The notes beneath the pieces are model-generated. The model had not been told where the DNA came from. It ran no database searches and saw only the letters and a program-made list of their open reading frames with translations. From positions 1-64,000 of the forward strand of contig NZ_JAIVMG010000011.1 of the NCBI RefSeq assembly GCF_020177335.1: a stretch of 64,000 nucleotides of DNA, written 5' to 3'. Origin of the DNA: Stappia indica. GTDB lineage: Bacteria > Pseudomonadota > Alphaproteobacteria > Rhizobiales > Stappiaceae. Below are positions 1 through 64,000 of the stretch, in pieces (the stretch's first letter is position 1; every line of letters starts with the position of its first letter). The translations under genes and the position numbers were made by a program.

Positions 1-131
1 TTCCATTGATGGATCATCGTTGGATGCACCCCGAACCGGCTCGCCAGCTCGGCCGCCGTCTCTTCACCCTTCAGGGCTTCCAGCGCGACCTTCGCCTTGA
101 ACTCAGGCGCGTGCTGCTTGCGTTTCGACAT
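1..131 (-). CDS. IS3-family transposase OrfA, N-terminal part
   Basis: Reading leftward from the ATG at 131, the protein begins [20 protein letters not shown] and continues with a helix-turn-helix ([20 protein letters not shown]). This is the typical N-terminus of IS3-family OrfA (HTH_Tnp_1), which binds the element's inverted repeats. An AAGGAG ribosome site lies about 7 bases upstream. The gene is cut by the window edge after about 43 codons, so whether OrfB is intact cannot be seen. Confidence 0.8.
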
Positions 132-207
132 CTCTGATCTCCTTCTCGTCGAAGATCAGCAGACTGCAAATCGTAGCTTATGTCAGTGTCCGAATTTCGG
201 GGGGTAG
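1..207 (-). mobile_element. IS3-family insertion sequence, one terminal part
   Basis: This is the 5' end of an IS3-family element that continues past the left edge. It holds the start of an OrfA-type transposase gene on the minus strand, and outside that about 75 bases of non-coding end. Reading inward from about 207, the end sequence CCCCCGAAATTCGGACACT resembles the inverted repeats of IS3 relatives. The boundary near 207 is inferred, because the open frame of the interrupted nuclease gene becomes readable at 208 directly after an in-frame TAG. The other IS end is outside the window. Confidence 0.7.
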
Positions 208-1296
208 CTCACTGCAGTCCTGATTTCCGGCGATCTGTTCGATGGCAAAGAGCGCAGCGCAAGAACGGGCGCCTTCCTGATGGCCGAGCTCGACCGCCTT
301 GGCGATGCGGGGATCAGAGTTTTCTACATCAAGGGCAATCATGATGCCGAGAACCCGATCACCGGAACGCTCGATCTGCCTGCCCACGTTCACGCTTTCG
401 ATGCACGCGGCGGCATGGAGCCGCTGACAGACGACATCGTGATCCACGGTGTCAGCTTCGCGGACCGTCACGCGCCCGACAGCCTTCTGCCGCGGTTCAA
501 ACCGCCGGTTCCGGGCGCGGTGAATATCGCCATGCTGCACAGCTCGCTGGGCGGTGCGGTGGGCCATGATATCTATGCCCCCTGCAGCCTCGCCGATCTG
601 GCCGGCATGGGGTTCGATTATTGGGCGCTCGGCCATATCCACAAACGGCAGGTCCATTCGGCCGCACCCTGGATTGTCATGCCCGGCACCCCGCAGGGGC
701 GCGATATAGGCGAGTCCGGCCCAAAATCCGCAACGCTGCTGACCATCGATCAGGGCCGGATCGACATTAGCGAAGTGCCCAGTTCCGTCGTGGAATTCGC
801 CCAAAGCGAACTGGATGTGACAGAAACCGAGAGCGACGAGGCCCTGCGCGCGCTGCTGAAGTCCCACCTGAATGCGCTGCGCAACCAGATCGCGGCGCCG
901 ATCGGCGTGATCCGACTGATCTTGACCGGAACGCCAAAGCGCCACTGGCAAATCCTACGGGATCGCGATGTCTGGATCGAACAGGTGAACGAGCTTGCTC
1001 AGGCCACCGGGGATCTCTGGATCGACAAACTCCTGTTCGACCTGCCGCCGCTGGACGCAACCGAAGGCGCAAGCGGCGCCGCCGACGAACTGGCGACGAT
1101 CATGGCAACGATCCGCGGCGAGCCCGGCTTTGCCGCCCTCGCCCGCGACGAGGTCGAGACCGTCCTGCAGGAACTGCCCGTAGCCCTGCGCGACCGTTTG
1201 CTGCCGGATGAGGCCGTGCGCGATGCGATGGTGGATAAATTGACCAAGGCCGGCGCCGACCTCCTCCTGGCCCAGATGAAGGGGGCCGGACACTGA
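208..1296 (+). pseudogene. SbcD/YhaO-like DNA repair exonuclease, 5' end removed by IS insertion
   Basis: This is a calcineurin-like metallophosphoesterase of the SbcD/Mre11/YhaO type, the nuclease partner of the ATPase encoded next. The open frame starts at 208, right after the IS end. It reads LTAVLISGDLFDG (the GDxxD metal motif), then GNHD, then LGHIHKRQ (the GH.H motif). The first metal-binding motif (DxH), which should lie about 40-50 residues before GDLFDG, is missing because the IS interrupts the gene. An internal ATG at 280 gives 338 aa but lies beyond the GDLFDG motif, so a product from it would lack two metal motifs and should be inactive. The 5' part may survive on the other side of the IS, outside the window. 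The stop overlaps the start of the ATPase gene by one base (TGATG), showing an original operon. Confidence 0.75.
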
Positions 1297-4200
1297 TGCG
1301 GCTCCAGCGCCTCTCCCTTGATCGTTTCGGCCATTTCACCGACCGGCACTTCGACTTTGGCTCGGCCTCCGATGGCCATGATTTCCACATCATCTATGGC
1401 CCGAACGAAGCCGGCAAGACCACCACGATGGAAGCCGTCCTACGGCTATTCTACGGCTTCCCGCTGCGCGAGGGCTATGCGCTCAAGCATCCGCGCAATA
1501 ACCTGCAAGTCTCGGCCAGGCTGGATATCGACGGTGTCTTGCGTGATTTCACGCGGCTGCCGACGCGCAGCGGATCGCTGGTCGACGCGACCGGCACCGC
1601 GCTGCCCGAGGCTGCCCTCTCCGCCCATCTCGCGGGATTGTCCGAAGAGGATTACCGCCGCCTGCTCTGCCTTGACGACGAGACGATCGAACGCGGCGGC
1701 GAAGAGATCGCAAATGCCGAAGGAGATATCGGGCGCCTGCTCTTTTCCGCTGCAGCGGGCGTGGCCGACCTGAGCACCGTTCTGGATCACGTCCGCGAGC
1801 GGGCCGACGCGCTCTGGAAGAAACGCGGACGCACCACCCGCATGGCCGAGTTGAAACGCGCCTTGGCCGATGTGGAAAAGGAAATCAAGGACCGCGACGT
1901 GACCGCCAGCGCCTGGAAGGCCCTCAAGAAAGGCTTGGGCAAGGCACAAGAGGCCGAGCGCGAGGCGCGCAAGACGCGGGATGTGCTGAATCTGACGAAG
2001 GCGCGGATGGAGGCGCAGAGGCGTGCCCTGCCCCTGATGGGCGAGATACAGGAACTGGAACAGGCGATTGCCCCTTTCGCGACCTATCCCGATCACCTTG
2101 ATTTCGAGCCGGAGCGGCTGATCGATCTGCACAGCGATCGCGGACTGGCCACACAGAATATCGCAGGCCTGACCGAGCAGATCGCGCGCCTCCGGGCAGA
2201 TCGCGACGCCCTCGCCTTGGATCCGAAACGTCTTGAGCTATCGACCGCGCTGGTGGCGCTGGAGGACCTCGCCGCACGGGATCGCACCGCACAGCTCGAC
2301 CTCGATAGGCGCGAGCAGGAACGGCGGGACGCGCAAACATCGATGCAGCAGGCCGCATGGGATCTTGGGCTCACCTCGCCGGAGGTCGATCTGCAAGGGC
2401 TGGTCCTGTCGGGCGCCGATATTGCGTCTCTGGAGAGCGCCAGGGAAACGCTGCGCGAGGCGATTTCCCAAGAAAAGATCGAGGCGCGCGAAACCGCCGA
2501 ATTGAAAGAGCGGGTGATCGCCGCGACCGCAGCCATGCAGGATGTCGCGCCCCAGGATGAGGAACGCCCACGGGTCGCAGATATTCTGCTGCGCTTCGAT
2601 GCCGAGACCCTCGCCCCTGCCTATGCCGCAGCGCAGCAGGCGATCGCGGATATGAAGATCAAGGCGCGGCGATCCCTCGCTGCGCTCTCATTCGCAGGCG
2701 TCACTTTCGATCACCTGCCCGCCTGCTCGACCTCCCGTCACCAGGCAACCAACTGGGCCGAGCGCCATCAGGACTTGCTTCACGACCTGCGCACGACAAC
2801 GGCAAAGCGCGACGAGCATCTGGAGGACGCGGAGGCCCGCGGCGCTCAGGCCAAATCGCTGGCCCGGGACGCAAAGCTCATCTCCGATGCCGATGCCGAG
2901 GATCTGCGCGCGCGGCGCGATGCACGCTGGGCAGAGCATCTTGCCGCCTTGGACAGACAGACCGCCGCCGTTTTCCACGAGGCGATGCAAGCGCATGATA
3001 TCGCTGCCCAAGCGCGATTGGCGCAGTCGCGCGAACTGGCACAGCTCCGCGAAATCGGCCAGGCCGAAGCCCAGGCGCGCACCCGTGCGGCTCAGGCCGA
3101 CAAACGGCTGCAAACCCTTCGCGAAGACCGCAGCACTATCGAGGCCGCTGTCAGCGCAGCGGCAGCTCAGGTCGGCCTTCCAGACAGCATCACACCCGCC
3201 GAATGGTTGGACTGGAGCCTAAGTCACGACGCGGCCAGCGAAGATGTCCAGGCCCTGCGCGACACGGAAGAGGCCAATCAATCCACCCTCCAACGCGCCG
3301 ACGCCCTACTGGCCGAGCTGACCCGGACCCTGCCCTTTCCCCCGGCAGACCTGACCGGCGCCCTGGCGGCGGCCCGGCGTCAGGCCGAGGACGACCGCAA
3401 AGAAACCGATGCCCATGCAACGGCCGAGACAACCCTGCGACAGGCGCGACGGGATCTTGCCCGGCGCGAAGAGCGTTACGCAAAAGCGTTTAAGGCAAGG
3501 GAGGATGCGAAGAAGACCTGGCGCGCACTGGTCCACGACCTCCTCGGAGCGGCATTGCCCCCCGAACGGCTGGAGGCATCGCTGGAGCCCCTGCGCGCTT
3601 TGCGCGAACACGAAAACGCACGCGCCGCGGCCGGGCGCCGGATCGCAACCATGCAGGCGGACCAAAAGCAGTTCGCCCAGGAGATCGACAGCCTGGCACG
3701 CGCCCATGAGCAGGAGCCTCATGCAACGGCGGCAAAGACATTCGCCGCCCTCAAAACCCTGGCGGAACAAGCGCGCTCGGCCACTGAGACGGGCCGAAAA
3801 CTCGACACCGCGATAGAGACGGCCGAGGCCGAGCTTGTCGAACACAAGGATCGGCAAAACGCCATCGACCAAGAGGTCGCGACCATCGCCATGCTTTTCC
3901 CCGATACGACCACCCCGGGCGATATCGGCGCCCTGCGCGAGGCCGCAATCCGCACGCAGAAAGCAATCGACAACCGCGCCGCGCTGGCGAAAATCACCCG
4001 CCAGGTCCTGGCCGAACTGGGCACGACCGACATCGAGACAGCCCGCGCCCAGCTTGCAGAGACCTCGGTTGCCGCATTGGAGGGCGAACTCGACAGCAAC
4101 CGATCCGATTCTTGCCCATGCCGAGGACGAGCTTACCCTGGCCACTCAGAACCGCACAGCCGCCGAATATGCCCTTGCCGAGGTGAAGGGAGACGACACG

Positions 4201-4734
4201 ATTGCGGAATTGGTCGAACAGAAAGCGACGCTGGAACTGCAGCTCGAAGAGGCTGCCTTGGAGCATCTCGAACTTTCCCTGGGCCATCACCTCGCCTCCG
4301 ACGCCATCCGGCGCTATCGCGACAGCCATCGCAGCGGCATGTTGACCGCGACGGAAAGCTGCTTCGCCAGTCTCACGCAGGGCGCCTATCCGACGCTGAG
4401 TACCCAGATCGACAAGGAGTCCGAGATTTTGCTCGCCGTCGATGGCAATGGGGTCAGCAAGCGTGCGGCCGAAATGTCGAAGGGCACGCGCTTCCAGCTA
4501 TACTTGGCGCTGCGGGCAGCGGCCCACGAACAACTTGTCGCGCAGGGCACGAGGCTCCCGTTCTTTTGCGATGACATCTTCGAAACCTTCGACGAGGCGC
4601 GCACCAGCGCCGCCTGCCGCGTCATGGAAGCCATCGGCGCGCGCGGCCAAGCGATCTACCTGACCCACCACCGCCACGTGGTCGAGATCGCAAAGAGCGT
4701 TTGCGCAACGCCTCCGGTCATTCATGACCTTTAA
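1296..4734 (+). pseudogene. SbcC/YhaN-like AAA ATPase with an internal frameshift
   Basis: This is a large coiled-coil ATPase of the SbcC/Rad50/YhaN type, about 1145 aa if the frame is repaired. The N-terminus has a Walker A motif (GPNEAGKTT, near residue 36). The middle is long, charged and alanine-rich coiled coil. The C-terminus has Walker B (LPFFCDDIFETFDEAR) and an IYLTHH switch motif. The frame that starts at 1296 reads correctly to about 4100 (AALEGELDSN), after which the sensible protein continues in the +1 frame (DPILAHAEDEL) to the stop at 4734. One extra base near 4095-4105 explains this. Unread, the first frame runs to 4574 with an arginine- and proline-rich false tail and no Walker B. 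It is either a real inactivating mutation, consistent with the broken nuclease partner, or a sequencing error. It forms an operon with the upstream nuclease and the dGTPase downstream. Confidence 0.75.
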
Positions 4735-4758
4735 GACATCGCGCCGAGGAGAGTTGAT

Positions 4759-6099
4759 TTGAATACCTGGAATGCTCGCCGAGAGGCCTGGACCCAGCAG
4801 CAGGAAGACGCCCGGAACATCGGGGATGTCGACTATGGCCGGGTGATCCATTCGGCATCATTCAGAAGATTGCAGGGCAAGACCCAGATCCTGAATCTCG
4901 GCGACAGTGACTTCTATCGCACGCGCCTGACGCATTCCCTGGAAGTGGCTCAGATCGCGGGAGGGCTCGCAGTCCAGCTTACGCGCAGTTTCGCCGATCA
5001 CCCGGCAACTGCGACTCTGCCGGATCGCAGCCAAATCCATGCGATCGCCTGTTCGCACGACCTTGGCCACCCGCCTTTCGGCCATGGCGGTGAAGTCGCC
5101 CTGAACTACTGCATGCGCGATGCGGAAGGGTTCGAGGGCAACGGCCAGACCCTGCGTCTGCTGGCACGGCTCGAAAACTTCTCTGCCGCCGCAGGGGCCA
5201 ACCTGTCACGCCGTTCCATGCTTGGCGTCTTGAAATACCCTGTTGCACTCTCAGGGCTGCGGAACCCCGAACTGTACCCCCGGTTGCAGGAGGGCCCTTC
5301 GGTTTTGCGAACCATCGACTTGAAAGCCCCGACCCCGCCGAAGGGATATCTCGACAGCGAAACCGACGTCGTCGACTGGATCCTCGAACCGCTCTGCGAT
5401 GCTGATCGAGATGCCTTTACTTCTATCGAAAAGCGCGAAGGCAAGCATGCCCGCACTCTCCACAAGTCTCTCGATTGCAGCATCATGGATCTCGCGGACG
5501 ATATCGCCTATGGGGTCCATGATTTGGAGGATGCCATTGCCCTTCGGCTCGTCACAGAGCGCCAGTTCCGAGACCTCGTTCCCGAGGAATCCTGCAAGAG
5601 CTTTGTCGAAGAACGGCGGCTGAAAGGCCCCACCGAGAGCAACGCCCCATACGAGGCCATGGTCGACGGGCTGTTTGGCGACAGCAATACGCGCAAGCGC
5701 TGGGTCAGCCGGTGGGTCAATCATCTGATTACACCCGTCCGTTTCATCGAACGTCCCGAATTCCAAGAACGCTTGCTCCGCTGGCGCGTCGAGATTCCAG
5801 AAGGTCACGCCCGCTTCCTCAAGGCCCTAAAAGAGCTCGTAATGCAGGTGGTTATTCGCAGTCCGGGCGTGCAACATCTCGAATTCAAGGGGCAATCCAT
5901 GGTTGTCTCGGTCTTTGAAGCCATGCAATCAGATCCAGAGCGTTTGCTGCCGCGCGATGCGCATGCGAAGTTCGAAGCAGCAGGTGGCGACCTCCGGTAC
6001 ATCAGCGATTTCGTGGCCGGCATGACAGATACCTATCTTCTTAAGACCTATGAAAGGCTGTTCGAGCCCAGGATGGGCTCAGTGTTCGATAAGCTTTAG
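4759..6099 (+). CDS. dgt: dGTP triphosphohydrolase (dGTPase), HD superfamily
   Basis: The family hydrolyses dGTP to deoxyguanosine and triphosphate. The 446-aa protein shows the family start (FRRLQGKTQI), the first HD histidine in RLTHSLEVAQI, the HD pair in CSHDLGHPPFGH, and a later conserved Asp in MDLADDIAYGVHDLEDAI. Translation probably starts at a TTG at 4759, because GAGGAGAG lies six bases before it and the next plausible start would remove family residues. It follows the SbcC-like gene by 24 bp on the same strand and looks intact, unlike its two neighbours. In an island with anti-phage genes, a nucleotide-depleting defence role is possible, since dGTPases that starve phages of dGTP are known. 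A housekeeping role is equally compatible with the sequence. It is convergent with the helicase gene at 6117, 17 bp away. Confidence 0.9.
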   Translation: MNTWNARREAWTQQQEDARNIGDVDYGRVIHSASFRRLQGKTQILNLGDSDFYRTRLTHSLEVAQIAGGLAVQLTRSFADHPATATLPDRSQIHAIACSHDLGHPPFGHGGEVALNYCMRDAEGFEGNGQTLRLLARLENFSAAAGANLSRRSMLGVLKYPVALSGLRNPELYPRLQEGPSVLRTIDLKAPTPPKGYLDSETDVVDWILEPLCDADRDAFTSIEKREGKHARTLHKSLDCSIMDLADDIAYGVHDLEDAIALRLVTERQFRDLVPEESCKSFVEERRLKGPTESNAPYEAMVDGLFGDSNTRKRWVSRWVNHLITPVRFIERPEFQERLLRWRVEIPEGHARFLKALKELVMQVVIRSPGVQHLEFKGQSMVVSVFEAMQSDPERLLPRDAHAKFEAAGGDLRYISDFVAGMTDTYLLKTYERLFEPRMGSVFDKL

Positions 6100-6116
6100 C
6101 GAGTCCTCGCCCACAA

Positions 6117-8186
6117 CTAAAGTTTAACAACTTCAGGAAAGAAGGATGCAATCTGGTCAGCCTCTTCCTGACTTTTCATCAAACGAACACATACGAGACT
6201 TTTCTTTGCTCGCGAACAGGCAACATAAAAAAGTTTCCTTGATGAAATTTCCCGTTTTGAAACAGGTACGTCCTTTGAAAAGCAGCTCACGAAATCATAC
6301 TCCGTCGTCCAACCATACTCGTCGATAACGAGAAGCACGTTTTCGATGCCTGTGCCTTTCGTTTTGTGCATCGTGGAAAACTCGCTTTCATTGTCCTCAT
6401 ACTCGTAGAACGCCAATATCTCCCTCAGCGGGAGATCGATGGAAAACAAAGAATCTAGAAACTCCTTTTGCTTCAGATCATTTAACCTTTCGTCGTATTC
6501 CTGCTCCAGCATCTCGACGCTGATATGCTTTGCACTCGTGGCAGCCACCTCTTTTGACATTTGGAGTTTGGTACGGTGGCCGTTCCGGTGTAGTTCTTCA
6601 AACTCGGAAAAAACAGGATCACCTGCAAGCTTTGCCAAAAGCTCATTGCGCCGATCTATAAAATCCTTGTGGCTGTCTGAAACTTTTATCAAGCCACATT
6701 CGGCGGCATACTCTATGGCCTCATAGGCGGCGCGATCCTTCGACCCGAACGAGTGAAGCATTTCATCGAGCTTGGCCTTATCCGCCACTGACGTAATAGA
6801 AAATCCGCGCTTCCGTAGTTTCGCGATCAAGCGGTTATATGAGCGCCTGTCGCCCGGCAAACTTCTGTATAGAGCAACCAGGTCAATCAGCTCGCCAAAC
6901 TGTAACCTGTCAAGCATCTTGCGCATGCGATCCCGTGGTTCGGTGTATCGATCATCAAAAATCTGATATAGCCTTCCAAATCCGACATCGTTCGCAATAG
7001 ATTTATTCGTCAGTTTCAACTGAACGTAGCCCGGATACTCAGAGGCGGACCTGTCAACCAACGCATCAAGTGCACTTCTGAACAAGACGGTATTTGTCCT
7101 CCGGTCTTCCGCCTTGTCGCCAGTATCAATCTCCGCAGGAGCCAAGTCGTACACCAGCTTCACGCTACCCTGGCGGCTCTCAAGGGTTTCAAGGGCTCCA
7201 TCATCAAGCGATTTCAGTGCTACATCCTGCTTTAGACCGTCCGTCCGAAATTTATTGCTAAAATCAATGACCTGGGGGGAGCACCGATAATTATCTTCCT
7301 TCTCGACAAGAATAAGCTCTTTGGCATCGATATGTGACTGAGCGCTTCCTATACCATCCGAATAGATGGCCTGTTCGGAGTCGCCGAACAGGCCTATGAT
7401 GGTCTTCGCGTCTTCAGGCAAACAGCGCAGAAGGACGCGAACGACATCTGCACTTGTGTCCTGATACTCATCGATAAAGATGCAGTCGTGCCGATCTGAT
7501 ACGATCCTGCCCAGCAGCGGGAAGCTCTCAAATATGTGGCAGGCCAACGCGATCAAGCCATCATGGCCGAATGAAGGATCGTTGAAGTTGTCAAAGGCAG
7601 TATCATTGTAGAAAAACTCGTTCGGGTGTCTCGCCGCCAGCTTGTCGCGGATTGCCTCGTTGACCTCGCCGATCAACCCATTTAGCTGCGCAATGTATGT
7701 GTCGGGTTCCTTGTCGTATTCCCGCTTTCCGGTGACCTTCGCTGTATCTTCACCGAATACCGTTCTGCGGCGGTTTTCGAGCTGGCCGTGCGCCTTCTTG
7801 AATCGGTCGTGCTCCTCCTTCTTCCTCACCTTTTCGTCGCCGTTATAGTGGTTATCTCCAAGGGCAACAAACTCGGGTAATTCGAAGAGCTTCGGAAAAA
7901 CCTGCTGGATGTTCTTCTTGAACGGCGAAATAATCTCGCCCAGGAACGAGTGAATTGTTGAAACCTTGATATCGCTGGATACACGATCAGCAATTTCGTC
8001 TGCTGCTTTGTTCGTATGAGTGATGCACGCAATACGAAGGCTTGGATTGGCCTTCAGAACCTTTTGAACGACTCTCTTCAGACTCTCCGTCTTTCCACTT
8101 CCGGCCCCGCCTTGAAGAACGAAGTTCTCGCTGCCGGAAACGAGCTCTGCGATCCGATCTACCGGATTCAGTTTTTGTGAATCCAT
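6117..8186 (-). CDS. UvrD/Rep-like superfamily 1 helicase, Gabija GajB-like
   Basis: This is an ATP-dependent DNA helicase of superfamily 1, 689 aa. The Q/Walker A region reads FVLQGGAGSGKTESLKR (near residue 28). An ACITHTNKAADEIADR segment corresponds to motif Ia, IFIDEYQDTSADVV is motif II, and FGDSEQAIYSDG is motif III. FSTMHKTKGTGIENVLLVIDE matches motif V and LFYVACSRAKKSLVCV matches motif VI near the C-terminus. It begins inside the end of the OLD-family gene (19-bp overlap), so the two are co-translated. This pairing and order match Gabija, in which GajA is a nucleotide-sensing nuclease and GajB a UvrD-like helicase. The protein is longer than the GajB I remember (about 500 aa), so I call it Gabija-like rather than confirmed. 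The gene is visibly richer in A+T than core genes, which suggests recent transfer. Confidence 0.8.
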   Translation of the reverse strand: MDSQKLNPVDRIAELVSGSENFVLQGGAGSGKTESLKRVVQKVLKANPSLRIACITHTNKAADEIADRVSSDIKVSTIHSFLGEIISPFKKNIQQVFPKLFELPEFVALGDNHYNGDEKVRKKEEHDRFKKAHGQLENRRRTVFGEDTAKVTGKREYDKEPDTYIAQLNGLIGEVNEAIRDKLAARHPNEFFYNDTAFDNFNDPSFGHDGLIALACHIFESFPLLGRIVSDRHDCIFIDEYQDTSADVVRVLLRCLPEDAKTIIGLFGDSEQAIYSDGIGSAQSHIDAKELILVEKEDNYRCSPQVIDFSNKFRTDGLKQDVALKSLDDGALETLESRQGSVKLVYDLAPAEIDTGDKAEDRRTNTVLFRSALDALVDRSASEYPGYVQLKLTNKSIANDVGFGRLYQIFDDRYTEPRDRMRKMLDRLQFGELIDLVALYRSLPGDRRSYNRLIAKLRKRGFSITSVADKAKLDEMLHSFGSKDRAAYEAIEYAAECGLIKVSDSHKDFIDRRNELLAKLAGDPVFSEFEELHRNGHRTKLQMSKEVAATSAKHISVEMLEQEYDERLNDLKQKEFLDSLFSIDLPLREILAFYEYEDNESEFSTMHKTKGTGIENVLLVIDEYGWTTEYDFVSCFSKDVPVSKREISSRKLFYVACSRAKKSLVCVRLMKSQEEADQIASFFPEVVKL

Positions 8187-10198
8187 TTCAAACCATCCAT
8201 TATATATTTCGGCACACGCCAGCTTTCGCCCTCTACAAGCGCCAAGTATAAAACCGATCCGGCAAAATCGGATTTCTTTCCAAGTATCTGAGCTGTGAGA
8301 GAATAATAGTCATTACCGCTGAATTCCTCCAGCGTATCCCTATTTTTCAAACCAGCCAACGTATCCTTGCGGGCCTTGACTTTATCCAAGTTGATCGAAA
8401 TGAAAGCGTCTTCAAAACTTCTTGCGTGGTAACCGTCCTCCGCTAGCTGGTAGGCAAGCTCAATCTGCCCTTCGCCCGAAGAGGCAGCTCCATCTACCAG
8501 CCGCTTATGCCAGTCCGAGAAGTCCTTCTCTTCCTTAGGATCAGGGGCTGAGAGGAAGTGCTTCAGGGTTTCATTTGAGGTGTGGCTCGACTCCGCAACA
8601 GGACAGGCGGGATAGCTGGTCTTTCCCGTCTTCTCACTGACAATCGATTTGGTTGTGTCGATATCGGTGATGACCAATGTGCGAACGCCAATGAATTCAA
8701 GGAACGGAGCAAACGCACGCGCATTAGCGCCGACTTCAAGAACGGATATGTTCTGCGAAGACAGCCCGCTCTCCGTCGTTTCATCGACGTTTTCCTTGTC
8801 ATGCATCTCGATGAATAGAGGAAGCAGGATGCGTTCCGTGGTTCCCTCGATGAAGATCGCTTTACTTGCAAAGAACAGCTCAGCAGAGTTGATTGTAAGG
8901 TACTGCTTGAGAAACTGAAAAAGCGCTGCTCCGTCCGCTCCAAGCTCTTCGTACCTGGCGCTCAGATCAGTGTGGAAATTCTTGATCGTAACAGGTTCCG
9001 CCAGGGACGGTCGTGAAAGATACCTGATGTCCTCAAAGTTCGATTTAGAAACGATGTGGGACGAATGGGTTGTCAGCAAGGCCTGCAAGTTAGGAATTTG
9101 CGAGATCAATCCATGGATTTTGTCCGCAAAGACATACTGCATCTGCGGATGCGTGTGCGCTTCGGGTTCTTCGATAAGCAGGAGGTTAAGAGGGGCGTTT
9201 CGTCTGGCAAAGTCGTCACGGCACAACTCGATCTGTAACAGCAGATAAAGGATGTTCAAATATCCGAGTCCGCTATGGTGCTCAGGAAGAAAGTTGTCGG
9301 TTTCTCCGTATATGACTTGCGATGAGGTTTCGATCAGCGATTGTGATTGGATGTTTGAGACGACCTTCAAATCGCCCAGCCCCAGAAAGTCGCGTGAGCT
9401 TTTTAGAAAGCCCCCGAAAACCTGCGCATACTGCTCTCCGAGCTGATCATCGATGCTGGCAAGCATTGATCTGAGCTTTTCAATACTTTCAGCCTCTGCC
9501 CCGGTAGTCTCGTCATCGTTCTCGGCCTCGATGTCACGTTTTCGAAAGAACCTGGTAGATATCGTGGACAGGGGTTTCGCACCACGTCCGAAATCTTCGG
9601 AACTCGCAACATTTCTGCGCGCATGAATGACCTGAAAATTCAAAAGCGCCCGTACTTCGGATCGTTCTTTTTCTTCCAGTTGATCGCGGTGCGTCAGGTA
9701 GTATGGCGCTTCTTCGGCGTGCCCGAAATCATCAAACGCATAAATTCTGACATCCAGAAACTTGCCGCTGAGGTTGTTTTCAATGAACTTCTTTCGCTCT
9801 TTTGAGTCGGTTGGCAACACGGTAAGTAGTTTCTTCTTATCAATGCAGCATTCGAAAAGAATGTTGGTATGTCGCCGTGCCGGATCAAGGTCCAGCATGA
9901 ACTCGGAGAGTATCGCCAGGTTATCATTTTCGTCATAAGCTATGCGCAGCACCAGCCTGATCGCGAGTTCCTGGACATTCGTATCATCGTCGATGCTGAG
10001 AATTTTCTGCCTTATCGGGATCGGAAAGTCCGTATAGGAAAAGTGGTCGGGTCGCTCCAGAAACCTCTCCAGCAAAACGGCAAAGGATGTCTTTCCGGTA
10101 TTATTCTTGCCGACAAGAAGCGTTGTCTTTTCCCGCATATCGAGGCAGCAATTTTGCAGAAGCCGGAAATTTTCAATTTTGATCTGCTCAATATGCAT
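8168..10198 (-). CDS. OLD-family ATP-dependent endonuclease (AAA ATPase plus TOPRIM), Gabija GajA-like
   Basis: The 676-aa protein has an ABC-type ATPase in its N-terminal half. MHIEQIKIENFRLL is followed by Walker A GKNNTGKTS near residue 31, and later by Walker B LLLIEEPEAHTHPQM and the LTTHSSHI switch. The TOPRIM nuclease domain follows: AIFIEGTTERILLPLF carries the catalytic Glu, and TLVITDIDT carries the DxD. In GajA this domain nicks DNA when nucleotides are depleted. The short C-terminal part after about residue 560 is not recognised. It is the first gene of a two-gene unit with the UvrD-like helicase. No good ribosome site is visible before the ATG. Alternatives are a class 2 OLD nuclease-helicase pair not tested as Gabija, or the related retron- and PARIS-type ATPases. 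The helicase partner favours Gabija. Confidence 0.82.
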   Translation of the reverse strand: MHIEQIKIENFRLLQNCCLDMREKTTLLVGKNNTGKTSFAVLLERFLERPDHFSYTDFPIPIRQKILSIDDDTNVQELAIRLVLRIAYDENDNLAILSEFMLDLDPARRHTNILFECCIDKKKLLTVLPTDSKERKKFIENNLSGKFLDVRIYAFDDFGHAEEAPYYLTHRDQLEEKERSEVRALLNFQVIHARRNVASSEDFGRGAKPLSTISTRFFRKRDIEAENDDETTGAEAESIEKLRSMLASIDDQLGEQYAQVFGGFLKSSRDFLGLGDLKVVSNIQSQSLIETSSQVIYGETDNFLPEHHSGLGYLNILYLLLQIELCRDDFARRNAPLNLLLIEEPEAHTHPQMQYVFADKIHGLISQIPNLQALLTTHSSHIVSKSNFEDIRYLSRPSLAEPVTIKNFHTDLSARYEELGADGAALFQFLKQYLTINSAELFFASKAIFIEGTTERILLPLFIEMHDKENVDETTESGLSSQNISVLEVGANARAFAPFLEFIGVRTLVITDIDTTKSIVSEKTGKTSYPACPVAESSHTSNETLKHFLSAPDPKEEKDFSDWHKRLVDGAASSGEGQIELAYQLAEDGYHARSFEDAFISINLDKVKARKDTLAGLKNRDTLEEFSGNDYYSLTAQILGKKSDFAGSVLYLALVEGESWRVPKYIMDGLKWIHKN

Positions 10199-10470
10199 GT
10201 CGGGAATACGCCTTAATTTTCGGCCACTTTCTGGGGCCGATATTTACCCACTTGATATCACGAGACACTCCAACGTGCAAAAGGTGGTTGCAGCTCGATT
10301 TCGGGTTGCAGAGCGCTCGGTTCTGAAACCGCGTGCACGTCAGTTTCCAGCGCTGTTGCATAACTATCTCGACTGAACAGCGAAAGTCCGCTTCCTACAC
10401 TTCGCGGCAAAGACGTCACGCTGCAACGGCCATGCTTCTGCTGACAACAACTGTGGGACAGACGTAGCGT

Positions 10471-12654
10471 TCAATTTAAGGATCCTTTTCGAACAATAGC
10501 TGCGACCACATCCGGAAGCGCCTGCACCGACAACCTTGAGGATTCCGCGTCCAGAACCAGAAGCGCGCTAGACAGATATGGATGAAACTTCTCCGGCATC
10601 AGGTTTCCTGCTCCCGCGAACAAGTCGACAGGTTCGCCGGATCGAATATCGGCCAGGAGTGCTCGAAGATCAGGCGTTTCATCGCCGACCTCCACCAGCA
10701 GAAACCCGTCATGCTGCTCTACTGAAAATCCCTCACTTCTAAGTGCGAGCGCCAGGGTTGACGTCTTAACCGTCCCCACTCGCGTTGCGATGATCGATGT
10801 ACGCTCGCCGAGAGCCTGGATATTCGTGGCTCGAAACCCAAGTTGGTCATAATGTGCACGCGCTTCGGCCAGCATCTTTAGAGAAGCCGCGTCCATGTAT
10901 GCCGGTTGGGTGCCTCCTTCGAGCACTGCGAACATTCGATCAATCACCTTGTCATGAATATCACCTGGATCACCGCCAAAGACGGGAGGCACGCCCGCTT
11001 TCGCGGGCTTGACCATGATCACCTTCTCGCGGTCATGGATTTCCTGAACCACCCACCGCCGCCCAGAGAAAATCAGAAGCATCCCTGGGGCAAGAACATT
11101 GTCGATCGGCAGGGTCCCAAGATCCCTCCCTTCTGCTACCAAGCGGAATTCCTCAGGCGTCTGAAACACTGCGTAGAAGCTGTAGTGTTCGACCAGCTGT
11201 TCGCCTGCAGGTCCCAAGAGTAGCAGTCCGCTTCCGGACTGTTCGATCAAACCGGTTTCGGTATGACCGATCGAACGCAACACATCTGCGAACACTTCGG
11301 TTGTGACCTTGCGAAAGGGGCCCTCGCGACACAGGATACTGTAGACCACACTGGCAGAAGCACCGCCGCGTTGTGCTATGACCGACAGTATCTGATGGAC
11401 GAGCGTCGAAAGATGAAGCGCCTGCGGTCTTGCCGGTTCGCACCAGCCCTCAAGCAACAGGTCTATCATCGCGATAGACCGGATCAATCCAAGGCGAAGT
11501 CGATCAACGAAGCTGCTTTCTGGCGTCAACTGAGTCTCGACGGCATACTGCCGCAAGACGGCTGGCTGTCCCTCGCGTCGGCCGGACCGGCCGAGACGTT
11601 GTCGCAACGCGGCGACGCTGAATGGCGCGCCGATTTGGGCCACGCAGGTCACATCACCGATGTCGATTCCAAGCTCGAGCGTCGACGTGCAGACGGCAGT
11701 TGTCGGCTTTGCGGCGTCCTTTAAGCGGCGTTCCACGAAGTCTCGGTGTTCGCGGGAGAGGCTAGCGTGGTGAGGATAGAATTCCTGCGGCAGATGTTCC
11801 CTCTCGCAGAGTTCCCGCAGCCGATCTGCATAGATCTCGACTCGTTGCCTCGCCCCAGCGAAGACGAGGTTGTCGCTGCCTCGAAGGTGCTTGAACAGAT
11901 GGGCTGCGATGGCATCCGTTGCGGATGGGCTGTTTTCGTCCTCATCGCCTGATACGTAGCCGCGAAGCTGGAGCCTCAATTCAGCCTCGCCGCCATCTGC
12001 TTCTATGAGCTGGACAGCGTTTGCAGCGTCAGGGCGAAGATAGGCCTTGGCGAGGTCCATGTCGCCCAGCGTAGCAGACAGACCTATCCGACGGATTGGG
12101 CGCTTTATCGTGAGCTCGAGCCTTGTGAGCAACGAACGGAGCTGGACACCGCGTTCGCTATCTAGAACCGTGTGCAACTCATCGATAACAACCGCGCGCG
12201 TGGCCCCAAACAGGCGGCTAATTTCCAAACCGCGACGAATGAACAGTGCCTCAAGGGACTCTGGAGTTATCAGCAGGATCCCTTTTGGAGATTTCAGCGC
12301 GCGCGTCTTGATCGATTGAGAAACATCCCCGTGCCATGGAACAACCGGCAGCTCTGCTTCCTGGCAGATGCCCTCCAGCCGCATGGCCTGGTCCGTGATC
12401 AAGGCTTTCAGCGGACCGATATAAAGCAGGTCGAAGCCGATGCCGCCGAACGGTTCGTCAAGCACCTGTGAAATCAACGGCAGGAACGCCGCCTCGGTCT
12501 TTCCGCCCGCCGTGGAAGCCGCAACGATCAAATCGGCATCGGTCTCGCAGATCGTCCGGATGGATCGCGCCTGGATGTCGCGAAGCTCGCGCCATCCTTG
12601 CTGGCATATCCATTTCTGCACAGGCCTCGCCAGCTTGTCGAAAGCACTGCTCAT
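10471..12654 (-). CDS. Lhr-like DEAD/DEAH-box superfamily 2 helicase
   Basis: This 727-aa superfamily 2 helicase is related to the Lhr-type helicases, including BrxHI of BREX loci. Motif I is AASTAGGKTEAAF (near residue 47), motif II VVIDELHTVL, motif III GLSATLGD, motif IV LVFAGARQRVE, and motifs V-VI TLELGIDIGDVTCV and LRQRLGRSGRREGQ. The last 300 residues contain a winged-helix-like region and an Lhr-core-like part (VLAPGMLLIFSGRRWVV). It is third and last in a minus-strand operon, 5 bp after the ATPase gene, which implies coupled expression. The pairing of an Lhr-like helicase with a BrxD-type ATPase recalls brxD-brxHI of type 2 BREX, but pglX, pglZ and brxC are absent. A DNA-translocating part in a three-protein DNA-processing system is inferred. 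Confidence 0.85.
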   Translation of the reverse strand: MSSAFDKLARPVQKWICQQGWRELRDIQARSIRTICETDADLIVAASTAGGKTEAAFLPLISQVLDEPFGGIGFDLLYIGPLKALITDQAMRLEGICQEAELPVVPWHGDVSQSIKTRALKSPKGILLITPESLEALFIRRGLEISRLFGATRAVVIDELHTVLDSERGVQLRSLLTRLELTIKRPIRRIGLSATLGDMDLAKAYLRPDAANAVQLIEADGGEAELRLQLRGYVSGDEDENSPSATDAIAAHLFKHLRGSDNLVFAGARQRVEIYADRLRELCEREHLPQEFYPHHASLSREHRDFVERRLKDAAKPTTAVCTSTLELGIDIGDVTCVAQIGAPFSVAALRQRLGRSGRREGQPAVLRQYAVETQLTPESSFVDRLRLGLIRSIAMIDLLLEGWCEPARPQALHLSTLVHQILSVIAQRGGASASVVYSILCREGPFRKVTTEVFADVLRSIGHTETGLIEQSGSGLLLLGPAGEQLVEHYSFYAVFQTPEEFRLVAEGRDLGTLPIDNVLAPGMLLIFSGRRWVVQEIHDREKVIMVKPAKAGVPPVFGGDPGDIHDKVIDRMFAVLEGGTQPAYMDAASLKMLAEARAHYDQLGFRATNIQALGERTSIIATRVGTVKTSTLALALRSEGFSVEQHDGFLLVEVGDETPDLRALLADIRSGEPVDLFAGAGNLMPEKFHPYLSSALLVLDAESSRLSVQALPDVVAAIVRKGSLN

Positions 12655-12659
12655 CGGCG

Positions 12660-13967
12660 TCAGAGCTTGAAGCTGATCAGATCATCGTCACCCGCGGTTT
12701 CGGCACCAGTGGACTCGTCGACCTCGGTCATGTCTTCGCCGCGGTCTTCGGTTACCTCGATCTTTTCGATCAGATCGCTCCATTCGACACCGGGGTTTTG
12801 CTCGAGCACGGAAAGCAGGTTCACGAAGGCCGTCACCGTATTGCGCGGTGTCCGGAAATACGCCTCGCCGATCCGATCCGAACAATGTGCCATGAAGGCC
12901 TCGAGCGCGGTGTCCGGCAAAGCACCGGCGTCGTCCTGCATGATCCGCCGAATGTTGGCCAAAAGAACGAAGAGGTCTTCGGGGGTCAGGCTGGCCAGCC
13001 GGACAACGGGCCCTGAAAGGTCGACCAATCTGTCTCGCGCGAAGGTGTTCTCGGCCAAACGCGACTGGAGGGCCTCGTAGCTGTAAAGCCCTCGACGGGT
13101 GTTCATCAGGAATTCCGGTGTGCCGCCCATGAGAAATCCGAGGTTCTCGGCACTGCCCTGCAGTACATCATTCAGGATCCGGAGGATCTGTTCGTAGTTT
13201 GCATTGCGAGCTTGCGACGAGGTCAGCTTGTAGAGGTTCACCATCTCGTCGAGGCCGACGAGCAAGCCTTTGTAACCGGCTTCACACACGAATGCCGACA
13301 TCAGCTTCAGATGGTCATAGACACTGGTATCGTCGATGATCGTTCGCACTCCAAGCGCCTTGCGCGCGTCGGTGCGTGTGGCGAATTCACCACGCAGCCA
13401 TCTCAAGGCAGCGGATTTCAACTCGTCGTCGCCGGTCTCATGGCCTTCCCAATATCGCCGGATCACCTCTGCGAATTCAAAACCCCCGGTGAGCTCTTCG
13501 AAGTGACCAAGGCGTTCACGAATGACAGACCCCGTGGGCGCATCGCGTTCCTCAGCATCGCGGTGTGCCTGGCTAACGAAACGCTCCACCACGCTGGCCA
13601 AGGCCCCGCCATCTGGCTTTGTCCGTGTCGACAGGTTTCGGGCCATCTCTGCATAGAGGCCTCGAGCTTGACCGCCGGTCGCGTGAATGCGCCGGTCGGG
13701 CGCCAGGTCCGCGAACATCACCACCAGACCCTTTTCAAGCGCGACAAGACGGATCAGATTCATGAAGAACGTCTTTCCCGATCCGTATTCTCCAATGATG
13801 AACCGGATCGCCGATCCGCCGTCGGATATCCGGTCCATGTCCTTGACGAGCTCTTCAATCTCGCGGACGCGGCCGACCTGGATGTGACGCAGGCCGAGCT
13901 TGGGCACGACCCCGGCCCGAAGCGCCTGTACGATTGCATCGCGTTCACGTGGTTTCAACTTCGACAT
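12660..13967 (-). CDS. BrxC/BrxD-type P-loop ATPase (DUF2791)
   Basis: This 435-aa ATP-binding protein resembles BrxD of BREX loci (formerly DUF2791). Walker A is GEYGSGKTFFMNLI (near residue 57 from this start). A GLLVGLDEMVNLYKL segment is Walker B, and a sensor-like LGFLMGGTPEFLM follows. The C-terminus is acidic. I chose the ATG at 13967 because GGAGGG lies six bases before it; an ATG at 13982 would add five residues. Its first 23 bases overlap the end of the TerB-type gene, so translation is coupled. The family is ORC/Cdc6-like (AAA+) in its broader class and is thought to act on DNA with the partner helicase. The partner set here (TerB_N protein and Lhr-like helicase) is not a BREX set. 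Confidence 0.82.
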   Translation of the reverse strand: MSKLKPRERDAIVQALRAGVVPKLGLRHIQVGRVREIEELVKDMDRISDGGSAIRFIIGEYGSGKTFFMNLIRLVALEKGLVVMFADLAPDRRIHATGGQARGLYAEMARNLSTRTKPDGGALASVVERFVSQAHRDAEERDAPTGSVIRERLGHFEELTGGFEFAEVIRRYWEGHETGDDELKSAALRWLRGEFATRTDARKALGVRTIIDDTSVYDHLKLMSAFVCEAGYKGLLVGLDEMVNLYKLTSSQARNANYEQILRILNDVLQGSAENLGFLMGGTPEFLMNTRRGLYSYEALQSRLAENTFARDRLVDLSGPVVRLASLTPEDLFVLLANIRRIMQDDAGALPDTALEAFMAHCSDRIGEAYFRTPRNTVTAFVNLLSVLEQNPGVEWSDLIEKIEVTEDRGEDMTEVDESTGAETAGDDDLISFKL

Positions 13968-16488
13968 CCCTGCCCTCCGCACTCATCTTTTCTTTTACCG
14001 CCTCCGCAATCTCCGGAGACACGTCATATCCATCATACTCGTCGAGCAGCGCTTCATCGTAGGTCTCAAAAGCCCATTCATTCACGACTTCCAAAGCCCC
14101 GGATACCATCAAACCATGCGAGGCGCAGATCTTCTCGAACTCGGTCTCAGACCAATGCTCCCGGGTAAGTACTTCGAGGACAAGTGCGCCGTGTTTCGGG
14201 TCAAGCCCTGCCACCTGGCTTTGGTAGTCAGGCGTGGAGGCACCGCTTTCTTCCTCTTCGACATCGAAAATCTGACCGAGGACGGACGAAACACGCTCGG
14301 TGTCCGAACGGATTGCTGCGATCCGCGAAGCGTCGAGCTTGGGTCCGCTGGCTTTCTCAAGATCGGGTATCGCTTCGCCCGGACGACCCGGTTTCGAGGC
14401 ACGAACAGTGCGAGGACCATCCGCAACTTCGCCAGCATGCAGGTCTGAGTAGGCAAGCGCAGGATCTAGACCCAAAGCCTTGTAGATTTTCTCGATGCTT
14501 GCAACTTCGTCGGAGTGAATAATGCCATCGGCATGTGCTGCACCAACCAGCGCTGCCCGCATAGCGGCCAGGCTGTCTTGGCCCACCTCCTTCAGTTTGC
14601 GCCGCAGAAGCGTCATGTCCGGTGGCACGGCCAGAAACCATTCAAGGTTTGCACGCAGCCTGCGGCGTTCCTGATCGCTGAGGGACGCGGCAGAAACCTG
14701 ATCTTCCAGTGCCCTGCGTTCAGGATCCGCGATGCGACCATCCGCATGAGCAACGAACGACCCAAGTGCCAATTCAATCAGAGCGCTTCGATAGCTGTCG
14801 GAAACTTCCTCCAGTCTTTCGATGGGTTCGCCCAGGCTGAACAGGACAACAGGCTCCTCCGCCTTGGGCGACCGGAGCGCAAACCGAGGGTCGGGCGCCA
14901 GACCGAAACCGAGGCGGGCGAGCGCATCGGCCGCTCCTGTCATCTGCCGTTTCCCGATCTTCTCGCTCGTTTCTCCCTCCAGACGTCCGATCACCTCCTC
15001 AAGCGGCACCAATCCCCCCCGATCGACGATAGTGCTTGCCCAAGATTTCAAGCGGTCCATTTCCTCTGATGGGAAGGCATCCCACAGTTCAGAGGGTAGC
15101 AAGGCATGCGCTTCCACGCTTCCGCGACCATCAGGGTTTCGGCCCAGGAAGCGACTGAGCTTGTCGAGGTCGGTCATCACCTCGTCAGCCAACTCTTGGG
15201 CAATCTCAACCGGTTTGCGCAGGCCGGAAATATCGGGAACCGGCTTGCCGTCGACGGTTGGGTTGGCGGCCCCCTGAAACTCGCTGGAGGCGGCCCGATA
15301 GGATGCCGTGAGTGATTTCCGGGGTTTTGTAACTTTGAGCCCATCAGGAAAACGCCGATCAAACCGCATACGGAAAAGAGCAACGAACTCGTCGCGACAC
15401 CGCGTCGCGGGAGTTCTCAGGTTTGTTTCCGGATGGCAGATGAACCAACTCAGCAACCAGTCAGCTGTCAGGTTCTCGCCTTTGTCAATCCGAGCTCCGA
15501 TTGCGTATTTGAGTGAGAACGGAAGTTCCCAGCCCTCCCTCTCTAAAATCGGCTCGATAGCGTCGAGGTCGGTTTCGGCAAGCATCGCAATGTCGAGGAA
15601 CTCGCCCAAATAGCGCCTGACGGAGTGGTTGTCAGGGTAAAGTGACTGCAGCCGCCGGACTTCCTGGACGATATCCTTGGCATCTTCGTTGGACTGATCG
15701 ACGAAGAAGCGTCGCTCCAGCCCATAAAAGTACATGAACATGTACCCGGGGTTATATGAGGCATCGTTTCGCCCGCTGGCCAACCAATTAAGGTAGGTCG
15801 CCCGGCACTGAGGTGAGATATCCGAGTACCCCGGCCAGTAGGGCATACCTTCACCATCTTTGTCGGCTCCAGAGCGTGCGACCGACAGGGACGGATCGAT
15901 ATGGGCTCGGCATTTGTCACGATACCCGTAGGTGTTCAACAAGGGAGGCGTGCCGACATAGACCATCCCACCGATGTTGCGGCCGGCCACGCTAGCAGCT
16001 TCGCTTGACGGAACCCACCCGCTTTTCGTTGATCGGGTCGATGCGCTCGACGCCACTCGTGAGGGCTGGTTTCGTTCTGCGACCGCCGCAAGTGCCGGCG
16101 CCGCAGCCTTTCCAACCCGAACGATTTCACCGTAGTCCTGCTTTGGTGGGGAATAGGCTTGAACGGCAGCCGGCGCTTTGGACGCAATGGCTTCGCGAGT
16201 TCGTTCGCGCTCACGCTCGATACGCTTGTCGTAGGCACTTGGGCGCGGCACCGACTCAGGTCGCGATGTTCGAGTTTCGGAACTTCCCCCGGCTGGCGCT
16301 TTTGCAGCGACTTTCCGCGATCTCCGCTTTTCTTGCCACCAGACCAAAATGATAGGAGCACCGAATGCGAACAACATTTGGCCACCCACCGGCCACCCCT
16401 GGAGGACTGTGACCACCACGATCATGCAAAAGATGAAGTAGACAAAAAGAAAGAATGAAATTCGGAAAAACTTGAGTAATGAAGACAC
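13945..16488 (-). CDS. Membrane-anchored TerB_N / TerB / TerB_C protein
   Basis: This protein of about 847 aa begins with two hydrophobic segments (residues about 5-30 and 33-55), followed by basic residues, so it is probably anchored in the inner membrane. A low-complexity linker with many Arg, Ala and Ser follows. Next is a TerB_N domain of roughly 200 residues (VGTPPLLNTYGYRDKCRAHI, WPGYSDISPQCRATYLNWLA, YMFMYFYGLERRFF). A TerB domain near residues 575-690 has two acidic AHADG motifs (FVAHADGRI, AAHADGIIHSDE), the expected metal-binding pattern. The C-terminal 110 residues (LTREHWSETEFEKICASHGL) fit TerB_C. The GTG at 16488 is preferred because GGGGGAGGGG precedes it; the frame is open to a GTG at 16512. 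It is first in the operon with the BrxD-type ATPase and Lhr-like helicase. The function is unknown; I infer a membrane-linked sensor or scaffold for that DNA machine. Confidence 0.8.
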   Translation of the reverse strand: MSSLLKFFRISFFLFVYFIFCMIVVVTVLQGWPVGGQMLFAFGAPIILVWWQEKRRSRKVAAKAPAGGSSETRTSRPESVPRPSAYDKRIERERERTREAIASKAPAAVQAYSPPKQDYGEIVRVGKAAAPALAAVAERNQPSRVASSASTRSTKSGWVPSSEAASVAGRNIGGMVYVGTPPLLNTYGYRDKCRAHIDPSLSVARSGADKDGEGMPYWPGYSDISPQCRATYLNWLASGRNDASYNPGYMFMYFYGLERRFFVDQSNEDAKDIVQEVRRLQSLYPDNHSVRRYLGEFLDIAMLAETDLDAIEPILEREGWELPFSLKYAIGARIDKGENLTADWLLSWFICHPETNLRTPATRCRDEFVALFRMRFDRRFPDGLKVTKPRKSLTASYRAASSEFQGAANPTVDGKPVPDISGLRKPVEIAQELADEVMTDLDKLSRFLGRNPDGRGSVEAHALLPSELWDAFPSEEMDRLKSWASTIVDRGGLVPLEEVIGRLEGETSEKIGKRQMTGAADALARLGFGLAPDPRFALRSPKAEEPVVLFSLGEPIERLEEVSDSYRSALIELALGSFVAHADGRIADPERRALEDQVSAASLSDQERRRLRANLEWFLAVPPDMTLLRRKLKEVGQDSLAAMRAALVGAAHADGIIHSDEVASIEKIYKALGLDPALAYSDLHAGEVADGPRTVRASKPGRPGEAIPDLEKASGPKLDASRIAAIRSDTERVSSVLGQIFDVEEEESGASTPDYQSQVAGLDPKHGALVLEVLTREHWSETEFEKICASHGLMVSGALEVVNEWAFETYDEALLDEYDGYDVSPEIAEAVKEKMSAEGRDVEVETT

Positions 16489-17273
16489 TATCGCCCCTCC
16501 CCCTTCAGTCACACTATTTTACACGAACACCATTTCAATCATTAAAGCAGAGCCTGAACAGTTTTCCGGCCACCGTCCACTGCCCAATGAGGTGACAGCG
16601 GTCATGCCCCAAGCACTTGAGGCACTTCACCGCCCCCTCATCTGAGCTCGCCACCACGGAGATGATCACAGAGGGAGTGGGTGGTATTGGGGATAACGCA
16701 TTCATCTCGCGCGTTGACTGGCACCAGCGCCACCGAAGCTACACATCAACCCCAGACTGCCCTCCCGCCGCATGATGGTAGCCCCGGTCGCCCTGCATTG
16801 CCCTCGGATGCGGCGATCCAGTTCGTTTGACCACCAAGGTCCTGCTCAAGCTGCCGCTACTGCAAGCGACTGAGTGCAAGCGACTGAGATAGTGGCCAGC
16901 CCGTTGAAGATGGCGGACCTGGACTGGACGGAGGCGTATCGAGGCAAAGATGCGTTGCCTGAACTCCTTCGAAAAACGCTTTGCCGCTAGAAACCCCGGC
17001 CGCTAATCCGCCGAGATCAAGATGCGCGTTGCACTGATGAACCGCTTCTCGGCCGTCGGCACCGCCGGGATCGTCTGCATCGCCTGACAAAGACCGGTAA
17101 AGGGGCCGTCACTCCTCAAGCCATCGTTCCGCGACAACGCCGCGGTGGCCTTGAAGGTGCAGCAGGCCAAACTTGGACTAGCCCTAACATGTCGTCGCCG
17201 CGATCTTCAAAAAAGGCATCCGCGAAAAATTTGGTACTTGGTACACAAAATGACCGCTTAGTGTATTGACTAT
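16489..17273. other. Island gap with promoter region and IS5 remnant
   Basis: This stretch of about 785 bp separates the TerB-type operon from the primase gene. Its left end should hold the promoter of the minus-strand operon, but I see no clear promoter motif. From 16807 to 17087 it holds decayed IS5-family transposase sequence, annotated separately. I recognise no gene between 16513 and 16800. Confidence 0.6.
16807..17087 (+). pseudogene. IS5-family transposase remnant
   Basis: Pieces of an IS5-family transposase can be read in shifting frames: DAAIQF, then LTTKVLLKLPLLQATE, IVASPLKMADLDWT, and finally the C-terminal SAEIKMRVALMNRFSAVGTA. The central catalytic part (about 200 codons) is missing, so the copy has a large internal deletion plus frameshifts and a stop. 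It cannot be active. It marks past transposition into the island between the cargo and the integration module. Confidence 0.7.
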
Positions 17274-18587
17274 ATGAATATATTCTGGATCAAACCGTCC
17301 AATCCATCATTGGCCCCATATCACTTCGATAGGGGGGGAGAGATGGTCCATCCAGCAACAAGGCGGGCTGCTTTGAACGCCGCAATGGCAGTGGGGGCAT
17401 CAGTCGACATCGGTTTTGTCTTTCCTCCTCGGGCTACCGAGGAGCGGGGACGAGGCATTTGGACAGGTCGCAACTTGATGCCAGCAGATGTCGGGGAACT
17501 GCTTCCTCGGGCGGCAGCCGCAAACGCCCAGGGTGCCGCCATATTTATGCGTCTCGGGCCATCGGCCCGGGACGGGCATCCCGGAACCGTTATGCTTGAT
17601 GATCTGAATGCTGAAGCTGCAACGCGCATTGCGCTTGACGGCTTTCAGCCAGCTTTGACCGTTGAGACGTCACCGGGGAATTTTCAAATTTGGATCAGGC
17701 TCATGGCCGCCGGCGAACTGCCGTACCTCGTTGTTCGCTATGCGGTCAAACACCTGTCGCAACTTTATGGCGGTGACCCTAGAGCCGTCAGTCCAATGCA
17801 ACCGGGCCGATTGCCAGGCTTCACCAATCGCAAGCCAAAACACCGCCAGGCAGACGGACATTTCCCGTTTGTCCGTCTGGTGGATGCCAGTGGCTGTATC
17901 GCGTCCGCCGGACCAAACTTGGTTGACGAGATAAAGGCAAACCTCCCGGCACAGCGCGGCCGCGCCCAAGGCGCTGCCTCTGAAACGCCGCCGGTGGCGG
18001 CGGTGTCTAGCCGTCCTCGCGCCATGGAGGATTTCGATGCGCTCGACAGGATCCGCCAAGCGCAAGAGGAGCGCATTCGGGCCGAAGCCAAACGTGGCAG
18101 TCGGCCTCGGGAAGCTGCTTCTGAATCGGAAATCGACTTCGCCGCTGTGGTGGTTGCACTCGGCGAGGGCGTGCCCAGACCGATGCTGGAGGCCTGGCTC
18201 AGGATGCGCCGGCCGGATATGCGGCCCTCACTGTCCAGAATGCCGACCAATACTTGGAGGATCAAACCAGCACGCCGCAACCGTCGGGCCGCCGATGAAG
18301 AGATATTTGACACGGCGGGAGGTTGCGGAAATCTATCCGATCTCGGAAAGCTCCCTTGCGCAACTCGCGATGAGGGGCGAGGGGCCACGGTATTTCATGC
18401 CTCAGAACCGCGCCCTTTACCTTGCCGGGGACGTGGAGGAGTGGATCGAGGCACATCCTGTCATTGCGCGGTCGCGCCCGATGCTGAGATCACGCAAGTT
18501 CATCGAGGAGAAACCTGTCACGCTGCAACAAGCTCCCGGGCCAAAGGCGGAAACCACTCGACGGGAGCCCATCCAGGAAGAGCCTAA
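17274..18587 (+). CDS. RepB-like DNA primase of an integrated element, probably frameshifted near its end
   Basis: The protein resembles the RepB-type (DUF3854/primase-polymerase-like) replication primases on integrative elements. Recognisable parts are GRGIWTGRN, PGTVMLDDLNAEAATRI, VETSPGNFQIWIRL and the PGRLPGFTNRKPKHR segment that is typical of the family. The open frame gives 437 aa, but after about residue 315 it becomes rich in Arg, Gly and Cys and runs over the next gene, so the tail looks false. In the -1 frame the same region reads AGYAALTVQNADQYLEDQ and stops with TGA at 18296-18298, overlapping the next gene's ATG (ATGA). A frameshift near 18185-18230 is therefore likely. An ATG at 17343 behind GGGGGGAGAG is a better start than the one at 17274. 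It probably served replication or maintenance of the element. Confidence 0.6.
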   Translation: MNIFWIKPSNPSLAPYHFDRGGEMVHPATRRAALNAAMAVGASVDIGFVFPPRATEERGRGIWTGRNLMPADVGELLPRAAAANAQGAAIFMRLGPSARDGHPGTVMLDDLNAEAATRIALDGFQPALTVETSPGNFQIWIRLMAAGELPYLVVRYAVKHLSQLYGGDPRAVSPMQPGRLPGFTNRKPKHRQADGHFPFVRLVDASGCIASAGPNLVDEIKANLPAQRGRAQGAASETPPVAAVSSRPRAMEDFDALDRIRQAQEERIRAEAKRGSRPREAASESEIDFAAVVVALGEGVPRPMLEAWLRMRRPDMRPSLSRMPTNTWRIKPARRNRRAADEEIFDTAGGCGNLSDLGKLPCATRDEGRGATVFHASEPRPLPCRGRGGVDRGTSCHCAVAPDAEITQVHRGETCHAATSSRAKGGNHSTGAHPGRA

Positions 18588-18687
18588 AAAGGTGGGGGCG
18601 CAAAAAGGCAAGAAGCGCGGGAGGCGGCGCAAGAGCTTGGTGCCGTCAGCCAATTACTGGCTCCGAAACAATCCCGATCATCAATGA
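18295..18687 (+). CDS. AlpA/excisionase-like helix-turn-helix protein
   Basis: This 130-aa protein starts MKRYLTRREVAEIYPISESS. It continues with a winged-helix segment ending in FMPQNRALYLAGDVEEWIEA, the pattern of the AlpA/MerR-like excisionase superfamily (HTH_17). The C-terminal half is basic and low in complexity (KKGKKRGRRRK), suggesting DNA binding. The start overlaps the stop of the repaired primase frame by four bases (ATGA), and I chose it because everything upstream in this frame is unlike a protein. It ends 25 bp before the convergent integrase. It probably controls excision or integrase expression. Confidence 0.72.
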   Translation: MKRYLTRREVAEIYPISESSLAQLAMRGEGPRYFMPQNRALYLAGDVEEWIEAHPVIARSRPMLRSRKFIEEKPVTLQQAPGPKAETTRREPIQEEPKKVGAQKGKKRGRRRKSLVPSANYWLRNNPDHQ

Positions 18688-18712
18688 GGGGTTGCTGCCG
18701 GAGCCAGGATGC

Positions 18713-19791
18713 TCATACCGCAATGCGCAGGCTACCGGCTGCTTGACGCTCGCTCTCCATTTTGCGTAGGCGCGCCACTGCATCGCTCACCCGCGGGTGT
18801 CGATAGCGCAGCAGCGACTTGATATCGACGTGGCCGGAAAAGTCCATCACCTGCTCAGCGGTCCAGCCATGATCAAAACAACGCGAAATCGCCTCATGCC
18901 TGAAATCGTGCCAACGCCAATGGGCGACACCAGCACGTAGACGTGCCCGCTCGAACGCGTTCTTCAGTGCCTCAGCGGAAATCGGGAAGATATGTCCTTC
19001 CCTTTTCTCGCGGCCGGGAAGCTCTTCGACGACGACCTGCGCGGCGTAGGTAAGCAGAATATCCCTTCCGCGCCCGTTCTTGGCGTCGTGCAGATAAATC
19101 GTTCCGCCGTTGTGGCTGTAATCACTCCAGCGAAGGCGCAGCAGTTCGGACCGCCTGCACCCGGTCTCCAGTGCGAACCGGGCGGCCGGTAGAAGAAGTT
19201 TGTTTCGTGCACAGGCGAACTCGTGGAAGAGCCGGTCCTCCTCATCCGGTTCGAGCCGGATAATGCGCTCGTCCCGTACCTGGGGGCGGCTGACCTGGTC
19301 CAACGGAGAGCCAAGCATCTCAAGATCAATCGCTGCCTGTCTCATGACCGGCATCAGCAAATTCATTTCCCGGCGGACGGTGCTGGATTTCACCTCTTCC
19401 AGCCGCAGTGCCTTCCACTCAACCCAATCTTGGCGGGTAATATTCGCCATGCTCATCTGACAGAATGGGGGATAGCGTTTGATGAAAGTGGAGAGACGTG
19501 CGGCTTCGCCGTCTTTGCCCTTTTCTCGCTTTTCTGGACTTCCCTAATGGCATTCTCCAGCACTTCACCGAGGGTGATCCGCTCCGGAGCCCGGTGGTCG
19601 CGACGGCTGCCATGGTTGCGGACATTGAGGACCTGGACGACGGCGGCATCGGCATCCGCCAGCCGGTCGAACGTTTTCGTGTAGTCGGGGAAGCCTTTCT
19701 TGCGGATCTTGACCTGATAGCCGGTCAGGCGTCCGTCCGAGGAAATGCGCTCATATACGTGAGGATGGTTGTTGAGTTTCTTGGTCGGCAC
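18713..19791 (-). pseudogene. Tyrosine site-specific integrase, split by a frameshift
   Basis: The C-terminal part (frame open from 19456 to 18713) has the tyrosine recombinase catalytic residues: Arg in ETGCRRSELLRLRW, Lys in LHDAKNGRGR, HDFRHEA, the second His in FSGHVDIKSL and the nucleophile in LLRYRHP. The N-terminal part (from the ATG at 19791) is an arm-binding domain, MPTKKLNNHPHVYERISSDG to REVQKSEKRAK. The two frames differ by -1, and the switch lies near 19520 at an AAAAGGG run. After it the correct frame reads GKDGEAARLSTFIKRY into the C-terminal part. Repaired, the protein is about 359 aa, normal for the family. It faces tRNA-Arg, its likely attachment site. Mutation, sequencing error or a slippage site are all possible; a broken integrase would trap the island. 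Confidence 0.75.
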
Positions 19792-19893
19792 GGGACTTTG
19801 GTTCCTTGAAATAGGATTTGTCCCAAATTTGTCCCAAACCTATGAAAGGAACAAATTTTCACCGTAGAAATTTCGCTAAGCCATTGAAAACAT

Positions 19894-19970
<77 letters not shown>

Positions 19971-20082
19971 TTCGCGGCGACGGGCGCCGGATAACGCGGC
20001 AGGGATAGCCGATCCAATCCGGCGACGCAACGGTTTTTATGCAAAGACCGGCGCGTCGCCAACAGCTTCCGCCACAGGTGGG

Positions 20083-20118
20083 AAAACCCGGTGCCACCCA
20101 CTGTCGGGTGCGGCACCA
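20083..20118 (-). terminator. Possible terminator after trpB
   Basis: On the minus strand a stem (GGTGCCGCACCC pairing with GGGTGGCACC around a short loop) is followed by GGGTTTT, just past the trpB stop. The T run is short, so it is a weak call. Confidence 0.45.
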
Positions 20119-20127
20119 GGCCGGGCG

Positions 20128-21342
20128 TCAGAGATCGAAGCCGAGCAGGTTGCCGACGGTGAACACGTCCTTGTCGCCGCGCCCGCACAGGTTCATGACG
20201 ATGATCTGATCCTTGTCCATGGTCGGTGCCAGCTTCATCACCTGGGCAAAGGCATGGGCCGGCTCCAGCGCCGGGATGATGCCTTCCACCCGGGTCAGCA
20301 GCTGGAACGCCTCCAGCGCCTCCGTGTCGGTGACCGGCACGTAATTCGCCCGGCCGATATCCTTCAGCCAGGAATGCTCCGGACCGATGCCCGGATAATC
20401 GAGCCCGGCGGACACCGAATGCCCCTCCAGGATCTGACCGTCGTCGTCCTGCAGGAGGTAGGTGCGGTTGCCATGCAGCACGCCGGGCTTGCCGGCATTC
20501 AGCGAGGCGCAGTGCTCCTCGCCCTCCAGCCCCTTGCCACCGGCCTCAACGCCGTAGATCGCCACGCCGTTGTCATCGAGGAAGGGGTGGAACAGGCCAA
20601 TGGCGTTGGAGCCGCCGCCCACGGCCGCCACCAGCGCATCGGGCAGCCGGCCCTCGGCCTCCATGATCTGCGCGCGGGCTTCCGTGCCGATCACCGACTG
20701 GAAGTCGCGCACCATCTCCGGATACGGGTGCGGCCCGGCGGCGGTGCCGATCAGGTAATAGGTGTCCGCCACATTGGTCACCCAGTCGCGCAGGGCCTCG
20801 TTCATGGCGTCCTTCAGGGTGCCCGCACCGGCGGTCACCGGCACGATTTCCGCGCCCAGGAGCTTCATGCGGAAGACGTTGGGCTTTTGCCGCTCCACAT
20901 CGGTGGCGCCCATGTAAACAACGCAAGGGAGGCCAAACCGGGCGCAGACGGTTGCCGTCGCCACACCATGCTGACCGGCGCCGGTCTCGGCGATGATCCG
21001 GGTCTTGCCCATGCGCTTGGCCAACAGGATCTGGCCGAGGCAGTTGTTGATCTTGTGGCTGCCGGTGTGGTTCAGCTCGTCGCGCTTGAAATAGATCCTG
21101 GCGCCGCCCAGTTCCTCCGTCATCCGCTCGGCGAAATAGAGCGGCGAGGGCCGGCCTGTGTAATGGGTGTTGAGCGTGTCGATCTCGCCCTGGAACGCCG
21201 GATCGGCCTTGGCATCCGCATAGGCCTTTTCCAGCTCCAGGATCAGCGGCATCAGGGTTTCGGCCACATAGCGACCGCCGAAGATCCCGAAATGTCCCCG
21301 CTCGTCCGGACCGGAGCGATAGGTGTTCTGCTGCATCGTCAT
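20128..21342 (-). CDS. trpB: Tryptophan synthase beta chain
   Basis: It joins indole to serine with pyridoxal phosphate in the last step of tryptophan synthesis, in the cytoplasmic TrpA2B2 complex. The 404-aa length is normal. The start region ([17 protein letters not shown]) is characteristic, the PLP lysine lies in [15 protein letters not shown] near residue 97, and the phosphate-binding loop is GGGSNAIG. Its start overlaps the stop of trpF by four bases, so the two are one operon. trpA normally follows trpB, but here the tRNA-Arg gene with the integrated island follows, so trpA, if still near, must be beyond the island on the left. Confidence 0.98.
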
Positions 21343-22007
21343 GCGCCCAATTCCTCTTTTGCGGCGGAGCGTGCCGCCGCCACGAATTTTTCGATCAAGT
21401 CCGGATCCTTTTCCCCGCGGGCGCGCTCCACGCCGGAGGAGACGTCGACGGCCGAAATGCCGCTGATGCGGATCGCATCCGCAACGGTGCCGACGGCAAG
21501 GCCACCGGAAAGCATGAGCGGCGGGCCAAGGTCAAGGCCCTTGAGAAGCGTCCAGTCGAAGGCAAGGCCGTTGCCGCCGGGAAGCTCCGCCCCCTTCGGC
21601 GGCTTGGCGTCAAACAGCAGCCGGTCCACATGGCCGACATAGGCGCGGGCCGCCTCGATGTCCTCCGGCCCCGACACGCCCAGCGCCTTCATGACGCGGA
21701 TGCCATGGGCGACGCGCAGCGCAGCGCAGCGCTCGGGGCTTTCCGCGCCGTGCAATTGCAGCCAGTCGGGCCGGACCTTACGCACGATCTCCTTGATCAG
21801 CGCATCATCGGCATTGACGGTGAGGGCGACGATCTGCGCGCGGCCACGCGCCCGCGCGGCGAGCGCGGCGGCGGTCTCCAGCGAGACATGGCGCGGGCTC
21901 TTTTCGAAGAAGACCAGACCGATCATCTGCGCGCCCGCATCCAGCGCGGCATCCAGCGTCGCTTCGGTCGACAGACCGCAGATCTTGACGATTTGCCGGC
22001 GGGGCAT
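21339..22007 (-). CDS. trpF: Phosphoribosylanthranilate isomerase
   Basis: It isomerises phosphoribosylanthranilate to CdRP in tryptophan synthesis. The ATG at 22007 ([20 protein letters not shown]) gives 222 aa and has AAAGGA upstream. The frame open to 22103 would add an Arg/Gly-rich stretch unlike the family. The catalytic Cys is in KICGLST near residue 10, the catalytic Asp is in [10 protein letters not shown], and the phosphate-binding part is [12 protein letters not shown]. It is translationally coupled to trpB (ATGA overlap). Confidence 0.96.
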
Positions 22008-22124
22008 CGTCGTTCCTTTCCCGTGAAATCCGTGCGCCCCGGCGGGCGGACCGCCGCCGCGCATGAAGATCATGCACCGCAGCCCGTCCGGCGAGGGTGT
22101 CATCCGGCCCGCAGGCCGGAAGGG

Positions 22125-24407
<2,283 letters not shown>

Positions 24408-24535
24408 GTAGCCCTCCAGTTGCGCTCCGCCTCCGCTGGCGGACGCAGACATTATCCCCTGAAAATACAGCACTCAACCCGCCATGCGGATCGGGCGGGC
24501 TGAAACCACCGATCCCTTTTGCTAGGGTCGCCCGC

Positions 24536-27271
24536 ATGTCGACGAAACCAGCGGAAACCCGCCCTCGGGACAGCGACGCGCCGGAGCAAAAAGCCGCACC
24601 GCGCCTGACCCCGATGATGGCGCAGTATATCGAGATCAAGACGGCCAATCCGGATTGCCTGCTGTTCTACCGGATGGGCGATTTCTATGAGCTGTTCTTT
24701 GAAGACGCGGAAGCCGCCTCGCGGGCGCTCGGCATCACCCTGACCAAGCGCGGCAAGCATCTGGGCGAAGACATTCCCATGTGCGGCGTGCCGGTGGTCT
24801 CCGCCGATGACTATCTGCAGAAGCTGATAGCCCTGGGCTTTCGCGTCGCCGTTTGCGAACAGACCGAAAATCCGGCCGAAGCCAAGAAGCGCGGCGCCAA
24901 ATCGGTGGTCCGGCGCGACGTGGTGCGTCTCGTCACCCCCGGCACGCTGACCGAGGACCGGCTGCTCGACGCCGCCCGCAACAACTATCTCCTGGCGTTG
25001 CACCGGGCGCGCGGCGGCTCGCTCGATGGCGACACCGTGTATGGCCTCGCCTGGATCGACATTTCCACCGGCGTCTTTCGTGTCGCCAGCAGCGACGAGG
25101 CGCGGCTTGCCGCCGATCTTGCCCGGATCGACCCGCGCGAGGTGGTCATCGCCGACACTCTGCTGGAGGACGAGGGGCTGAAGGGCCGGATCGCCGACAG
25201 CCGGGCGGCGCTGTCACCGGTGCCGCGCAGCCTGTTCGACGGCGCCACCGCCGCCGACCGGCTCGCCCGCTATTTCGGTGTCGCGACCCTCGACAGTTTC
25301 GGCCAGTTCTCCCGGGCAGAGCTGACGGCGGCTGCCGGCGCGCTCGGCTATGTGGAGCGCACCCAGTTCGGCGAGCGGCCGCCGCTCGATCCGCCCTCGC
25401 GCGAGGGCGATGGCCAGCGGATGCTGATCGATCCGGCCACCCGGGCCAATCTGGAGCTGATGCGCACCCTGTCCGGCGAACGCGGCGGCTCGCTCCTGTC
25501 GGTGATCGACCGCACGGTCTCCGGCGCCGGTTCGCGGCTTCTGGCAAGCCGACTGGCCAGCCCGCTGACCGACCTTGCGGCGATCCATGCCCGCCAGGCG
25601 GCGATCGCCTATCTCCATCAGGACACCTATCTGCGCGAACGACTGCGCGGGGCGCTGAAATCGGTGCCGGACATCGCCCGGGCACTGTCGCGGCTGGCGC
25701 TGCAGCGCGGCGGTCCGCGCGACCTTCAGGCGCTGGCCGAAGGGCTGGCGGCGGCGGGCGAGATCGCCGCGCTGTTTGCCGAGGGCACGGAGCTGCCGGC
25801 GGAACTCGCCGCCGCGCTGGCCGACCTCAGGGCCGCGCCGATGACGCTGGCCGGCGAGCTGGCCCGGGCCATCGACGACAACGCGCCGCTCCTGAAACGC
25901 GATGGCGGCTTCATTGCCGCCGGCTATCTGGACGAGCTGGACGAGCTCCGCCGGCTGCGCGACGACAGCCGCAAGGTGATCGCCAAGATGCAAGGGGACC
26001 TGTGCGAGGAGCTCGCCGTTCGCGCCCTGAAGATCAAGCACAACAATGTGCTCGGCTGGTTCATCGAGGTGCCGGCGGCCCATGCGGACAAGCTGACAAG
26101 CGATCCCGCCCGGTTCATTCACCGGCAAACCATGGCCGGCGCCATGCGCTTCACCACGCCGGATCTGGCCGATCTGGAAAGCCGGATCGCCAATGCGGCC
26201 GGCCGGGCGCTCGCGCTGGAACTTGAGACATTCGACCGGCTCACCGCCGAGGTGGTCACTGTTGGCGCGCCGATCAAGACGGTGGCGGCGGCGCTTGCCG
26301 TTCTCGATGTCGCCAGCGCGCTGGCGGTGCTGGCGGAGGCGGAGGACCATGTCTGCCCGCTGGTCGACGACAGCCTCGCCTTCGAGATCGAAGGCGGCCG
26401 GCATCCGGTGGTTGAGCAGGCCCTGAAGCGCAGCGGCGGCGAGACCTTCGTCGCCAACGACGCCAATCTCGGCCCCGGCGAGGGCGAGGAAAGCGGCCAT
26501 ATCTGGCTGATCACCGGCCCGAACATGGCCGGTAAATCCACCTTCCTGCGGCAGAACGCGCTGATCGCCATCCTGGCGCAGATGGGCGCCTTCGTGCCGG
26601 CGCGCCGGGCCCGGATCGGCATTGTCGACCGGCTGTTCTCGCGAGTGGGCGCTGCCGACGATCTGGCGCGCGGGCGCTCCACCTTCATGGTGGAAATGGT
26701 GGAAACCGCCGCCATTCTCAATCAGGCGGGGCCGCGTTCGCTGGTCATCCTCGATGAGATCGGCCGTGGCACCTCGACCTTCGACGGGCTGTCGATCGCC
26801 TGGGCTGCGATCGAGAACCTGCATGAGGTCAACCGGTCGCGGGCGCTGTTTGCCACCCACTACCATGAACTCACCGCGCTTTCCGGCCGCCTGCCGCGCC
26901 TGGCCAATGCCACCGTGCGGGTCAAGGAATGGCAGGGCGACGTGGTGTTCCTGCATGAGATCGCGCCCGGCGCCGCCGACCGGTCCTATGGCATTCAGGT
27001 GGCCAAGCTCGCCGGTCTGCCGGCGGCGGTGGTCGAACGGGCACGGCAGGTGCTGTCGCAACTGGAAGAGCAGGACCGCCGGGCGCCAGCCGAAGCGTTG
27101 ATCGACGATCTGCCGCTGTTCGCGGCCATGTCGCCGAGCCCGGCCCCGGCGACTGCACCGGCGGCACCGGACCCGGTTCTTGAGACCCTGGATGGGCTCG
27201 ACCCGGACGACCTCACCCCGCGCGAGGCGCTGGAGGCGCTCTACGCTCTGAAACGGGCACGGGCAGGCTAG
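24536..27271 (+). CDS. mutS: DNA mismatch repair protein MutS
   Basis: It recognises base mismatches and short loops and starts methyl-independent or strand-directed repair with MutL. The 911-aa protein has the mismatch-reading Phe-x-Glu in [10 protein letters not shown] (residues 50-52), followed by connector, lever and clamp domains. The ATPase has Walker [11 protein letters not shown], Walker [17 protein letters not shown] and the FATHYHELT switch. The C-terminus ([19 protein letters not shown]) fits the tetramer helix. The N-terminal 20 residues are polar and variable, as in relatives. It reads away from maeB. Confidence 0.98.
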
Positions 27272-27316
27272 GAAGCCGGCTAATAAACAGACCGGCGCGT
27301 TGTGCCGGCGGGCCGG

Positions 27317-28237
27317 TCACACCGTCTCCAGCACCGGACCGGAAAGGCCCGCCTCCCAGCCGAGAATGGCGCGTTTTCGCGTCAGACCCCAATGATAGCC
27401 GCATAAGGATCCACTGCTGCCCAGCACCCGATGGCAGGGCACCACGAAGGACATCGGGTTGCGGCCAACCGCGCTGCCGACGGCGCGGGCGGCACGCGGC
27501 TTGCCCAGATGGCTGGCGATCTCCGAATAGGTCGAGGCCCGGCCAAAGGGGATATGCAACAGGGTCTCCCAGACGCGGATCTCGAAATCGGTGCCAATGA
27601 AGACGATCTTCAGCGGCTGCTCCGCCGACCAGGCGGCGGGGTCGAAGATGCGCCGCGCGGTCGCGGCGGTCTTCGCCGCATCTTCGCGATAGGCCGCGCG
27701 CGGCCAACGGCCCATCATGTCCTCCAGCGCCGCCGCCTCCTCGCCCGGATCGGCGAAGGCGAGCCCGGCCAGGCCATGCTCCGTGGTCATCACCAGCGCC
27801 CGGCCGAAAGGCGAGGGGTGAAAGCCATAGGTGATGGTCACCCCGGCGCCGCGCGCCCGGTAGGCGCCCGGGGTCATCGCCTCATGGGCGACAAACAGGT
27901 CATGCAGCCGGGCCGGACCGGACAGGCCGAGCTCATAGCTGGTGTCCAGCACCGTGGCGGCGTCCTTCAGGAGCGCCCTTGCATAATCCAGGGTGATCGC
28001 CTGCAGGAACTGCTTCGGCGTGATGCCCGCCCAGCGCGAGAACACCCGCTGCAACTGGATCGGCTGCAGGCCGACTCGGGCCGCAAGCTCCTCCAGAGAC
28101 GGCTGGCTGCGCCAGTCGCCGGTGATCGCCTCAAGGGTCTGGCGGACCACCTGATAATCGCGCGCCGCCTCCTCGCCGGTGGCGCAAGGGATCGCCGCAC
28201 GTGCTGCGATCTGAGCGGGGGATGAGGAAAGTGTCAT
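27317..28237 (-). CDS. AraC-type regulator fused to O6-alkylguanine-DNA alkyltransferase (Ada-like)
   Basis: The protein is 306 aa. Residues about 25-115 form an AraC helix-turn-helix (LEELAARVGLQPIQLQRVFS). Residues about 130-300 form a DNA alkyltransferase with the acceptor cysteine in FVVPCHRVLGSSGS and LCGYHWGLTRKRAIL after it. It removes methyl groups from O6-methylguanine. The N-terminal zinc domain that Ada uses to sense methylphosphotriesters is missing, because the protein starts about 20 residues before the AraC part. How it might sense damage as an activator is therefore unclear. It stands alone, convergent with mutS. Confidence 0.9.
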   Translation of the reverse strand: MTLSSSPAQIAARAAIPCATGEEAARDYQVVRQTLEAITGDWRSQPSLEELAARVGLQPIQLQRVFSRWAGITPKQFLQAITLDYARALLKDAATVLDTSYELGLSGPARLHDLFVAHEAMTPGAYRARGAGVTITYGFHPSPFGRALVMTTEHGLAGLAFADPGEEAAALEDMMGRWPRAAYREDAAKTAATARRIFDPAAWSAEQPLKIVFIGTDFEIRVWETLLHIPFGRASTYSEIASHLGKPRAARAVGSAVGRNPMSFVVPCHRVLGSSGSLCGYHWGLTRKRAILGWEAGLSGPVLETV

Positions 28238-28611
28238 GGAACGGGCCTCCGGTTTGGCCGAATGCTAGTCATTGCCCCGCACCGCCGCCACCCGTTTCCC
28301 GAGGCCGGGCCGCTCCCCATGGCGCGGGGCTTGCGACACCGGTACGGATCTGCCGGAACAGGACAGGGCAGTTCCTGTGTCATTCCGGGCAAGCGCCAGC
28401 GCGACCCGGAACCGGAGAGCCGAAGGACGACCGTATTCCGCTAGACACGAGCCGAGAGGTCGTGCCTCGCCGCTCCCGGATCTCCGCTGCGCTTCGTCCG
28501 GGAGGACGCCCACCAAAGCATTTGCATGTTGCTCTACCTGTCTTGCTTCGGCCAAAAACCCGCGCCACTCTGGCGGCGATTTTGATTTGATTGTGAAACC
28601 TGGATGGATTG
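28238..28611. other. Gap with dispersed repeat copy A
   Basis: This stretch of about 370 bp separates the divergent Ada-like and secreted-protein genes. It is dominated by the dispersed repeat at 28380-28511. A short reading frame in it is not gene-like. Confidence 0.6.
28380..28511 (+). repeat. Dispersed palindromic repeat, copy A
   Basis: It begins CATTCCGGGCAAGCGCCAGC and ends TCCGGGAGGACGCCC, with the inner block GAGGTCGTGCCTCGCCGCTC. The arms (TTCCGGGC and CGTCCGGGAGGA) can fold back on each other. It matches copies at 45381, 54730 and, in rearranged form, 35708. The size and intergenic position are like the REP/RIME repeats of rhizobia. Confidence 0.8.
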
Positions 28612-30336
28612 ATGACCCTTTCAAGGCCCTCACGGACCGAACAGCCGACACATTCCAGGCGGATCGGCGCCGCTGTCGTTGCCGGACTGGTGCTGCTGGC
28701 CGGCGCACCGGCGCAGGCGGAAACACCCCCCGAACGCAAGCTGGTGATGATCACCACCGATGACGATGCGCCGATCCGCGAGGTGCTGATCGACGGCACG
28801 GCGATGGAGGTGCGGCGGCGCTCCAAGGCCCGGGTGTTCGTCGAGGTGGCCGGCGATCCGGACAACGACGGTCAGATCCGCTGCCGGCGCCGGGTGCGGC
28901 TGGTGCTCGCCGATGGGCGCATTCTGGAAGAACCGGTCGACATCTGCGGCGACTGGAAGGTCACGGTCAAGGCCAGCGCCACGGTGCGCAGCGCCAATCA
29001 GGCAGGGGACGCCGCCCGCACGGTTCGTCCGGCGGTTCCGTCCACCGCAAGCCCCTCCGCACCGCCGCTTGCCGGCGGCATCCGCCGTCCGGAAACCGGC
29101 TCGGGCGGCAAGGACGCCCTGCGCGGCAGCGCCGATACGACGCCGGCGAGGCAGACGCCAGCAGCGGCGGACAAGAACACAACGACCAGCACGGCACCGG
29201 CGCCCGAGAGCACCGCGACGCCTCGTGATGAGGACGGAACGGTATCAGGCAACGCGGCGCCGACGGATTTCGGACCCGTGATCGAGGGACGAAGCTGGAA
29301 CGTCGCGCGCGAAGGCGGCGAGCTGCGGCTCTACTACGGGCTGGCGACGACCCATGACCGCACGCTGGTGGCCAGTTGCCAGCCCGGCGCCGGGGAAATG
29401 ACCTTCCGCTCGGCGGAAACCCGGTCGGAGCTGACCGAGGGCGCGCCGGTCGACGTCACGCTTTCGGCCAACGACATTACCCGCAGCTACACCGGAAAGG
29501 GATCGCAGCGAGCGGAAACCGGCCTGTCCTATCCGCTGGTCAACCTGTCCGCCGAAGATCCGATCTGGTCCGGGTTGATCCGCGGACAGACGCTGAACGT
29601 GGCCGTTGACGGAACCTGGCGCTTCGGCCTTTCGCTGAAGGGCAGCGCCCGGCATGTGCGCCAGTTCCAGAGCGCTTGCGCCCGACCCGCGCCGGTGGTG
29701 GCGAGCCCGCCGCCGGTCGGCGATGACAGGCCGGTGGGCAGGGCAGCCGGCCCCAGCTGCGCCGATGAAGGCTTCATCACCTCCATTCCCAGCGACCGGC
29801 CTTCGACGCTGGTGTTCGCCAACACCCGGCGGCGGCCGGTGGTCGTGCACTGGATCAACTTCGATGGAAACCGGGAGACCCAGGCGCGGATCCCGCCGGG
29901 CGGGGAGATGGTGCAGCGGACCCTTGCCGGTCATCCCTGGCTGGTGTCCACCACCGACGGGCGCTGCATCGGCATCTATCTCGCCGGCGACCGCAGCCGC
30001 ACCGTCACCCTGCGGCCGGGCCGGATCGCCCCAGTGCCGGACCCGATCTATCGCGCACCCGAGCCGCTGTTGCCGCCGGCCAATATCGCACCGGGGCCGG
30101 ATCTGCTCGACATCGGTTATGACTGCGACAGCGGTGCCTATCTGACGGTGACCATCGACAACGACCGCCGGCTGGCGACGGTGCATGAAGCCGGCCGCTC
30201 GCCGGTGACCCTGGCCGAACGCGGCTCCGGACCCGGTTTCTACTACGCAGGCCGCGGGTATGCGCTGTCGGGCGAAGGCAACCGGGCGGTCTGGCAGCGC
30301 CCGGGCGCACCGCCGCAATATTGCCGCGTGTTCTGA
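28612..30336 (+). CDS. Secreted protein of unknown function
   Basis: I do not recognise this 574-aa protein. A basic N-terminus and the hydrophobic run AAVVAGLVLLAGAPAQA (ending near residue 37) form a Sec signal peptide. Next comes a region of about 80 residues with a DxD-rich segment (DPDNDGQIRCRRRV). A long Ala/Pro/Thr linker (residues about 125-220) follows, then about 350 residues with several Cys (LVASCQPGAGEMTF, GPSCADEGFI, DGRCIGIYL, DIGYDCDSGAYLTV, PQYCRVF). The C-terminal 60 residues resemble the small membrane-inhibitor or MliC-like fold, though weakly. It is probably periplasmic or surface-attached. The ATG at 28612 is preferred over the TTG just before it. Confidence 0.7.
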   Translation: MTLSRPSRTEQPTHSRRIGAAVVAGLVLLAGAPAQAETPPERKLVMITTDDDAPIREVLIDGTAMEVRRRSKARVFVEVAGDPDNDGQIRCRRRVRLVLADGRILEEPVDICGDWKVTVKASATVRSANQAGDAARTVRPAVPSTASPSAPPLAGGIRRPETGSGGKDALRGSADTTPARQTPAAADKNTTTSTAPAPESTATPRDEDGTVSGNAAPTDFGPVIEGRSWNVAREGGELRLYYGLATTHDRTLVASCQPGAGEMTFRSAETRSELTEGAPVDVTLSANDITRSYTGKGSQRAETGLSYPLVNLSAEDPIWSGLIRGQTLNVAVDGTWRFGLSLKGSARHVRQFQSACARPAPVVASPPPVGDDRPVGRAAGPSCADEGFITSIPSDRPSTLVFANTRRRPVVVHWINFDGNRETQARIPPGGEMVQRTLAGHPWLVSTTDGRCIGIYLAGDRSRTVTLRPGRIAPVPDPIYRAPEPLLPPANIAPGPDLLDIGYDCDSGAYLTVTIDNDRRLATVHEAGRSPVTLAERGSGPGFYYAGRGYALSGEGNRAVWQRPGAPPQYCRVF

Positions 30337-30369
30337 TCGTCTGCGCTGATGACCACCGCGCGTCGCCGG

Positions 30370-30948
30370 TTATCCGGCGGCGCCAGTTGGCAGGGGCGGC
30401 GGCAGCGATGGGGGCAGGGGACCGCCCGAGCGGGCGGCGGCGAGCGCCGCCTGCAAGGCCCCGGCGAAGCTGGTGCGATCCTCCGGATTGAGGAACCCGC
30501 CGATATCCACCTTCTGACCGCGCATGGCCAGGGTGATCCGCACCACCCCTTCATCTTCTTCCTTGCGCACATGAAGCCGTGCCCAGAACGGATTGAAGCG
30601 ATATTCCCGGTGCCCGCCCCGGGGATTGACCTTGCGCACCAGAATTTCGGTGCGCGAGACCTGCACCTCCTCATAGGCGTTGGCGGCCTTGTAGTTCCAG
30701 CGAAACGCCAGATAGATGAGCAGGATATCCAGCCCGAGAAAGCCGAACACCGGCCAGGCGCCGAGCGCGAGAAACCCCAGCCCGGCGATCAGGCAGACAC
30801 CGCCGGTCACCGCCATCAGCACGCTGAAGCCGGTGGTGCCGAGCGAGCGGTAGGGGGTCAGCAGGGCGGCGAAAAACGGAGCATCGGCGGCATCCTCCGG
30901 CCCGGTCCCCGACATGTCCCGCTCTGTTTTCGGATTGCCGTTGCTCAT
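30370..30948 (-). CDS. DUF2244 integral membrane protein
   Basis: It has about 192 aa with two close hydrophobic helices (GFSVLMAVTGGVCLIAGLGF and LGAWPVFGFLGLDILLIYLA). Cytoplasmic or periplasmic strands follow (VQVSRTEILVRKVNPRG, YRFNPFWARLHVRK), the DUF2244 pattern. Its function is unknown. The ATG at 30948 (MSNGNPKTERD) is preferred; the open frame continues upstream but would overlap nth. It is divergent from nth with only 22 bp between starts, so they share a promoter region. Confidence 0.85.
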   Translation of the reverse strand: MSNGNPKTERDMSGTGPEDAADAPFFAALLTPYRSLGTTGFSVLMAVTGGVCLIAGLGFLALGAWPVFGFLGLDILLIYLAFRWNYKAANAYEEVQVSRTEILVRKVNPRGGHREYRFNPFWARLHVRKEEDEGVVRITLAMRGQKVDIGGFLNPEDRTSFAGALQAALAAARSGGPLPPSLPPPLPTGAAG

Positions 30949-30970
30949 GACGGGAAAGTATAGAGAAGGC

Positions 30971-31795
30971 ATGAGCGAGAACCAGAAATTTTCCGAAACG
31001 CCGCCGCCGGCAGCGGCTGCAAGCCCCGGCAAGAGCACGGCCAACGCGCCGGCAAAGACGCCAACCAAGGCACCAGGAGCAGCAAAGCCCGCGAGCCGGA
31101 AAAAGCCGCGCGCGCGCAGCAGGTCCCGCTACACCCGCGCGGAACTTCACGCGATCTTCGCCCGCTTCCACGCCGCAAATCCGGAACCGCAGGGCGAGCT
31201 CTACTACGTCAACCCCTACACCCTGCTGGTTGCGGTGGCGCTCTCCGCCCAGGCCACCGATGTGGGGGTCAACAAGGCGACCCGTCCGCTGTTCGCCAAG
31301 GTCGACACGCCGGAGAAGATGGTCGCGCTCGGCGAGGAGGCCTTGCGCGATGCGATCAAGACCATCGGTCTTTACCGCAACAAGGCGAAGAACGTGATCG
31401 CGCTGTCGCAGATGCTGATCGAGCGCCATGGCGGCGAGGTGCCGCGCGACCGGGCGGCGCTGGAAGAGCTACCCGGCGTTGGCCGCAAGACCGCGAATGT
31501 GGTGCTGAACATTGCCTTCGGCGAGCCGACCATCGCCGTCGATACCCATCTGTTCCGACTGGCCAACCGCATCGGCATCGCCCCGGGCAAGACGCCCCTG
31601 GAGGTGGAGACCACGCTGGAAAAGGTGGTGCCGCCGGAGTTCCTGCTGCACGCCCATCACTGGCTGATCCTGCATGGGCGCTACATCTGCAAGGCGCGCA
31701 AACCGTTGTGCGAGCGCTGCCTGATCGCCGATCTGTGCAAGAGCCCGGAGAACACGACCCGGAACGCGGGAAAACAGGCGAAGAAAACGGACTGA
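30971..31795 (+). CDS. nth: Endonuclease III (DNA glycosylase/AP lyase)
   Basis: It excises oxidised pyrimidines and cuts the abasic site in base excision repair. The core has the helix-hairpin-helix LPGVGRKTANVVLN with the catalytic Lys expected there, the catalytic Asp in AVDTHLFRLANR, and the 4Fe-4S cysteines in CKARKPLCERCLIADLC at the C-terminus. The 274-aa protein has an unusually long Ala/Pro/Lys-rich N-terminus of about 50 residues. The ATG at 30971 is preferred because GAGAAGG precedes it. Confidence 0.97.
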   Translation: MSENQKFSETPPPAAAASPGKSTANAPAKTPTKAPGAAKPASRKKPRARSRSRYTRAELHAIFARFHAANPEPQGELYYVNPYTLLVAVALSAQATDVGVNKATRPLFAKVDTPEKMVALGEEALRDAIKTIGLYRNKAKNVIALSQMLIERHGGEVPRDRAALEELPGVGRKTANVVLNIAFGEPTIAVDTHLFRLANRIGIAPGKTPLEVETTLEKVVPPEFLLHAHHWLILHGRYICKARKPLCERCLIADLCKSPENTTRNAGKQAKKTD

Positions 31796-31826
31796 TCCGC
31801 GCGGGGCCACGCGGTTCACCAGCGCC

Positions 31827-32267
31827 TCAGGCGCTCAGGTCGCCGTCCTCGTCCTTGCGGCGCAGACGCACCACCACATCGACCCGCACGATCTCCATGC
31901 CCTCCGGCGCCGCCGGCAGCGCCGTCATGGCAACGCCCGATCCGGGAATGTCGATCACCCGGTTCTCGCCCTCGATGAAGAAATGGTGATGGTCGTCGGT
32001 GTTGGTGTCGAAATAGGTCTTGGTGCCTTCGACCGCGACCTCGCGCAAAAGGCCGGCCTCGGTGAACTGATGCAGGGTGTTGTAGACCGTGGCCAACGAC
32101 ACCGGAACGTCGGCGGCCTCGGCTTCCTCGTGCAGGCGTTCGGCGGAAATGTGCCGGTTACCCTTGGAATAGAGCAATTCGGCCAATGCGACACGCTGCC
32201 GCGTCGGCCGCAGGCCGGCGACGCGAAGCATTTCCAGAACGTCATGCGGAAGCTGGGTCTGTGTCAC
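31827..32267 (-). CDS. irr: Fur-family iron response regulator Irr
   Basis: Irr controls haem synthesis and iron genes in alphaproteobacteria and is destroyed or inactivated through haem. The 146-aa protein has the Fur winged helix (LRPTRQRVALAELL, VSLATVYNTLHQF) and the haem-binding triple His in TDDHHHFFIEG near residue 93. The N-terminal Cys-Pro haem motif of the Bradyrhizobium protein is absent, so it is the Rhizobium/Brucella-like type. It is divergent from fabA; the irr-fabA-fabB-fabI order is common in the group. A Fur/Irr-like dyad in the shared gap suggests self-regulation. Confidence 0.95.
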   Translation of the reverse strand: MTQTQLPHDVLEMLRVAGLRPTRQRVALAELLYSKGNRHISAERLHEEAEAADVPVSLATVYNTLHQFTEAGLLREVAVEGTKTYFDTNTDDHHHFFIEGENRVIDIPGSGVAMTALPAAPEGMEIVRVDVVVRLRRKDEDGDLSA

Positions 32268-32762
32268 GTGTCTTCCTTACGAAACTGCACAATAAAGATC
32301 TGCCGAGCGGCCAATGATGCCAACAAATCCGTTCCCTCCGAGATTTGTGGCGGCCCGACCTCGCTGGCAAGAGCATGAGAGGGCCGGGAACGTCAGAAAA
32401 CCCTGCGTAATGGCTGTTTTCTGCCACATCCGGGGCACGAATTGCAAGCTCCCAAAACGTATGGTCCCCGCTTGTTGAGAACCATTCGCAACACCAGTAT
32501 AGCAAACGTTTCCGATCTGGGAAGTCCTGATGACAAACGCAAGGCGGATCGGCCGCCTCCTGCCGTGTTCTGCCGGTAACCGGCGGCCGAACGCCATCCG
32601 GCATTGCCGATGCGACCGGCAAGCGTGGCCAAGTCAGCGGTCACACGGGCTTTCGGAGCGTCAGGGCCTATGATAGTAAGCGGGCAGAAACAGACTTTCC
32701 CCCGTCCCGCCCTGCGGGAACGGGAGGCGAAGCGAACCTTGAACTGCGGGATTGGAACCAAA
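32268..32762. other. irr-fabA divergent intergenic region
   Basis: This stretch of 495 bp should hold the promoters of irr (leftward) and fabA-fabB-fabI (rightward). It contains the dyad at 32475-32491. I see no further gene or strong promoter, and the short open frames here are not gene-like. Confidence 0.6.
32475..32491. promoter_or_regulatory. Fur/Irr-like operator dyad
   Basis: TTGAGAACCATTCGCAA is an inverted repeat (TTGAGAA, three bases, TTCGCAA; six of seven positions pair). It resembles the iron-control element bound by Irr. It lies about 210 bp from the irr start and 270 bp from the fabA start. The match is by eye only. Confidence 0.4.
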
Positions 32763-33266
32763 GTGCGGCAATCGAGCTACTCCTACGAAGACCTGCTTGC
32801 CTGTGGACGCGGCGAGCTGTTTGGCCCTGGCAACGCGCAGCTGCCGCTGCCGCCGATGCTGATGTTCGACCGGATCACCGAAATTTCGGAAGACGGCGGC
32901 GAGCATGGCAAGGGCTGCGTGCGCGCCGAGCTCGATATCAAGTCCGACCTGTGGTTCTTCCCCTGCCACTTTCAGGGCGATCCGGTGATGCCGGGCTGCC
33001 TCGGTCTCGACGCCATGTGGCAGATGACCGGCTTCTTCCTCGGCTGGCTCGGCGAGCCGGGACGGGGACGCGCCATCTCGACCGGCGAGATCAAGTTCTC
33101 CAAGATGGTGACACCGGACGTGAAGCTGGTGGAATACGGGATCGACATCAAGAAGCTGCGGCGCGGCCGCCTGGTGCTCGGCATTGCCGATGGCTGGCTG
33201 AAGGCCGATGGCGAGACGATCTATCAGGCGAAGGACCTGCGGGTCGGACTGTTCCGCGCCGAGTAA
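32763..33266 (+). CDS. fabA: 3-hydroxydecanoyl-ACP dehydratase/isomerase FabA
   Basis: It dehydrates hydroxyacyl-ACP and isomerises the C10 double bond, the branch point to unsaturated fatty acids. The active-site His is in [14 protein letters not shown] near residue 69 and the Asp is in [10 protein letters not shown]. The GTG at 32763 ([11 protein letters not shown] following) gives 167 aa, close to the usual 170. The open frame extends to 32604 but that part is not FabA-like. It heads the fabA-fabB-fabI set. Confidence 0.95.
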
Positions 33267-33525
33267 CCGCGCCCCTTCGGCCGCGCCCGGATCGCCATGA
33301 TTGGCCAGCGCGATTGATCGCGCGCCCCCATCCTCCTATCTGGGGGAGGTGCGCCGGTCCGTTGGTGTGCCCTTGCGGTGTGCGGACGACGGTCGCTTGG
33401 CCGCGCGAAGCAACAACACCGGGGCGGTTCCCGCAGCCTTTCGCGGCGCGGATCGGTCCGGCAAGGAAGACGAGACCGGGTCGTGCCCTATCGTGGCCCC
33501 GGTCCGAAACAGACGGGAGACCGCG

Positions 33526-34749
33526 ATGAGGCGGGTGGTTGTAACCGGACTGGGGATCATTTCCTCGATCGGCAATTCGGCACAGGAAGTGACGGAAAGC
33601 CTGCGCGAGGGCAAATCCGGCATCTGCGCCGCACCGGACTATGTGGAACACGGCTTCCGCAGCCAGGTGCATGGCATGCCGAACATCGATCTGGCGGCCG
33701 AGATCGACAAGCGCCAGTTGCGCTTCATGGGCGATGGCGCGGCCTACAACTATCTGGCCATGCAGCAGGCAATCGCCGACAGCGGTCTTGAGGAGAGCGA
33801 GATCTCCCACCCGCGCACCGGCCTCATCATGGGCTCCGGCGGTCCGTCCACCAAGAACCTGTTCCAGGCGCACAAGATCGTGATCGAGAAGGGCGCCCCC
33901 AAGCGCATGGGCCCCTTCATGGTCACCCGCGGCATGAGCTCGACCAATTCGGCCTGTCTCGCCACGCCGTTCAAGATCAAGGGCATCAACTACTCGATCA
34001 CCTCTGCCTGCTCGACCTCGGCCCATTGCATCGGCAATGCCGCGGAGCAGATCCAGTGGGGCAAGCAGGACATCGTGTTTGCCGGCGGCGGCGAGGAACT
34101 GGACTGGACCCTGTCCTGCCTGTTCGACGCCATGGGCGCCATGTCGTCGAAGTACAACGACACGCCGACCACTGCCTCGCGCCCCTATGACGCCACCCGC
34201 GACGGCTTCGTCATCGCCGGCGGCGGCGGTGTGGTGGTGCTGGAAGAGCTTGAGCACGCCAAGGCGCGCGGCGCCAAGATCTATGCCGAGATCACCGGCT
34301 ATGCGGCCAATTCCGACGGTTACGACATGGTTGCCCCCTCGGGCGAGGGCGGCGAGCGCTGCATGCGTCTTGCCACCGAGACCCTCGGCGACCGGAAGGT
34401 CAACTACGTCAACACCCATGGCACCTCGACGCCGGTTGGTGACATTGGCGAGATCGAGGCGATCCGCCGGGTGTTCGGCGATGATCAGCCGGTGGCTTCC
34501 TCCACCAAGTCGCTGACGGGGCACAGCCTTGGCGCCACCGGCGTGCATGAGGCGATCTACTGCCTGTTGATGATGCAGAACGATTTCATCACCGCCTCCG
34601 CCAACATCACCGAACTCGATCCGGCGCTCAGCCCCGACGAGATCGCAATGAAGCGGATCGACAACGCAGGGCTCGACACGGTGCTGTCCAACAGTTTCGG
34701 TTTCGGGGGCACCAATGCCTCCCTCGCGCTCTCGCGCTATCACGGCTAA
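33526..34749 (+). CDS. fabB: 3-oxoacyl-ACP synthase I FabB
   Basis: It elongates acyl-ACP, including unsaturated intermediates made by FabA. The 407-aa protein has the catalytic Cys in [12 protein letters not shown] (residue about 163) and the two His in [11 protein letters not shown] and [11 protein letters not shown] glycine-rich end ([11 protein letters not shown]) is typical. The ATG at 33526 is chosen because [16 protein letters not shown] is the family start and ACGGGAGA lies before it. Confidence 0.97.
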
Positions 34750-34759
34750 GGGGCCCAGA

Positions 34760-35590
34760 ATGTCTGGACTTATGAAGGGCAAGCGCGGTCTTGTCATGGG
34801 CGTCGCCAACGATCACTCGATCGCCTGGGGCATCGCCAAGGCGCTGGCCGATCAGGGCGCCGAGCTGGCCTTTACCTATCAGGGCGAAGCCTTTGGCCGC
34901 CGGGTTCGCCCGCTTGCCGAAAGCGTTGGCGCCGATCTGCTGCTTCCCTGCGACGTGGAAGATATCGCCACGGTCGATGCGGTGTTCGACACACTGAAGG
35001 AAAAGTGGGGCTCGATCGACTTCCTGGTGCACGCAATCGCCTTTTCCGACAAGTCGGAGCTGCGCGGGCGCTATGCGGACACCACCCGCGAGAACTTCGC
35101 GCGCACCATGATGATTTCCTGTTTCTCCTTCACGGAAATCGCCAAGCGCGCGGCCGATCTGATGACCGATGGCGGGTCGATGATCACGCTGACCTATGGC
35201 GGGTCGACCAAGGTCATGCCGAATTACAACGTCATGGGCGTGGCCAAGGCAGCGCTGGAATCCTCGGTGCGTTATCTGGCGATGGATTTCGGCAGCGACA
35301 ACATCCGGGTCAACGCGATTTCCGCCGGACCGGTGCGCACGCTCGCCGGCTCCGGCGTGTCCGATGCCCGGGTGATGTTCAACTACCAGAAGCAGCATTC
35401 GCCGCTCGGACGGACGGTTACCATTGATGAGGTGGGTGGCTCGGCTCTCTACCTGCTGTCGGGTCTGTCGAATGGCGTCACCGGCGAAATCCACTTCGTC
35501 GATTCCGGCTACAACACGGTGTCGATGCCCCGGCTCGACGCCCTGAAGGCGCAGGAAGCGCAGGCACGTCAGGCTCGGGAAGCGGACTGA
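34760..35590 (+). CDS. fabI: Enoyl-ACP reductase (NADH) FabI
   Basis: It carries out the last reduction step in each fatty-acid elongation round and is the target of triclosan-type inhibitors. The 276-aa protein has the nucleotide-binding start GLVMGVANDHSIAWGIAKAL and the FabI-type catalytic Tyr and Lys in NYNVMGVAKAALE. RVNAISAGPVRTLA follows. The ATG at 34760 lies 10 bp after the fabB stop, so it is cotranscribed. A strong terminator follows at 35631. Confidence 0.97.
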   Translation: MSGLMKGKRGLVMGVANDHSIAWGIAKALADQGAELAFTYQGEAFGRRVRPLAESVGADLLLPCDVEDIATVDAVFDTLKEKWGSIDFLVHAIAFSDKSELRGRYADTTRENFARTMMISCFSFTEIAKRAADLMTDGGSMITLTYGGSTKVMPNYNVMGVAKAALESSVRYLAMDFGSDNIRVNAISAGPVRTLAGSGVSDARVMFNYQKQHSPLGRTVTIDEVGGSALYLLSGLSNGVTGEIHFVDSGYNTVSMPRLDALKAQEAQARQAREAD

Positions 35591-35630
35591 CCGCTTTTCG
35601 CTTCAAAGCGCTGAATTGAACCTCCGCAAA

Positions 35631-35656
35631 ACGGCCGCCTCCGCGCGGCCGTTTTT
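35631..35656 (+). terminator. Terminator after fabI
   Basis: ACGGCCGC and GCGGCCGT form an 8-bp stem around a short loop, followed by TTTTTC. It ends the fabA-fabB-fabI transcript. Confidence 0.85.
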
Positions 35657-35707
35657 CATATGTGTAGCCGCCCAGATCGCGGCCAAACGACAGCGCCCAC
35701 ACACCGC

Positions 35708-35826
35708 GTCCTCCCGGGCAAGCGTCAGCGCGACCCGGGACCGGCGAGGCACGGTCTTTCGCTTTTCATCTCTTGAAAATGCTCGTCTTTTGGCTCCCCG
35801 ATCCCGGCTCGGGGGCCGGGATGACG
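35708..35826 (+). repeat. Dispersed palindromic repeat, copy B (rearranged)
   Basis: It begins TCCTCCCGGGCAAGCGTCAG and ends with GGCCGGGATGACG. The CGACCCGGGA and GGCTCCCCGATCCCGG blocks of the other copies are present, but the central block is replaced and the order differs. It seems to be a recombined copy. Hairpins flank it on both sides. Confidence 0.7.
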
Positions 35827-35852
35827 AGCCCAGAGGCATTGCCATCATACGC

Positions 35853-35878
35853 ACGGCCGCCATTGCGCGGCCGTTTTT
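35853..35878 (+). terminator. Second hairpin nearly identical to the fabI terminator
   Basis: ACGGCCGC and GCGGCCGT pair as at 35631, followed by TTTTC and TATGCGTAG, similar to the TATGTGTAG after the first copy. Together with the first copy it looks like a duplicated terminator brought in around repeat B. Confidence 0.65.
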
Positions 35879-35919
35879 CGTATGCGTAGGGTTTTGGGGG
35901 GAGGGCGCCGGACGGCGCC

Positions 35920-36456
35920 TCAATCGAAGGTTTCGTCCGGATAGACCCCGAACAGCCGGGTCTGATCGATCCAGCCCGAATACCCTTGCGCCGACACGGA
36001 ACACCAGCCGCCCTCGCAGCTGTCCACGTCCACCAGCACATTGGGCTCAAGTTCGGCGCGGATCGCCGCGTCGGAGCGTGCATCGGCGCGCAGCGGTGTG
36101 GTCCCTGCGGCTTCCCACGGGGTCACCAGGCCCGTGCGGCGGCCGGTCAGCAGCGAATGGAACACCCAGCCCTCGGCGCCTTCCCAGTCGCGGATCCGGC
36201 GCCAGTTGTCGAATTCCTGCACGATCTCGACCGGCAGTCCGGCGCGCACGAAGATCCAATCGACGCGGTGGTCCCGGCTCGGTCCAACCCGCACATTGAC
36301 CCGGTCGGATTTCAGGCTGACGAAGCGCGGCACCGGAAATCCGCTTTGACCGGTGGTCGAGCTCTGGGAAAGGGCCGGTGCGGATCCCTGGGCAAGGGCG
36401 ACCAGCATGATGGTCAGAAGACCCCAAAATGCCTTGCCCATCCGGTATCCCGCCAT
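35920..36456 (-). CDS. Secreted bacterial SH3-domain protein
   Basis: This 178-aa protein has a signal peptide (GLLTIMLVALAQGSAPALS, to about residue 30). Two SH3-like repeats follow: KSDRVNVRVGPSRDHRVDWI with EGAEGWVFHSLL, and a second with VLVDVDSCEGGWCSVSAQGY and SGWIDQTRLFGVY. The domain type binds cell-wall peptides in other proteins, so a periplasmic envelope role is inferred. The partner is unknown. It is divergent from the dehydrogenase gene. Confidence 0.88.
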   Translation of the reverse strand: MAGYRMGKAFWGLLTIMLVALAQGSAPALSQSSTTGQSGFPVPRFVSLKSDRVNVRVGPSRDHRVDWIFVRAGLPVEIVQEFDNWRRIRDWEGAEGWVFHSLLTGRRTGLVTPWEAAGTTPLRADARSDAAIRAELEPNVLVDVDSCEGGWCSVSAQGYSGWIDQTRLFGVYPDETFD

Positions 36457-36864
36457 TGTGCGCTTCCTCTTTTTCCGGAATGTCCCTCAGCATCGGCGCG
36501 GCGATGCTGGAGACGGTTTCGTGTTCACGCCGGCCGGGTCCGGCCATCAGACCCCGCCAGCAAGCCCCTGGCGCCCGGAATACGTCTCTCGGACGCCGTC
36601 GTCAAAGTCTGGCGTCAATTCCGCTGAAACAGGGTGGTTTCCGCTGCGGCAGTGCTGCTGGTCTGTGCCCCAACTCGTTCCTTTTGATGGCGAAAAATGC
36701 GGAACTTGCCCCCCGTCAACGGAAATCAATCGGCCGGTCTCCCTTGTTTTGAGCGGACCATCTGCTAAGGAGAACAAACGCATCGGTCCAACCGTCCGGA
36801 GGCGATGCCATTGTGGGACAGACAGGGTTAAGGAGCCCTCAATACAGCGCGGAAGGCGAGGAGT
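36457..36864. other. Divergent intergenic region
   Basis: This stretch of 408 bp between the SH3-protein and hydroxyacid-dehydrogenase starts should hold both promoters. GGCGAGGAGT just before 36865 is the ribosome site of the dehydrogenase gene. I see no other gene or clear structure. Confidence 0.5.
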
Positions 36865-37851
36865 ATGCCCAAGAAAAAGCCGCTGGTCGTCGTGACACGC
36901 AAACTGCCGGATGTCGTCGAGACACGGATGCGTGAACTGTTCGAAACGCGCCTCAACGAGGTCGACCGGCCCTTCAGCCAGGCCGATATGGTCGAGGCGG
37001 TGAAAACCGCCGATGTCATCGTACCGACGGTTACCGACCGTATCGATGCCGCGATCCTGTCCCAGGCTGGACCCAATCTCAAGCTGATCGCCAATTTCGG
37101 CAATGGCGTCGACAACATCGATGTCGTGACCGCCAACAACCGTGGCATCGCCGTCACCAACACCCCCGGCGTCCTGACCGAGGACACCGCCGACATGACC
37201 ATGGCGCTGATCCTCAGTGTTCCGCGCCGTCTTGCCGAAGGCATCAAGGTGATGGAGCAGGGCGAATGGGGCGGCTGGTCGCCGACCTGGATGCTCGGCC
37301 ACCGGATCTGGGGCAAGCGCCTGGGTATCATCGGCATGGGCCGCATCGGCCAGGCCGTCGCCCGCCGCGCCAAGGCCTTCGGCATGTCGATCCACTATCA
37401 CAACCGGCGGCGCCTGCCCGAGCAGGTGGAAGAGCGGCTGGAGGCAACCTATTGGGACAGCCTCGACCAGATGCTGGCGCGCATGGATGTGGTGTCGGTG
37501 CATTGCCCGCACACGCCGGCGACCTATCACCTTCTTTCCGGCCGCCGGCTCAAGCTGATGAAGCCGGGCGCCTATATCGTCAACACCGCCCGCGGCGAGG
37601 TGATCGACGAAAACGCCCTCATTCGGCAGCTTGAAAGCGGCGCGCTTGCCGGTGCTGGCCTCGACGTGTTCGAACATGAGCCCGCCGTCAATCCCAAGCT
37701 GCTCAACTCCGACAATGTGGTCCTGTTGCCGCATATGGGCTCGGCCACCATCGAAGGCCGCATCGACATGGGCGAGAAGGTCATCATCAACATCAAGACC
37801 TTCATGGACGGTCACCGACCGCCGGACCGGGTGCTGCCCTCCATGCTGTGA
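36865..37851 (+). CDS. D-2-hydroxyacid dehydrogenase (glyoxylate/hydroxypyruvate reductase type)
   Basis: It reduces a 2-oxoacid with NAD(P)H; the GyaR/GhrA-type preference is inferred from overall likeness. The 328-aa protein has the dinucleotide-binding GIIGMGRIGQAVARRAKAFG near residues 152-171, the substrate Arg in VNTARGEVID, the Glu in VFEHEPAVNP, and the catalytic His in LLPHMGSATIEGR. It stands alone, ended by a strong terminator. Confidence 0.9.
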   Translation: MPKKKPLVVVTRKLPDVVETRMRELFETRLNEVDRPFSQADMVEAVKTADVIVPTVTDRIDAAILSQAGPNLKLIANFGNGVDNIDVVTANNRGIAVTNTPGVLTEDTADMTMALILSVPRRLAEGIKVMEQGEWGGWSPTWMLGHRIWGKRLGIIGMGRIGQAVARRAKAFGMSIHYHNRRRLPEQVEERLEATYWDSLDQMLARMDVVSVHCPHTPATYHLLSGRRLKLMKPGAYIVNTARGEVIDENALIRQLESGALAGAGLDVFEHEPAVNPKLLNSDNVVLLPHMGSATIEGRIDMGEKVIINIKTFMDGHRPPDRVLPSML

Positions 37852-37855
37852 TCGC

Positions 37856-37893
37856 AAAAACCCGCGCCGACCGACGGTCCGCGCGGGTTTTTG
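37856..37893 (+). terminator. Terminator after the dehydrogenase gene
   Basis: CCCGCGC and GCGCGGG form a 7-bp stem, extended by AAAAA on the left and TTTTT on the right, so it can work in both directions. It lies between the convergent dehydrogenase and dnaQ genes. Confidence 0.85.
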
Positions 37894-37981
37894 TTATCGT
37901 ACTGATTTCAAAAAGTTTTGCGCGCCCCACCGAATGGATTCGGCTCCGGTTCGAGTCGCCACCGGTTCTTTTCCACGCCGG

Positions 37982-38692
37982 CTACTCCGCGTCGTAGCCG
38001 CGCCAGAGCGCCTTCTCGCCCATGCCGGCGATGAACGCCTTGTGCTGCTCCAAGGCTGCTTCGGTGAGGCGCGCGGGGAGCGGCTGCGGCCGCTGCAGCG
38101 CCGGCCCGGCCGCCCGGTCCTGGGTCCCGTCGCCACCGACAGCGCCATCATCCTCCGCCATCAGCGCCAGACCGGCCTGCTTGCCGCCGATCAGCTCAAG
38201 ATAGACCTCGGCGAGGATTTCCGCATCAAGCAAGGCGCCGTGCTTGGTCCGGCGCGAGTTGTCGATGCCGTAGCGCGAACACAGGGCATCGAGCGAGGCC
38301 GGCGAGCCGGGATGCTTGCGCCGGGCCAGCGCCAGCGTATCGAGCACCTGCTCGTTCGCGATCGGCGGCCGGCCGACCCGCTCCAGCTCCATGTTGATGA
38401 AGCCCATGTCGAAGGAGGCGTTGTGGATCACCAACAAGCCGTCGCCGACAAATTCGAGAAACTCCTCGGCCACATCGGCAAACAGCGGCTTGTCGGCCAG
38501 AAACTCCTCCGACAGGCCATGCACGTTGAACGCCTCGATCGGCATGTCCCGTTCGGGGTTCAGATAGACATGATAGGAGCGGCCGGTCGGCACATGGTTG
38601 ATCAGCTCCACGCCGCCGATTTCGACAAGCCGATCGCCACCCCTGGGATTCAGGCCGGTGGTTTCCGTATCGAAGGAGATTTCGCGGGTCAT
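37982..38692 (-). CDS. dnaQ: DNA polymerase III epsilon subunit (3'-5' proofreading exonuclease)
   Basis: It proofreads for the replicative polymerase as part of the core enzyme. The 236-aa protein has the DEDDh exonuclease motifs: SFDTETTGLNP, HNASFDMGFIN, and HGALLDAEILAEVY. The C-terminal tail with the polymerase-binding part is short and Gly/Ala-rich. The start at 38692 gives the family beginning MTREISFDTETTG. It is placed at the end of a leftward run of origin-proximal genes (maf, aroE, coaE), with a 126-bp gap to coaE. Confidence 0.96.
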   Translation of the reverse strand: MTREISFDTETTGLNPRGGDRLVEIGGVELINHVPTGRSYHVYLNPERDMPIEAFNVHGLSEEFLADKPLFADVAEEFLEFVGDGLLVIHNASFDMGFINMELERVGRPPIANEQVLDTLALARRKHPGSPASLDALCSRYGIDNSRRTKHGALLDAEILAEVYLELIGGKQAGLALMAEDDGAVGGDGTQDRAAGPALQRPQPLPARLTEAALEQHKAFIAGMGEKALWRGYDAE

Positions 38693-38818
38693 CCGGGATC
38701 TTTCGGCTGATGGCGGGTGGCAGGGCGTGCGCCGACTTTTGGCCCTCACACCGGTGAAGACAAGCCGGCAGGCCGCGCGCCCGGCCTTATCCCCAGCTTG
38801 CCCACAAGAGGCACCTGG

Positions 38819-39406
38819 TTATTCACACGCGGACAGCGCCCGCAGGATCCCTTGTACTGCGCGGCGGGCGGGCGCCACGCCGCGCCCGGTATCCACCAGG
38901 AAATGCGCGCGCCGGCGTTTGTCCGCATCCGCCATCTGCCGCGACAGGATCGCGGCAAAGCTCTCCGGCGTCATGTTCGGGCGCGCCAGCACCCGTTGGC
39001 GCTGCACCTCAGGCGCGGCGGTGACCACCACGCTGGCATCGACCCGCGCCTCGCCCCCGGTCTCGAACAACAGCGGAATGTCGAGCACGGCCACCCGCGC
39101 GCCGGCCGCCCGGGCCTTGTCGAGAAACGCGGTTTCACTTCCGCGCACCAGCGGATGAACGATCCCCTCCAGCCGGGTCATCGCCGCCCCATCGCCCATC
39201 ACCTTGGCCGACAGCGCCTGGCGATCCACGGTCCCGTCCCGGGTGGTGCCGGGAAACGCCGCCTCGATCAAGGGCACGGCAGCACCACGATAAAGCGCGT
39301 GAACCGCCGCATCGGCGTCATAGACGGCGGCGCCCGCCTCGGCGAACATCGTCGCCGTGGTCGATTTGCCCATGCCGATGGAGCCGGTGAGGCCAAGCAC
39401 GATCAT
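38819..39406 (-). CDS. coaE: Dephospho-CoA kinase
   Basis: It phosphorylates dephospho-CoA in the last step of coenzyme A synthesis. The 195-aa protein has a P-loop [17 protein letters not shown] at the N-terminus, [12 protein letters not shown], and DIPLLFETG as a conserved segment. The start overlaps the aroE stop by four bases, so the maf-aroE-coaE genes are translated together. Confidence 0.96.
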
Positions 39407-40242
39407 GGTGCGATCCCCAGATCGGCCAGCACCAGCCGGCGCAGCTCGTCGGTCACCTGCGGCTTGACGCCGAACCAGCGTTCAAAGCCGGGCACGGCCT
39501 GATGCAGCAACATGCCCAGCCCATCGACCACCTTGTTGCCCCGCGCCCGTGCCGCCGCCAGCAAGGGGGTTTCCAGCGGCGCATAGACGATGTCGGTGAC
39601 AAGCGCATCGGTCGGCAGAGGGCCGAGATCGATCTCAAGCGGCGGCTGGCCTTCCATCCCCAGCGAGGTGGTGTTGACCAGGAGCGAAACGTTTTCCAGC
39701 ACTGTCCCGATGTTATCCCAGGAAAGCGCCTTCGAGTCGCCCTCGAAACGAGCGGCGAGATCCCTTGCCTTTTGCTCGGTTCGGTTGGCGATATACACAG
39801 GTGCGATGCCCCGGGATAACAATGCCCACACGATCGCGCGCGCCGCCCCGCCGGCGCCGAGCACCAATGCCGCGCCGGGGTTTTCACCCCATCCCGGCGC
39901 CATCTGATCGAGATTGCCGAGAAAGCCGATGCCGTCGGTGTTGGCACCACACAGCCGGCCCGCTCCGTCGAGCCAAAGCGTATTGGCCGCGCCCATGGCC
40001 TTTGCCGCATCATCGAGATCATCGCAAGCCCGCGCGGCAACCTCCTTGTTCGGCACCGTCACATTGCAGCCGACGAGGCCGGAGGCTGCGAAATCGCGGT
40101 AAAACGCCTCCGCGCTTTCCGGCGGCACGCCCACACGCTCGTAACTTCCGTCGATGCCATGCAGCTTCAGCCAGTAGCCATGCACCAGCGGCGAGCGGGA
40201 GTGGGTGACCGGATAGCCGGTGATCGCAGCCCGCCGGGTCAT
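39403..40242 (-). CDS. aroE: Shikimate dehydrogenase (NADP)
   Basis: It reduces dehydroshikimate in the aromatic amino acid pathway. The 279-aa protein has the substrate-binding start [16 protein letters not shown], the catalytic Lys in [18 protein letters not shown], and the NADP loop [16 protein letters not shown]. An NRT element ([13 protein letters not shown]) gives the NADP preference. The ATG at 40242 overlaps the maf stop by four bases. The frame is open upstream, but that would overlap maf fully. Confidence 0.97.
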
Positions 40243-40835
40243 CCGTCGATCGCTCCAAGCACCCGCAATTCGCCTAAAAGCGGCAGCAGCGGCAGGCCGA
40301 GGACGGTGAAATAATCGCCGTCGATGGCGCTGAAGAGCTGAATGCCCGGCCCTTCGAGCTGATAGGCGCCGACGCTGGTCAGCGCTATCTCGCCTACCCC
40401 GGCGAGATAGCGGCCGACGAACTCCGGACCGAATGGTCGCATGGTCAGCCGCACCGTGCCGATATTGCGCCACAAGGTCTGGCCATCGCGGGCGATCGCT
40501 GCGGCCGAATGCAGCGCATGGGTCTTGCCAGACATCGCCAGAAGCTGACGCCGGGCGGCCTCCATATCCGCCGGTTTCGTCAGTCGTTCCCCTTCGAAAT
40601 CAAGCACTTGATCCGCACCAATGACCAACGCGCCGGGCCGGCGTTCGCTCACCTCCTGCGCTTTTGCCTCGGCCAGCACCTGGGCGATATCCTCCGGCGA
40701 GAAATCGCTTTCCAGCAAGGGCGCTTCAATCGCCCGCTCATCGACCCGAGCCGGATCGATGTCAAAACTCAGACCGGCATTTCGCAATAGCTCGGCGCGG
40801 ATGCGGCTGCCGCTGGCAAGAACGAGTTCTGTCAT
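40239..40835 (-). CDS. maf: Maf-like nucleoside triphosphate pyrophosphatase
   Basis: It hydrolyses non-canonical or UTP/dTTP-type nucleotides as a house-cleaning enzyme, depending on subfamily. The 198-aa protein has [16 protein letters not shown] at the start and [15 protein letters not shown] in the middle, the family motifs. The ATG at 40835 gives the family start [10 protein letters not shown]. It is the first gene of a coupled run with aroE and coaE (ATGA overlap). Confidence 0.93.
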
Positions 40836-40911
40836 GAGAAAACCCCGGTTTTCACGAAGGTGATGTGCAGAATGAGGGGAGGGTGCTGGCAACGCCTTCC
40901 CCTCGCATGTC

Positions 40912-41763
40912 TCAAGAGGTGAGCTGATCGACCAGAGCCGATTTATGCGCCCGGTAAAGGCTCATGATCTCCGCGGCCGTCTCCTCGATCGACCGGCGGG
41001 TGACGTCGATCACCGGCCAGCCGCGTTCGGCGCAGAGCTTGCGGGTGGTGGCGATCTCCCGGGCGATCTGGCGGCGGTCGAGATAGGTTTCATTGGCGAA
41101 ACTGCCCGCGTTCAGGGACAGGATCCGGTTCTGGCGCACCTGCTGGATCCGTTCCACCGAGGCGATGACGGCCACCACCATCGCCCGGCGCACGCTGAAC
41201 AGCTGCGGCGGCAGCGGAATATCGGGCACAATCGGAATGTTCGCCGCCTTGAGACCGCGATTGGCGAGATAGATGCAGGTCGGCGTCTTGGACGTTCGGC
41301 TGATGCCAAGCAACACCACATCCGCCTCGTCCAGATTTCCCGGGATCTGGCCATCGTCATGCAGCATGGTGAAATTCAGCGCATCGATGCGGTGGAAATA
41401 ATCCGCATCCAGCGCGTGCTGGCCGCCGACTCGCCCGGTCAGTCGCACATTCAGATAGGACTGGAACACGGAAAACACCGGCGACAGGATGTTGACGCAT
41501 GGCGAGGCGCTGCCACGTCCGGCCTGTTCCAGCCGCTCCGCCAGCTCGGTGTCGACCAGCGTGTAGAGCACAATCCCGGGGGAGGCCTCGATCTCACCGA
41601 TCACCTGCTCCAGTTGCCGGGCCGAGCGGACCAGCGGATAGACATGCTCGATCGCTTCGACGTCTTCGTATTGCGCCGTCGCCGCCCGCGCGACCGTCAT
41701 CAGGGTTTCACCGGTGGAGTCCGAAACCAGGTGCAAATGGAAGAAGTTACGACTCTTACCCAA
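40912..41763 (-). CDS. PEP synthase/pyruvate phosphate dikinase regulatory protein (DUF299)
   Basis: It is an ADP- or Pi-dependent kinase and phosphorylase that switches pyruvate phosphate dikinase or PEP synthase off and on. The 283-aa protein has the family start [14 protein letters not shown] and a P-loop-like [18 protein letters not shown] near residue 153. The C-terminal part includes [16 protein letters not shown]. It reads away from hemE. This gene next to hemE is the classic gene pair around the Caulobacter-type origin. Confidence 0.93.
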
Positions 41764-41913
41764 GATATTATCCCCGCGTCGTCAGCCTTTCGCCGTCCAG
41801 GAGTCGATAACTCCCCATTTTTGCCCAGGTCACCTGATCAGGATGCCCGAAGCGCGAAAACAATCAACAGCGCACAGGCGCGGGCGCCGCTTCGCCGAAA
41901 CGATTTTCATTTG

Positions 41914-41922
41914 TGTGGATGA
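41914..41922 (-). promoter_or_regulatory. DnaA-like box
   Basis: On the minus strand TCATCCACA differs at one position from the DnaA box TTATCCACA. It lies in the oriC candidate, about 50 bp from the CtrA box. A weaker TTATCCCCG is at 41768. No dense DnaA-box array is seen by eye. Confidence 0.5.
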
Positions 41923-41970
41923 CGCGATTGTTCCGCGCCGCTCCCCAGCTCATCAACAGACGACAAATCG

Positions 41971-41986
41971 TTAACAGATGGTTAAC
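41971..41986. promoter_or_regulatory. CtrA binding site
   Basis: TTAACAGATGGTTAAC is an exact match to TTAA-N7-TTAAC, the consensus for the cell-cycle regulator CtrA. In Caulobacter CtrA binds such sites in the origin next to hemE and blocks initiation in swarmer cells. It is about 205 bp upstream of the hemE start and can also act on hemE transcription. Confidence 0.75.
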
Positions 41987-42146
41987 GGAGTTTCAAAGGG
42001 CTGATTTTATTGCGATTATGACGATATCACCGGATTGCGACGAAACGCCGTCCCGAAAAATGCTCGACAGTCCCGACCTGAATGAGTCATGTGGACCAGT
42101 GTCGATAATCGGTAATCCCGGTTGTCCAGTGACAAACAGAATAAAC

Positions 42147-42175
42147 AGAATCCTTTTCAAGGATTCTTTCTTTTT
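42147..42175 (+). terminator. Terminator-like hairpin in the hemE leader
   Basis: AGAATCCTT and AAGGATTCT form a 9-bp stem with a 3-base loop, followed by TTCTTTTT. It ends only 15 bp before the hemE start and just before its GGGAG ribosome site. It could attenuate hemE transcription or shield hemE from transcripts crossing the origin. Each stem arm holds a GANTC (CcrM) site. Confidence 0.65.
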
Positions 42176-42190
42176 AAAAGGGAGTTATCT

Positions 42191-43234
42191 GTGACTGACT
42201 CCAGATCGCGGAGAGTGATGCGGGTTCTGGCTGGAGAAAGGCTCTGGCCGCCTCCGGTCTGGATGATGCGACAGGCGGGCAGATACCTCCCCGAGTATCG
42301 CGCGACCCGCGCGAACAAGAGCAATTTCCTCGAGTTCTGCTACGACACGGATCTCGCCACCGAGGTCACATTGCAGCCGATCCGGCGCTATGGCTTCGAT
42401 GCCGCCATTCTGTTTTCCGACATTTTCGTCGTTCCAGATGCGCTTGGGTATCCGGTGCGCTTTGAGGAAGGGCGCGGTCCGGTTCTGGAGCCGCTGTCCT
42501 CCGAGCTTGTTTCGCGGCTCGACCAGGAGCGGGCAGTGGGCCATCTCGATCCGGTTATCGAAACCGTTCGGCGGCTGCGCAGCGAATTGCCCGAGGAGAC
42601 GACCCTGCTCGGTTTCTGCGGCGCGCCCTGGACGGTGGCCTGTTATTCGGTCGCCGGCCACACCACCGCCGACCAGACCGCGGCTCGGGTCGGCGCCTAT
42701 CGCGACCCGGCCTTGATGCAGTCCTTCATCGACGCGCTGGTTCCGGCCTCGATCCGGTATCTGGTGCGCCAGTTGAAGGCCGGTGCTGATGCGGTGCAGA
42801 TCTTCGACACCTGGGCGGGCGTTCTCGACGATGCCGGGTTCAAGCGCTGGTCGATCGAACCGACCCGGCGGATCGTCGAAGGCGTGCGCAAGGAAATTCC
42901 CGATGCGCGCATCATCGGCTTTCCCAAAGCGTCGGCCGCCCGGCTCGAGACATTCATCACTGGGACCGGTGTGGATGCGGTCGGTCTCGACTGGACGGTG
43001 CCGGCGGATCTGGCGCGCCAGGTCCAGAGCAAGGTTCCGGTGCAGGGAAATCTCGATCCGATGCGGCTGGTGGCCGGCGGCGAGGCCTTGCGCGAAGGCG
43101 TCGATCAGGTGCTTGCCAACCTGGGCAAGGGGCCGCTCGTCTTCAATCTCGGTCACGGGGTGACACCGGATGCGGATCCGGACAATGTCGCGCGGATGAT
43201 CGACCAGGTGCGAGCCGCGCCGGATCCCATGTGA
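42191..43234 (+). CDS. hemE: Uroporphyrinogen decarboxylase
   Basis: It removes four carboxyl groups from uroporphyrinogen III in haem synthesis. The protein (about 347 aa) has [15 protein letters not shown], the substrate-binding motif near residue 25, and [15 protein letters not shown]. The GTG at 42191 is preferred because GGGAG is positioned before it. An ATG at 42218 is the next choice, and the frame open to 42122 includes the hairpin. It is followed 7 bp later by hemJ and then by rho, the usual order in the group. Confidence 0.96.
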
Positions 43235-43241
43235 GCGGACG

Positions 43242-43667
43242 ATGCTGTATCTCTGGCTGAAAGCCTTTCACATCATGTCGGTGATCGCCTGGATGGCGGC
43301 GCTGTTCTATCTGCCGCGCCTGTTCGTCTATCACGCACAGGTCGCGGTGGGCTCGCCGCAGAGCGAATTGTTCAAGGTGATGGAACGGCGCCTTCTCAAG
43401 GCGATCATGCGGCCGGCGATGATGGCGAGCTGGATCTTCGGCCTGTGGGTCGCCTATGAGGGCGGGTTCCTCAGCGATGGCTGGTTTCACGCCAAGCTGA
43501 CCCTCGTTGTCCTGATGACCCTTTATCATACTTATCTGGCTAAATGCGTCGGCGTGTTCGCTGCGGACGCGAATCAGCGCGCCGACCGCCATTACCGGAT
43601 CATCAACGAAGTGCCGACTGTGCTGATGATCGGTGTGGTGATACTGGTGGTCTTGAAGCCTTTTTGA
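43242..43667 (+). CDS. hemJ: Protoporphyrinogen IX oxidase HemJ
   Basis: It oxidises protoporphyrinogen IX in the inner membrane in bacteria without HemY or HemG. The 141-aa protein has four hydrophobic helices, with the conserved AFHIMSVIAWMAALFYLPRL at the N-terminus and TLYHTYLAKC later, giving the expected His residues. It is 7 bp after hemE, so both haem enzymes are coexpressed. Confidence 0.94.
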   Translation: MLYLWLKAFHIMSVIAWMAALFYLPRLFVYHAQVAVGSPQSELFKVMERRLLKAIMRPAMMASWIFGLWVAYEGGFLSDGWFHAKLTLVVLMTLYHTYLAKCVGVFAADANQRADRHYRIINEVPTVLMIGVVILVVLKPF

Positions 43668-43971
43668 TCCTGGTGGGGAAAATTAACGGTTTTCCCCGAT
43701 GATATCTGTCGTGAAATCGCATTCATATCTATAAGCGCTGCAAATGCCGCTTGCGCTTCATTCTGAATAACTGTAAATTCCAGCATCCTCACATCCTGCG
43801 GAAATGGTTTCCTGCTCCTGTCAAAGGACGTTACGGAAGTCAGGTTGACCCGATTTGGCGTCGGCTGAAAATCCGCAGATACTTCCGATCCCTATTCCAT
43901 GAACCCGACCCGCAGTGCGGCGTTGGGCCCGGCGATCAAGCATCCCTCCAACAGAAGACCATCCCTTGCCC
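43668..43971. other. hemJ-rho intergenic and rho leader region
   Basis: This stretch of 304 bp is AT-rich in its first half. It contains the hairpin at 43675 and the likely promoter and leader of rho. Rho is often autoregulated through its leader, but I see no specific element. Short open frames here are not gene-like. Confidence 0.5.
43675..43697 (+). terminator. Hairpin after hemJ
   Basis: GGGGAAAA and TTTTCCCC form an 8-bp perfect stem around TTAACGG just after the hemJ stop. There is no T run after the stem, so it may stabilise the hemJ message rather than terminate it. Confidence 0.5.
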
Positions 43972-45237
43972 ATGCGGGAAATGAAACTCTCTGATCTGAA
44001 GATCAAAACACCGACCGAGCTGCTCAGCTTTGCCGAGGAGCATGAAGTCGAGAACGCAAGCACCATGCGCAAGCAGGAGCTGATGTTTGCGATCCTGAAA
44101 CAGCTTGCAGCCCAGGATGTCGATATTATCGGCGAAGGGGTGGTCGAGGTTCTTCAGGACGGATTTGGCTTCCTCCGCTCCCCGGATGCCAACTATCTTC
44201 CCGGGCCGGACGATATCTATATTTCTCCCTCCCAGATCCGGCGCTTTTCGTTGCGCACGGGTGATACGGTCGAGGGGGAGATCCGCAGCCCGAAGGATGG
44301 CGAGCGCTACTTCGCGCTGCTCAAGGTCAACAAGATCAATTTCGAGGATCCGGACAAAGCGCGCCACAAGGTGCATTTCGACAATCTGACCCCGCTCTAC
44401 CCGGATGAGCGGCTGAAAATGGAAGTCGAAAGCCCGAACGGCAAGGATTTCTCGGCCAGGGTCATCGACCTGGTCGCCCCGCTCGGCAAGGGGCAGCGCG
44501 GGCTGATCACGGCGCCGCCGCGGACCGGTAAGACGGTCTTTCTGCAGAACATCGCCAAGGCGATCACCACCAATCATCCCGAATGCTATCTCATCGTGCT
44601 GTTGATCGACGAGCGGCCCGAAGAGGTCACCGACATGCAGCGCACGGTGAACGGCGAGGTCGTTTCCTCGACCTTCGACGAACCGGCGGTGCGTCACGTC
44701 CAGGTCGCCGAGATGGTGATCGAAAAGGCCAAGCGGCTGGTGGAACATGGCCGCGACGTGGTGATCCTCTTGGATTCCATCACCCGTCTGGGCCGTGCCT
44801 ACAACACGGTTGTTCCCTCCTCGGGCAAGGTGCTGACCGGTGGTGTCGACGCCAACGCCCTGCAGCGGCCGAAGCGCTTCTTCGGTGCGGCGCGGAACAT
44901 CGAGGAGGGCGGTTCGCTCACCATCATCGCCACCGCGCTGATCGACACCGGCAGCCGGATGGACGAAGTGATTTTCGAGGAGTTCAAGGGAACCGGCAAC
45001 TCCGAGATCATCCTCGACCGCAAGATCTCCGACAAGCGCGTCTTCCCGGCGATCGACATTCAGCGTTCCGGCACTCGCAAGGAGGAGCTGCTGGTCGAGC
45101 CGCAGCAGCTCAAGAAGATGTATGTGCTGCGCCGGATCCTCAATCCGATGGGAACGGTGGATGCCATCGAGTTCCTGCTCGATAAGCTGCGCCAGACCAA
45201 GTCGAACGAGGATTTCTTCGACAGCATGAACACCTGA
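43972..45237 (+). CDS. rho: Transcription termination factor Rho
   Basis: This hexameric RNA helicase ends transcription at Rho sites. The 421-aa protein has the N-terminal helical part ([20 protein letters not shown]), the RNA-binding cold-shock-like fold ([20 protein letters not shown]), Walker [16 protein letters not shown], Walker [17 protein letters not shown] and the Q-loop region [20 protein letters not shown]. The ATG at 43972 ([10 protein letters not shown]) fits relatives; 43981 is the alternative. rho beside hemJ and upstream of mnmE is a conserved order in the group. Confidence 0.97.
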
Positions 45238-45308
45238 GGCATCGGCCGCCGCGTCTGATTGCCCCTGGAGGGAGGAGGACGCGGCCGGCTCGATGTCAGA
45301 GTGTTTGA

Positions 45309-45324
45309 AGATTCACGTGAAACA
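45309..45324. promoter_or_regulatory. parS-like site 1
   Basis: AGATTCACGTGAAACA matches 13 of 16 positions of the parS consensus TGTTTCACGTGAAACA and keeps the full TTCACGTGAAACA half. It is a ParB binding candidate. Confidence 0.6.
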
Positions 45325-45380
45325 CCCGCGCCAGGACTTGGCGCGGGTCGGACTGCGGATAAAGGCTAGGTACCCTCTGC

Positions 45381-45512
45381 GTCATCCCGGGCAAGCGTCA
45401 GCACGACCCGGGATCGGGGAGCCAAAAGACAGGCGTCTCAACGAGACTGGAACCGAGGTCGTGCCTCGCCGATCCCGGATCTCCGCATGCGCGTCGTCCG
45501 GGAGGACGCCCC
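45381..45512 (+). repeat. Dispersed palindromic repeat, copy C
   Basis: It begins GTCATCCCGGGCAAGCGTCA, has the central GAGGTCGTGCCTCGCCGATC and ends GTCCGGGAGGACGCCCC. The same arms and central block are in copies A and D. It lies between two parS-like sites. Confidence 0.8.
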
Positions 45513-45536
45513 TTACGGGGCTTCGTCATCATGCTC

Positions 45537-45569
45537 ACCCGCGCCGGGTCCTCCGGTGCGGGTGTTTTT
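45537..45569 (+). terminator. Terminator before the acetyltransferase gene
   Basis: ACCCGCGCCGG and CCGGTGCGGGT form a long stem with a GTCCT loop, followed by GTTTTTG. It probably ends the hemE-hemJ-rho transcript; parS-like site 2 follows it closely. Confidence 0.75.
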
Positions 45570-45577
45570 GTGTGCAC

Positions 45578-45593
45578 TGTTTCACGTGAATCA
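45578..45593. promoter_or_regulatory. parS-like site 2
   Basis: TGTTTCACGTGAATCA matches 15 of 16 positions of the parS consensus. It lies about 40 bp before the acetyltransferase gene. Confidence 0.75.
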
Positions 45594-45630
45594 ACTGGAT
45601 TCGGATCCGGAAGGAAGTGAGGACCACACA

Positions 45631-46209
45631 ATGGAGCTGATAACCGAGCGTTTGCGGCTGCGGCCGTGGCGCGAGCAAGACAGCGAACCCTTTGCCCGGC
45701 TGAACGCGGATGCGGAGGTGATGCGCTATTTTCCCGCTCCGCTGACCACGGCTGAAAGCGACGCGATGATCGCGAAGGCGCGGCAGCGGACGGCGGAAGC
45801 TGGTGTCTGCTTTCAGCCGATTGAGGAAAAGGCCAGCGGGCGCTTTCTCGGCTTTGTCGGCCTGAACCGGCCGGCCTATCCGGTGCCTTTGCCATTCGAT
45901 CCGTGCGTTGAGATCGGCTGGCGCCTGTCGCGCGGCGCCTGGGGAAAGGGCTATGCCAGCGAGGCGGCGCGCGCCTGGCTCCGATTCGGCTTCGAAACGC
46001 TGGGCCTTGAGGAGATCGTCTCCTTCACCTTCATTGGCAACGACAGGTCGCGCAAGGTGATGGAACGCCTGGGAATGACCCGGGATCCGGCGGAGGATTT
46101 CCTGCATCCGATGCTCACGGCCGATCACCCGCTGGCATCGCATGTGCTTTACCGGCTGTCGCGGGCCACCTGGCGGCGCGGCGTGCTCAGCCCCGACGCA
46201 GGGCGCTGA
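45631..46209 (+). CDS. GNAT-family N-acetyltransferase (RimJ/RimL-like)
   Basis: The 192-aa protein has the GNAT fold: [20 protein letters not shown] at the start, [20 protein letters not shown] (the acetyl-CoA binding loop), and [18 protein letters not shown]. The substrate is unknown; this type often acetylates N-termini or small amines. The ATG at 45631 is chosen because GGAAGG and GTGAGGA lie before it and the family start begins there. It overlaps the end of the convergent thioredoxin-domain gene by 23 bp. Confidence 0.88.
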
Positions 46210-48238
46210 CCGTTTCCGGGATCCGGGCCGGGTCGGTCAGCGGCGGGGAGCACAGCCCTTCGCGGCAAAGATAGAGGGTTTCCCGTCCCTCGATTGCGGT
46301 CTTGCCGTGCAGCGGGTGAGAGAACGGGAAGGCGATGGTGCCGGTGACCTGCCGGCGGATTATGGAAGGGTCCGCCAATGCCCTCATGGCGGCGTGGAGG
46401 GGTGATTGCAAGACGTCCTCGGTTGCCCCTTCGGCCGCAACGATCACCGCCAGCATCCCGTTTTCGCGCGTGTCGAGGGCGTTGAGCAGGGCCGCAGTGG
46501 CAAAGACGTTGCGGGTGATGCCGCTGGCGAAGGCGGTGAAGATCGCGTCGGCGCGGGCCCTGTAGATGTCGTCGCCGGTCAGGTGCCAGAGCCGGATCAG
46601 CGCCTCGGCGGCCACCGCATTGGCATTCGGTGTCGCCTCATCATTGGCCGTATAGGGCCGAAGGATCAGATCGTCGGCCGCGGCGGCGGTCAGATAGTAT
46701 CCGCCCTGGGCATGGGCGTAGTCCTGCTGCAGACGGTCGGCGAGGCCGGCCGCATCATCGATCAGGGCCTCGGCCTCAGCGTCGTCGGTGGCGGTCTCGG
46801 CGAGCGCAATCGCCGCCTTCATCATGGCGGCGTGATCGCTGGCAAAGCCCGGGCGGGTCTGGCGACCGTCCCGGTGGGCGTGGGCAAGGCGGCCTTGCCG
46901 GTCGGCCATGGTGGTCATGATGAAGCGATAGGCAGACATTGCGAGATCGCGCCAGGATTCACGTGAAACACTGTTTGCCGCCTCGGCAAGACCGGCGATG
47001 GTCAGGCCGTTCCAGTCGGTGAGGATCTTGTCGTCCCGAGCCGGGGCGATCCGCATCTCGCGCGCGGTCAGAAGGGTCTGGCGCCAGTTGGCGAGGGTGT
47101 CCTCATCGATCGGCGGCGAGGGGGCTTGATCGGGGTCGAGCCGGTTGGGGATGTTGCGGCCCTCGAAGTTGCCGGCCGGTGTGATGTCATAGACCCGGCT
47201 GAACGCAATCACCGCTTTTTCTCCAAGCAGGTCGGCGATCTCGGTCGGTGTCCAGACGTAGTATTTGCCTTCCTCACCCTCGCTGTCCGCGTCGAGGCTG
47301 GCGGCGAAACCGCCCTCCACCGCCATTTCCCGCTGCAGCCAGCCGATGGTCTCCTCGATTCGCCTTCGGAACAATTCCTCGCCGGTGGCATTGTGCGCCC
47401 GGGCCAGATCGCTGAGATACTGGGCGTTGTCGTAAAGCATCTTCTCGAAATGCGGCACCAGCCAACGCTCATCCACCGAATAGCGCGCCAGACCGCCACC
47501 GATGTGATCGTAGATGCCGCCCTGGCTCATTTGCCGGAGACTGGTGAGACACAGTGTTTTCTGCCGGGCACTGGCCCGCCGCAGGGCACCGCGCCAGATC
47601 AGTTCCATCACCGCGCTTTGCGGAAATTTCGGCGCACCGCGAATGCCGCCGTGCTGCGGGTCGATCATGGCGGCTAGTCGCTCACTGGCCTGCGCCACCA
47701 GGCCCCGCGGCAGGGCAGGGGCCCCGGCTCGCTCCGCCGTTCGGGTCAGCTCGGTCATCAGGGCGGTCCGATTGCCGTCGATTCGCGTCCGGTCCGTTCG
47801 GTAGGCGCGAGCAACCGCCTCCAGCACCTCGACGAAACCGGGACGACCCCAGCGGGCATCGCGCGGAAAGTAGGTGCCGCCCCAGAAGGGCTCTGCCTCG
47901 GAGGTCAGGAACATGGTCAGTGGCCAGCCGCCTTGTTCGCCGAGCGCATGCAGCGCGCTCATGTAGATCTGGTCGACGTCGGGCCGCTCCTCCCGGTCGA
48001 CCTTGATGTTGATGAAATGCCGGTTCATCACCTCCGCCACCGCTTCATCCTCGAAGCTTTCATGGGCCATCACATGGCACCAGTGGCAGGAGGCGTAGCC
48101 GATGGACAGAAGGATCGGCTTGTTGGCGGCGCGCGCCTCTTCCAGTGCCTCCCGGCCCCAGGGACGCCAGGCGACCGGGTTGTCCTTGTGCTGGAGCAGG
48201 TAGGGGCTGGTGGCGTCGGCAAGGCGGTTGTCGGACAT
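46187..48238 (-). CDS. DUF255 thioredoxin-domain protein (YyaL/SSP411-like)
   Basis: The 683-aa protein begins with [20 protein letters not shown] and has the redox motif [15 protein letters not shown] near residue 50 in a thioredoxin-like domain. The rest is an alpha/alpha-barrel like the N-acylglucosamine 2-epimerase fold. The exact function is not known. It is one of the largest genes in the parS area, and a parS-like site lies inside it. The ATG at 48238 fits the family start. Confidence 0.92.
46955..46970. promoter_or_regulatory. parS-like site 3 (inside the thioredoxin-domain gene)
   Basis: GGATTCACGTGAAACA matches 13 of 16 positions of the parS consensus. It is inside the DUF255 coding region, so the motif also has to code for protein. 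Confidence 0.55.
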
Positions 48239-48358
48239 GGGCTTCCCGGGTATCAGGAGGAAAAGCGGGATATGTCCCGAACCTAAGGCATGATGGCGGC
48301 ACAGCAAGGCCTGATGACGATCCGGGGCAAAGACCCGTGCGCTGCCGGTATGATGTGA

Positions 48359-49726
48359 GTGAGCCGCTTGACCGACGAGACGATTTTTGCCCTTTCCAGC
48401 GGCCCGGTGCCGGCCGGCGTCGCGGTGATCCGGGTGTCCGGGCCGAAGGCTCGATTCGCCTGCGAAACCTTGACCGGGGCCTTGCCTGCCCCGCGCCGTG
48501 CGGCCTTGCGCGCCTTTCGCGACGGGCTGGATGGCGAGGTGATCGACCAGGTTCTGGTGCTATGGTTCCCCGGTCCGGCCAGCTTCACGGGCGAGGATGT
48601 GGTCGAGTTTCACTGCCATGGCGGGCGCGCGGTGGTGGCCGCCGTGCTCGCGGCGCTGGCGCGGTTGCCGGGTCTGCAGCCGGCGGAGGCAGGAGCCTTT
48701 ACCCGCCGCGCGTTCGACAACAACCGGCTGGATCTCACCGAGGTGGAAGGGCTCGCCGATCTGATCGCGGCGGAGACCGAGGCACAGCGCAAGCTGGCCA
48801 TGCGGCAGATGAGCGGCGAACTCGGCCGGCTCTATGAGGAATGGCGGCGGCGGATCGTACGCATTCGCGCGTTGATCGAAGCGGATTTCGATTTCGCCGA
48901 TGAGGAGGATGTGCCCGAGGGCGTGTCGGCCACGATCTGGCCGGAGGTCGCGGATCTGCTTGCCACGCTGGACCGGCATCTCGACCGGTCGCGCGGAGCG
49001 GAGCGGGTGCGCGGCGGCTTGCAGGTGGTGCTGCTCGGCCGGCCCAATGCGGGCAAGTCCAGTCTGCTTAATGCGCTGGCGCGGCGCGATGTGGCCATCG
49101 TTACCCCGGAGGCGGGAACCACCCGCGATCTGTTGGAAGTGCATCTCGACCTGCGCGGCTTTGCGGTGACGCTGATCGACACGGCGGGCCTGCGCGAAAC
49201 CGACGGTCTGGTCGAGGCGGAGGGCATTCGCCGCGGGCTCGCCCGCGCGGCGGCCGCCGATCTGGTGCTGCTGTTGTGCGCGCCAGGGGATGCGGCGCCG
49301 GGGAGCGCCTTGCCTTTGGAGCTGACCGAGCTGACCGCGCCGATCTGGCAGGTGGCCACCAAGGCCGACCTGGGTGGCACCGCCCCGGAGGGCAGTGGGG
49401 CGCCGCAGGAGCTGACGCTGGCCGCGCGACATCATGTGTCGGTGGTCGCGCCCGGTGGGCTCGACGGGTTGATCGACGCGCTTGGCGATTTTGCCGAGGC
49501 GAGTGCGGGCAACCTGGCCGACCCGCTGGCGACGCGCGAGAGGCACCGCGCGCATCTCGACGCTTGCCGGCAGGCTTTGAGCCTGTCGCTCGACGACAAT
49601 CGTCCGCTGGAAATCCGGGCGGAGGACCTGCGCCGTGCCGCCGATGCGCTCGGCCGCATTGCCGGACGGGTCGGCGTCGAGGATCTGCTCGACGTGATTT
49701 TCCGGGAATTTTGTATCGGAAAGTAA
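48359..49726 (+). CDS. mnmE: tRNA modification GTPase MnmE
   Basis: With MnmG it adds the carboxymethylaminomethyl group to wobble uridines of tRNA. The 455-aa protein has a formyl-THF-binding N-terminal domain ([20 protein letters not shown]), a G domain with [14 protein letters not shown] and [14 protein letters not shown], and the C-terminal FCIGK needed for catalysis. It starts with GTG. mnmE-mnmG-rsmG-parA-parB is a common order close to the origin. A perfect parS site follows its stop at 49733. Confidence 0.97.
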
Positions 49727-50144
49727 ACAAACTGTTTCACGTGAAACAGGGGGAATCCTCGGTCGATTCCCTCCCGGAATGAAGACTCCTGCGAAATGAT
49801 CGTCAAAGTGGGGCCAGATCCGGTGCCCTTGCCGCCTGCTGGGCGCTCCGCCACCGCCGCGATCAAGGGATCGCCACGCATTGCGTCCGCCATTTTCGCG
49901 CCGGGCAGTGCAGGAATGGCTTTGACCCTTCGCCGGGGATTGGATAATCAGAAAAGGCTTTTCGCGCACAGGACCCGGCGTTTTCGGCCCACCCCGGCAG
50001 GGGAGGTGGTTGCCCTGCGTTGGTGTCGGCTGGCCTTCGGTCGGGTGATTGCGCGGGATCAGGTGAGTTGGACCGGAGCGCGGTCCGGCCATCCCGCCGG
50101 CAAAACCTGGGCCGGCTCAGGGATGAGCAATGAAGGAGTAGAGG
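49727..50144. other. mnmE-mnmG intergenic region with the perfect parS
   Basis: This stretch of 418 bp contains the perfect parS at 49733 just after mnmE. The rest holds no recognised gene or known RNA; the open frames that cross it look like noise. GGAGTAGAGG is the ribosome site of mnmG at its end. Confidence 0.55.
49733..49748. promoter_or_regulatory. parS site 4, perfect
   Basis: TGTTTCACGTGAAACA is a complete 16-bp palindrome identical to the bacterial parS consensus. It is the strongest ParB loading site in the window, about 4 kb from parB and 7.5 kb from the oriC candidate. Confidence 0.93.
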
Positions 50145-52040
50145 GTGTCCGGCTTCAATCGCGCATATGACGTGATCGTCATCGGCGGCGGCCATGCGGG
50201 CTGCGAGGCGGCGGCGGCGAGCGCCCGGCTCGGCGCGGCCACCGCGCTGGTGACCCATCGCTTCGACACCATCGGCGTGATGTCCTGCAATCCGGCCATC
50301 GGCGGTCTCGGCAAGGGGCATCTGGTGCGCGAGGTGGACGCGCTCGACGGGCTGATGGGTAGGGTGGCGGATCGCGCCGGCATTCAGTTTCGACTTCTGA
50401 ACCGGCGCAAGGGACCGGCGGTGCGCGGCCCGCGCGCCCAAGCCGACCGCGCGCTTTACCGCGCCGCCATGCAGGCGGCGATCCGCGAGACCGACAATCT
50501 CACGGTGATCGAGGGGGAGGCCGGTGAGCTTCTGGTCGACGGTGGCCGTGTCTCCGGCATCGGGCTGGTGGATGGCACGACGCTTACCGCTGGCGCGGTG
50601 GTCCTGACCACCGGCACCTTCCTGCGCGGTGTCATTCATCTGGGCGACCAGCAGATCCCCGCCGGGCGCGCGGATGAGGCGCCGGCGGTGCGGCTGGCGG
50701 AGTCGCTGCTCGCCGTCGGGTTCTCGCTCGGACGGCTGAAGACCGGAACGCCGGCACGGCTGGATGGGCGCACCATCGATTGGGCGCGGTTGGCCGAACA
50801 GCCAGGGGATTCGGATCCGGAACCATTTTCGACCCTGACGACGGCGATCGAGACGCCGCAGATCTCCTGCCACATCACCCGCACCACCGCGAAGACCCAC
50901 GAGATCATTCGCGACAATCTGCATCGCTCGGCGATGTACTCCGGCGGGATCACCGGGCAGGGGCCGCGCTACTGCCCGTCGATCGAGGACAAGGTGGTTC
51001 GGTTCGGCGAGCGGGATGGTCATCAGATCTTCCTGGAGCCGGAAGGGCTCGACGATCCCACGGTCTATCCGAACGGCATTTCGACCTCGCTGCCGGAAGA
51101 TGTGCAGCACGCCTTCTTGCGCACCATTCCCGGATTGGAGCAGGTGGCGGTGTTCCGGCCGGGATACGCCATCGAATACGATCACATCGACCCGCGCGAG
51201 CTGAACCGGACCCTGGAGACGCAGAAGCTGCCGGGGCTCTATCTTGCCGGCCAGATCAACGGCACCACCGGATATGAGGAGGCGGCGGCACAGGGGCTGG
51301 TCGCCGGGCTCAATGCCGCGCTCAAGGTCGGTGGCCGCGCGCCGCTGGTGTTCGGCCGGGCGGATGGCTACATCGGCGTGATGATCGACGATCTGGTGAC
51401 CTGCGGTGTGTCCGAGCCCTATCGGATGTTCACCTCCCGCGCCGAGTACCGGCTGTCGCTGCGGGCGGACAATGCGGACCAGCGGTTGACGCCTATTGGT
51501 CTTGAGGTCGGCTGCATCGGCTCGGACCGTCGAGTCGCTTTCGAAACGAAATGCCGGGAGCTGGAGGCGGCGACCGCACAGCTCAAGGCATTGACACTGA
51601 CGCCGGAGGAAGGGCGGCGCGCCGGTCTGCCGATCAACCAGGATGGGGTGCGGCGCTCGGCCTTCGAGCTGCTGTCCTATCCGGACATCGACCTTGTGCG
51701 GCTGCGCGCTGTCTGGCCGGAGGCGCTCGGCGGGCTCGATCCGAAGATCGCCGGACAGGTGGCGATCGACGCGCTTTATGCGGTTTACCTCAAGCGGCAG
51801 TCGGCGGATATCGAGGCGCTGCGGCGCGATGAGGCGTTGGCTCTGCCGGTGGATCTCGACTATGGCGCCCTGCGAGGGCTTTCCAATGAGGCGCGGCAGA
51901 AGCTGGAAGCGGTGCGACCGGAAACCCTTGGCCAGGCGGCGCGGATCGACGGGGTGACGCCGGCCGCGCTGACCCTGCTGCTCGCCCATGTGCGTCGCGG
52001 CGAGGGCAGGGGCCAAGGCAACGACAGGGGGGCGGCATGA
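50145..52040 (+). CDS. mnmG: tRNA uridine-5-carboxymethylaminomethyl modification enzyme MnmG
   Basis: This FAD enzyme works with MnmE in tRNA wobble modification. The 631-aa protein starts (GTG at 50145) [20 protein letters not shown], the FAD-binding beta-alpha-beta, and has [27 protein letters not shown] with the conserved Cys, and [20 protein letters not shown]. It overlaps rsmG by four bases. Confidence 0.97.
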
Positions 52041-52711
52041 GCCGACCGATACCGCCAGCGGCGGTCGATGGGCCGGAGATGCTTCACGGACCTCTCGCCG
52101 TTTCACGTGAAACACAAGAGCGCCTAGCCATCTATGTGGCCTTGCTGTTGCGCTGGCAGAGGGCGCAGAACCTGGTCGCGCCCTCGACCCTTCGTGAGGT
52201 CTGGCGCCGGCATGTGGGCGACAGCATTCAGGTTGCGCGGCTGTTGCCGGAGGCGCGGCATTGGGTCGATCTCGGCAGCGGCGCCGGGTTCCCCGGCCTG
52301 GTCACGGCAATCCTGTTGATGGAAGAGGAGGCGCCGGGTCGGGTGCATCTGGTGGAGAGCAACCAGCGCAAGGCGGGGTTCCTGCGCGCGGTGATCCGGG
52401 AAACCGGCTGCCCGGCGGAGGTCCATGCCGTGCGGATCGAGGATCTGGCGGAAGGGTTCGATGCGCCGGTGGAAGCGGTTTCGGCCCGGGCACTGGCGGA
52501 TCTGACGGTGCTGTGCGGCTATGCGGAACCGTTTGTCGCCCGGGGTGCCACGGCGATTTTCCACAAAGGAAAGAATTTCCGCGAGGAGATCACGCAAGCG
52601 TCTCACGCTTGGGATCTGGATCTGGTACAAACAGACAGTCTGATTGATCCTGACAGCCGGCTCCTGATGATCAGGCACATCCGGCCACGTCGTTCATCAG
52701 GGAAAGGCTAG
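52037..52711 (+). CDS. rsmG: 16S rRNA (guanine-N7) methyltransferase RsmG
   Basis: It methylates G527 of 16S rRNA, a site linked to streptomycin resistance. The 224-aa protein has the SAM-binding [19 protein letters not shown] near residue 75 and [16 protein letters not shown]. The ATG at 52037 overlaps the mnmG TGA (ATGA), so translation is coupled. A parS-like site lies in its first 80 bases. Confidence 0.96.
52099..52114. promoter_or_regulatory. parS-like site 5 (inside rsmG)
   Basis: CGTTTCACGTGAAACA matches 15 of 16 positions of the parS consensus and is in the N-terminal coding part of rsmG, about 600 bp before parA. The codons give [10 protein letters not shown], so the motif is kept within coding sequence. 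Confidence 0.8.
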
Positions 52712-52717
52712 ATCCGG

Positions 52718-53542
52718 ATGAGCATTCTGCCGCAGTCTCCCCGCGTGTTGGCCCTGGCCAACCAGAAAGGCGGGGTCGGAAAGACCACCACCGCGATCAA
52801 TCTGGGAACCGCCCTGGCGGCGATCGGGGAACGGGTTCTGGTCATCGATCTTGACCCGCAGGGCAATGCCTCGACCGGGCTGGGGATCGACCGCCGCGAC
52901 CGCGATCTGTCGACCTATGACGTGATGACCGGCGAGTGTTCACTTGCCGAAACCATCCTGGACACCGATGTGCCGCGTCTGTGGGTGGCGCCATCGACCA
53001 TGGATCTGCTCGGGGTCGAGCTGGAGATTGCCGCCCGTCCGGATCGGGCGCATCGGCTGCGCAACGCGATTTCCGCCATGGCGCAGAGCCGGGAGGAGGC
53101 ACTCCCGGATTTCTCCTATGTGCTGATCGATTGTCCGCCCTCGCTCAATCTTCTCACGATCAATGCACTGTCCGCCTCTCATTCGATCCTGGTGCCGCTG
53201 CAATGCGAGTTCTTCGCGCTGGAGGGGCTTAGCCAGCTTTTGAGCACGGTCGAGCAGGTCAAGGCGGCGCTCAATCCGGAGCTGTCGATTCATGGCATTG
53301 TGCTGACCATGTTCGACAGCCGCAACAACCTGTCGAACCAGGTGGTGGCCGATGTGCGCGAGACCATGGGCGATGCGGTGTATGAGACGGTGATCCCGCG
53401 CAATGTGCGTGTGTCCGAGGCGCCGTCCTATGGCAAGCCGGCGCTGCTTTACGATCTCAAGTGTTCCGGCAGCCAGGCCTATTTGCGCCTGGCGTCGGAA
53501 ATCATTCAGCGCGAGCGGACCTTGCGCGGCGTTGCCGCGTGA
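52718..53542 (+). CDS. parA: Chromosome partitioning ATPase ParA
   Basis: This Walker-type ATPase moves the ParB-parS complex to the cell poles. The 274-aa protein has the deviant Walker A ANQKGGVGKTTTAINL, the LVIDLDPQGNASTGLG motif and YVLIDCPPSLNLLTINAL. It starts 6 bp after rsmG and is followed by parB after a 180-bp gap. Confidence 0.97.
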   Translation: MSILPQSPRVLALANQKGGVGKTTTAINLGTALAAIGERVLVIDLDPQGNASTGLGIDRRDRDLSTYDVMTGECSLAETILDTDVPRLWVAPSTMDLLGVELEIAARPDRAHRLRNAISAMAQSREEALPDFSYVLIDCPPSLNLLTINALSASHSILVPLQCEFFALEGLSQLLSTVEQVKAALNPELSIHGIVLTMFDSRNNLSNQVVADVRETMGDAVYETVIPRNVRVSEAPSYGKPALLYDLKCSGSQAYLRLASEIIQRERTLRGVAA

Positions 53543-53754
53543 GACGCGACTTTCGATTCGGCAACGCTCCGATTCGGATGCGCAACAACCTGGTTTGACC
53601 GAATGGCCGGCCGGCCGAGGCACGGCCGGCGCCGGATGAATGTGCAACGGGGCCCGGGGGTTTCCGCCTTGCTTTTCGCATGATTGGAAGCGGGGAGGGG
53701 CCTCATGGCAAAGAACAGACAGCCTGAATGGCGCGAGCAACGGGTAAGAACGAC

Positions 53755-54651
53755 ATGGCGGATGAGGACGGCAGCAAGAAGAAGCGGTTGGGGCGCGGGC
53801 TCGCGGCGCTGATCGGTGAGGTTGGAACCGAGCCGCCCGCCGATCCCCGGCCGCCGCGCGACACCCGGCGGGTGCCGATCGAGTTCCTGACCGCCAATCC
53901 GCGCAACCCGCGCAAGAATTTCGGCGAGCGGGACCTTGAGGACCTGACCGAGTCCGTGCGCGAAAAGGGGATTGTGCAGCCGCTTCTGGTGCGCCCGGTG
54001 GCAAGCCGCGACAACGCTTATGAGATCATCGCCGGTGAGCGGCGCTGGCGGGCGGCGCAGCGGGCCGGCTTGCACATGGTGCCGATTGTCGTGCGCGATG
54101 TCACCGACCAGGAAGCGCTGGAACTGGCGATCATCGAGAACGTGCAGCGGGCCGATCTCAATCCGATCGAGGAAGGGCTCGGCTACGACCAGCTGGTGCA
54201 GGAATTCTCTTACAGCCAGAGCGAACTGGCCAAGGTCATCGGCAAGAGCCGCAGCCATGTGGCCAATACGCTGCGCCTTCTGAAACTGCCGAACTCGGTG
54301 AAGGATTATCTCGCCGAGGGGCTCTTGACCGCGGGCCATGCACGGGCGCTGATCACCGCCGCCGATCCGGCGGCGCTGGCCGAGCTGATCGTGGAAAAGG
54401 GCCTCAATGTGCGCGAGGCGGAAAAGCTGGCGCAGGATCCCGAGGCGCTGACGCGCAAGGGCGCGAGCCCCGCCCGCAAGGCGGAGAAGGACGCGGACAC
54501 GCGGGCGCTGGAAAAGCGTCTTGCCGACAGCCTTGGCCTGAAGATTGCCATTGCCCACAAGAAGGAGCGTGGCTCCGGCGAGCTGAAGATCAAATACGCC
54601 TCGGTTGAACAGCTCGACGAGATCTGCCGCCTGCTCGGAATCTCCGACTGA
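53755..54651 (+). CDS. parB: Chromosome partitioning protein ParB
   Basis: It binds parS, slides on DNA as a CTP-gated clamp and organises the origin region. The protein (about 298 aa) starts MADEDGSKKKRLGRGLAALI, the ParA-activating end. It has the CTP-binding motifs IVQPLLVRPV and IAGERRWRAAQRAG, and the HTH KVIGKSRSHVANTLRLLKLP. The ATG at 53755 fits the family; one at 53728 would add nine residues. The C-terminus is a dimer domain. Confidence 0.97.
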   Translation: MADEDGSKKKRLGRGLAALIGEVGTEPPADPRPPRDTRRVPIEFLTANPRNPRKNFGERDLEDLTESVREKGIVQPLLVRPVASRDNAYEIIAGERRWRAAQRAGLHMVPIVVRDVTDQEALELAIIENVQRADLNPIEEGLGYDQLVQEFSYSQSELAKVIGKSRSHVANTLRLLKLPNSVKDYLAEGLLTAGHARALITAADPAALAELIVEKGLNVREAEKLAQDPEALTRKGASPARKAEKDADTRALEKRLADSLGLKIAIAHKKERGSGELKIKYASVEQLDEICRLLGISD

Positions 54652-54729
54652 GTGACGGTGCGGCCCAATCCTGCCGGACGAACACAGGCCGACGCATGCT
54701 GCCGACAAGAGGCAAAGCCGCCGCTCGGC

Positions 54730-54863
54730 GTCATCCCGGGCAAGCCTCAAGCGCGACCCGGGATCGGGGAGCCGAAAGACTCACGTTTTCAATCGGCTGA
54801 ACCTGCGAGGCCGAGCCTCGCCGATCCCGGACCGCGGCTATCGCTGCGTCCGGGAGGACGCCC
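54730..54863 (+). repeat. Dispersed palindromic repeat, copy D
   Basis: It begins GTCATCCCGGGCAAGCCTCA, contains GCGAGGCCGAGCCTCGCCGA and ends GTCCGGGAGGACGCCC. It matches copies A and C with changes in the centre. It lies directly after parB, in the 297-bp gap before the SMR gene. Confidence 0.8.
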
Positions 54864-54883
54864 ACGATATTTCACAACATTTG

Positions 54884-54917
54884 GCCGGTGCGGGAAACTG
54901 CGCCGGCTTTGTTTTTT
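54884..54917 (+). terminator. Terminator after parB
   Basis: GCCGG and CCGGC arms with a TGCGGGAAACTGCG middle form a stem, followed by TTTGTTTTTT. It ends the parA-parB transcript and may also serve the convergent SMR gene. Confidence 0.75.
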
Positions 54918-54948
54918 ATCGGCGTACTTGAAGCCGTCGTGGCGCCCG

Positions 54949-55281
54949 TCAGTGCACCGTCGTCTTGGACAGGAGATTGACGATCAGCACGCCGAGGAGG
55001 ATGAAGCCGATGCCGATGGCGCCCCAGGCATCGAGCCGCTGACCGAACAGCGCCCAGCCGATGCCGGAAACGAGGATGATGCCGGCGCCGGACCAGACGC
55101 CATAGGCAATGCCGATCGGCATCACCTTGAGGGTCAGCGACAGGAAATAGAAGGCGACCAGATAGCCGAGCGCGACGATCACCGAGGGCACCAGCTGGGT
55201 GAAGCCGGCAGAGGCTTTCAGCGCGGAGGTGGCGATCACCTCGCCGAGGATGGCAATGCCGAGGAACAGGTAGGTCTGCAT
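54949..55281 (-). CDS. Small multidrug resistance (SMR) efflux protein
   Basis: This proton-driven four-helix exporter has 110 aa. The essential Glu is in [19 protein letters not shown] (residue 14). [29 protein letters not shown] and the last helix [13 protein letters not shown] follow. EmrE/QacE-type transport of cationic drugs or guanidinium-like ions is likely; the substrate is unknown. It follows the TetR-type gene by 3 bp, so it is probably controlled by it. Confidence 0.93.
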
Positions 55282-55284
55282 GGC

Positions 55285-55863
55285 TCAGGGCGCTTTCGGC
55301 TCAAAGGTGGGTATGGGGCGGGTCGCGGCGATCAGGCGGTCGCGCAAGGCAGCCCGATCGGGAATGTCGATGCCGGCCAGATCGGCAAGCCAGACGCCAT
55401 CGGCGGCGTGGCGGACGATGGCGAGCGGCGGCGCATTGTCGGTGCGGCGGTGCCGGTCGAGGCGCTGCGTCACCCAGTCGGCCCACCGTTCGCGCAACCT
55501 GGGCTCGGCAATCGCCGAGATCCAGAGCGCCGCATGGGGATCGGCGGGGTCGGCCGCGCCAAGCCGGCAGACCACATCCGCATAGGCGCGGGTGAAACAG
55601 CCCTGCGGCTCACCGTCGGCGGCGATCCGCGCATCGATGTCCTGGTCGAGGCTTTCCAGCAGATCGGCGAACACCGCGTCGACCAGCGCCTGCTTGCTGG
55701 CGAAATGGTGAAACAACGCGCCCTTGGTGACGCCGGCGGCGGCCGCGACCGCCTGGAGGCTGAGCGCGGCGAGCCCCTTGTCGCTGGCCATCAGGCGGGC
55801 GGCGGCGAGCAGGGCGTGGCGGACCTTTTCCGGATCCTTGCGGCGATGATGGGCGGCGCTCAT
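55285..55863 (-). CDS. TetR/AcrR-family repressor
   Basis: The 192-aa protein has an N-terminal TetR helix-turn-helix (ALSLQAVAAAAGVTKGALFHHF, residues about 30-52) and a variable C-terminal ligand domain (TetR_C type with YADVVCRL). It is the first gene of a two-gene operon with the SMR pump. The inverted repeat 2 bp before its start is the likely operator, giving self-repression and control of the pump. Confidence 0.93.
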   Translation of the reverse strand: MSAAHHRRKDPEKVRHALLAAARLMASDKGLAALSLQAVAAAAGVTKGALFHHFASKQALVDAVFADLLESLDQDIDARIAADGEPQGCFTRAYADVVCRLGAADPADPHAALWISAIAEPRLRERWADWVTQRLDRHRRTDNAPPLAIVRHAADGVWLADLAGIDIPDRAALRDRLIAATRPIPTFEPKAP

Positions 55864-55865
55864 AA

Positions 55866-55889
55866 AACATACCTACCAGTCGGTTTGTT
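55866..55889. promoter_or_regulatory. Probable TetR operator
   Basis: AACATACC, eight bases, GGTTTGTT form an inverted repeat with seven of eight positions pairing. It is immediately upstream of the TetR gene. The spacing is typical for this family. Confidence 0.65.
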
Positions 55890-56004
55890 CTTCGGTCAAC
55901 CCGCGACCGCCGTGTCCATTGGGGGCAGGCCGCAGGAGATGGCAGAGGAAAATGGCAACGAAGGTGGGTATGGCGCTCCGGGCGCGGCGCGGATCGCGGC
56001 CGGG

Positions 56005-56571
56005 TCAGGGCCGGTCGACGGTGCTGTCGGCTTCCAGGGTCTTGCGCAGTTTGGTGAAGGCGAGCCGGATGCGGGACTTGACCGTGCCGAGCGGGAGGCC
56101 GCTCTCCTCGGCGATCTGGCTGTGCGACAGGCCGGAATAAAACGCCTGGCGGATCAGTTCGACCTGATCCGGCGGCAGATCCTTCAGCGCGTGGCGCACC
56201 CGGTCGTCGCGGATGCGGGCATCCAGACTATCGTCCTGGGCCTCCGGCGCGGGCGGCCGCAGCATCGGTTCTTCCGGATCGAGCCGGTCGGACCGGGCGC
56301 GGCGCAGGGTGTCGATGCGCCGGTTGCGGGCGATGCGGAACAGCCAGGTGGCAGCGGAGGCACGGCGGGCGTCGAACATATGCGCCTTGCGCCAGAGCGT
56401 GACCATCGCGTCCTGAACGATGTCCTCGGCCGCGCCCGGCTCGGCGCCGAGCCGGATCAGATAGGCCTTGATCCGGGGTGCGAAATGATCGAACAGCTCG
56501 GCGAAGGCGGTCTTGTCGCGCGCTTCGGCGACCCGGGCGATCAGACCGGCGTGATGCTGCGGATCGGTCAC
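56005..56571 (-). CDS. ECF-type RNA polymerase sigma factor
   Basis: The protein (about 188 aa) has region 2 (ELFDHFAPRIKAYLIRLG, AEDIVQDAMVTLWRKAH, WLFRIARNRRIDTLR) and region 4 (LPPDQVELIRQAFYSG, IAEESGLPLGTVKSRIRLAF). The GTG at 56571 is preferred because GGAGGA precedes it; an ATG at 56622 would add 17 residues. An anti-sigma gene would be expected next to it, but the following gene is TetR and I see none, so its control is not evident. It reads leftward, divergent from the IalB gene. Confidence 0.9.
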   Translation of the reverse strand: MTDPQHHAGLIARVAEARDKTAFAELFDHFAPRIKAYLIRLGAEPGAAEDIVQDAMVTLWRKAHMFDARRASAATWLFRIARNRRIDTLRRARSDRLDPEEPMLRPPAPEAQDDSLDARIRDDRVRHALKDLPPDQVELIRQAFYSGLSHSQIAEESGLPLGTVKSRIRLAFTKLRKTLEADSTVDRP

Positions 56572-56927
56572 GGCCGTGGATCCTCCGTGCCTGCCGGGTT
56601 CGGCCGCTGCTGTCGCCTGCATTGCATTGCGATCCCCATCCCCCGATCTTCCACCCGGATCCACAGGCCTTGGTCCGCTTGCGCGACGTGACGCCGATCC
56701 CGGCCCGGATCGGCGACGGTCACATGGAAGATGTCACACTGTTGCCCGATTTGTGCCCGCAGCGTGCACCCTCCGATTGATCATAGCCGGTTTTCGAAGG
56801 GGCACCACGTGCGAGTGGATCTATCAACCCTTTCGTAACTTGCAATGCAGTAACCTTAAAACAAGGTGACAAATCTGCTGCAGATTTGATCAGATGTCGA
56901 AGCGCGAGCAGTAGCGGTCAGGAGATC
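56572..56927. other. Gap between the sigma factor and the IalB-type gene
   Basis: This stretch of about 355 bp is the divergent promoter region for the ECF sigma gene and the IalB-type gene. It is AT-rich near 56800-56890. I see no gene or clear RNA. Confidence 0.45.
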
Positions 56928-57434
56928 ATGCAGGCACGAACGCTAATTCCAGCCCTCATCGCAGTCGTTTTGTCGAGCGTGGCGGCTTCGGCCCAGACGC
57001 CGACCCCGATTGGCGAGTTCAATCAGTGGCGCGCGTTTTCCTATGGCGGTGCCAAGGGAAAGGTGTGCTACGCCTTGTCGCAGCCCACGAAAATGGCGCC
57101 GAGCGACCGGAACCACGGAGATGTGTTCTTCTTCGTGTCCAACCGCCCGGGTGAGAATGTTACGAATGAGCCCAGCGTCATCGTCGGGTATCCGTTCAAG
57201 GACAATTCCTCCGTCTCGGTCGATGTGGACGGCAGGAAATTCACGCTGTTCACCAAGAACGACGGCGCGTGGATGTCGAACCCGGCCGAGGAGCGTCAGC
57301 TGATCGCCGCCATGAAGGCCGGCAGCAAGATGCAGGTGACCGGCGTTTCCCAGCGCGGCACCCAGACGATATATGACTTCTCGCTGTCGGGGGTGACCGC
57401 GTCGATCACCGCCGCGGACAAGGCCTGTCGCTGA
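56928..57434 (+). CDS. Invasion-associated locus B (IalB) family protein
   Basis: The 168-aa protein has a signal peptide (LIPALIAVVLSSVAASAQ, cleaved near residue 22). The IalB-like part follows (FNQWRAFSY, GKVCYALSQPTKMAP, DVFFFVSNRPGENVTNEPSV, TLFTKNDGAWM). Cys residues at KVCY and at the C-terminal ACR may pair. The family is periplasmic and its function is not settled. The ATG at 56928 has GGAG before it. A terminator follows at 57491. Confidence 0.88.
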   Translation: MQARTLIPALIAVVLSSVAASAQTPTPIGEFNQWRAFSYGGAKGKVCYALSQPTKMAPSDRNHGDVFFFVSNRPGENVTNEPSVIVGYPFKDNSSVSVDVDGRKFTLFTKNDGAWMSNPAEERQLIAAMKAGSKMQVTGVSQRGTQTIYDFSLSGVTASITAADKACR

Positions 57435-57490
57435 TCGCCGATCCGGCGGGCCTCCCCCCCGCATGTCGAATACCGGTGGCATTGCCTCGG

Positions 57491-57516
57491 AAAAGCCCGC
57501 TTTGTCGGGCTTTTTT
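57491..57516 (+). terminator. Terminator after the IalB-type gene
   Basis: AAAAGCCCG and CGGGCTTTT form a 9-bp stem with a CTTTGT loop and a T run. It is a strong intrinsic terminator. Confidence 0.9.
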
Positions 57517-57715
57517 CGATTTTGCAGCTGCGCTATATCCTGTGCGGCCGATACAAGGGGCTCACAAAGCCGGCGCCGGTGGGTATACTGCCCTGCGCGC
57601 GGGCGACCGGCGCACCGGACCGGGTGTGCGGTTGCGTGTCTCGATCACGGCCAGGAGCTTCCTCCGCGCCTCCCGATGTCCGGAGGGCGCAGAGGTGGCT
57701 TTTGCGCAACGCGCC

Positions 57716-57745
57716 AAAGGGCGGTGGCAACAGTCACCGCCTTTT
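57716..57745 (+). terminator. Terminator-like hairpin upstream of rlmN
   Basis: AAAGGGCGGTG and CACCGCCTTTT form a strong stem around GCAACAGT, with A and T runs on the two sides. It lies 120 bp before rlmN. It may end an unannotated short transcript or act as an attenuator. Confidence 0.45.
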
Positions 57746-57867
57746 CGCGTTGGCACTGATTGCCGATATTTGAACAGGAACAGGCACTGCCGCGCTTTGG
57801 CGCCGGACAGCCTCCGGGATGGTCCCGAACCTGAGCCATAAACCGATCCGGCCCGCTTCGGCCATTG

Positions 57868-59118
57868 ATGAAGACGACGAAGACCATGAGCATGCGCGAC
57901 AGTGACACACAGACGGCCCCCGCTCCCGGGTCCGCCCGCCCGTCCGAGGCCCCTGTGGCGGCAGAAAAGCCGTCGCTGATCGGCCTGGACCGGGAGGAGC
58001 TTGCCGAAGCACTTGTCGCCATCGGCGTGCCCGACCGGCAGATCCGGATGCGGGTGGCCCAGCTCTGGCACTGGTTCTACGTGCGCGGCGTGTCCGATTT
58101 CGCCGATATGACCAATGTGTCGAAGGATCTTCGGGCGCTGCTTGCCGAGCATTACACCATTGCCCGGCCGGAAATCGTCTCTGAACAGATCTCCAACGAC
58201 GGCACCCGCAAGTGGCTGTTCCGCTTTCCCCCGCGCGGTGCCGGCCGGCCGGTGGAAATCGAAACCGTCTACATTCCGGAGGAAGGACGCGGCACCCTCT
58301 GCGTCTCCTCCCAGGTCGGCTGCACCCTCACCTGTACCTTCTGCCACACCGGCACCCAGCGCCTGGTGCGCAACCTGACGGCGGAGGAAATCCTCTCCCA
58401 GGTGCTGATCGCCCGGGATCGGCTCGGCGATTTTCCGAAGGGCGAGACGCCGGCCAATGCCGCCGTGCCGTCCGAGGGCCGGCTCGTCACCAATATCGTG
58501 ATGATGGGCATGGGCGAGCCGCTCTACAATTTCGACAATGTGAAGAAGGCGCTGTTGATCGCCTCCGATGGCGACGGGCTGTCCCTGTCGAAGCGGCGGA
58601 TCACCCTGTCGACCTCCGGCGTGGTGCCGATGATCGAGCGCACCGGCGCTGAAATCGGCTGCATGCTGGCGATCTCGCTGCATGCGGTGCGTGACGAGCT
58701 GCGCGATGAACTGGTGCCGATCAACAAGAAGTGGAACATCGCGGAACTGCTCGAGGCCTGCCGCAACTATCCGGGGCTGAACAACGCCCGCCGCATCACC
58801 TTCGAATACGTGATGCTGAAGGGGGTGAACGACAGCCTCGCCGATGCGCGCGAGTTGGTGCGCCTGTTGAAGGGCATCCCGGCGAAGATCAACCTGATCC
58901 CGTTCAACCCCTGGCCCGGCTCGGCCTATGAATGCTCCGACTGGGAGCAGATCGAAACCTTCGCCGATGTGGTCAATCGGGCGGGCTATGCCTCGCCGAT
59001 CCGCACCCCGCGCGGCCGCGACATCTTCGCCGCCTGCGGTCAGCTCAAGTCGGAATCCGAACGCATGCGCGCCAAGGAACGGGCCGCGCTCGAAGCTGTG
59101 ACGCCGGCCGCTTCATGA
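57868..59118 (+). CDS. rlmN: 23S rRNA/tRNA A2503/A37 methyltransferase RlmN
   Basis: This radical-SAM enzyme methylates C2 of A2503 in 23S rRNA and A37 in some tRNAs. The protein (416 aa) has [17 protein letters not shown], with the CxxxCxxC iron-sulfur motif at residues about 152-159, and [15 protein letters not shown]. The C-terminal catalytic Cys ([13 protein letters not shown]) completes the site. The first 35 residues are polar and variable, so the ATG at 57889 is another possible start. It is coupled to the next gene by ATGA. Confidence 0.96.
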
Positions 59119-59609
59119 TTGATGGCGGCGGCTTCGTCCTTCAGGTGATCCGCATCGTCGTCGGCTTCATCTGTGCCATGCTGGCGGCCGGCCTGTTCCT
59201 GGCCTTCGGCTTCGTGCAGGCGGTGGATCTTGAGGGCGATCCGGTGGCCGCTGGCGCGGCGTTCGGCTCCGGTCTCATCGGTGCCAGCGTCATTGGCGGC
59301 TTTGCCTTCCTGCCCGCATGTCTCGCCATCTTGCTGTCGGAGGCGCTGCGGCTGCGCGGCGTGATCTTCCATCTGGCCGCCGGCGGGGCGATCGGCTTCG
59401 GTCTGTGGATGCTGGGGGATGCAGCGCCGGCGGATCCGGCACGGGCTGCCATGGGCGGCTTGCCGCCCGGCTCGACGGTGGCCGCTTCCGCGGGGTTCCT
59501 TGCCGGCTTCGTGTACTGGCTGATCGCCGGGCGCTGTGCCGGCCGCTGGCGGCTGGTGGGCAATCTGTCCCGCGAACCTGGTTCAGATGGCGATCCCGGC
59601 CAGAGCTGA
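59115..59609 (+). CDS. Small membrane protein of unknown function
   Basis: The 164-aa protein has four or more hydrophobic helices ([78 protein letters not shown]) and an inner-membrane-like pattern. I do not recognise a family. The ATG at 59115 overlaps the rlmN stop by four bases, so the two are expressed together. Confidence 0.8.
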
Positions 59610-59632
59610 CCCGGTTTTCCGATTTTTTCAGA

Positions 59633-60019
59633 TTACGGTGCGGCGCTGTCCGTCTCCGGATGCAGCGCCTTGCGGGCGGCGGCGAGATGTTCGTCGCGCA
59701 CATGGGCGCGCACCAGCGCCAGCACGCCGAGCAGGATGCTGGCATCGTCGCCGAAGCCGATGCCGACCAGCATGTCGGGCACCGCATCAAACGGCATGAC
59801 GAAATAGGCAAGAGCGGCGAAGATCGCCCCGCGCACCCGTGACGGGGTGGCCGGATCGAGGGCGCAGTAATAGGCCGCCAGCACGTCTTCCATGAACGGG
59901 ATCTGCCGCATGGCCTTGCGGGCAACGGTGAAGATCCGCTCGGAAACGCGGGCCTTCTGCTCTTCCTCGGGGCCGAGGAATTCGGCATCGAAGCCGAGAT
60001 CGTCGAAGCGGGATGTCAT
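59633..60019 (-). CDS. DUF1232 (YkvA-family) protein
   Basis: The 128-aa protein has the DUF1232 core: [20 protein letters not shown] and [20 protein letters not shown], with a hydrophobic segment. The function is unknown. The ATG at 60019 gives [20 protein letters not shown]; the frame is open upstream but not protein-like. It is convergent with the small membrane gene. Confidence 0.88.
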
Positions 60020-60191
60020 GCGGAAGCCTCCTCCCCCCTTTGCGTAAGCCTGCTCTGGCGCCCAAATCTGGCGCCGGCTGCTGCCCTTCATGTGGGGCGG
60101 TGCCGTGCCGATTTCAAAGCTTTCAGGGGAAGAGAGCCCTCCCGGCGCCAGCCGAAGCTCGCGCCGGAAGGTGTTTCGGGGTTGATCGCGA

Positions 60192-61808
60192 TCAGTGCCG
60201 GAAGTGGCGCATGCCGGTGAAGACCATGGCAAGGCCGGCCTCGTCGGCGGCCTTGATCACCTCATCGTCACGCATGGAGCCGCCCGGCTGGATCACCGCC
60301 GTGGCGCCCGCCTCGACGGCGGCCATCAGGCCATCGGCGAAGGGGAAGAAGGCATCGGAGGCAACCACCGAGCCGCGGGTGAGCGGTGTGGTCGCGCCGG
60401 CCGCCTCAGCGGCATCCTCGGCCTTGCGCGCGGCGATGCGGGCGCTGTCGACCCGGCTCATCTGGCCGGCGCCGACGCCCACCGTGGTGCCGTCCTTGAC
60501 GTAGACGATGGCGTTCGACTTGACGTGCTTGGCAACGCGGAAGGCAAATTTCAGATCGGCCAGTTCCTGCGCGCTCGGCGCTCGCTTGGTCACCACCTTC
60601 AGATCCAGATCGTCGACGACACCGGAATCGCGTCCCTGCACCAGGAGGCCGCCGGCCACGGTCTTGACCGCCAGGCCCGGCGCGCGCGGATCGGCGAGAC
60701 CGCCGGTCAGCAGCAGCCGCAGGTTCTTCTTGCGGGCGACGATGTCGATCGCGTCCTGGCTGGCGTCGGGAGCGATGATCACCTCGGTGAAGATCTTGAC
60801 GATCTCTTCCGCCGCTTCCGCGTCCAGCGGAGCGTTGAGGGCGACGATGCCACCGAAGGCGGACACCGGATCGCAGGCCAGCGCCTTTTCATAGGCGGCC
60901 TTCAACGTCTCCCCTTCGGCAACGCCGCACGGGTTGGCGTGCTTGATGATCGCCACCGCGCGGGTGCGGGCGGGATCGAACTCGCTGACCAGCTCGAAGG
61001 CGGCATCGGTGTCGTTGATGTTGTTGTAGGACAGCGCCTTGCCCTGGATCTGCCGGGCGGTGGCGACGCCGAAGCGGTGCTCGCCGGTCTTGTAGAAGGC
61101 CGCCTGCTGGTGCGGGTTCTCGCCGTAGCGCATCACCTCGGCCAGGGTGCCGCCGATGGCCCGGTGCGCCGGTGCGGTCTCGCCGATTTCGCCGGCAAAC
61201 CAGTTGGACACGGCGGCGTCATAGGCGGCGGTGCGGGCAAAGGCCTTCTGTGCCAGCTGCTTGCGCAGGGACAGCGGCACCTGGCCGTCATTTTCGCCAA
61301 GCGCGGCAATCACCGCATCATAGTCGGCCGGATCGCTGACCATGGTCACATAGGCGTGGTTCTTGGCGGCGGCGCGGGTCATCGCCGGCCCGCCGATGTC
61401 GATGTTCTCGATGCCGGTGGCATAGTCGGCGCCGCCGGCCACGGTTTCCTCGAACGGGTAGAGATTGACGCAGACGAGGTCGATGCCCTCGATGCCATGG
61501 GTCTCCATGGCCGCGCGGTGGTCCGCATCGTCGCGGATCGCCAGAAGCCCGCCATGCACATTGGGGTGCAGCGTCTTGACCCGGCCATCCATGATTTCGG
61601 GAAAGCCGGTCACGTCAGAAATGTCGGTGACCTCAAGGCCCGCCTCGGCCAGCGCCGCCCGGGTTCCTCCGGTCGAGATCAGCGCCACGCCACGGGCGGC
61701 CAGCGCGGCGGCGAAGGCGACAAGGCCGGTCTTGTCGGAAACCGACAGGAGCGCGCGCTTGACGGGGACAAGATCGGGAACGGGAATGCGTTTTGACGCC
61801 ACGGCCAT
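60192..61808 (-). CDS. purH: Bifunctional AICAR formyltransferase/IMP cyclohydrolase
   Basis: It performs the last two steps of IMP synthesis. The 538-aa protein has the N-terminal methylglyoxal-synthase-like cyclohydrolase domain ([38 protein letters not shown]) and the AICAR formyltransferase domain ([47 protein letters not shown]). The length is normal. It is followed leftward by a 172-bp gap, and its own start is 167 bp from the heparinase-like gene. Confidence 0.98.
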
Positions 61809-61975
61809 CGCAATATCCTTCGAGCTGGTGAGGAACGGGAGTTCGCCCGCGCCCTAGCACGAATGGCGGCGTACCGGAAGGCGGCAGCGGCGGAAATCGG
61901 CGCTGGCGGCTGCGGACCGCGCCCCGTGACGAGGCTTGCGGGCCGCATGTGATGGCCTCACGCCGTCAGGCGTCG

Positions 61976-63733
61976 TCAGAGATCGAGTTCCTCCGCGTTC
62001 GGGCTGCTGACCCGTTTGCGGCTGGTCTTGGCGTTGACGGTGCGGCGGAGCTGCCAGCTCACCTCGTCGCGCAGCGAAACCCGGCCATGCAGCACGATCT
62101 GGGCAGTGCGGCGATGGCCGTAGGTGTCGGACAGATAGATCGATTCCTCGACCGTCATTTCACAGCCCGGGGCCACGAACTCCCAGGCCTCGCCGTCGGC
62201 GGCGACCAGGAGAACGGCGGTGCCGGCGCGGATCGAGCTGGCCTTGACCGATGGGTGCAGGTGAAAGCGGATGGCGTAGCGGTCGCGGGGGCCGAGCTTG
62301 CCGGTCTTGCGGAACCGGTCGATGCCGTCGAGCACGGTCCCGTCGGAGGCCAGCGTCAGGTCGCGTTCGTGAATGATGCGGTGGCTGTCCTGATAGCCGT
62401 TGTGGCTGGCGACGACCCGGGTGCCGGCGGTGTCCTCTTCCCGCTCGACCGGCACCTGGGTCGGTCCGGCGACGATCGGCGCGCCGAGCCAGCCGCGATA
62501 GCGCTCCTCGGCGATGAAATGGGCCGAGGAGGTGTCGTCGATGACGGCGGTCGAATGGGCGGCGGTGGAGCGGGAGACCGCGCGCCAGACGCCGCGGTCG
62601 CTGTGGGTGACGCCGCAGTTGACGATGATGCGGTTGCGCCGGGACGACAGCTCGAACGACAGACAGCCGGCATGGGCGTTCTGGCTGAGGGCCGCCGGCG
62701 GCGGCGGGCCGACGTCGATCAGCACCACCGTGTCGTTGTGGGCGAGCCGCTGGTAGCCGGAATGGGGCGCATTGCCCGGCGGGGCGCCGCGGGCATCGTC
62801 ATAGGCGAGGATGGTGGCGACCAGATCGGCCGGCGTCGAGCCCATGCCGTTGAAATGGGCGAAGGTGCCGTCGCCATGGCGGAAGAACCGCACCATCGGC
62901 ATCATCCGGTCGATGGCCTGCATCACCGCTTGCGAGGACGGCATGCCCTGCATGGTCAGCGCCTGGCGGATCGGCAGGAGGTCGACAAGAATATCGAGCA
63001 GCGCCGCCGGGTTGCGGGTGATGTGGCCGCCATCCGCCAGGATCTGCCGCGCCAGCTCCTGGTCGAGCCGGCGCAGGCTCTGGCGCACGTAGCGCCCCTG
63101 CCCGGACAGGGACACGGTGGCGGCGGCCACCGCGATCGCCGCGCTGAGACGGGGCAGCCCGTCCGGAACCTCGTTCAGCGTGCGGCGCAGATAGCGCACC
63201 TGCCGGGCGAGCGAGCGCAGGAAGCGGCGGTAGAAATCGTGGTCGCAGCCTTCCAGGATCAGCGGCGATTGCGACAGCCAGGCCATCACCCGGCGCGACA
63301 CCACCTGCTCTTCCCAGCCGGTTTCATGCCAGTAGCCGCAATAGCGGATCCAGTCCTCGACCAGTGCGCGGGCGTTCTGGCGGGCGACGATGGTGTCGGC
63401 GGCCTTGAGGTGGCGCAGCCAGCCGAAGCCGTGCAGCGCCCGTTCCCAGTCGGCGGACGGCGGGATCACCTCGAAGGGCGACTGGCCGTTGGCCTCGACG
63501 AGCTGTCCGGCGAACAGGAAGCGTCCGGCATAGATATCGGCGGCATTGGTGCCATCGGCGGTGCGCAGGTCCTGCGGGGCGATGAGCAGGCGCGCGGGCG
63601 CGCCCGTGAAGGGGCTCCAGCGAAACAGCGGCCCCCCATGGACCCATCGCAGTACCGATTGCCAGGCTGTATGCGCAAGAAGATGCCATACCCGAGCCCG
63701 CTCGGTCACCGAGCCAAGCGTCATCGCCGCCAA
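61976..63733 (-). CDS. Heparinase II/III family protein
   Basis: The 585-aa protein has the alpha-toroid part (WEEQVVSRRVMAWLSQSPLI) and the C-terminal heparinase II/III beta-sandwich (CLSFELSSRRNRIIVNCGV, SDRGVWRAVSRSTAAHSTAV, RFHLHPSVKASS). The purH-heparinase-rsmB order is common in alphaproteobacteria. The polysaccharide substrate is unknown; no signal peptide is evident. Confidence 0.9.
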   Translation of the reverse strand: MAAMTLGSVTERARVWHLLAHTAWQSVLRWVHGGPLFRWSPFTGAPARLLIAPQDLRTADGTNAADIYAGRFLFAGQLVEANGQSPFEVIPPSADWERALHGFGWLRHLKAADTIVARQNARALVEDWIRYCGYWHETGWEEQVVSRRVMAWLSQSPLILEGCDHDFYRRFLRSLARQVRYLRRTLNEVPDGLPRLSAAIAVAAATVSLSGQGRYVRQSLRRLDQELARQILADGGHITRNPAALLDILVDLLPIRQALTMQGMPSSQAVMQAIDRMMPMVRFFRHGDGTFAHFNGMGSTPADLVATILAYDDARGAPPGNAPHSGYQRLAHNDTVVLIDVGPPPPAALSQNAHAGCLSFELSSRRNRIIVNCGVTHSDRGVWRAVSRSTAAHSTAVIDDTSSAHFIAEERYRGWLGAPIVAGPTQVPVEREEDTAGTRVVASHNGYQDSHRIIHERDLTLASDGTVLDGIDRFRKTGKLGPRDRYAIRFHLHPSVKASSIRAGTAVLLVAADGEAWEFVAPGCEMTVEESIYLSDTYGHRRTAQIVLHGRVSLRDEVSWQLRRTVNAKTSRKRVSSPNAEELDL

Positions 63734-63882
63734 TTACCCTCCGATAGCTTGAATCCGTGCCGGCACCCCACCGCGATCCGCGTTGTGTCCTGGGTCGACT
63801 TTCGGGGATTAACGTTAGCGTTTCGTTACGATTGGCGGGCGGATCTGCCCGGAGATGCCTGTCCGTCCACCGAAAACGCCGG

Positions 63883-64000
63883 TTACAGGCGCTTCAGACG
63901 GGCGGCGAAGAAGCCGTCGAGGCCCCCAAGCCGCTCAGGTTCGCCCGGAATTGAGCATGGCAGCAGGCAGGGCAGCGTGCGCAGGTCCCCGGCCTCGGTG
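63883..64000 (-). CDS. 16S rRNA (cytosine-C5) methyltransferase RsmB-like, C-terminal end
   Basis: Only the last 38 codons are in the window. Reading leftward the sequence gives TEAGDLRTLPCLLPCSI and then GLDGFFAARLKRL, followed by TAA (63885-63883). This is the typical end of RsmB/NOP2-type methyltransferases, and its place next to purH and the heparinase-like gene supports this. The rest lies beyond the right edge. Confidence 0.85.
   Translation of the reverse strand, partial: TEAGDLRTLPCLLPCSIPGEPERLGGLDGFFAARLKRL

Follow-up and report, generated by a model that had tools for sequence, protein, structure and literature searches.

A three-gene operon on the minus strand

An ORF scan of the window, that is, the whole stretch of 64,000 nucleotides of Stappia indica DNA that was analyzed, revealed three long minus-strand open reading frames (ORFs) spanning positions 10471-16512. 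Counted from the first GTG, the ORFs at 13945-16512 and 12660-13982 encode 855 and 440 aa, respectively, and the ORF at 10471-12654 encodes 727 aa. For the first two, starts further inside the frame look better. The GTG at 16488, which gives a SngA of 847 aa, appears preferable since the purine-rich GGGGGAGG is found just upstream and many relatives begin at the same start, and the ATG at 13967, which gives a SngB of 435 aa, appears preferable since several relatives use it as well. With these two starts, the tight coupling described in an earlier, sequence-only reading of this DNA, namely a 23-bp overlap followed by a 5-bp gap, was confirmed. The genes and their domains are as follows.

13945..16488 (open frame to 16512), minus strand: sngA, TerB_N/TerB/TerB_C protein of 847 aa with a predicted membrane anchor (PADLOC SngA 2e-101; Pfam; starts of relatives)
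16300..16488, minus strand: SngA residues 1-63, predicted membrane hairpin (hydropathy; model helices 2-27 and 34-63)
15406..16008, minus strand: SngA TerB_N domain (PF13208)
14458..14772, minus strand: SngA TerB domain, with AHADG motifs at residues 580 and 651 (PF05099; motifs)
13996..14352, minus strand: SngA TerB_C domain, the part in common with the mosaic SngA of locus L022 (PF15615)
12660..13967, minus strand: sngB, BrxC/BrxD-family ATPase of 435 aa (PADLOC SngB 5.8e-176; PF10923 6.5e-153; P-loop GEYGSGKT)
10471..12654, minus strand: sngC, SF2 DEAD/DEAH-type helicase of 727 aa (PADLOC SngC 4.3e-271; PF00270 and PF00271; DELH, SAT and QRLGRSGR motifs)

The approximately 790 bp upstream of sngA (16524-17313) contain no clear gene, yet they are 93-98% identical in four related loci (L009, L010, L013, and L014).

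The operon encodes a Shango system

Shango is an operon of a TerB-like protein, an ATPase and a DEAD/DEAH helicase that inhibits phages (Johnson et al. 2023, PMC10250203). In the window, proteins of these three kinds are encoded together, match the PADLOC profiles SngA, SngB and SngC with the E values listed above, and recur as a unit in other genomes; at E values up to 0.01, SngA was the sole PADLOC model matched by the TerB protein. Since PADLOC matches all three proteins and the gene set equals that of the published system, the operon is almost certainly a Shango anti-phage system, and the E values together with the recurrence exclude chance as the origin of the three-gene set. The sequence-only reading had considered the operon a plausible new anti-phage system, stating that no defined defense system is known with exactly this set, and had named a match to an already named system as what would refute it. 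Such a match was found for all three proteins (PADLOC; PMC10250203); the assignment to an anti-phage operon family thus holds, and a new, undefined system was rejected because PADLOC already contains the gene set as Shango. The system being known, the window adds a further copy, one whose island setting is clear. The detection of Shango in E. coli islands is said to be the work of Millman et al. 2022. According to PMC10250203, that detection was made by another group, phage inhibition was demonstrated for the PA14 copy, and Shango reduced plaques modestly for many phages and not at all for some, with strong protection in liquid culture. A 2026 review places Shango among the systems of unknown mechanism (PMC12926258).

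The three genes recur as a unit with a patchy distribution

A scan of genome contigs retrieved 546 SngB relatives, of which the best 80 were kept, so that this set leans to close relatives and includes near-copies. Among these best 80 of 546, SngC was recognized at 79 loci (it is lost at a contig end in L069) and SngA at 76, and 75 loci contained all three genes in order, overlapping or at most 20 bp apart. The trio thus recurs as a unit, as the sequence-only reading had proposed to check; the other five loci comprised four cut by contig ends and one IS-altered copy. At L055 (5660-7990), only the last codons of sngA are left, with transposase-like ORFs instead. Locus L129 was not counted, its coordinates being the same as those of L050. 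In six plasmid records, the DNA similar to the window extended from about 10480 to between 16490 and 16524, i.e., the operon itself; L009, L010, L012, L013, and L014 share more DNA with the window than the operon.

The distribution of the operon is patchy. Within the family, 5 of 87 genomes had SngB, and TerB_N was present in 6 of 101 relatives; in a phylum sample, SngB was found at E <1e-150 in 11 of 398 genomes, including the genome itself, and in 24 of 398 at E values up to 0.001. A SngB relative was present in 695 plasmid records (452 from Klebsiella and 144 from Salmonella), most with less than 60% identity, and four of the 695 were inspected in detail. None of 50,697 phage records contained a SngB relative at E values up to 1e-5. 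On a Burkholderia plasmid, the TerB_N gene does not adjoin sngB, and one genome (G010) harbors two Shango-type loci (L090 and L095), the second with a TerB_N protein split over several frames.

SngA carries a predicted membrane anchor

Pfam identified TerB_N (2.1e-65), TerB (1.2e-8) and TerB_C (1.7e-22) in the first protein, as the sequence-only reading had it. The two N-terminal membrane helices that it had noted are retained as a predicted anchor: by hydropathy, the first is strong (2.84) and the second weak (1.42), and both are helical in the AlphaFold model (residues 2-27 and 34-63, with a pLDDT of 77-90 for this block). The same model is weak in TerB_N (pLDDT <50 at residues 172-250) and has a pTM of 0.45. 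The PADLOC SngA profile comprises 528 positions and is matched from residue 139 onward, and the anchor precedes the matched region. In the available text of the Shango and TerB_N/TerB_C literature, with most subscription papers and preprints outside this coverage, no mention of a SngA anchor or cell-wall domain was found.

A Foldseek search with the SngA model gave no match at E values up to 0.001; the matches with a probability of at least 0.95 were TerB-type (2ou3) or PG1108 (2h5n), with weak winged-helix-like matches ranking next. Searched by sequence against solved structures, SngA gave two chance-level matches (0.093 and 0.27). A hidden nuclease in SngA was rejected, with no sign of one in Pfam and Foldseek leads of the TerB or PG1108 type. 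The window protein contains two AHADG motifs, which make a role as metal sensor plausible. These motifs in a TerB domain, together with a TerB protein (2ou3) as the best structural match, would also suit a Ter-like system against metal or chemical stress, with phage inhibition as a side effect. We consider this very unlikely, given that the other 16 proteins scanned gave no Ter-family match, that the operon has a patchy distribution (5 of 87 family genomes, as above) and often lies beside other defense genes, and that Shango copies inhibit phages (PMC10250203).

To compare anchors among relatives, the best 80 of the 546 SngB relatives were surveyed after omission of four loci without a recognized SngA (L015, L055, L066, and L082) and of five SngA of less than 780 aa (L022, L045, L050, L076, and L080), which left 71 full-length proteins. 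Within the first 130 residues, 69 of these 71 reached a 19-residue hydropathy of at least 2.0 and all 71 reached at least 1.6. The latter value alone is not telling because the highest hydropathy inside SngB and SngC of the best 80 is 1.90 and 2.01, respectively; a value of 2.0 was reached anywhere in none of 80 SngB and in 1 of 79 SngC. N-terminal hydrophobic helices followed by basic residues were also observed in the SngA of an E. coli plasmid and an Aeromonas plasmid, and the archaeal SngA of Natrinema zhouii has a TM2 domain at its N-terminus.

In an order-wide sample, TerB_N was present in 18 of 397 genomes, and 17 of the 18 SngA have a complete N-terminus, that of G179 being cut by a contig end. 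On the basis of hydropathy, position and the basic residues behind the segment, 16 of the 17 have an N-terminal anchor, the exception being L166; for nine single-helix proteins the hydropathy (1.49-2.08) overlaps the SngB and SngC maxima, and the call rests on position and on the basic residues that follow. Six of the 17 show the order signal-like leader, PG_binding_1, membrane helix and TerB_N, with the leaders judged by eye. These are L091, L155, L156, L158, and L159 (by Pfam) and L157 (by blastp); four of the six belong to one genus. In L091, the second membrane helix scores less than 1.0 in hydropathy and was called by eye. Two Mesorhizobium plasmid SngA, one of them split by IS256, also have a peptidoglycan-binding domain. 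Overall, such a domain lies ahead of the membrane helix in the SngA of L091, L152, L153, and L155 to L159. A decayed Shango locus (L132, 4568-10273) contains a peptidoglycan-domain ORF that ends before the helix, followed by a 1,679-aa frame that contains SngA along with fragments of SngB and SngC.

The SngA front end thus occurs as a hairpin, a single helix, a peptidoglycan-binding outer domain, a TM2 domain, or not at all. When 46 SngA cores were placed on a tree, the 7 rows of the peptidoglycan type required three changes, of which well-supported branches force at least two. Judging from the proteins, the anchor is dispensable in some relatives, since five rows of this tree set have none and none was seen in the SngA of L022 and of a Hymenobacter copy, both of which are also devoid of TerB_N. 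The latter, on a plasmid (L098, 4487-6004), is a short SngA (505 aa, TerB_C only) accompanied by the ATPase and the helicase.

SngB, SngC, and TerB_C as a proposed constant core

Pfam assigned the second protein to BrxC_BrxD (6.5e-153), and its GEYGSGKT sequence bears out the GSGKT P-loop of a BrxD-type ATPase that had been reported from sequence alone. In the third protein, DEAD (1.2e-26) and Helicase_C (3.8e-15) were identified and WH_Lhr (0.045) remained below its cut-off, so that of the earlier description as an Lhr-like helicase the helicase core is upheld and the Lhr part is not. In the Hachiman paper, SngC falls with BrxHI, DruE and DpdJ into a helicase clade that may be distinct (PMC12278908). 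No nuclease family was among the Pfam matches to SngA, SngB and SngC. No solved structure matched SngB by sequence at E values up to 0.01, and its structure prediction had a pLDDT of 45, the alignment being too uniform.

The resemblance of the ATPase-helicase pair to brxD-brxHI, noted in the sequence-only reading, was borne out in that the PADLOC profiles BrxD (4e-47) and BrxHI (2.8e-114) match as well, which would suit a remnant of type 2 BREX that has retained these two genes. The Shango profiles, however, score far above those of BREX, with 583.9 bits for SngB versus 159.4 for BrxD and 899.8 bits for SngC versus 380.9 for BrxHI, and the window ATPase reaches 156.5 bits with the BrxD equivalog, below its cut-off of 350. 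The BREX genes pglZ and brxC were correctly described as absent: a search for PglZ gave no match in the whole genome (controls match in 2 of 14), and a genome search with PF10923 for a BrxC besides BrxD gave a single gene, SngB itself. Moreover, the identical trio recurs across loci (75 of the best 80 of 546). On the features tested, namely PglZ, BrxC, the BrxD cut-off and the profile scores, a BREX remnant was rejected, and we regard it as extremely improbable.

Two sets of loci, a nearer one (42 loci) and a further one (29 loci, 28 for SngC), were compared with the window. The mean identities to the window in the nearer and further sets were 96 and 87% for SngB, 89 and 71% for SngC, 87 and 59% for TerB_C, and 69 and 18% for the SngA linker. 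Among the best 80 of 546 loci, L022 (55-1737) encodes a mosaic SngA in which 157 of the last 167 residues equal those of the window SngA taken as reference, with about 42 identities in the remaining 195 aligned columns (199 of 362 overall); TerB_C is present, TerB_N and the anchor are absent, and both AHADG motifs are altered. The mosaic and the graded identities, high in SngB and low in the SngA linker, suggest that a conserved core of TerB_C, SngB and SngC is joined to a membrane-sited front end that can be exchanged, with a single mosaic being thin evidence.

The high conservation of SngB, the most conserved part, can also be read as the mark of a cytosolic DNA-sensing complex, in which SngB and SngC would find unusual phage DNA (e.g., replication intermediates) and the anchor would merely store the complex at the membrane. 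The helicase relatives BrxHI, DruE and DpdJ, which come from DNA-targeting defense systems (PMC12278908), and the SngA without an anchor agree with it. However, an anchor in 16 and a peptidoglycan-binding domain in 6 of the 17 complete SngA of the order sample are hard to explain without a role at the envelope, and we consider cytosolic sensing rather unlikely.

The operon lies in a defense island

Gabija begins 272 bp after sngC (GajA, 8168-10198, and GajB, 6117-8186, both on the minus strand), followed by an anti-phage dGTPase (4759-6099, plus strand) and a Mre11-like/AAA_27 pair (280-1296 and 1296-4574, plus strand). Shango, Gabija, the dGTPase and the Mre11-like/AAA_27 pair form one defense island (280-10198 and the operon). 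The other flank (17274-19970) contains a RepB-type primase, a helix-turn-helix protein, a tyrosine integrase and tRNA-Arg(ccg). Exact partial copies of this tRNA are found elsewhere in the genome (48 bp on contig C22 and 60 bp on C19), and the primase-integrase stretch at 17403-19939 has a 95% identical counterpart on C19, where the integrase ORF has 359 aa, versus 247 aa in the window. The tRNA copies and the likeness to C19 make the setting consistent with an integrated island, the far end of which lies outside the view because the window opens at a contig end. Rhodobacteraceae bacterium F11138 (L012) has Shango, Gabija and the dGTPase together, with DNA 97% identical over 4663-16705.

Among the best 80 of 546 loci, the operon often adjoins other defense genes. 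Nuclease-bearing neighbors in this set were an AddAB-like pair (4 of 80), SIR2 with HerA (9 of 80), Gabija (1 of 80) and genes of the Mre11/SbcD type (14 of 80). Their kinds vary between loci, and they appear to be separate systems residing alongside Shango and not components of it. The AddAB-like pair lies directly behind sngC (2-bp gap or 1- to 4-bp overlap) at the 4 of 80 loci and on both Shango plasmids inspected; it was rejected as a fixed part of Shango, as it occurs without SngABC nearby in the two other plasmid regions inspected, out of 60 records with the nuclease. At L011, L015, L032, L050, L100, and L101, sngC is directly followed by genes for a PD-(D/E)XK nuclease and a UvrD-type helicase, and on the plasmids of L100 and L101 an additional DEAD/ResIII helicase gene makes a six-gene run. 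Mre11/SbcD-type genes, present at the 14 of 80 loci, also occur after Shango on an archaeal plasmid; the loci with such neighbors are L016, L020, L021, L024, L027, L029, L035, L039, L044, L046, L049, L054, L056, L062, and L154. Their association with Shango is a lead only, as 8 of the 14 loci share one arrangement.

A possible mechanism at the cell envelope

The two statements taken together, that the operon is Shango and that its core is sited at the membrane, are in our view moderately probable, with less confidence in each single step of the mechanism. The N-terminal hairpin would hold SngA in the inner membrane with TerB_N, TerB and TerB_C in the cytoplasm. SngA may sense or mark the entry of phage at the envelope, perhaps with metal on the TerB motifs. 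TerB_C, the C-terminal part of SngA, would couple to the ATPase SngB, which would recruit or license the helicase SngC on DNA that comes in close to the membrane. The entering DNA would be unwound or remodeled and thereby made unusable; because no nuclease domain was identified in SngA, SngB or SngC, any cutting would come from the host or from neighboring systems. The gene set, the predicted anchor, the motifs and the variation of the N-termini are observations; of the steps above, we infer the envelope sensing, the TerB_C-SngB coupling and the helicase action on entering DNA.

We tentatively propose, as a possibility short of probable, that Shango is an envelope-anchored immune system in which SngA is a membrane sensor with an N-terminal or outer part exchanged during evolution, and TerB_C, SngB and SngC are a constant ATPase-helicase core acting on DNA that enters at the membrane. 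If true, Shango would lead from contact with the cell wall to an attack on DNA by a second route, one that dispenses with the Zorya motor. The anatomy of SngA matters more than the additional copy: its anchor, its variants with a peptidoglycan-binding domain and the mosaic of L022 bear on the site of action of Shango and on the region of SngA that contacts SngB.

Comparison with known systems

The window operon resembles Shango in having a TerB-like protein, an ATPase and a DEAD/DEAH helicase in the same order, with profile matches to all three. It differs in nothing essential; the window SngA is longer than the 528-position profile (847 aa), and the anchor is not mentioned in the available text of PMC10250203. 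With type 2 BREX it shares relatives of BrxD and BrxHI, whereas its genome has no PglZ and one BrxC/D gene, a TerB protein is added, and the BrxD cut-off is missed. Bunzi (PMC10952713) and Dionysus (PMC12926258) are similar in that a TerB domain or homologue is part of a defense system; they were compared by sequence through PADLOC, where the TerB protein matched the SngA model alone. The likeness to Zorya is one of layout, with a peptidoglycan-binding membrane part and a DNA-acting cytoplasmic part (PMC11890865). Unlike Zorya, the three window proteins gave no match to a MotAB-like ZorA/ZorB motor in Pfam or PADLOC, and the peptidoglycan domain in this comparison belongs to relatives of the window SngA and not to the window SngA.
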